DNA of 27,847 nucleotides from a virus, in IMG/VR virus record IMGVR_UViG_3300020457_001902, positions 1 through 27,847 of that record; one strand, 5' to 3'. Within the stretch, counting starts at the first letter, position 1; each line of letters begins with the position of its first letter. Below the pieces are notes generated by a model. The model was not told the DNA's origin. It made no database searches and saw only the letters and a program-made list of their open reading frames with translations. Positions 1 to 27,847 of this stretch are shown here, piece after piece. The position numbers and the translations under genes are program-made.

Positions 1-281
1 ACTTCACCACCAGTGTTCTTATCTATACCTGTAATAGTTTTTTCTCTACAAGCATGATAGTGTCCATGATTACTTAACTCTATCCAATCATATTGTAACC
101 AATAATCAACAAACTCTTTTGTGATTGGAAACTTATTGTGATAATTACTTGGTACAAATAAATTAAACTTAACACCGTATTTTTTATTGAGTTCTTTTAG
201 ATATTCTATTTGAACATCACCATCAACTCCCCATCCTTGTTCAGGATGTATATCATCTATCGCTACTACTACATTATTCAT
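1..281 (-). CDS. Polysaccharide deacetylase-like protein (3' end outside window)
   Basis: The reading frame opens with ATG at 281, directly after the TAA of the upstream gene, with a GAGGG ribosome site about 9 bases ahead. It stays open to the window edge, so only about 93 N-terminal residues are visible. They start with a hydrophobic strand followed by paired aspartates (AIDDIHPE, near residue 8) and later show SNHGHYH (near residue 73). An early Asp pair plus an H-x-x-x-H-like cluster is the metal-binding pattern of NodB/DUF2334-type carbohydrate esterases, which remove N- or O-acyl groups from polysaccharides. No signal peptide is seen, so a cytoplasmic role on a sugar precursor or glycan is more likely than secretion. 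It is the last visible gene of the glycan operon. The family call rests on two motifs in a fragment. Confidence 0.6.
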   Translation of the reverse strand, partial: MNNVVVAIDDIHPEQGWGVDGDVQIEYLKELNKKYGVKFNLFVPSNYHNKFPITKEFVDYWLQYDWIELSNHGHYHACREKTITGIDKNTGGE

Positions 282-671
282 TTACCATCCCTCTTCGAAT
301 GGATACATTTTAGATGGTGGTTTACTATCTTTACTATTGACATAAATCCACTTAACATCAGGTAGTATCTCATCCCTTATCTGTTTTCGTTGGTCTTTGT
401 AAGGACAGATACTTGCTATCACAACATTTTTTCCTTGTATCCATAACAATCTTGCTATCCTCGCCAACCTATCGTTTTGTTTTCTTCTACTTTTTTCATC
501 AAAACCCAAATCATCCCAAACACTTTCTCTGAAATCATCAGCATCCAAAATTATTTTATTTGGAACATCAAACTTTAGAGCAATGTTTGTTTTTCCACTT
601 CCGCTGTTTCCATGAAACCACCACACTTGACCTGGTCTATCATCAGGTATTACTCTGTGAATTGCTCCCAT
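282..671 (-). CDS. APS kinase-like (CysC-like) P-loop kinase, short form
   Basis: The protein has 129 residues from the chosen start. It has a Walker A loop (GNSGSGKT, residues 21-28), then LDADDFRESVWDDLGF and a later ISCPYKDQR-type stretch (here ICPYKDQRKQ). These follow the layout of adenylylsulfate kinases (LDGDN..R, DLGFS, ISPYR.DR). A longer frame reaches 737, but ATG 671 has AGGGAG 7-8 bases upstream, while the upstream part only overlaps the preceding gene and lacks family similarity. APS kinases are usually near 200 residues. The C-terminal part, including the GLY-K/R-K/R-AR-like PAPS-binding segment, is absent here and replaced by a short tail. It may therefore phosphorylate another small substrate. 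A link to the sulfotransferase-like gene at 20263-20700 is inference. Confidence 0.6.
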   Translation of the reverse strand: MGAIHRVIPDDRPGQVWWFHGNSGSGKTNIALKFDVPNKIILDADDFRESVWDDLGFDEKSRRKQNDRLARIARLLWIQGKNVVIASICPYKDQRKQIRDEILPDVKWIYVNSKDSKPPSKMYPFEEGW

Positions 672-1653
672 TTTTATACTCCCTAAATACATCATCCCAA
701 GAATAAGTGTATCCTTGTTCCGTTGTGTTGAAGGCATTCATCTGCGACATCTTATCGGCATTTGAAAACCAGTATTGTTTCTTTCTCATCTCCGTCATAT
801 CGCCATCTTGTACATCTTGTCCTTTGATATACATTCTTTTGTTTGGTAACTTTCTATTGTGTACCAATAAAATATTTTTAATAATATATTGTGGTAATTG
901 ATTCCTAAAGTGTATCAAACAATTATTCATAAATGCTGTATCCTCGTGTACAAAAAATACACTCTTTGGAATATTTGCACCACTCTTAATCACATCCGAT
1001 GAAATCACTAAACCACAACCATTAAATTTCAATTGTGTTGTTTGTTGTATATCTAATTCTTCAGTTTCATTATTGATATTATCCATCTCTTCTTGATTCA
1101 TATTATATCGTAAACTCCACCAATTTTCTGTATCCATTTCAATAAATGGTTTATCAGTAAACTTTGGATGTTCTAATATCTTCCAAGTATCATCCCACAT
1201 TTTACAAGTGGCAAAGAAACTAACATACTTGTGTACATTATTGTTTACTGATGCTGTATGTAAATTATCTAATACTTCCCATGTTTGTCTTGGTATCAAA
1301 GAATCACTCTCTCCCCACATCAATACATCAACATCTTCACAATACTTATCATTGAACTCTCTTCTGTAATCTGCAATAGTATAAATATCCTTTTCATTTA
1401 TATTGAATGTGGTTCTTGGTAAGTGTTTCTTTACCATAGTACTAAACATACCAATTATCTTTTTCATATCAATTTTGTTTCTATCTAATTCTTCTAATCC
1501 CTCATTACAATTCAAACAAATATCAACCAAAACATTATCTTTATTTTCAACATTCTCTAAAGAATATTTAACACTCTTCAGATAATCTTCTATTATATCT
1601 ATTTCGTAGAATTGTACTAAACAACCTATTGCAAATTTATTATTTAATTTCAT
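643..1653 (-). CDS. Probable glycosyltransferase, GT-A (GT2-like)
   Basis: A 336-residue protein without membrane segments. The N-terminus (FAIGCLVQFYEIDIIEDYLKS) resembles the opening strand and helix of GT2-like enzymes. A VDVLMWGESDSLIP stretch near residues 107-121 sits where a DxD-type metal/nucleotide-sugar site is expected, although it reads ESD. A later GCGLVIS segment and FVHEDTAFM (HED) resemble the acceptor-side region of GT-A folds. ATG 1653 has AGG seven bases ahead and lies inside the end of the preceding GT8-like gene (14-base overlap), so translation is probably coupled. Donor and acceptor are unknown. The general fold call is moderate; the family assignment is weak. Confidence 0.55.
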   Translation of the reverse strand: MKLNNKFAIGCLVQFYEIDIIEDYLKSVKYSLENVENKDNVLVDICLNCNEGLEELDRNKIDMKKIIGMFSTMVKKHLPRTTFNINEKDIYTIADYRREFNDKYCEDVDVLMWGESDSLIPRQTWEVLDNLHTASVNNNVHKYVSFFATCKMWDDTWKILEHPKFTDKPFIEMDTENWWSLRYNMNQEEMDNINNETEELDIQQTTQLKFNGCGLVISSDVIKSGANIPKSVFFVHEDTAFMNNCLIHFRNQLPQYIIKNILLVHNRKLPNKRMYIKGQDVQDGDMTEMRKKQYWFSNADKMSQMNAFNTTEQGYTYSWDDVFREYKNGSNSQSNT

Positions 1654-2371
1654 TTAAATACCTATAAGTTTCTTCCATGATTCTAGCAACGGCTCCCTCA
1701 TCTTTACCAAAAATACCATTGAAATGATATATCCAACCCAACTTTGGAAATATATCTAAGTTTAGTATTTCTTTTGTAGCCATGTTAGTCATGTTATATT
1801 TGTATGGTAGTAATTCATATTCTATATCATGTTCTCTAATCATCCAATTCCATATAGCCTGTTCTTTTCCTATACCATACTTTTCTGATATCTTAATGAT
1901 ATCATCTCCATGAGTTTCCCATAACTCTAACATCTTTGTGTAGAAATCTTTATGTTTTTTACCCATCAATTGAAATCCACTATTTGCATATGTGAATACA
2001 TCAAATCCTTTTTTCTTGAATAAAAACTTATACCACTCTAATCCTCTGATTATCCAATCGTAACTACCATTATCTCTTACCATATATAATTTATCTCTAT
2101 CCGTAGTTTCAAAAAAGTTTGGTGTGTTTGGATGAATCAATGTATCACAATCCACGGTTAATACACCATCATAATCAATACCCATATTATCAAGTAGTTC
2201 GAACATATAATATCTTTGGAAGTTATAAAACATTTCTTCTTTTGGTCTAACTTCTTGGTCAAGTACAACTAACTCTACACTATTCTTATCACACCACCTT
2301 TTCCATGATTGTTTACATAAAGTATATTCACTTTTATCACCAATGGCAACTAAAAAAACAACATTAACCAT
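1640..2371 (-). CDS. Glycosyltransferase, GT8-like, copy 1
   Basis: A 243-residue protein with a GT-A opening strand (VVFLVAIGDKSEYTLCKQSW), a DxD motif in LTVDCDTLIHP (DCD at 74-76), YANSGFQLM in the middle and WIYHFNG near the C-terminus. The layout fits retaining GT8-like transferases: DxD binds metal and nucleotide sugar, and the late histidine coordinates the metal. It is paralogous to the next gene upstream, where the DxD falls at exactly the same residue numbers. ATG 2371 has GGGAG seven bases ahead and overlaps the copy-2 gene by eight bases. It probably adds a hexose or related sugar to the glycan built by this operon. Confidence 0.75.
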   Translation of the reverse strand: MVNVVFLVAIGDKSEYTLCKQSWKRWCDKNSVELVVLDQEVRPKEEMFYNFQRYYMFELLDNMGIDYDGVLTVDCDTLIHPNTPNFFETTDRDKLYMVRDNGSYDWIIRGLEWYKFLFKKKGFDVFTYANSGFQLMGKKHKDFYTKMLELWETHGDDIIKISEKYGIGKEQAIWNWMIREHDIEYELLPYKYNMTNMATKEILNLDIFPKLGWIYHFNGIFGKDEGAVARIMEETYRYLNEIK

Positions 2372-3137
2372 TTTCTTTCTCCCATGTGTATCCCATAACC
2401 TTTTCTCTCATCTCGATTGGAAAACCTGTGAAGTGCCATATGTTCCCATACTTCATGTAGTGTGGTCGTTTACCTTTAATATTTACCCATTCAAATGGAT
2501 TCTGTGGATTAGTGATTGGTTCTGTTTGCCAATTACATTGCCACAACTCTCTTCTACCGATATCTAAAACATTCCATTTTGGTGATAACAGATTTACTTT
2601 TATATCCAAACCTTGTAGATGATAATTAAATAGTGTTTGTTCTCTTCCACCACCCTTATTCCAATTATCAAGTTCTTCTTGATATGTAAAATAAAAATCT
2701 TGTAATTGTTTGTATACCTCTAATGATTTGTTATCAAGAAACACCACTCCAGCATTTATGTATTTTTCATAATCCATCTCGTTTGCAAAATACACACCAT
2801 AATTATTTATACTATCATATATCCACTTTAAGTTACTATCATCATGTACACCACTAACACCATCTTCAAGTTCATTGAAAATATTTGGTGCATTCACTCT
2901 AATCATTGTATCACAATCAACAATACCAATCTTATCATAATCTTTACACACATCTATTACATTTAACTTGTTCCAAATAGGATATCCATATCTTTCATCA
3001 TGTTCTGTAATACAATGAAAATCTACACCATTTCTTAAACACCATCTTTCCCAAGATTTTTTTGAGTATTGTAAAAAATTAGAGTGTTTGTATTGAGATT
3101 TATTATGGTCAATAGCAACCATGTAAATTGCATTCAT
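2364..3137 (-). CDS. Glycosyltransferase, GT8-like, copy 2
   Basis: A 257-residue protein starting MNAIYMVAIDHN, with IGIVDCDTMIRVNAPNIF (DCD at 74-76), YINAGVVFLDN in the middle and IWHFTGFP near the end. These are the same landmarks, in the same order, as the GT8-like protein encoded immediately downstream, so the two are tandem paralogs that have diverged substantially. The start forms an ATGA overlap with the preceding methyltransferase stop, which suggests translational coupling. The two copies probably add different sugars or make different linkages; the substrate cannot be read from sequence. Confidence 0.75.
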   Translation of the reverse strand: MNAIYMVAIDHNKSQYKHSNFLQYSKKSWERWCLRNGVDFHCITEHDERYGYPIWNKLNVIDVCKDYDKIGIVDCDTMIRVNAPNIFNELEDGVSGVHDDSNLKWIYDSINNYGVYFANEMDYEKYINAGVVFLDNKSLEVYKQLQDFYFTYQEELDNWNKGGGREQTLFNYHLQGLDIKVNLLSPKWNVLDIGRRELWQCNWQTEPITNPQNPFEWVNIKGKRPHYMKYGNIWHFTGFPIEMREKVMGYTWEKENG

Positions 3138-3697
3138 AACTTAATCATTACTCCCTCTGAACCAACCAATTTTTCATTGGCCTTGTAAAACTTACCCTCT
3201 GGTAATCCCAAGTTAATTAATTCATATTTATCTTTAACAAAATTATCCACGAATTGTTTAACACCAGGAAAATAATTGTTACCATAATCATCCCAAATAA
3301 TATACTTAGGATTTAACTTCAAAGCATTTTCTGTATCTTGTTTCACTTGACTATATTCATGAATGGCATCTATCATAACCACATCTACATTTTTCCACTT
3401 ATCGAACTTCCACTCATCCTTATATGAATCCATTAGTTCATAGTGTATATTTTCTTCTGTAGGGAAATCTTTACTTGGTGGATTAATATTCATAGCATAA
3501 ACATTATTAAACAAGTGAGATAGTATTTTACTTGTTTGTCCTTTGTGGCATCCTATTTCTAATATATCACAATCACTTCCATAAAATTTATCAATCAATT
3601 GAGTTTTAAAATCCCATGATGTTGTGGTAGGCCATTGAAACTTATCTGGCATATCAAATACTAATTCTTTCACTTTCTCTTTACTTAGTCGGTTCAT
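3134..3697 (-). CDS. Class I SAM-dependent methyltransferase
   Basis: A 187-residue protein. The SAM-binding motif I is DILEIGCHKGQTSKIL (about residues 44-59). It is followed by an acidic post-I strand region (VYAMNINPP), VDVVMIDAIHEYSQVKQD around the middle, and IIWDDYGNNYFPGVKQF. The IDAxHxY..v..D pattern is typical of Methyltransf_24-type enzymes, many of which O-methylate sugars or small molecules in surface-glycan clusters. ATG 3697 has GAGGG about ten bases upstream and overlaps the preceding gene by 17 bases. Its position between glycosyltransferases suggests methylation of a sugar residue or nucleotide sugar; this is inference. Confidence 0.75.
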   Translation of the reverse strand: MNRLSKEKVKELVFDMPDKFQWPTTTSWDFKTQLIDKFYGSDCDILEIGCHKGQTSKILSHLFNNVYAMNINPPSKDFPTEENIHYELMDSYKDEWKFDKWKNVDVVMIDAIHEYSQVKQDTENALKLNPKYIIWDDYGNNYFPGVKQFVDNFVKDKYELINLGLPEGKFYKANEKLVGSEGVMIKL

Positions 3698-4361
3698 ACT
3701 CGTTTCCCTCTAATTTAAAATTAATAAATGGATTCAATGAATGAATATTACAATCATAAACCTCTCTTACTTTATCACGAACCATTCTTGTGTTTTTTTC
3801 TGTAAGGTACAACCAATGTTCTATCCCTTTCCAATTACCAGCATCTGGCCATTTATCTTTTACATAACCTCTGTAGTAAAGATTACCATTTATCTTACCC
3901 TCATCTTTACCACATATCATTATATTTTTTGCTCCCATGTAAGCGGCGATGTGTATACAAGTATTTAGTGTTGTTCTGATAGCAACCATCCTATCTGATT
4001 TTTTACTAATACATTGTAATCCTATATTATCATCACTAATTCCACTATCAAATACATAAAAATTATCTGATTTAATTATTGGATTTACCTCATCATATCC
4101 TTGATGTAATCTACTATATAAAAACTTAATATCTTTTCTATTAGATAATTCCTTTACGGTTTCATCCCACCTAACTCTTACTGCTAAATCTCTACCCACT
4201 ACATACTCACAAGGGAAATACTGAAACATTTGATTTACACCGATGGTTATTTTGTTTTCAAAGAATGATGGGTCTACATAATCCATAGATGAACCAGCAC
4301 CTATAATCCAAATATCTTCACCTTTGTGTATGTTTTTTAATTCTGTTATACTCTTGTTCAT
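3681..4361 (-). CDS. DUF115-like / Rossmann-type glycan-cluster protein
   Basis: The protein has 226 residues from ATG 4361, which forms an ATGA junction with the preceding stop; a GTG two codons upstream is less likely. The N-terminal region reads GEDIWIIGAGSSMDYVDPSFF, then ITIGVNQMF. This nucleotide-binding-like G-x-G-x-S pattern, with 'name the object and its target' spacing, is shared by DUF115/MptE-like proteins and some sialyltransferase-like GTs. A later GAKNIMICGKDEG segment is also typical of DUF115-like proteins. DUF115 proteins accompany nonulosonate transfer to flagellins (Maf family), which fits the CMP-sugar genes upstream. I cannot tell a transferase from a non-catalytic relative. 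Confidence 0.45.
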   Translation of the reverse strand: MNKSITELKNIHKGEDIWIIGAGSSMDYVDPSFFENKITIGVNQMFQYFPCEYVVGRDLAVRVRWDETVKELSNRKDIKFLYSRLHQGYDEVNPIIKSDNFYVFDSGISDDNIGLQCISKKSDRMVAIRTTLNTCIHIAAYMGAKNIMICGKDEGKINGNLYYRGYVKDKWPDAGNWKGIEHWLYLTEKNTRMVRDKVREVYDCNIHSLNPFINFKLEGNEYEPTK

Positions 4362-5251
4362 TTCCACTCAGTTTCTATATAATTAAAGATATCTTTGTAT
4401 GTATTACATTGGATAATATTTGCACCAGATAAGTGTCGTAACCAAGAACCTGTTTTGAATATTCCTCTTTCTCCCTTTTTACCATCACGATGAACTGGTG
4501 AACCATATTTCCATACCTCACTCAGATAAATAATAACATCACCACCAAAATACGAAGATACTTTACAATTACCACCAAGTAAACTTAAATGTTTTTCTGA
4601 AGATGCTTCAAGTTCGAATTGTGCAATATTATAACTAATAGCTCTATTTTTCATATGTTGTTTGATAGTGTAAACTTCAGGATGATTTTCTTCAAGATAT
4701 TCGTAATCATTTACTTTAATTATTTTTTGATGGTCTTTAAAATAACTATCACTTACTATTGGTGAAATGTAAATTATTTTGTATTTATCAGAAAATTTTT
4801 CAACTAATTTATCAATGAACTCCATACTATAATGATTTATTGAACAAAATGTATCCTCTTCAATCATAGCACCCATACTTAAATCTATACTTGGATGTTT
4901 CTCTAAAGTTTCGTTTACTTTATTTAAAGATAATTCGTGTATAAACTTATTATTAATAACAATCGTTGGTTTATCCCACCCAATTTTATCCTTAAATATA
5001 TTTTTTAATGGTGGTGGTGTCCAATCACTAAGAGTCCAATCAGGTCTTTCAAAATCATATAAATCATCAGGATTTTGTGGATGCCAAGATGGATTAATCA
5101 CAACCTTATCAGTAAATAATTTATATAAATCCATCAAACCAGGTTTTATGTGAACTTGATGTTCTATCTTATTCTGTACGGCATGCCAAACTCTTGGTAA
5201 ACCTCTAACCATATCCAACCCAAATTCAGTATCTTCCTTTATGTGTTTCAT
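4358..5251 (-). CDS. Uncharacterised protein of the glycan operon
   Basis: A 297-residue soluble protein that I do not recognise. The N-terminal third is rich in Trp and Pro (WHPQNPDDLYDFERPDW). The middle has alternating strand/helix segments (KPTIVINNKF, YKIIYISPIV). The C-terminal third contains LSLLGGNCKVSSYFGGDVIIYLSE and ends with an aromatic tail. That late glycine-rich strand-turn-strand resembles the nucleotide-sugar side of GT-B-like transferases, but there is no EX7E or other diagnostic motif. ATG 5251 follows the dehydratase stop with no gap and has GGAG eight bases upstream. Location among sugar genes suggests a transferase or sugar-binding role, but this is a guess. Confidence 0.4.
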   Translation of the reverse strand: MKHIKEDTEFGLDMVRGLPRVWHAVQNKIEHQVHIKPGLMDLYKLFTDKVVINPSWHPQNPDDLYDFERPDWTLSDWTPPPLKNIFKDKIGWDKPTIVINNKFIHELSLNKVNETLEKHPSIDLSMGAMIEEDTFCSINHYSMEFIDKLVEKFSDKYKIIYISPIVSDSYFKDHQKIIKVNDYEYLEENHPEVYTIKQHMKNRAISYNIAQFELEASSEKHLSLLGGNCKVSSYFGGDVIIYLSEVWKYGSPVHRDGKKGERGIFKTGSWLRHLSGANIIQCNTYKDIFNYIETEWK

Positions 5252-6244
5252 TTATATTACTCCAGTCTCTTCTAAAAACCTAAAGGCCTCTTCTCTACCC
5301 ATCAATGAATCTTTTGAGTTATAAGATTTTAACTCTCTTGTATCTCGTTCTCTTTTTAATGGTTGGCCTGGTAAAAAGTTCTCATTATCTTGATTAATTA
5401 AATAATTTTCACCACCATCTTCAGTTCTCAACCACTCTTCTTCTGAAATCATTTCTTCATGTATTTTTTCACCTGGTCTGATTCCTACCTCTTTCAATTT
5501 ACCATCTACATTATAATGGTTAAATAAACACTCAGCAATATCTGTTATCAAGAATGATTTTACTTTTGGTATTGCAATCTTTCCATGTGAGTTTACATTA
5601 TTATATGACCACTCAATCAAATCTGTAGCCTGTTCTAATGATAATAAAAACCTCGTCATTCTAAAATCTGTTATTGGTAAGGTTTCCTCACCATTATCTA
5701 AAATCTGTTTGAAGAATGGTATTACTGAACCTGTAGATTCTAATACATTCCCATACCTAACTAAACAAACTTTTACATCATCTTGTTTACTAGCATATTC
5801 CATATATAACTTCTCAGAAATTGCTTTACACATTCCATAAATATTTATTGGTTTACAGGCCTTATCTGTTGATACAAAAATTAATGTATCTATTTGATGA
5901 TTACTTCGTTTTACAGATTCAATAACATTTTGATGTCCAACAATATTAACATTTACAGATTCGAACCCATTTCCCTCACATATTGGTACATGCTTTAAGG
6001 CGGCTGTGTTTATCACTACATTTGGTTTGAAATCATCAATAGAATTTCTAATGGAATCTCTATCTTTTACATCACCAATCTTATATTCTATATTGGAATT
6101 GAACTCAGATGACTTTTGCATATTTACATGCTTATGTTCATCTCTTGAAAATACCATAATTTTATTATCATCTTGGTATCTACGAATTAATGTTTTACCT
6201 AAAGCACCTGTACCACCTATTATTAATATTTTTTCATCTTTCAT
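5252..6244 (-). CDS. NDP-sugar 4,6-dehydratase, CapD/PseB/FlaA1-type
   Basis: A 330-residue extended short-chain dehydrogenase. The NAD(P)-binding motif GGTGALG spans residues 10-16. VSTDKA follows at 124-129 and YGMCK at 136-140 gives the YxxxK pair; the T-D-K plus Y-x3-K arrangement is that of FlaA1/PseB/CapD. GIRPGEKIHEEMIS near the C-terminus is also typical of this subgroup. These enzymes convert UDP-GlcNAc to a 4-keto-6-deoxy sugar, with or without C5 inversion, which is the entry step to pseudaminic acid and other aminodeoxy sugars. ATG 6244 has AGGAG five bases ahead. A DegT aminotransferase and a formyltransferase in the same operon would act next on the 4-keto product. Inverting and retaining forms cannot be told apart here. 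Confidence 0.85.
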   Translation of the reverse strand: MKDEKILIIGGTGALGKTLIRRYQDDNKIMVFSRDEHKHVNMQKSSEFNSNIEYKIGDVKDRDSIRNSIDDFKPNVVINTAALKHVPICEGNGFESVNVNIVGHQNVIESVKRSNHQIDTLIFVSTDKACKPINIYGMCKAISEKLYMEYASKQDDVKVCLVRYGNVLESTGSVIPFFKQILDNGEETLPITDFRMTRFLLSLEQATDLIEWSYNNVNSHGKIAIPKVKSFLITDIAECLFNHYNVDGKLKEVGIRPGEKIHEEMISEEEWLRTEDGGENYLINQDNENFLPGQPLKRERDTRELKSYNSKDSLMGREEAFRFLEETGVI

Positions 6245-6252
6245 AACTTCTC

Positions 6253-7758
6253 CTAAGCACTTTGTCTTACTATTTTCTTACATACTATTTTGGCATTACA
6301 ATTAATACCCTCACACGATTCTAAATCCCATATCCATCCATGACCTAAACAAGTTATGGTTTTTTCATCTTCATCGTATACGCCATGGTATAATAAATCA
6401 TATTGTTGATGTACACAATACCTATCAATTTCATAATCACCAACTACCATTTTACCCTCTAAAACCTCAGATGATTGTACTATATCATATATTTTTTGAA
6501 GTCTACCATTATCTAAGTTTCTAAAAAAAGAAACAATCCAGGGATTAAATGTATCAGGATTTCTTTCGAACACACAAGTATTACTTAAGAATGCTGCATT
6601 TTCCCAATCATCAATGTTCTTACTTAGTAGTGTATATATTATTGTTTGTTCAATGTTTATTATATACCATGCACCTCTTCTTGTAGGTTCATCAACTATT
6701 TCAACTGTTTGTTTTCTGAAATCTAAACAAAAAGATTTATAATTTTTAACACTAATATAAATCTTGGACTTTATATATTTTTTTAACCAACTATTGTTCT
6801 CCAATAAACTTGGAAACTTTTCCATGATTAGTTCATCAATTAATTTTAGTTTGTCATCATCTAAAGTGTAATCTACTGAATATTGATTTTCCAAAATATA
6901 TTCTTTTTTATCAAATGGTCTAATCTTTCTATCTTGAATAGTATCATAAGTAAATTCATCACCAGGCATAACTCTATGAACTTCTTTCATATCATTAAAC
7001 TCAGGTATATCCCAACAATCAAAAAACACACTCGGTCTATCATCAAAGTAATTTAAATGATACATATCTTTTTGTAAAAAACATGATGGGCCTGCTGATG
7101 GGATTATTTTTTTAACACCCAAATACTCTATCATTCCTTTGTAGTGATTTACTTTTCTTTCTTTAAATTGTGATACAAAACTTTGTTTCTTCTCTTCCGT
7201 ATAATTGTAACAAGTAGGCCACCAAGTAGCACCAGAGAATTGACCAGTAGCCCAATCTATTTTTTTGAACTTGTTTATAATATCTTCCTTGTTTTCAGGA
7301 GTGAATGTTGAATCATTCCAATTTAAAAAAGTAAGATTACCATCATCGATACATATAGAACTATCTTCTCGTTCTCTATCTATTTTTTCTGAACAATATG
7401 TTACGGCTGTTGTGTTACCTATATTTAACTCTTTAGTTATAAAATCTGTAAACCCTACCTTTTTTAATTTGTTTTTCAGTACATCATAACGAAAATTTGG
7501 AATCAATACTTTTACTTCTTTGTTTTTTGAATGTAATCTTTTTAAAAACTTTTTATCAAAGTGGTCTTCGTGAATATGAGATATAAAAAGTATATCAGTT
7601 TTTGAAATAATGTTATCCCAATCTAAATTTTTATTATCTGGATAAACACTCCATGTTTTAAAAAATGCTGGATTATCACTATGCCAAGGGTCACATAATA
7701 TATTTACATCATTGGTCTCAATCAATAGACCGGCATGACCTGTATAGGTAATTTTCAT
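6253..7758 (-). CDS. MBL-fold plus C-terminal Rieske protein, CMP-Neu5Ac hydroxylase-like
   Basis: A 501-residue two-domain protein. Residues 1 to about 280 are a metallo-beta-lactamase fold: ITYTGHAGLLIE, CDPWHSDNPAFFKTW near 22-36, and the metal motif HIHEDH at 61-66, followed by a GQFSGATWWP segment. DPW..PAF, SHxHxDH and the later FSG are landmarks I recall from CMP-N-acetylneuraminate hydroxylase (CMAH). The C-terminus has CVH (448-450) and CLGH (470-473), followed by GWIWDL, matching a Rieske [2Fe-2S] site (CxH, then CxxH) of the CMAH type. In CMAH the Rieske domain comes first; here it is last. Its place beside a CMP-sugar synthetase suggests hydroxylation of an N-acyl group on an amino sugar (for example to N-glycolyl). 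The start forms an ATGA overlap with the formyltransferase. Confidence 0.8.
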   Translation of the reverse strand: MKITYTGHAGLLIETNDVNILCDPWHSDNPAFFKTWSVYPDNKNLDWDNIISKTDILFISHIHEDHFDKKFLKRLHSKNKEVKVLIPNFRYDVLKNKLKKVGFTDFITKELNIGNTTAVTYCSEKIDREREDSSICIDDGNLTFLNWNDSTFTPENKEDIINKFKKIDWATGQFSGATWWPTCYNYTEEKKQSFVSQFKERKVNHYKGMIEYLGVKKIIPSAGPSCFLQKDMYHLNYFDDRPSVFFDCWDIPEFNDMKEVHRVMPGDEFTYDTIQDRKIRPFDKKEYILENQYSVDYTLDDDKLKLIDELIMEKFPSLLENNSWLKKYIKSKIYISVKNYKSFCLDFRKQTVEIVDEPTRRGAWYIINIEQTIIYTLLSKNIDDWENAAFLSNTCVFERNPDTFNPWIVSFFRNLDNGRLQKIYDIVQSSEVLEGKMVVGDYEIDRYCVHQQYDLLYHGVYDEDEKTITCLGHGWIWDLESCEGINCNAKIVCKKIVRQSA

Positions 7759-8462
7759 AACTTTAAATAAATCCTTTTTCCCTCGTGTGTAAAATACGGT
7801 CCTGGTCTATCTTTGAAACTCCAAGCCCTAACCCAATCGTAAATTTTTTCTAATGGTTGTGGATATTCTATCTCCAAGTTTTTATTAGAATCTATATCAT
7901 AGTAATGTGGATTTGGTTCTGGTTCTAAAAATTCAGTAATCTCACCATTGATTATTTTGTGATAAGTTTCTACGAACATTACAAACGCCAATCTTTCTAC
8001 TCGTTTAAATAATGTTTCTGCAGTATCGTGTTCTTCAACCTTACATTTAAAACTTTCTATTATTGGCCCATCATCTAACTCTGGTGTGATATAATGTAGT
8101 GTAGTTCCATGATATTTTTCACCATTCATAATAGCCCAACTACACATATATCTACCTCTATAATTTAATCTGTAAGAATGATGTAGATTAATTATTTGAC
8201 CATTCATAGCATCAATGTGTTCTTCTGTAATCAACTTCCAATAATTAATAGAAAATATTAAATCAGGTTTTAAATCTATAACATCTTGTATATCATCAAA
8301 TGTATTTATTCCCCAATTAGTAGCAGTTTCTTTCAACTTATCATTCCACCAAGTTTTGTATGTTGGTGCCACAACCCCAACTATCTCACAATCGTTTTGT
8401 TTGATAATCCACTCAAGTATTTTTACTGAGATATCTCTACTTCCTAATATGGCTATCTTCAT
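7755..8462 (-). CDS. Sugar N-formyltransferase (Formyl_trans_N family)
   Basis: A 235-residue protein. It begins with a Rossmann-like strand (MKIAILGSRDISVKIL) and carries the N10-formyl-THF transferase signature: INLHHSYRLNYRG (N92, H94) and HGTTLHYITPELDDGPII (D130), which is the N-H-D catalytic set. The length is near that of stand-alone sugar N-formyltransferases, longer than GAR transformylase and without the methionyl-tRNA formyltransferase C-terminal domain. The expected reaction is transfer of a formyl group from N10-formyltetrahydrofolate to the amine of a nucleotide-activated amino sugar. The adjacent aminotransferase would supply that amine. Its ATGA overlaps on both sides tie it to the aminotransferase and the MBL-Rieske gene. 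Confidence 0.85.
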   Translation of the reverse strand: MKIAILGSRDISVKILEWIIKQNDCEIVGVVAPTYKTWWNDKLKETATNWGINTFDDIQDVIDLKPDLIFSINYWKLITEEHIDAMNGQIINLHHSYRLNYRGRYMCSWAIMNGEKYHGTTLHYITPELDDGPIIESFKCKVEEHDTAETLFKRVERLAFVMFVETYHKIINGEITEFLEPEPNPHYYDIDSNKNLEIEYPQPLEKIYDWVRAWSFKDRPGPYFTHEGKRIYLKL

Positions 8463-9589
8463 ATTTTACTTATCAATGTTTCCGCAATAGTTTGTATATC
8501 TTCACTCTCTAACCACCAACCACAAGGTAACGAGATTTGATGTTTGTGAAAGTAATCTGTTTCAGGTAAATCCACCATACTATCTTTGAAACAACTATAG
8601 TAATGATTTGGTGTATGAACCAATCCAGCATTTATTCCCTCATCATTCAACTCTTGTATTATCTTATCTCTATCTAAATGTTCTGATAGTATCAAAGTGT
8701 ATACCCAAAAACTTGGTGCTGAATCTGCTGGATAATGTAATCCATTTATATCTTCATGGTCTTTAAATAATTGTTCATACAACAACCCATTAAATTTGTG
8801 TTTGTTTATAATCCTATCCATGTGTGAAATTTGTGATAATCCAATGGCAGCTGTAATGTTATTCATATGAAACTTAAACCCAGCCTCAACAACATCCATC
8901 TCCCATCTTTGTCCTTTCCACTCACCTTTCTCATCTTTGGTAGCATCTCTATCTATACCAAACCACTTTAATGCCTTGGCTCTTTGAAAATCATCTTTGT
9001 TCGTATTTACAACCAACAATCCACCATCACCTGTAGTAATGTGTTTGATAGCCTGTAAACTATAACAAGTGTAATCAGCAAACTCATGTATTTCTTTTCC
9101 TTTGTATGTTGCTCCAATTGAATGAGCGGCATCTTGAATAAACATAATATTGTGTTTGTTACATATATCGTAAACTTGTTCTAAATCACATGGTAAACCA
9201 GACCAATTCACACACAATACAGCTTTTGTTAATGGTGTGATAAGGTCTTCTATTACATATGGATTTATATTACCAGTCTGATGGTCAATATCAGCCCAAA
9301 CTACTTTAGCACCAAATGTATGTATTGGTGTATTGGATGCCACACAAGTCATGGATGTTGCAATAACCTCATCACCTGGCCCAACACCACTCAACTTCAA
9401 TGCCAAGGTTAATGCTGATGTACAACTATTAAGTGCAATAGTTTGTTCATGTTTAAATCTCTTCTTAAAATAGTTTGTTAGTTCTGTAACTTGTTCACCC
9501 TCATTTACAAAACCACTATTTAGAACTGGTTCAATTTGTTCTAATGCTTTCTCTGTATCAATGTGAACCTTAAACATTGGATATTTCAT
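8459..9589 (-). CDS. DegT/DnrJ/EryC1/StrS-type sugar aminotransferase
   Basis: A 376-residue PLP enzyme of normal family length. Visible landmarks are NSGFVNEGEQVTELT near the N-terminus, NSCTSALTLAL (residues 54-64), VNWSGLPCDL, the PLP-phenol aspartate in QDAAHSIG (D153) and the Schiff-base lysine in YSLQAIKHITTGDGG (K182). The family aminates keto sugars on nucleotide diphosphates (PseC, ArnB, WecE, QdtB types). Given the upstream-acting dehydratase in the same operon, the likely substrate is the 4-keto (or 3-keto) intermediate. ATG 9589 has GGAG five bases upstream. The gene is translationally coupled to the formyltransferase through a four-base overlap. Confidence 0.9.
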   Translation of the reverse strand: MKYPMFKVHIDTEKALEQIEPVLNSGFVNEGEQVTELTNYFKKRFKHEQTIALNSCTSALTLALKLSGVGPGDEVIATSMTCVASNTPIHTFGAKVVWADIDHQTGNINPYVIEDLITPLTKAVLCVNWSGLPCDLEQVYDICNKHNIMFIQDAAHSIGATYKGKEIHEFADYTCYSLQAIKHITTGDGGLLVVNTNKDDFQRAKALKWFGIDRDATKDEKGEWKGQRWEMDVVEAGFKFHMNNITAAIGLSQISHMDRIINKHKFNGLLYEQLFKDHEDINGLHYPADSAPSFWVYTLILSEHLDRDKIIQELNDEGINAGLVHTPNHYYSCFKDSMVDLPETDYFHKHQISLPCGWWLESEDIQTIAETLISKI

Positions 9590-9600
9590 ATTAACTCCGT

Positions 9601-10335
9601 TTACTTGTGAGCATCTTTTACAAGAGCTCGTTTTTTTCCTAATTCCCCAACCTTTTTATCATCTTGAGGTCGTGAAACAAATAGTGCTTTACTTCTATCA
9701 CCAACTTCACCACTTTTCAAAACACTCCATGTTATAGATTTTCTTTCACGCTTTACTTCTGGTACACCATGATAAGATGTATCTGAGTTATGGAATATTA
9801 CTAATCTATTATTAAGTGGTGCAAATGAGTTTGTACATTCCGTCATATCATCGTTCCATACTTCGAAATAACCACTATCCTCTGGTTTCCAATCTTCATT
9901 AAAATAGATTAAACAAGTTAGTTCTTTTCTTAATCCTGATTCAGGACTAACTCTGGCATCACTATGAACTGCCTGAAATCCATCTGTAACCATTGTTCTT
10001 ATTCCTGACCATCTCATATGATAATCAGGTACTAAACCACCTATATCGGTAATCTCACTTAACTTTTCTGTAAACTCATCACTATGAATGTATTCTAAGA
10101 AATCATGAAGTATTCCTCTCGTATCATCTGTATCGTAAGAAATCATACCTTGTTCGAGTATGTTTTTTTCACCATCAATCATCTCATGTCCACCATGCCA
10201 TTTAGGGTCTTTTAAAGATGGCCATCTATCGTGTACCATCCTTAGTGTCATATCATTTAAAAAGTTATCTATTACCCATATTGGATATGGTTCATCAAAC
10301 TTTTGTATTTTCATATTATCATTTAGAATTTCCAT
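9601..10335 (-). CDS. 2-oxoglutarate/Fe(II) oxygenase (P4H-like)
   Basis: A 244-residue protein. The facial triad is visible as HSD (H124, D126) and H189 in SYHGVP, with R198/K199 placed to bind 2-oxoglutarate. The intervening LTCLIYFNEDW and GYFEVWNDD stretches are the usual jelly-roll strands of 2OG-FeII_Oxy_3 proteins. ATG 10335 has a strong AGGAG seven to eight bases ahead and overlaps the cytidylyltransferase by 17 bases, so it belongs to the sugar cassette. It could hydroxylate a sugar, an acyl group or a protein side chain; no substrate can be inferred. It is only distantly similar to the three tandem oxygenases near 22 kb. Confidence 0.8.
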   Translation of the reverse strand: MEILNDNMKIQKFDEPYPIWVIDNFLNDMTLRMVHDRWPSLKDPKWHGGHEMIDGEKNILEQGMISYDTDDTRGILHDFLEYIHSDEFTEKLSEITDIGGLVPDYHMRWSGIRTMVTDGFQAVHSDARVSPESGLRKELTCLIYFNEDWKPEDSGYFEVWNDDMTECTNSFAPLNNRLVIFHNSDTSYHGVPEVKRERKSITWSVLKSGEVGDRSKALFVSRPQDDKKVGELGKKRALVKDAHK

Positions 10336-11008
10336 TATTCATCTCCTTATACATCATCTCCGCCAACTTAAATTCTATCATATTATCTATATCCAAACTT
10401 TCACTTTGTCTCATCAACATTGGATAACTCTCTGGTGTTTTAATATTATTATACCTTTTAAATTCTTTTTTTGAAATAATCACCAAACCAAAGTTCAGTT
10501 TGTAATAATGCCCATCAAGGTCTTGACTTCTTGGATGGTCTGGCCAATCATAATTGATAGATTCATCATGTGTAATATGGTCATACCAAATATAATCTTT
10601 TATATAATCTATTCCTATCATTGAGTTACACTTACTTTTATTATATGCATTGATGGCCTTCATGTAAAAATCAAACCTAAGTAATGGACTCGTACATTGA
10701 CATAACATAGAGTGTTCTGTATCTGTATTTAGTAGAACCTCTCTCCAATAATCTGTTATTGGTGCATCTGAACTTGCCAAGTAAGGGTCTCTTTCAATAA
10801 ACTTTACACCATATGATTCTGATATCTTTTTTGATTCATCACAATCACTATTAACAACTATATCTTTTATTGCACCAACTCTTTTTAATTGCATCAACAC
10901 ATCAAGTTTAACTTCTAATAAACTTTTACCAGCAAATGGTCGAGTGTTTTTACTCTTAACTCTCTCTGAACCTTTTCTTGTTGGTACTACGGCCGTTATA
11001 TCAACCAT
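10319..11008 (-). CDS. CMP-sialate/nonulosonate cytidylyltransferase-like (NeuA/PseF-like)
   Basis: The protein has 229 residues from ATG 11008, which overlaps the preceding stop (ATGGTTGA) and follows a G-rich stretch; a frame extension to 11056 lacks support. The nucleotide-binding signature VVPTRKGSERVKSKNTRPF is at the extreme N-terminus and is followed by AGKSLLEVKL, as in NeuA-type enzymes. IVVNSDCDESKKISESYG, then LASSDAPITDYW and LCQCTSPLL, match conserved NeuA blocks. The reaction would be CTP plus a 2-keto-3-deoxy sugar acid giving CMP-sugar. No NeuB/PseI/LegI synthase is visible in the window, so the sugar acid must come from the host, from genes outside, or this enzyme activates another sugar. 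Confidence 0.8.
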   Translation of the reverse strand: MVDITAVVPTRKGSERVKSKNTRPFAGKSLLEVKLDVLMQLKRVGAIKDIVVNSDCDESKKISESYGVKFIERDPYLASSDAPITDYWREVLLNTDTEHSMLCQCTSPLLRFDFYMKAINAYNKSKCNSMIGIDYIKDYIWYDHITHDESINYDWPDHPRSQDLDGHYYKLNFGLVIISKKEFKRYNNIKTPESYPMLMRQSESLDIDNMIEFKLAEMMYKEMNNGNSK

Positions 11009-11960
11009 TATCCCCCCAATATTTATCCCAAGTAGTAAACTTATATCCTTTATCATCTATATATTGAACACCTCTTGGTTTTTCTGCTGTTACCTTTGTG
11101 ATATATTGTGCCATATCGTGTTCTTCTAACCACTCCCAAACTAATTGTGTTCCTGTTTTACCATTTACTAATCCTCTATCTGGTTTGGCCTTACAAGTAA
11201 ATAAAACTACATCATAATCTTTTGATAGTTTTTCTAATGATTCTTTAGAACCCTCAATTGGTTCATCATAAATTGTTCCATCATGGTATCCTTTTGAATT
11301 TTTATGAATCACACCATCAAAATCTATTGCAATATTTTTTTGTTCATCTTTGAATCCAATCTTACGAACTTCTCTTTCACTATTATAATGTGCAATATCT
11401 TCTGGTTTGTTTCCTCCTATTGGTGGACAAACTTTACCACTACCATGTGTTAACTCATATTGTAATAATAATGATAATACTTCTGCTGTATGATAATAAT
11501 CAACACCCATCACTACTTCTGAAGTTTTTGGTACGGTTTCTATTAATGATTTTGCAGTTATACAAGCCAACTTCATATCATTAGAATATCCCCATTGTAA
11601 AGCCTTAACAATATCTCGTGATGTACCTGAAGAAGAAAATCCTAAGATTAAAGATTTTTTCATTTGGGATTCTGTTTTACTTGATGTTACCATTTTCAAC
11701 CATTGAACCATCCACTGGTCAAAATTAGTATCATTGATTAGTGATGTAACTACGGTACCACTACCAGGGCATTGTGCATTCTTTGTTCCATTACTCAATC
11801 TTGATATATCAATAGCCGCATGGTCTGCAACTGCCAAGTTACCACCATGACCAAGTACATATATATCATCACACTCATTAAATTTTTCTTGTAGTTCTTT
11901 CCAATCATCACTCTGAACTACTTTGTAAAACACCTGTTCTAAATTTTCTATATCTAACAT
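11001..11960 (-). CDS. SIS (GmhA-like) - HAD phosphatase fusion protein
   Basis: A 319-residue two-domain protein. Residues 1 to about 180 form a sugar-isomerase (SIS) domain: IYVLGHGGNLAVADH (35-47), LINDTNF and the phosphosugar loop GFSSSGTSRDIVKAL (107-121), the layout of phosphoheptose isomerase GmhA. Residues 210-319 form a HAD-like domain with the nucleophile motif IAIDFDGVIH (DFDG 213-216), VVLFTCKAKPD and a late YIDDKG acidic motif. Sugar-phosphate isomerisation and dephosphorylation would thus be joined, as separate GmhA/GmhB or KdsD/KdsC enzymes do in bacteria. A strong GAGGAA precedes ATG 11960. It sits directly before the cytidylyltransferase, so it may make its substrate. The exact sugar is unknown. 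Confidence 0.75.
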   Translation of the reverse strand: MLDIENLEQVFYKVVQSDDWKELQEKFNECDDIYVLGHGGNLAVADHAAIDISRLSNGTKNAQCPGSGTVVTSLINDTNFDQWMVQWLKMVTSSKTESQMKKSLILGFSSSGTSRDIVKALQWGYSNDMKLACITAKSLIETVPKTSEVVMGVDYYHTAEVLSLLLQYELTHGSGKVCPPIGGNKPEDIAHYNSEREVRKIGFKDEQKNIAIDFDGVIHKNSKGYHDGTIYDEPIEGSKESLEKLSKDYDVVLFTCKAKPDRGLVNGKTGTQLVWEWLEEHDMAQYITKVTAEKPRGVQYIDDKGYKFTTWDKYWGDNG

Positions 11961-11961
11961 A

Positions 11962-12609
11962 CTATTTCCTCACATTCATCTCTTGACTAAAATTCTGATT
12001 ATAAAACATATTTTGTTCGGTTTGTTTTTGAATTGTTTTTGGGTGGTATAAACTTAACTCTTCATGTGGTGGTAAATGTGAATATGTTTTCGCTCCAACT
12101 ATATGTTCATGTAATGGTCTAGTCCATCTAATTTCTTTAGAATTACGAAATACTCTACTTTGATAATCAGGATAATTCACCCAATTTTTTTCATTTATTC
12201 TCCAACTCCATTTCCTAACATCCTCTTCTGTCATACCATCAATGGTGTTTACTCTTGGAATCCAAATCAAATCAACATCGTTTATTTCTAATATTTGTTT
12301 TAATTGTTTTAGTAATATTTCATTAGGATACTCATCCGCATCTATATGAAAAATGTAATCACCACTACTCTTTTCTATGACAGAGTTTTTTTGAGCTGAA
12401 AAATCTTTATTAAGTTTTCTATCATAGTGTATGACTCTACTATCTATTGAGTATAACTCAACCACCTTTTTTACATCACTATCATCCCCATCAATACAGA
12501 TTATAACTTCGTCCTCTTCATCTATACCGATAAGAAGTTTTCCTAACAACCTTTCAAGTTCTTCCGACTCATTATGTACTGTAATACCATAGCTTATTTT
12601 AATTGACAT
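11962..12609 (-). CDS. Glycosyltransferase family 2 (WaaE/KdtX-like)
   Basis: A 215-residue soluble GT-A enzyme. It starts ISYGITVHNESEELERLL, has VIICIDGDDSD at the first acidic site, the FSAQKNSVIEKSSGDYIFHIDADEYP stretch carrying the DAD metal motif, and RPLHEHIVG with YHPKT toward the end. This pattern is common in small bacterial GT2 enzymes such as LPS core glucosyltransferases. It ends one base before the SIS-HAD start codon region and overlaps the upstream 170-residue protein gene by 11 bases. It probably adds one sugar from a nucleotide donor to a growing oligosaccharide in the cytoplasm. Confidence 0.85.
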   Translation of the reverse strand: MSIKISYGITVHNESEELERLLGKLLIGIDEEDEVIICIDGDDSDVKKVVELYSIDSRVIHYDRKLNKDFSAQKNSVIEKSSGDYIFHIDADEYPNEILLKQLKQILEINDVDLIWIPRVNTIDGMTEEDVRKWSWRINEKNWVNYPDYQSRVFRNSKEIRWTRPLHEHIVGAKTYSHLPPHEELSLYHPKTIQKQTEQNMFYNQNFSQEMNVRK

Positions 12610-13111
12610 TATCCCTCTCTAATAAATCTTCAATATTTTTTCGTTGTATTGCTTCAAACCCTTTGATAGTTTCTTCTGGTATGTTTGGTGAATCTATTTC
12701 TAAATAAACTCTTCTCTTCATACATTCTCTTCTATCAAAAGTTCTCCACATCCCCAACCTATTAACTAATCCTCGTAACTTGTTATATATCTTTGTTGTT
12801 TCACCTTGATTCCTATCAGCCTTATCTGTTATTTTACCAGCAAGAGTACCATCCTCTATTTCTATACCACCCAATGAATTAAAGATTTCTTCTAATTGTC
12901 CTTTTGGTAATGGCCTTTGACCAACTCGTTGTAATTGTAATCCTACAACAAATCGTTTGATTCTACCTGTACTTTTCTTTCTGTATTTAAAATCAGAATT
13001 AACGATAAGCACGGTTCGTTTTACACCCTTAGATTCTTTTTTATTTTTGTATATAAAATTAACTATCTGGCCGGCTTTTACTTTATCCCAACTTGTATTA
13101 CGAATCGCCAT
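12599..13111 (-). CDS. Conserved-looking phage protein of unknown function
   Basis: A 170-residue basic protein that I cannot assign. It opens with a strand-rich part (VKAGQIVNFIYKNK, RTVLIVNSDFKYRKK, IKRFVVGLQLQRVGQ) that looks like a small beta-barrel. A lysine/arginine-rich helical region follows, containing RMGL-type and CMKRRVYLEID segments, and the tail is acidic. The basic surface suggests nucleic-acid binding, but no named motif is present. ATG 13111 has AAGGA five bases ahead and overlaps the zinc-ribbon gene by 14 bases. The pair interrupts the run of glycosyltransferase genes, so it may be a phage core or structural pair rather than part of sugar metabolism. Confidence 0.5.
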   Translation of the reverse strand: MAIRNTSWDKVKAGQIVNFIYKNKKESKGVKRTVLIVNSDFKYRKKSTGRIKRFVVGLQLQRVGQRPLPKGQLEEIFNSLGGIEIEDGTLAGKITDKADRNQGETTKIYNKLRGLVNRLGMWRTFDRRECMKRRVYLEIDSPNIPEETIKGFEAIQRKNIEDLLERDNVN

Positions 13112-13568
13112 CTAAATCCTTAATGATACCCATATCTTGACATGCTTCTAAAAACTCATATTGTCCATAAGTTTTAGCATTCTCAACATCTAAAGCCATA
13201 TCATGTCCTTCATACTTTGGATTTTTTTGTTCTTCAGGTGATAGTTTACGAACTTCTGCAAACTTGTAATTCCAATTAGTTTTAGTTCCCTCAGGATAAA
13301 TCATACCAAACTTACCCATGTTTAATACTGATGGAAACCACATTATGTTTCTATCTTCATCAAAAAATGAAACATCATTCATCAATTGTGTTGCTCCTAA
13401 TTGTGCATCTTTTAATTCTGGTGATTCCCATTGATATGCTGAATTACTTGTGTATCCACAATTAAAACATATGTATGAACTAAATGTTTTCTCTGCCTGT
13501 TCTTGTACATCTTCAAAACATTTCTCACCATTAAAACATACAGGACAACTTATTTTCTTTTCTGCCAT
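13098..13568 (-). CDS. Zinc-ribbon protein of unknown function
   Basis: A 156-residue protein. The N-terminal 40 residues carry two CxxC pairs, C8-P-V-C11 and C34-F-N-C37, with an extra C17, which is the zinc-ribbon layout. The remainder is mixed and contains NIMWFPSVLNMGKFGMIYP, an aromatic segment with no recognised family. AAGGTG lies four bases before ATG 13568, immediately downstream of a GT-B glycosyltransferase stop. It overlaps the next gene by 14 bases. Zinc ribbons in phages often mediate protein or nucleic-acid contacts; nothing more can be said. Confidence 0.5.
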   Translation of the reverse strand: MAEKKISCPVCFNGEKCFEDVQEQAEKTFSSYICFNCGYTSNSAYQWESPELKDAQLGATQLMNDVSFFDEDRNIMWFPSVLNMGKFGMIYPEGTKTNWNYKFAEVRKLSPEEQKNPKYEGHDMALDVENAKTYGQYEFLEACQDMGIIKDLDGDS

Positions 13569-13569
13569 C

Positions 13570-14844
13570 TTACACCTTCTTTAGTTTTGGTAATTTTAAA
13601 TCCACTTGTTGTGGTACTGAATTTAACAATGGTGATAATATATTACCAAGTTTTTCTTTCATCTTCTCGTAACTGAATTGTTGTTTACAATATACTTCTA
13701 ATTGTTTTGCCAATACTAAATGTTTTTCATAGTTAGAAAAAACATCTTTCATTACTTGTGATGCTTGTTGGTAATTCACAGTAAACCATTGTGAACCCTC
13801 AAAATAAATATCAGGTGGGAATGCATTTTTAGGTACTTTAGTTAAACTTCCATCCAATAATGCACAATAATTTGGATTCAAGAAATCTGTATGACCACTC
13901 CAACCACTAGCAATAATTGGTTTACCACTTTGTGTGGCCTCTAACAACGGTCTACCAAATCCCTCTCCATGTGTAAATGATACATGAGCCTTTACTTTTT
14001 TGTGATTGTATAACTCATTCATTTCTTCATCTGTAAAATCACCATGTATTAAGTAAATGTTTGGTAACTTACCATTAACATCTTTTTTAATACTTCTAAT
14101 CTTATTTAAAATCTCTTCTCTATCAATAACAGAAAATGTAGCACCATTTGTTTTTAAGATTAAACCTGGTTGTTTTTCTTGGTTTTTAAATGTTTCTAAA
14201 AATACTTTCAACATCATACCGATATCTTTTCTATCTTCCCCAAGATTACCAGCCAACCAATGGCCTGTAAATAAAAAGTTCCAATCCGAATCTATGTTTT
14301 CAAATACTGAATCTATGTTACTCGTATCTGTTGTACTCTTATACACATCAGTATCCATACCCTCAAACAAAACTTCCATTGGTTTTTTAACTTTTAATTC
14401 ACCATCTTTTTGACCTGTTTGTTGATTTACTCTTTCAAAGACTGCCTGTTCAAATCCATGTTTTGAGAAATTAGATGTAAGGATATTTAAATCCATTCTA
14501 TTCATACCATCAACCCAACTTGAAGGTGGAACCGTAGTTTCAATTCCTGCTGTCATACCCACATTCTTTACACCCAAAGCAGTAAACTCATTAGGAACCA
14601 CAAGATGTAAATGTAAATCAGGTTGTTTCTCCATCTTTGGTTGTGGTAATATTCTTTTTCTTATTTCTTGGTGAACTTTATTATCTGGTTCTAAAGCATT
14701 CGTTGGTGTATTTCCCCATCTTACTGAATTGATTCTTACATCGTAATCTAAATCAATTAAGGCTCTTACAATATCCCTTGAATGGTTTCCGTACCCACTT
14801 CTCGTGGTTACAGGTGCTGTTACTAATACTAATGGTTTACTCAT
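13570..14844 (-). CDS. GT-B glycosyltransferase (GT4-like)
   Basis: A 424-residue protein with the GT-B two-lobe pattern. The N-terminal lobe starts LVLVTAPVTTRSGYGNHSRDI. The C-terminal lobe has WNFLFTGHWLAGN, a long strand-helix core and the donor-binding EX7E motif in THGEGFGRPLLEATQSG, followed by KPIIASGWSGHTDFL. These are standard GT4 (glycosyl transferase group 1) features for nucleotide-sugar binding. GAGGG precedes ATG 14844, which abuts the stop of the next upstream GT-B gene. The two share general architecture and appear to be an old duplication. The sugar and acceptor are unknown. Confidence 0.85.
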   Translation of the reverse strand: MSKPLVLVTAPVTTRSGYGNHSRDIVRALIDLDYDVRINSVRWGNTPTNALEPDNKVHQEIRKRILPQPKMEKQPDLHLHLVVPNEFTALGVKNVGMTAGIETTVPPSSWVDGMNRMDLNILTSNFSKHGFEQAVFERVNQQTGQKDGELKVKKPMEVLFEGMDTDVYKSTTDTSNIDSVFENIDSDWNFLFTGHWLAGNLGEDRKDIGMMLKVFLETFKNQEKQPGLILKTNGATFSVIDREEILNKIRSIKKDVNGKLPNIYLIHGDFTDEEMNELYNHKKVKAHVSFTHGEGFGRPLLEATQSGKPIIASGWSGHTDFLNPNYCALLDGSLTKVPKNAFPPDIYFEGSQWFTVNYQQASQVMKDVFSNYEKHLVLAKQLEVYCKQQFSYEKMKEKLGNILSPLLNSVPQQVDLKLPKLKKV

Positions 14845-16290
14845 TTATCCCTCTACTTTATAAACATTGATTCTTTCTCTTGGTGTAAACTTATCCCATG
14901 CAGTTTCCATATGGTCGATAAAATTCTTACACATCCATCTAGCACTCATCATCGATTCATCACTCTTCACAAAATAATGTCCTTTAACACCACATCTTTT
15001 TCTTTCATCTCTACCCATTTCATACCACTCTTTAATTTTATCAGCGGCATCTTGCCAATCACATCTATCATCAAAAATATATGGTGTTGGAACTGAACCC
15101 ATCAAAGAACGAGTCTTAGGCCAAACTGGTTTACACCATTCACCCCAAGTTAGTTCTTCATTGTGTTCCCACTCTCTCCAATCGTGTAGTGATTTAATTT
15201 CTTCATATTGTTTGTAATTTATCATCTCACCATTAATTTTGAAACCTACTTGGTCTTGTAATCCACCTGTAACATTAACAATAATTGGTGTTCCTGCCAT
15301 CAATGATTCACAAGTTCCTAATCCGAATCCCTCGTTACTCGCAATATTCATAGTAACATCAGCAATGTTGTATAAATAATTCATTTGTTTATTGTTAAGT
15401 TTTTGGTGTGAAAAAACAACATTTACTTCTGGCATCAAGTGTTCAATCAACTTAGGTAAATCAGTTCCATTATTATCAACTGGTTGAGTATGCATTACAT
15501 AAGTAACTCTACTTCTTTTCTCTGGTGGTAATTGATTTACAAATTGTTGAAATGCCAACAAACAATCACCAACCATTTTTCTTCTGATGTTTCTGTTTAC
15601 ATACAACAAAACAAAATCATTAGGTCTGTTACCCAATAACTCTTGTTTAAACTTCCTAAGTTCAAGTAACTCTTCTTTTTCTGTAATTGGATAAAAATCT
15701 TTTTCATTGATACCATGTGGTACATATGTTGAATCCCAATCTGTTCTTGGTTTATTCTTACAAACTTCTTGAACTATAGCATGTGTTTGTTTTGAAATGT
15801 TCATAATCAAATCACAACTCTCGTAGAAATTTTGGTTGTATTGTGGAGCAGGAAAATCATCCCATATATTGTAATAAAATATAGGTATATCTTGTCTTAG
15901 TTCATGTTCCATTTGATATAACCACTGCCAAAATCTTGGGTCGGTGTAATGTAGAATGGCATCTGGTTTCTCTATACCGATAATCTGTCTTAATAAATCT
16001 GGATTACCATAACCACTTGTGGGATAGATTTTTAAATAGGCATCCTTTACACCAGTATCTTTTCGTATTTGTTCATTCATATCAAACACTTTACCCTCAT
16101 CAGGATGTTTGATAGCACCACCGATTTGAACCCAATCAAATTTATCAAGTGTACCCATTACAATCTCTCTTGACATTGTACCAACACCACTCGACATCCT
16201 TAGGTCATCTGATAACAATAAAACCTTTTTCTTCTTCTCAAAAATCTTTTCTATTTCAACTGATTTTAATTTTGGTAACTTAACACTCAT
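14845..16290 (-). CDS. GT-B glycosyltransferase (GT4-like), longer paralog
   Basis: A 481-residue GT-B enzyme. The N-terminal lobe begins KKVLLLSDDLRMSSGVGTMSREI; the acceptor-side lobe includes DAILHYTDPRFW and an IWDDFPAPQYN segment. The C-terminal lobe has NDFVLLYVNRNIRRKM and the EX7E donor motif in SNEGFGLGTCESLMAG, then TPIIVNVTGGLQDQVG. AAAGG precedes ATG 16290. It is the first gene of the continuous glycosyltransferase block and abuts the second GT-B gene with no spacing. The protein ends in a long helical tail rich in Trp and Arg. Function: transfer of a sugar from a nucleotide donor; specificity unknown. Confidence 0.85.
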   Translation of the reverse strand: MSVKLPKLKSVEIEKIFEKKKKVLLLSDDLRMSSGVGTMSREIVMGTLDKFDWVQIGGAIKHPDEGKVFDMNEQIRKDTGVKDAYLKIYPTSGYGNPDLLRQIIGIEKPDAILHYTDPRFWQWLYQMEHELRQDIPIFYYNIWDDFPAPQYNQNFYESCDLIMNISKQTHAIVQEVCKNKPRTDWDSTYVPHGINEKDFYPITEKEELLELRKFKQELLGNRPNDFVLLYVNRNIRRKMVGDCLLAFQQFVNQLPPEKRSRVTYVMHTQPVDNNGTDLPKLIEHLMPEVNVVFSHQKLNNKQMNYLYNIADVTMNIASNEGFGLGTCESLMAGTPIIVNVTGGLQDQVGFKINGEMINYKQYEEIKSLHDWREWEHNEELTWGEWCKPVWPKTRSLMGSVPTPYIFDDRCDWQDAADKIKEWYEMGRDERKRCGVKGHYFVKSDESMMSARWMCKNFIDHMETAWDKFTPRERINVYKVEG

Positions 16291-16309
16291 ATATAACCTT
16301 TTCGTTTAG

Positions 16310-16504
16310 TTAGAATCTACTTCCGCTTTGATGTAGATTTTGATGTTCTAATATACTCTTTCGAAACTCTTCATCGTAAACAAATTTATCAAGTGTTCTG
16401 TTCACTAATTTCTGTAAAGAAAACTCGTTTTCAATTGTTTCATTCTTAAATTTTTTATATAATTCATCGATTACCTTTACGGTAGTCAATTTTAAATCAC
16501 TCAT
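16310..16504 (-). CDS. Small ribbon-helix-helix-like protein
   Basis: A 64-residue protein. A short strand (LKLTTVKVID) is followed by two helices (ELYKKFKNETI and SLQKLVNRTLDKFV), which is the size and order of a CopG/Arc/MetJ ribbon-helix-helix DNA-binding fold. GAGG lies about nine bases before ATG 16504. The gene stands between a short AT-rich gap and the glycan operon, so it could be a local repressor or antitoxin-like regulator of the genes downstream. No toxin partner is evident next to it. The call rests on secondary-structure pattern and length only. Confidence 0.5.
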   Translation of the reverse strand: MSDLKLTTVKVIDELYKKFKNETIENEFSLQKLVNRTLDKFVYDEEFRKSILEHQNLHQSGSRF

Positions 16505-16548
16505 AACATATCCTCATATTCTGTATATACATATATATAAATATAGAA
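16505..16548 (-). promoter_or_regulatory. AT-rich intergenic gap, possible weak promoter
   Basis: This 44-base gap upstream of the ribbon-helix-helix gene is almost entirely A and T. In the coding direction it reads TATATTTATATATATG then TATATAC, which gives several -10-like hexamers (TATATT, TATATA) but no convincing -35 box at the right distance. A TATTTA element, also seen in the three other longer gaps of the window, is 34 bases ahead of the start codon. A promoter here would transcribe the regulator and the glycan operon. Confidence 0.25.
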
Positions 16549-16953
16549 TTAATCAATAATTATGTGTTTTTTTCCTGCTTTTTCGCAATATTTTAATGCC
16601 GATTTAGTTCCGTTGGTTATCTTACCATCGGTACAGAATGCAACTATATTATCACAATATTCTACTATTTCTCTATTTCGTTTGTGATAATTCCATACTC
16701 TGTATGGCTTTCCATAATTATAACTCTCATTTACACAATGTATGTTGTGTGGATAATGTTGTGGTGGGAACTCACTATACTTTATATCAAAATCAAGTGA
16801 AACCTTTTTGGCATAACCATCAGCTCCATCTTTTTGTCCACCACTCACTATCTCTAAATTATCTCCAACTCTTTCTTTTAGTTTGAAGATAAAATCTTGT
16901 ATTTTTCTTTTATTGGTGTAGCTTCTACTCCCTATAATCGCTATCCTCACCAT
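16549..16953 (-). CDS. SLOG-family (DUF2493/YspA-like) protein
   Basis: The protein has 134 residues from the second of two adjacent ATGs, chosen because AAGGA sits four bases ahead of it. It opens with VRIAIIGSRSYTNKRKI and then has IVSGGQKDGADGYAKK, the strand plus GG-x-x-x-GAD loop that defines the SLOG/DUF2493 Rossmann-like group. NGTKSALKYCEKAGKK near the end is also typical. SLOG proteins bind nucleotides or nucleotide-derived ligands, and phages often carry them without known function. It overlaps the upstream unknown gene by 29 bases. Confidence 0.7.
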   Translation of the reverse strand: MVRIAIIGSRSYTNKRKIQDFIFKLKERVGDNLEIVSGGQKDGADGYAKKVSLDFDIKYSEFPPQHYPHNIHCVNESYNYGKPYRVWNYHKRNREIVEYCDNIVAFCTDGKITNGTKSALKYCEKAGKKHIIID

Positions 16954-17377
16954 CATTCCTTTTCTGTTTCTTCTTAACTGGTTTTTCTTTATCTGCAGTT
17001 ACAAATTCATATGTTTTTCTAAACTCATCTAAACCTGCCAATACTCCATCTGCTCCACCACCATAAATCCAACTAAACCTTGAGTATTGTATACTTTTTG
17101 TATCATAGATTCTTCTTGGAATTATATCATACCAAATAAAATCTCTCTGTAAATCGAAAAATGTAGGTCGTATGATTGTTCTGAAATTATTGTGTGGTAA
17201 CCTATCCCATTTTTGTACAAAATCTTTAGGATTTATTTTATTAGATTCTTCATACCATAAATATACTTTTAGATTGTTAGCAATATTACCTACCTCAGTA
17301 AGTTTACTAATAACATCATCCTCTTGTTCAGTATAAATGAAGTCTGGCATGTAAACTCTTAGTGTTGAATTTATCAT
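16925..17377 (-). CDS. Unknown protein with basic C-terminal tail
   Basis: A 150-residue protein with no recognised family. The N-terminal 110 residues look globular and aromatic-rich (LKVYLWYEES, FIWYDIIPRRIYD, FSWIYGGGADGVLAGL). The last 25 residues are charged and low-complexity (KPVKKKQKRNDGEDSDYRE). AGGA lies eight bases before ATG 17377. It is sandwiched between the PD-(D/E)XK nuclease and the SLOG protein and overlaps the latter, so it belongs to the same transcription unit as the nuclease. The charged tail suggests a flexible, protein- or DNA-interacting end. Confidence 0.45.
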   Translation of the reverse strand: MINSTLRVYMPDFIYTEQEDDVISKLTEVGNIANNLKVYLWYEESNKINPKDFVQKWDRLPHNNFRTIIRPTFFDLQRDFIWYDIIPRRIYDTKSIQYSRFSWIYGGGADGVLAGLDEFRKTYEFVTADKEKPVKKKQKRNDGEDSDYRE

Positions 17378-17386
17378 ATTATTTTC

Positions 17387-18223
17387 CTATAAATCTCTAC
17401 AAAGAATACACTTCTTACTTTTCATACACTTTTCATATTCATGTGTAGTTATGATATCACCATTCTCATCATAACATTCTTCAATGAACTCTTGTAATCT
17501 TCGTAGAACTTTGTTAATACTTGGTTTCCCACTAGCTGGTACAAATGTTTGTATCCTCTTTTGTGGAAAATCCATGTTCTCATATAATCTTCTCTTTAAT
17601 ATTAAATATTCAACATCTATTTTATCCATCGGAATATCTCGTTCTTTTGAAAAGAATTGTTTATATAGTAATAACTGATTAGTTTTGTTCTTATCTGCCT
17701 TTTGGTATTTGTTCCAACCCATCGTAGCAGTTTTGATATCAATAATCTTTACACGACCAGTATTTTTATTATGTAAAACCACATCCATGTAACCTACGAA
17801 CTTCATATTATTAGGTAAACCAAAATCTAAACCAACCTCAATACCAAGTAGTTCTGTATTCTTTTTAGGAAAATAACCACTCTTTCTTTTTAGAAATTCT
17901 TCTATAATCTTACAACCATCGTTGTAGAACTCTTTCATCTCAGGTAGTGTTACAGGAAACTCATCACCATGTTGTGCTTTAGATATCTTGTAGTTTTCTT
18001 CCATACGATATTTGAATATATCGATTAGTGGTAAGGCATCTGCCTCTTTGATTGTTCGTTCATAATAACAAACCAAGTATGCTTGAATAGTTTCGTGTAC
18101 GGCTGTACCGAACAAGGTGTAGATATTACCTTTGAATGTCTCGGCCTTATCTACATAATTAAGTTTCCAAGTATATGGACACTTATCCCATTGAGAGAAT
18201 TGTGAGTAACTTATTTTGCCCAT
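17387..18223 (-). CDS. PD-(D/E)XK nuclease, RecB/Cas4-like with four-cysteine iron-sulfur set
   Basis: A 278-residue protein of the RecB-like exonuclease group. Motifs appear in order: FGTAVHETI (H43), a glutamate in LGIEVGLDF (E129), GYMDVV (D147), IIDIKTA (D162, K164) and NQLLLYK (Q183, Y187). Cysteines at 15, 266, 272 and 275 (CPYTW near the start; CMKSKKCILC at the end) match the split iron-sulfur staple of AddB/Cas4-type nucleases. It is probably a DNA exonuclease used in recombination, replication or degradation of host DNA. It overlaps the upstream Nmad1 gene by 13 bases and shares its promoter. No Cas genes or CRISPR repeats are present, so a CRISPR role is unlikely. Confidence 0.8.
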   Translation of the reverse strand: MGKISYSQFSQWDKCPYTWKLNYVDKAETFKGNIYTLFGTAVHETIQAYLVCYYERTIKEADALPLIDIFKYRMEENYKISKAQHGDEFPVTLPEMKEFYNDGCKIIEEFLKRKSGYFPKKNTELLGIEVGLDFGLPNNMKFVGYMDVVLHNKNTGRVKIIDIKTATMGWNKYQKADKNKTNQLLLYKQFFSKERDIPMDKIDVEYLILKRRLYENMDFPQKRIQTFVPASGKPSINKVLRRLQEFIEECYDENGDIITTHEYEKCMKSKKCILCRDL

Positions 18224-18591
18224 TTACCACTCGCTACTACTTGTGCCATAACTCCGTAGTTTGAAATATCTGAATAACTATCTACCAAACCCTCATCTTC
18301 AAGTGAACCATCATCACCTCTCATGATAAGAGTTTTGATTCTTTCTACTTTATCATTAATCCTAAACCAAATACCCATCAAAGATAATCTCTTATCATCA
18401 TCATTAACTAATGCAGTTCCAACTGCAATATTTTGTGGGCCGTAGTCATGTTGTTTATGTAAGAACAATTCATATTGTTCTCGTTGAATCTTTTTAAATT
18501 CAGATGTCATCTTAGGATATTTTGCTTCCATATACTCGATAACATCCACCTTAGCTGTTTTACCTTTAGGTGTATCTTTGATAACTTTCAT
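18211..18591 (-). CDS. Nmad1/DUF1599 (nucleotide modification-associated) protein
   Basis: The protein has 126 residues from ATG 18591, which has GGAGG five to six bases ahead; a TTG four codons upstream lies inside that ribosome site and is rejected. HKQHDYGPQN (residues 45-54), MGIWFRINDKVERIKTL (72-88) and DSYSDISNYG (104-113) with upstream acidic residues match DUF1599, named nucleotide modification-associated domain 1. The layout is related to all-alpha NTP-pyrophosphatase folds (MazG/dUTPase-like), with acidic residues to bind metal. In phages it may act on modified or unwanted nucleotides. It is the first gene after the best promoter in the window. Confidence 0.75.
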   Translation of the reverse strand: MKVIKDTPKGKTAKVDVIEYMEAKYPKMTSEFKKIQREQYELFLHKQHDYGPQNIAVGTALVNDDDKRLSLMGIWFRINDKVERIKTLIMRGDDGSLEDEGLVDSYSDISNYGVMAQVVASGKWAK

Positions 18592-18616
18592 GTTATCCTC
18601 CAATTTATTATGTTTA

Positions 18617-18646
18617 AATATAACACATAATTGGTATATGTGTCAA
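18617..18646 (-). promoter_or_regulatory. Sigma70-like promoter upstream of the Nmad1-nuclease unit
   Basis: Read on the minus strand, TTGACA (18641-18646) is followed after 18 bases by TATATT (18617-18622), or after 17 bases by TTATAT. The -35 box is a perfect match to the bacterial consensus and the -10 matches five of six positions. The Nmad1 ribosome site and ATG follow within about 30 bases. This is the clearest promoter in the window and would use host RNA polymerase, as expected for an early gene. Confidence 0.7.
18623..18643. repeat. Perfect 7-base inverted repeat inside the promoter (operator candidate)
   Basis: ACACATA (18623-18629) and TATGTGT (18637-18643) are perfect inverted repeats separated by seven bases. 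The palindrome occupies the spacer of the promoter and overlaps the -35 box. Its centres of symmetry are about one helical turn and a half apart, which suits a dimeric repressor such as a ribbon-helix-helix or helix-turn-helix protein. No protein can be assigned to it from sequence. Confidence 0.55.
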
Positions 18647-18654
18647 GTCTTTTT

Positions 18655-19209
18655 TTATTTAATTTTATCGACAATACCATATTCAATACACTTTTCCGCA
18701 TTTAAATATGTATCGTTTCTTTGAGTGAGTTCCCAAAAGTTTGCATCTTTATTTGTTATTTCACCCATCAATTGATTGATTTCTTTTTGTAGTGTTTTTA
18801 AGTGGTCAACACCTTTCATAACATCTGTAGTTTTACCTGCCTCAAACGCTGAACCCTCATGAACCATTACGGTACCATGTTTACTCATAGTTCTTTCACC
18901 TGTACCACTTGCTAACAATACTGAAGCAGCACTCATACAAGTTCCAACACAATGTGTATTTACCTTTACATCTAATCCTCTGATATAATCCACTAACCCT
19001 AACATGGCATATACATCACCACCATATGAAGCAATATTTAAATTGATTGTTGCATTTGGATTTGTTCTTTGTAAGTAATCACACTTTACTATTGTTGAAT
19101 ACAAAGAATCTATATCAAACTCATAGTTCATATAAGTGGTATTTGTTTGTGAGTTAACACCCCACTCCATCTCTTTCATAAAAAATTGTTCTTCTTTTCT
19201 ATAACTCAT
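18655..19209 (-). CDS. ClpP-like serine protease (S14 family)
   Basis: A 184-residue protein close to normal ClpP length. LNIASYGGDVYAMLGLVDYI corresponds to the oxyanion/handle region. The catalytic serine is in GTCMSAASVLLASG (S93), the histidine in TVMVHEGSAF (H117), and an aspartate in RNDTYLNAEKCIEYGIVD (D166) aligns with the third triad member. The usual GxxAASMGA around the serine is altered to CMSAAS. The gene overlaps the gp62 stop by one base (TAATG) and has GGAG six bases ahead, so it is coupled to gp62. Phage ClpP-like proteins may degrade host factors or process virion proteins; no ClpX or ClpA partner is in the window. Confidence 0.85.
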   Translation of the reverse strand: MSYRKEEQFFMKEMEWGVNSQTNTTYMNYEFDIDSLYSTIVKCDYLQRTNPNATINLNIASYGGDVYAMLGLVDYIRGLDVKVNTHCVGTCMSAASVLLASGTGERTMSKHGTVMVHEGSAFEAGKTTDVMKGVDHLKTLQKEINQLMGEITNKDANFWELTQRNDTYLNAEKCIEYGIVDKIK

Positions 19210-19637
19210 TACTTACTCCATATTTTTTTTAATTGTTTATCATCAACACCATACTTCATAATAATTGTGATAACTTGTTCTTTAGTTAATAACTCTAAGT
19301 GGTCTTCCACTTCTCTTGTACTACACTCAAAATAATCGGTTAAATGTTCCATTGCCCATTTCTCAACTTTTGATTTCTTCTTCGATTTAACATACCGAAG
19401 AAATGTTCTACCTCTTGGTACTACATCAATATAAAACTGATATACATTTTTAGGAGCCAACTCCCAATACTTTTGTATTTCATTCACAACCTGAATCCAT
19501 TCTGATTTCATACTTAGAAAACGATGAACCATGTAATTACTCCATGTTTTTTTATCACCCTCTTCAAGTGAATCCCAATACAGAGTATTTTGTACATTTG
19601 TTATTTGTTTTATATGGTCGAATAAACTCTTAGACAT
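19209..19637 (-). CDS. 62: Clamp loader small subunit, gp62-like
   Basis: A 142-residue, mostly helical protein. KTWSNYMVHRFLSMKSEWIQ near residues 30-49 and YIDVVPRGRTFLRYVKSKK (VPRG 73-76) match the T4-like clamp-loader accessory protein; T4 gp62 has the same VPRG-K/R element. The C-terminal helix ends with KQLKKIWSK. It is shorter than T4 gp62 (187 residues), as in marine relatives. gp62 is the non-ATPase partner that joins gp44 to load the gp45 sliding clamp on DNA. ATG 19637 has AAAGG about seven bases ahead. It lies about 6.3 kb downstream of gp44 instead of next to it. Confidence 0.75.
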   Translation of the reverse strand: MSKSLFDHIKQITNVQNTLYWDSLEEGDKKTWSNYMVHRFLSMKSEWIQVVNEIQKYWELAPKNVYQFYIDVVPRGRTFLRYVKSKKKSKVEKWAMEHLTDYFECSTREVEDHLELLTKEQVITIIMKYGVDDKQLKKIWSK

Positions 19638-19661
19638 TTTAGAACCTTTAATATAAATAGT
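19638..19661 (-). promoter_or_regulatory. Short gap before gp62 with TATTTATATT element
   Basis: A 24-base gap reading ACTATTTATATTAAAGGTTC in the coding direction. It supplies the AAAGG ribosome site of gp62 and holds a TATTTATATT run that could act as a -10 region, without a clear -35. Read on the plus strand the same bases contain TATAAATA, the T4 late promoter core, but that would point into antisense. Confidence 0.2.
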
Positions 19662-20276
19662 TTAACATTCTCTGAAACCATCAAGAAATTTATCAAGCCA
19701 TTCATTTTTTTTACAATCAATCGATAAGGTAATTCTATCCTCATCACCCTCATTAAACATACTATGATTCAACCTTACATTAAATGTATGTATGTGTGCA
19801 GGTGCCATTTTAAAATTTTTGAATCTTGGTTTGAACTTTTTATTGAATGTGTATACAGAGTGAGAATTTTCTTCTGTATATTCTTCTTCCATTTCTCTAT
19901 CAGTTACCCCAAACCAACAACTATTATTTGTTTTTATTGGTATCTGAAACCTAACTATATCATCCCCCATATCTCTATCATTATGAATACCATACGATGT
20001 TCCTGCCTTTCTTCTCAACAATCTGAATGATGTTACTTCCGTTTCAAAACTATCGTATATCTCTTTGAAATATGGTGTTCTGTTTAATATACCTGTGTAT
20101 GGTAAATTATTATAATGGTCATTACCACTTTCAGGTAATGATATGGCGTGTCCAAATGCACCATCCTCATACTTACCATAAGTTTCTGCCACAAATAAAT
20201 CGTTTTTTAATCTTGTTAAATCGTACTCTGGTCCGATTTTCCAACCAGTACTCCAATTGTGTCTACCTAACTTCAT
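19662..20276 (-). CDS. Aspartyl/asparaginyl beta-hydroxylase-like 2OG oxygenase
   Basis: A 204-residue protein. SYGIHNDRDMG gives the HxD pair (H98, D100), RLNHSMFNEGDEDRITLSID gives the distal H171 and the 2-oxoglutarate arginine (R181), and VTSFRLLRRKAGTSYG precedes the HxD as in the Asp/Asn hydroxylase group. The IPIKTNNSCWF strand and the NVRLNHS element support that branch rather than the P4H type. AGGAG lies before ATG 20276, which overlaps the sulfotransferase-like gene by 14 bases. It could hydroxylate a protein side chain or free amino-acid-like metabolite; the substrate is unknown. Confidence 0.8.
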   Translation of the reverse strand: MKLGRHNWSTGWKIGPEYDLTRLKNDLFVAETYGKYEDGAFGHAISLPESGNDHYNNLPYTGILNRTPYFKEIYDSFETEVTSFRLLRRKAGTSYGIHNDRDMGDDIVRFQIPIKTNNSCWFGVTDREMEEEYTEENSHSVYTFNKKFKPRFKNFKMAPAHIHTFNVRLNHSMFNEGDEDRITLSIDCKKNEWLDKFLDGFREC

Positions 20277-20700
20277 TTTCTCTCCTACTTAAAAAGTTAA
20301 CCATATCTTCGTAATATAATATCCTATGATTAGGATGTCTTTCAACTATAGTCTCCATCTCAAAGGTTGCCCTAATAATTTCAGCTCTATTTAATTTTTC
20401 ACCTAATAATTCATAATAAGAATCAATTTGTGCATCTATATCCTTTCTCAACAATAAAAAAACCATATCAGCATAATCCATAATCTCTGGTAAAAATTCT
20501 TTACTTTTTTCATAATCACACTTCATACTTTTCCATTTGGATTTTTCCATAAACTCATTGAATCCCATTGAATCAATAGTGTTCTTATGTTTTTTAAAAT
20601 TAGGTTCATTCCAAAACTCTTGACCTGTAATTTGTTCTAATGTTTTTTTAAAGTTTGTTGAACCAACTCTCCAATGTGATAATATTACTATGTTAGGCAT
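20263..20700 (-). CDS. Small sulfotransferase-like P-loop protein
   Basis: A 145-residue protein. The N-terminus IVILSHWRVGSTNFKKTLEQI (motif at residues 8-15) resembles the 5'-phosphosulfate loop of PAPS-dependent sulfotransferases, where R..GS/T follows a strand. VFLLLRKDIDAQIDSYYE resembles the 3'-phosphate site (RnP-x-D..vSyY). The length is about half that of a full sulfotransferase, and the C-terminal part is missing or reduced. It could be a minimal sulfotransferase or a non-catalytic relative. AAGGAG precedes ATG 20700, and the gene overlaps both neighbours by 13-14 bases. Confidence 0.5.
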   Translation of the reverse strand: MPNIVILSHWRVGSTNFKKTLEQITGQEFWNEPNFKKHKNTIDSMGFNEFMEKSKWKSMKCDYEKSKEFLPEIMDYADMVFLLLRKDIDAQIDSYYELLGEKLNRAEIIRATFEMETIVERHPNHRILYYEDMVNFLSRRENEVR

Positions 20701-21242
20701 TCCATCTCCTTACATTGAAAACACTCACCACAAATTTCACCATCATGACTTCTACACCACCAAACCTTTTCTTGTAATTCTTTTGGTAGTTCATTCCAAC
20801 ACCTTTCTTTTGTAAATGTTTTTCTAAATGGTGTTTTAAATTTTATTCTATGTTTAGTATACACATCATTTTGATTTGCTGCCTGTACTACTTTATGAAC
20901 CATTCTTAATACTGGCCATGGTGGGCCTTCGTTTATCGTAGTAGATACAATTACCTCATCATACTCTTTTGCATATGCAATCCTCATACCATCAACAACA
21001 CAAATAAAAACATCACCAAGTATGTGTGCATACTGAGTAGATGTAGTTAGTTCAAATGGTCTTATTTTTTGTAAAATAGGATTCATATTACCAACTGCAT
21101 CTAATTGTCTTGTCATCATCTTACCACGATTTAATAACTTAACATGGTGTACATGAATTTGATAATCTGTATTCTTTAAATGCCAATATAAACATGCAGT
21201 AGAATCTAAACCACCACTCCATAAAAACAATACTTTATACAA
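20688..21242 (-). CDS. QueC-like PP-loop ATPase with four-cysteine zinc site
   Basis: A 184-residue protein. VLFLWSGGLDSTACLYW carries the PP-loop SGGLDST (residues 9-15), and the C-terminus has cysteines 163, 171, 174 and 177 in a C-x7-C-x2-C-x2-C pattern, as in 7-cyano-7-deazaguanine synthase QueC. VHHVKLLNRGK and the EVIVSTTINEG stretch (in place of QueC's G-x-N) differ from a textbook QueC. The start is TTG 21242, nested in the stop of the preceding oxygenase and preceded by AGAGGG at eight bases. Other 7-deazaguanine genes (QueD, QueE, FolE, tgt/DpdA) are not in the window. It may make preQ0-like bases for DNA or RNA, or act on another carboxylate. Confidence 0.65.
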   Translation of the reverse strand: MYKVLFLWSGGLDSTACLYWHLKNTDYQIHVHHVKLLNRGKMMTRQLDAVGNMNPILQKIRPFELTTSTQYAHILGDVFICVVDGMRIAYAKEYDEVIVSTTINEGPPWPVLRMVHKVVQAANQNDVYTKHRIKFKTPFRKTFTKERCWNELPKELQEKVWWCRSHDGEICGECFQCKEMECLT

Positions 21243-21741
21243 AACAATTACCCTCTACTTGGAATACTATTGTAAATCTATCACCATTACATTTTAAAAC
21301 TTGATGTGCAGCAAATGCTGGATACATAACTAATCGACCAGGTTTTGGTTTTACTTTTCCTCTCAAAATTTTAAGTTCACCCCCATCAAAATCATCATTT
21401 AAAAATAACACACCCGTCAATTTAAATGTTGCTGTCTTATCTTCACTACTAGCAAAATCTGAATGTAAGGCATAATCCTCAGTAAATTCACCTTTACGAT
21501 AATACAACCCAACTATATCTTTGAACCCATCAATATCAAATTTCCAATGTAATGTATTGGCTAACTTGAAGGTCATCCATGCTCTATCAACTAACCATTT
21601 ATCATCTAACTCTGTTACATAAACTCTATTAATTTTGTTTTTAGAGTTTCTAAGATGTTCCTTTAATTTATCACACTCATCTTGTGATAAAAAATTATCT
21701 TTGATTACACTCCACTTAAAATCTTTATTTTCTTTAAGCAA
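21235..21741 (-). CDS. 2OG/Fe(II) oxygenase, P4H-like, tandem copy 1
   Basis: A 168-residue prolyl-4-hydroxylase-like protein. H93 and D95 (ALHSDF), H146 (AAHQV) and R155 (DRFTIVF) form the iron and 2-oxoglutarate site; LTGVLFLNDDFDGGEL is the conserved core strand. It is the last and shortest of three adjacent paralogs, all ending in a G-[ND]-x-F tail (here GNCFV). The start codon is TTG 21741, inside the end of the previous copy with AGG eight bases upstream. Likely role: hydroxylation of a protein (proline or other) or a small substrate. Confidence 0.8.
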   Translation of the reverse strand: MLKENKDFKWSVIKDNFLSQDECDKLKEHLRNSKNKINRVYVTELDDKWLVDRAWMTFKLANTLHWKFDIDGFKDIVGLYYRKGEFTEDYALHSDFASSEDKTATFKLTGVLFLNDDFDGGELKILRGKVKPKPGRLVMYPAFAAHQVLKCNGDRFTIVFQVEGNCFV

Positions 21742-22330
21742 AACTATTACCTACATATAACTCTTGTATCGTATATCTCGTGCCTTCTGTTACAGGTGAA
21801 ACTCTATGAGATAAAAATGTTGGAAAGATAGTAATCGTTCCCTTTTTCTTAGGTACTGATATCCATTTTCCATCTTTATCTTTCATAGCAAATTGTAAAT
21901 CCCCACCTGAATAATCATCATTCAACATAATAACACCTGTGAGTTTTCTTTGTTTTCCATCGGTGGGATTCATATCTATGTGCCAAGTATAATGGCCATC
22001 AATATTATATTCTATATATTTTAATTCACCCTCTGGCCCTTTGATATGAAATCTAAATACTTGTTCATTAACAATCTTAATCATATTATACATTTTATCT
22101 TGTAACCAACTCCAATCTAATTTAGGATTACTTCTATAATCATTTGGTTGTTCTAACAAATAACTTTCTTTTGTTTTTCTGATTGAATCAATCATGTGGT
22201 TTTCTCTGAAATCTGATGAATCATCAACCACACAACCACCTACGATTGTCTCGGATGCATTAACTTCATTGATTATATCTAAACATTTATCATCATCTAA
22301 TATTGGTATCTGAACATATAAACTCTTCAC
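21734..22330 (-). CDS. 2OG/Fe(II) oxygenase, P4H-like, tandem copy 2
   Basis: A 198-residue paralog of the flanking oxygenases. H117 and D119 (YTWHIDMN), H175 (FLSHRVSPV) and R185 (GTRYTIQ) are the catalytic and cosubstrate residues; LTGVIMLNDDYSGGDLQF is the shared core strand. The tail VGNSFA is the family ending. It starts at GTG 22330 in a GTGA overlap with copy 3, with GGAG ten bases ahead. It resembles copy 3 (PKHD-type, SFLSHRVTPIT) more than copy 1. Confidence 0.85.
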   Translation of the reverse strand: MKSLYVQIPILDDDKCLDIINEVNASETIVGGCVVDDSSDFRENHMIDSIRKTKESYLLEQPNDYRSNPKLDWSWLQDKMYNMIKIVNEQVFRFHIKGPEGELKYIEYNIDGHYTWHIDMNPTDGKQRKLTGVIMLNDDYSGGDLQFAMKDKDGKWISVPKKKGTITIFPTFLSHRVSPVTEGTRYTIQELYVGNSFA

Positions 22331-22896
22331 CTAAATGTATCTCCCTCCATCCAAGTTATTATTGAATATCTTTTACCCTTTGTTATTGGTGTAACTCTAT
22401 GTGATAAGAACGATGGAAAGATAATTAAACAACCCTTAGTTCTATTTCCCTTAATCAAACCATCACCCTCTTTATCAGTTAATCCAAACTCAAAATCTCC
22501 ACCCTCGTAATCATCACCATCACTCAACTGAATAATTGCAGTGAGTTTTCTCATAGAACACTCGTGCCTACCATAATCTGTATGCCAATTATAAGTACCA
22601 CCGATTCCATACTTTAGGAATCTAAGTGTATCTATACTATCAATATCATAATTGTAGTATTGTTCATTGGCTAATTTTATTGCATTATTTAATTTGACGA
22701 AAAGATTCTCATCACGAAAATCAATGTTGAGTGTTTGTCTTACATTTTTGTTGACGATACCATCCGTATAATCACCAACTAACTCTCCCTCTTTTAACTC
22801 TTCTGTATCAAGGGCTTGAATTAATTTATCACACTCTATATCACTTAGATAATTTTCTCGATATATAACAAACTGAAACCTATCATTTTTTTTCAT
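22327..22896 (-). CDS. 2OG/Fe(II) oxygenase, PKHD-type, tandem copy 3
   Basis: A 189-residue protein with H105 and D107 (YNWHTDYG), H166 (SFLSHRVTPIT) and R176 (GKRYSIIT). The SHRVTPIT plus GKRYSI pattern is that of PKHD-type hydroxylases (PiuC/YbiX-like). It is the first of the three tandem oxygenases to be translated and has a normal ATG at 22896 with AGAGG just upstream; the two downstream copies start from non-ATG codons at its end. It follows the Hint-domain protein gene by eight bases, so the oxygenases probably belong with that gene in one transcript. Confidence 0.85.
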   Translation of the reverse strand: MKKNDRFQFVIYRENYLSDIECDKLIQALDTEELKEGELVGDYTDGIVNKNVRQTLNIDFRDENLFVKLNNAIKLANEQYYNYDIDSIDTLRFLKYGIGGTYNWHTDYGRHECSMRKLTAIIQLSDGDDYEGGDFEFGLTDKEGDGLIKGNRTKGCLIIFPSFLSHRVTPITKGKRYSIITWMEGDTFR

Positions 22897-22904
22897 TTAT
22901 CCTC

Positions 22905-24407
22905 TTAATCTTTTTTAGGTAAATTATGAACCAATATATCTGATGTAAAGTATGTATCAATATCCTCTACATCTAATGAGTAAAATGTAACAGGATTGTC
23001 TACGAAAGTATCCTCTTTTGAAATAATTGTTATCTGATTACCATCTTTATCAAATAGTTTATCACCAGGTTGTATATCCCAACCAGGTCTGAAACGATAA
23101 TCATTACTACCAGAATCAAATACAAATGTTGATGATAATTGATGTTTTTGATATTGCTGATTATTACTTCCACTAATTGTATAGTAGAAAGATGCTTCAG
23201 ATTCATTTTTACCTACAACAACCGAACCACTAAAAAAACTACCAGTCAAACTTGTAGAATTATAATTTAAATAGTGTAAGTCTGTATTAGGCATCCCAAC
23301 TGGTTGAAACGATTTAACAACATCTCCAACCTCTACATCTTGAACTTCCTTTACTGAACCATCATACATACGAATTTCACTACCACTTATTGAACTTGCA
23401 CCTTGATATGGATTTAGTGTCCAAACAGCCCAACCATCAGTTCTATCTTCTGGTGTTATCAAATGTGATTTATATGGATTATAAAAAGAAGCAAGTATTT
23501 GATTATCTTCTGGTGTTAATAAAGCTAGAGACCTACCCATACCGAGATATTTCTTACCACCTACTTCACTACCAGAACTATGTATAAATTTTTCGGATAC
23601 CATAGATTTACCAGTCGCTGCAGAACCCTCTGAACCAGTAACATTTAACCAATTCCATACCATCGAACTTGATGGTTCTAAATCTGAACGATATGAATTT
23701 AAGAAAATACTACCACCCATCTTTACTGAAAATGATGCATCAAATTGTGTTGTCTTACTAACATAATCTGGCCAATCACCAATTCCCTCACCTTGAGTTT
23801 TTGATGATGAAACATATACAGGAATTAAACTTGAACTTACTGGTGAAGTATTTAAAAGTGTTCTAAATTCTTTTTTATCATATGAACTACTTGCTATTGA
23901 ATTTAGATTATCATTTGTATCACTTGGTGAATCAAAAAATAAATGAAATGTGTTAGCATGTTCATCCTTACCTCTCATATCCATGTATTGTCTATCAGTA
24001 GTATTATTGAAAGAACAACTAATATTATTTAGTGCAAAACTTGAAGATATATATGGTCTTTGAGCCATAGGTGGATTTTCACCAAATGGATGATTTTCTG
24101 CAAGTGTACCATATACCACCACATTATCAAAACTTTGTGTTGCCGCGTAATTTGATATATGAATAAATAAATTTGGTTCTACATCAGTTGTCTGTGCAGT
24201 ATATAGATTAGTATTACTTTCAAAGAATTTTATTTCATCACTACCACTCTCGATAGTAAAATCCAAACCAGCGATTATACCCGCTCTACTTTTATTTGGC
24301 CAACCACCTGCACTACCTGTTATGTAATTCCAAAATGATTTACTTCTTGAATCTACATCAGATTTTTGTTTATAGTTTTTAAATTGTTCTTTTGTAATTG
24401 TGGGCAT
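22905..24407 (-). CDS. Serine-rich virion-type protein with C-terminal Hint-like domain
   Basis: A 500-residue protein. Residues 1 to about 335 are rich in Ser, Asn, Thr and Gly with many short strands, as in phage fibre or decoration proteins; no family was recognised. From about 338, SGSEIRMYDGSVKEVQDVEV with GDVV matches the opening block of Hint (hedgehog/intein) domains. GDKLFDKDGNQITIIS and FYSLDVEDIDTYFTSDILVHN (VHN at 493-495) match the closing blocks. The usual first Cys is replaced by Ser, no TxxH block is visible, and Leu follows the final HN, so protein splicing is unlikely; cleavage or a binding role remains possible. GGAG lies six bases ahead of ATG 24407. Its expression in a replication region is unusual for a virion protein. 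Confidence 0.7.
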   Translation of the reverse strand: MPTITKEQFKNYKQKSDVDSRSKSFWNYITGSAGGWPNKSRAGIIAGLDFTIESGSDEIKFFESNTNLYTAQTTDVEPNLFIHISNYAATQSFDNVVVYGTLAENHPFGENPPMAQRPYISSSFALNNISCSFNNTTDRQYMDMRGKDEHANTFHLFFDSPSDTNDNLNSIASSSYDKKEFRTLLNTSPVSSSLIPVYVSSSKTQGEGIGDWPDYVSKTTQFDASFSVKMGGSIFLNSYRSDLEPSSSMVWNWLNVTGSEGSAATGKSMVSEKFIHSSGSEVGGKKYLGMGRSLALLTPEDNQILASFYNPYKSHLITPEDRTDGWAVWTLNPYQGASSISGSEIRMYDGSVKEVQDVEVGDVVKSFQPVGMPNTDLHYLNYNSTSLTGSFFSGSVVVGKNESEASFYYTISGSNNQQYQKHQLSSTFVFDSGSNDYRFRPGWDIQPGDKLFDKDGNQITIISKEDTFVDNPVTFYSLDVEDIDTYFTSDILVHNLPKKD

Positions 24408-24436
24408 TTAAATCTCCATTTTATCAATAATAAATA
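24408..24436 (-). promoter_or_regulatory. Short gap before the Hint-protein gene
   Basis: A 29-base AT-rich gap containing the ribosome site GGAG and the run AATATTTATTATTG. The TATTTA element is 24 bases ahead of the ATG, the same distance as in the Nmad1 promoter region. No -35 box is evident within the gap. It may contain a weak or phage-specific promoter, or only untranslated leader. Confidence 0.2.
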
Positions 24437-25036
24437 TTACTTTTGTAATAAATCAACAATATTTGCACCCATTCCACCATCGTGTAAACTTTTTAACCCA
24501 AATTGTAATGCTCTTTTGTTCCATAATTCAATATCGTAGAGCATATATTTAAATCCCTTTTTTCTCATGTTGTTGAATCCAAGATGATGACTGGTTCCTT
24601 TTCCGTAGTATTCTCTATGAATCCATATATTATAACCATAACATTGTCGAGAGTTCATTTCAATTCTTGATGATTCTATAGGTTTGTTTATTGGTAAAGT
24701 ACTTGGTGTATTGTAAACAGGACACCCATTCTTATCCCATGTTTTATGTATATTAGTACCTACCCATAACCAGCCAATCACTTTATCATATTCTTTATGT
24801 AGAATGGTGAAAAAACAATCACCATTTTTGATTCTCCACTTATAATCTTCTTCTACCCACTGCCCATCATAATCACCGATATCTTCTTGAAAAGATTTTA
24901 AACCTTGTTTTAAATATTTTATATCACCATTTGGCAGACCTTCATGGTATTCTAAATCATCAGATAATTGATAATCTTCAAATTCTTTAACTAATGGTGA
25001 TTCTAATCTTATTAATTTTTCTTTACTACTTTCCAT
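24437..25036 (-). CDS. GNAT-like acyltransferase
   Basis: A 199-residue protein. The central strand KVIGWLWVGTN, the IWIHREYYGKGTSHHLGF segment (residues 137-154, with a G-x-G-like turn for the CoA pyrophosphate) and YMLYDIELWNKRALQFGLKSL (helix after beta-5 with N-x-x-A-x-x-x-x) follow the GNAT N-acetyltransferase order. ATG 25036 lies inside the end of the ANL gene (25-base overlap), so the two are tightly coupled. A GNAT next to an acyl-activating enzyme suggests transfer of an unusual acyl group to an amine, such as an amino sugar or lysine. The GNAT call itself is moderate. Confidence 0.6.
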   Translation of the reverse strand: MESSKEKLIRLESPLVKEFEDYQLSDDLEYHEGLPNGDIKYLKQGLKSFQEDIGDYDGQWVEEDYKWRIKNGDCFFTILHKEYDKVIGWLWVGTNIHKTWDKNGCPVYNTPSTLPINKPIESSRIEMNSRQCYGYNIWIHREYYGKGTSHHLGFNNMRKKGFKYMLYDIELWNKRALQFGLKSLHDGGMGANIVDLLQK

Positions 25037-25695
25037 CCTGATTTCTTAATTATGTTATCACTTCGACCTTTCCAATGGAAGAATTCTCCATCAAATGTAA
25101 ATATATCATTAGTATCAAAATATTCACCATCAAAGTTAGATAACATAGCTTTTCCTTTTAAATGTAATGTTTTATCCAACATAATATTCCAACCACTTAA
25201 TCTTCGTAAACCAGTATGAACTTTATCACCTTTGATAAAATCAGTTCCAAAAACTATTGGTACACACTCAGTAGAACCATATCCATGTGTTACTTTTTGT
25301 ACACCCAACTCTAACATAAACTCTATATCATCTACTGATGTTTCTTCAGCACCTATCAACATATGTTCTACTCCACTTAAATCTGGTCGTAATCCACTTT
25401 CTTTCAACATCCTTACCATTGTAGGTATTAATATTAATTTTGTAGGTTTCTCTGATAACATCTCAACAAAAACTTCTGGTGAGAATTTATTATCAAACAC
25501 TTTACCACCAACTTGTTCTAATGGAACCGCCATAATGTAAACACCGATAGTGTGTCTTGGTACAAAGTTCAAAAGTACATCTGATTCTTTTAAATCAAAT
25601 AACTTTATATTTCTATCAATAGCATCTTGTAAAGATTCTTTTGTGTGTAATACATCCTTTGGTTTACCTGTAGAACCTGTAGTTTTGAACTCCAT
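25012..25695 (-). CDS. Minimal ANL-superfamily adenylate-forming enzyme (AMP-binding)
   Basis: The protein has 227 residues from ATG 25695, which has AGGAG seven to eight bases ahead; a longer frame to 25749 only overlaps the zinc-ribbon gene. The AMP-binding core signature is TTGSTGKPKDV (5-15), with HGYGSTE (137-143) and a hinge-side TNDIFTFDGEFFHWKGRSDNIIKKSGWK (split here as TND at 195-197 and KGRSDNIIKK at 209-218). These are motifs A3, A5, A7 and A8. The roughly 150-residue N-terminal part and the C-terminal lid with the catalytic lysine are missing. It may make acyl-AMP slowly, do only half of the reaction, or use a partner. Such genes are rare in phages. Confidence 0.75.
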   Translation of the reverse strand: MEFKTTGSTGKPKDVLHTKESLQDAIDRNIKLFDLKESDVLLNFVPRHTIGVYIMAVPLEQVGGKVFDNKFSPEVFVEMLSEKPTKLILIPTMVRMLKESGLRPDLSGVEHMLIGAEETSVDDIEFMLELGVQKVTHGYGSTECVPIVFGTDFIKGDKVHTGLRRLSGWNIMLDKTLHLKGKAMLSNFDGEYFDTNDIFTFDGEFFHWKGRSDNIIKKSGWKVVKKN

Positions 25696-25697
25696 AC

Positions 25698-25934
25698 TTA
25701 TTCTCCTTGTTGAATTTGGGTCATCATATTCTTTGGTATTGAACCACAATTACCACAAGCAAATACTTGTATTGGTACAATTGCTTCTTTACCTGTTGGT
25801 GATACTAATGGTGATATTCTTTTTAGAAAGAATGATTGTATGAAAGATGCGTTTCCACATTCTTCACAAGTTATTGTTTCTGTATCCCCTATATCTATCT
25901 GTTGTGGTGGTTCTTGGTATTTTCTATCACTCAT
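25698..25934 (-). CDS. Small zinc-ribbon protein
   Basis: A 78-residue protein with two CxxC pairs (CEEC near residue 23; CGNC near residue 60) separated by a hydrophobic, strand-rich segment, the layout of a zinc ribbon. The start forms an ATGA overlap with the gp44 stop, so the two are translated together. Similar small zinc ribbons accompany replication or transcription genes in marine T4-like phages; whether it binds the clamp loader or polymerase cannot be told. Confidence 0.65.
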   Translation of the reverse strand: MSDRKYQEPPQQIDIGDTETITCEECGNASFIQSFFLKRISPLVSPTGKEAIVPIQVFACGNCGSIPKNMMTQIQQGE

Positions 25935-26863
25935 TTTATCTTCCCTATTATTTCTATGAACATTGCCATAATGTTAATTTCTTTATCAACAACTACCGCA
26001 TCTGATTGTTGGTATTGTGCAAGTACTAATATACACTCTGCTACATGTCCTCTACCCCAATCATCTACCGTATCAAATAACAACCTAAACAAATCACTAA
26101 AATCTGTTACCTTTGAATCTGCCAATAGTTGTCTTATATTTTTAAACGAATTCTTTTTATCTTGTGTTTTCAAGATTTCTAACACTTGGTTCTTGTAATC
26201 ACTTTGGATACTCATACCCTCATCAATAACTAACTTATTATCCACTACTTGTCTTTGTGCAGCATTGATTACTCTTCTGATATCTGGATAACCACCATTC
26301 ACTATTGTTACGATATCCTCTATCTCATTTGTAACATTCTCTTTAGTTAAGATATTACCCAAATGAACTGCAACTTGTTTTCTATCTGGTGGTATAATCT
26401 GAAATGATTGACACCTTGATTGTATTGGGTCAATGATTCTCTCAACATAATTACAAGTTAAAATAAACCTACAATGTTTTGAGAATGTTTCCATTAAGTT
26501 TCTCAATGCAGCCTGAGCATTTGGTGTAATGTAATCACACTCATCCAAGATAATAACTTTCATCTCTTGGAATCCGAGTGTTGAGGCAAAGTTCTTAACT
26601 TTATCACGAACCACCTCTACACTATTTTCATCCGATGCATTGATATATAGATAATCACAATCTATATTATTAACGAGTAATTTAGCGAGAGTGGTTTTAC
26701 CTGTACCGGCTCTTCCAAACAATAGAAGATGTGGTAAATCTCCACTCTCAAGATACAACTTGACCTTACTCTTCAAGTGGTCGTTTCCGATGTAAGAATC
26801 AAGCGATGAAGGCCGATACTTTTCAACCCATAATGTATTTTTTATTTCTTTTTCCATATCCAA
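25931..26863 (-). CDS. 44: Clamp loader large subunit (AAA+ ATPase), gp44-like
   Basis: A 310-residue RFC/gp44-type ATPase. NTLWVEKYRPSSLDSYIG opens it, as in RFC small subunits. Walker A is GRAGTGKT (50-57), Walker B is VIILDECD (DECD 107-110), sensor 1 is FILTCNY and the arginine-finger motif SRC is at 149-151. T4 gp44 is 319 residues. Four gp44 subunits plus one gp62 load the gp45 clamp using ATP. The frame begins with TTG 26863, preceded by GGAG at seven bases; an ATG two codons in has poorer spacing, so the TTG is kept but is uncertain. It overlaps the methyltransferase gene by 22 bases. Confidence 0.9.
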   Translation of the reverse strand: MDMEKEIKNTLWVEKYRPSSLDSYIGNDHLKSKVKLYLESGDLPHLLLFGRAGTGKTTLAKLLVNNIDCDYLYINASDENSVEVVRDKVKNFASTLGFQEMKVIILDECDYITPNAQAALRNLMETFSKHCRFILTCNYVERIIDPIQSRCQSFQIIPPDRKQVAVHLGNILTKENVTNEIEDIVTIVNGGYPDIRRVINAAQRQVVDNKLVIDEGMSIQSDYKNQVLEILKTQDKKNSFKNIRQLLADSKVTDFSDLFRLLFDTVDDWGRGHVAECILVLAQYQQSDAVVVDKEINIMAMFIEIIGKIK

Positions 26864-27847
26864 ATTGGTTCTCCAAATGCTGTGTTTTGTGTTTCTTGTG
26901 TTTTTTCTTTTAGTTCTTCATTAAAATATTCACTCTTGGCATTTCCTGCACCACCACTATTGAATCGTTTAGTCATTTCCATTCCTATACAACCATAGTA
27001 TTCCATACCTTGTGATTTCAAATAATCATTCATTGGATTACAGATTTCTAAATAACCCTTATCTGGTGCAGAATATACATCCGAAATATTAACTGCAATT
27101 ATACCATCTTTCTTTATAGTAAATATCAACTTGCCAAGTGTAGAATGCAAAAAATCTTCATTCCATTTATCAATATTTGTATATCTTTTATAACTTTGTG
27201 TATCCTCATCCGAATACTTTTCAATATTAAAATATGGTGGTGAAGTAAAAATTGTATCGAAGTAATTTTCATACTTAGTATAATCTACATCTTCTGCAGG
27301 TGAACAAATCAATTCTACTTCTTTTGGTTCTTCAAAAAATGTTTGATGTTTTTTATAGAACTCAACTTGTCTTTGATAGTTTGGATGGTTATTTGTGTTT
27401 GGGTCAATCCCAACGAATGATTTTGTTGTCTCTCCACAATAAAACCCAGCCAACCTATCACCCCAACCAGCACTAAAATCGAGTACATTAACACTTTTAA
27501 AATAATCATAAAATCCTTTCGCAATACTTGGTTTAAATTGTGATGCCACATATTTTCTTAATGTAGTGGCCATTCTAATACTTTGTAAATCTACTTTTGT
27601 TAGTACTTGTTCTAATGTATAGAATGCCCTAACAATTGTTTTGATTCCTTTTACTGTTTGCCATGTTCTCCAACCACTCGGTGTTCTCACCCAATCAACT
27701 TTCCATCTATTCTCTATATGAAATCCATTTGATGCATTGTTACCTGAATTATCTTTCTTAAAATACAAATCAGTTAGTGGATAATTATATTGATTTTCAT
27801 TTCTTGGAAACCATTTACCCTCAATCAAAATATCATTAAACTGAACA
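26842..27847 (-). CDS. DNA methyltransferase (5' end outside window)
   Basis: The frame is open through the window edge: the bases from 27829 to 27846 still encode VQFNDI in frame before the TTG at 27828, so the TTG is probably internal. The visible part has a SAM-binding motif LDFSAGWGDRLAGFY and, further on, the catalytic motif IFTSPPYFN (S-P-P-Y), followed by YSDEDTQSYKRY. This order and the PPY motif fit an amino-methyltransferase acting on adenine N6 or cytosine N4 in DNA. The C-terminus (FGEPIWIWKKK) overlaps gp44. It may protect phage DNA from host restriction; no restriction enzyme is beside it. The recognition site is unknown. Confidence 0.8.
   Translation of the reverse strand, partial: VQFNDILIEGKWFPRNENQYNYPLTDLYFKKDNSGNNASNGFHIENRWKVDWVRTPSGWRTWQTVKGIKTIVRAFYTLEQVLTKVDLQSIRMATTLRKYVASQFKPSIAKGFYDYFKSVNVLDFSAGWGDRLAGFYCGETTKSFVGIDPNTNNHPNYQRQVEFYKKHQTFFEEPKEVELICSPAEDVDYTKYENYFDTIFTSPPYFNIEKYSDEDTQSYKRYTNIDKWNEDFLHSTLGKLIFTIKKDGIIAVNISDVYSAPDKGYLEICNPMNDYLKSQGMEYYGCIGMEMTKRFNSGGAGNAKSEYFNEELKEKTQETQNTAFGEPIWIWKKK

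Follow-up and report, generated by a model that had tools for sequence, protein, structure and literature searches.

A NamH-like protein encoded within a variable sugar cassette of an uncultured T4-like phage

The locus and its gene neighbourhood

The window, by which the complete analysed stretch of 27,847 nucleotides is meant (IMG/VR record IMGVR_UViG_3300020457_001902), contains an open reading frame for a NamH-like protein of 501 amino acids on the minus strand at positions 6253-7758. The initial annotation had delimited this frame exactly, with the strand unstated, and all motifs which it quoted are present in the protein. Its domains and the neighbouring genes are as follows.

3134-3697, minus strand: Methyltransf_24-like protein (Pfam, below cut-off)
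3681-4367, minus strand: MptE/Maf-like protein, possible CMP-sugar transferase, weak (Pfam below cut-off; PHROG 4603, E 2e-4)
5252-6244, minus strand: PseB/CapE/FlaA1-like UDP-GlcNAc 4,6-dehydratase (Pfam, NCBIfam)
6253-7758, minus strand: NamH-like protein with metallo-beta-lactamase (MBL), SCP2 and Rieske parts, 501 amino acids (Pfam and alignments)
6301-6429, minus strand: Rieske part, amino acids 444-486 (Pfam and actinobacterial alignment)
6493-6825, minus strand: SCP2_Rv3818 domain (PF25451), amino acids 312-422 (Pfam, with a Rhodococcus protein as positive control)
7039-7758, minus strand: MBL part, amino acids 1-240 (Pfam and actinobacterial alignment)
7755-8462, minus strand: sugar N-formyltransferase-like protein, Formyl_trans_N (Pfam, NCBIfam), 4 bp overlap with the NamH-like gene
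8459-9589, minus strand: DegT/PseC-like sugar aminotransferase (Pfam, NCBIfam)
9601-10335, minus strand: 2OG-Fe(II) oxygenase-like protein (Pfam)
10319-11056, minus strand: NeuA/PseF-like cytidylyltransferase (Pfam, NCBIfam)
11001-11960, minus strand: SIS (GmhA-like, weak) and HAD-like protein (NCBIfam, PHROG)
11962-16290, minus strand: glycosyltransferases of GT2 (11962-12609) and GT4 type (13570-14844 and 14845-16290), and two small intervening genes

The start of the NamH-like gene overlaps the stop of the formyltransferase-like gene, upstream of which lies the PseC-like gene, and the PseB/CapE-like dehydratase gene follows 8 nt downstream. The same gene order is kept in a second contig (G001). 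The NeuA/PseF-like and SIS-HAD genes are located upstream of the PseC-like aminotransferase gene on the same strand, and throughout the same-strand run from 16504 down to 282, consecutive genes overlap or are separated by no more than 19 nt. The initial annotation had assigned the gene to one transcript with the NeuA-like gene. The linkage on one strand was confirmed, while a shared transcript for the gene run is only plausible; scans of the run for promoters and terminators gave results at or below chance.

PseB, PseC and PseF represent steps in the synthesis of CMP-pseudaminate (PMC5109656). The dehydratase, aminotransferase and cytidylyltransferase of the phage all scored under the NCBIfam equivalog cut-offs, and therefore the exact sugar is not assignable. 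Between the PseB-like and MptE-like genes, a protein of 297 amino acids is encoded (4358-5251), which is 84% conserved in G001 and showed no match in Pfam, NCBIfam or PHROG.

Domain architecture and relationship to NamH

Three matches were obtained with Pfam: Lactamase_B_3 at amino acids 2-93 (38.7 bits, cut-off 24), SCP2_Rv3818 at 312-422 (41.8 bits, cut-off 28.2) and Rieske at 444-486, the latter being marginal if taken alone (20.6 bits, cut-off 20.3). The Rieske call is secured by both Cys/His pairs and the motif HGWxWDL, which are identical in the aligned actinobacterial homologues. The MBL part contains the motifs GHAG (position 7), ILCDPW (DPW at 23), NPA, PDNxxLDW, HIHEDHFD (HIHEDH at 61), NWND, QFSGATWWP (SGA at 175) and PSAGP. 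The Rieske ligands are C448-V-H450 and C470-L-G-H473, and HGWIWDL covers residues 473-479. The MBL domain thus precedes the Rieske domain, as had been recognised correctly in the initial annotation.

NamH (Rv3818), the UDP-N-acetylmuramic acid hydroxylase of Mycobacteriales, possesses an N-terminal MBL domain of the UlaG type and a C-terminal Rieske domain (PMC10050696), and the Pfam model SCP2_Rv3818 is named after it. The phage protein likewise combines a UlaG-type MBL at the N-terminus and a Rieske domain at the C-terminus in a single chain, with SCP2_Rv3818 between them, as is characteristic of the NamH family. Colinear relatives were detected in Nocardia, Rhodococcus and Tsukamurella in a tblastn search against plasmids (best match 96% coverage, 29% identity), and overall identity to actinobacterial NamH-like proteins was 29-31%. 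A NamH-like protein of Rhodococcus aligned across the entire length in BLASTP (5e-60, 194 bits), and hhalign with an actinobacterial NamH-like protein yielded 99.9% (E 7e-38). The Rhodococcus control protein shows an identical order and spacing of the three domains (SCP2_Rv3818 163.9 bits). In comparison to four actinobacterial proteins, identity was 35-38% in the MBL part, 21-24% in SCP2 and 34-38% in the Rieske part, and the motifs HxHxDHFD, SGAxWxP, PSAGP and CxH...CxxHGWxWDL are common to the phage protein and the NamH-like proteins. The comparison set consisted of NamH-like proteins of related genera and the Pfam model named after Rv3818; NamH of Mycobacterium itself was absent from it. 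An AlphaFold model from two sequences reached a pLDDT of 32, and the family placement is based on sequence evidence, with no claim regarding the fold.

Judging from these alignments, assignment to the NamH family is well supported, and the phage protein is a divergent member with the ordinary NamH domain order and not a CMAH. It differs from NamH in that identity is only about 30% and in being encoded in a phage genome. Furthermore, the two Rieske ligand pairs lie two residues further apart in the phage protein, and its neighbours are PseB-, PseC- and formyltransferase-like genes instead of Mur genes. The gene of the Rhodococcus homologue adjoins a MurB gene.

CMAH, the CMP-Neu5Ac hydroxylase, converts the N-acetyl group of an activated sugar to N-glycolyl. 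It shares Rieske and MBL domains with the phage protein, but the Rieske domain is N-terminal in CMAH (PMC8227644) and located at 444-486 here; the two are set apart by the described domain order and not by a CMAH sequence. The initial annotation had regarded the protein as CMAH-like, with an order swapped relative to both CMAH and NamH. Both points require correction. The order is not swapped, since NamH is already MBL-first (PMC10050696) and the phage protein is colinear with NamH-like proteins; only CMAH begins with the Rieske domain. The label CMAH-like names the wrong family, as the architecture including SCP2_Rv3818 is that of NamH.

The conditions under which the initial annotation would have regarded its reading as refuted, among them a better match to UlaG-type lactonases, did not apply: the MBL part is far closer to NamH-like proteins, and NamH itself is described with a UlaG domain. 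A UlaG-type lactonase or UPF0173 hydrolase was rejected: PRK00685 gave 35.4 bits against a cut-off of 144 and UPF0173 21 bits, in comparison to 194 bits with the Rhodococcus protein. Among PDB sequences, the best match of the MBL part was 8a90, a non-haem di-iron monooxygenase with MBL fold (E 7e-7). In 8a90 the MBL follows another N-terminal region, and the match is limited to amino acids 2-109 of the phage protein. Proteins from Nostoc and Pseudanabaena plasmids matched the MBL part only and showed no SCP2 or Rieske match in Pfam, and a scan of genome contigs with the single phage protein revealed three weak archaeal MBL matches, which covered approximately the first 80 residues only. The cyanobacterial plasmid MBL proteins (L022:3001-4434 and L024:5064-6434), which are related to the N-terminus of NamH, adjoin RiPP genes (TOMM, lanthipeptide).

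Conserved residues and selection

In two phage and four actinobacterial sequences, six histidines (H8, H61, H63, H66, H450 and H473) and three cysteines (C22, C448 and C470) are invariant. The [2Fe-2S] ligands of the NamH family, CxH and CxxH, are thus represented by C448, H450, C470 and H473. All six sequences retain HxHxDH and the two Rieske pairs, whereas no histidine of the MBL part beyond H66 is conserved. The lack of a conserved later histidine is unlike the usual di-zinc hydrolases and would fit an oxygenase-type site.

The function of the NamH-like gene is maintained by purifying selection. Between the window and G001, this gene showed a dN of 0.020 and a dS of 0.24 (dN/dS about 0.08), the lowest dN of the block, and is better conserved than any other gene of the cassette; for the neighbouring cassette genes, dN was 0.05-0.19 and dS about 0.3-0.7. 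Only one of the 22 residue differences between the two proteins affects a position common to all actinobacterial sequences. With the third contig (G002), identity amounts to 95% over the first 81 residues and to 69-80% for the next upstream genes. Since part of the high conservation stems from the low dS, the similarity has probably been increased further by recent exchange between these phages.

Distribution and the variable cassette

The NamH-like gene was found in three IMG/VR contigs of one phage lineage, namely the window, G001 and G002, where it is cut at the contig end. The source is an uncultured T4-like phage; G001 encodes a T4-like DNA polymerase, which shares 44% identity with the polymerase of Microcystis phage Mel-JY01. 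No match to the phage protein was obtained among INPHARED phages and none to the Rhodococcus NamH-like protein among viral contigs, and pattern scans of the viral contigs revealed no further member. A clamp loader query retrieved at least 578 related stretches. Of 30 related contigs searched as a whole, none contained a NamH-like match. In nine related regions, the backbone and both GT4 genes persist where covered, and the sugar cassette downstream differs. The glycosyltransferase stretch at 11962-16290 forms the conserved backbone edge of this variable cassette, and the NamH-like gene hence sits in a swappable glycan cassette.

Among the alternative cassettes of related phages, one encodes NeuB, a second contains phosphonate-type genes and a third the halves of a transketolase. 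The NeuB-family gene (L144:12364-13194 in G027; 205.6 bits) occupies the same slot, with DegT-like and nucleotidyltransferase-like genes nearby. At L140:11097-13984 (G021), the slot contains a fusion of cytidylyltransferase and PEP mutase, followed by split genes for the N- and C-terminal parts of a TPP enzyme. This gene set resembles the phosphonate (phosphonopyruvate) pathway, and similar genes are present at L142:6515-9412 (G031). In a further phage glycan cassette (L138:17172-18864, G030), a transketolase-like enzyme is split over two neighbouring genes, one for its N-terminal and one for its C-terminal half.

Hypervariable glycan/LPS islands have been described in the pelagimyophages, which are marine T4-like phages (PMC7029224). 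As in the phages analysed here, a variable block of glycosyltransferase and sugar-synthesis genes lies between conserved core modules; a difference is that no NamH-type hydroxylase is described in the part of that account considered here (PMC7029224). A search of the literature revealed no N-glycolyl hydroxylase of a phage, and the setting of the gene inside a sugar-making cassette of a phage appears to be new.

Some further observations concern other genes of these contigs. A protein of 500 amino acids (window 22905-24407) carries a C-terminal Hint-like domain (PT-HINT, just under the cut-off), and its homologues in G001 and G002 comprise about 755 amino acids. Three adjacent, related oxygenase-like genes (window 21235-22896; about 170-200 amino acids) diverge fast between phages (35-50% identity). 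A short AMP-binding, acyl-CoA ligase-like protein (window 25012-25749) is also present in three related phages; its match is confined to the later section of the Pfam model. G001 encodes a phage protein whose N-terminus carries the methylation motif of type IV pilins (L015:9288-9728, G001 69288-69728).

Proposed function

That a phage encodes a member of the N-acyl-sugar hydroxylase families with MBL and Rieske domains, linked to nucleotide-sugar genes, is supported by these data, as the initial annotation had proposed. N-glycolyl formation is a concrete hypothesis for this protein. As the best explanation, held with moderate confidence, the protein would be a NamH-family enzyme which converts N-acetyl to N-glycolyl on a UDP-2-acetamido-4-formamido-trideoxyhexose destined for a surface glycan.

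In the proposed mechanism, the Rieske [2Fe-2S] cluster would relay electrons from a host reductase to the metal centre of the MBL domain, which is probably a di-iron centre. There, O2 would be used to hydroxylate the N-acetyl methyl group of the nucleotide sugar, yielding N-glycolyl. No electron-donor gene was identified, which counts against this explanation. The most likely substrate would be a UDP-2-acetamido-4-amino/formamido-trideoxyhexose produced by the PseB-, PseC- and formyltransferase-like enzymes of the neighbouring genes. We infer this substrate from the neighbourhood: the UDP-trideoxyhexose is the first candidate owing to the close association of the gene with those for the dehydratase, aminotransferase and formyltransferase, and a UDP-linked 2-acetamido sugar is favoured because NamH itself acts on such a sugar, namely UDP-MurNAc in the cytoplasm (PMC6378297). 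With an identity of only about 30%, the substrate of NamH is not transferable to the phage protein, a NamH-family member whose own substrate probably differs. The glycosyltransferases of the cassette could attach the product to the host surface or to a phage glycan, and plausible roles are a block of superinfection or decoration of the phage. More tentatively, the phage pathway as a whole may produce a trideoxyhexose that bears both N-glycolyl and N-formyl groups, or a nonulosonate made from this sugar, by which the host surface or the virion itself would be relabelled.

A CMP-nonulosonate of pseudaminic- or legionaminic-like type might be hydroxylated instead, in cooperation with the NeuA/PseF-like enzyme, so that a CMAH-like action would be performed by a NamH-like protein. 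PseB-, PseC- and PseF-like genes do occur in one run with an MptE/Maf- or sialyltransferase-like gene, and NeuB is encoded in a related phage cassette (L144). This substrate is less favoured because NeuB was not found in the window, G001 or G002, although all three contigs are fragments; moreover, NamH uses a UDP sugar (PMC6378297). We therefore consider such an activity rather unlikely.

Even less probable is the hydroxylation of host UDP-MurNAc, which would result in N-glycolylated host peptidoglycan, e.g. as protection against the lysozymes of rival phages. The architecture equals that of NamH, whose substrate is UDP-MurNAc (PMC6378297), but the identity to NamH-like proteins is low and the gene is placed between dehydratase and formyltransferase genes and not among Mur genes.

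MBL folds are functionally promiscuous, and the N-terminus is weakly shared with UPF0173 hydrolases; the protein might thus be a hydroxylase of another small molecule or a metal-dependent hydrolase, with the Rieske domain as a redox sensor or relic. Against this slightly more doubtful reading, the Rieske ligand pairs and NamH-like motifs are kept under purifying selection, and the lack of a conserved MBL-part histidine after H66 is unlike the usual Zn hydrolases. A CMAH with swapped domains, although its functional domains equal those of the phage protein (Pfam; PMC8227644), was rejected as extremely improbable, since NamH shows exactly this MBL-first order together with SCP2_Rv3818 and no swap is needed.

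Hence the domain order of the phage protein poses no evolutionary puzzle, as both orders occur in named families. The main known occurrences of N-glycolyl sugars are in animal sialic acid, where CMAH forms them, and in actinobacterial peptidoglycan, where NamH does. If the proposed function is correct, viruses would use N-acyl hydroxylation of the NamH type on other sugars, outside peptidoglycan synthesis, and the cassette would provide a small, testable gene set for the synthesis of N-glycolyl sugars.
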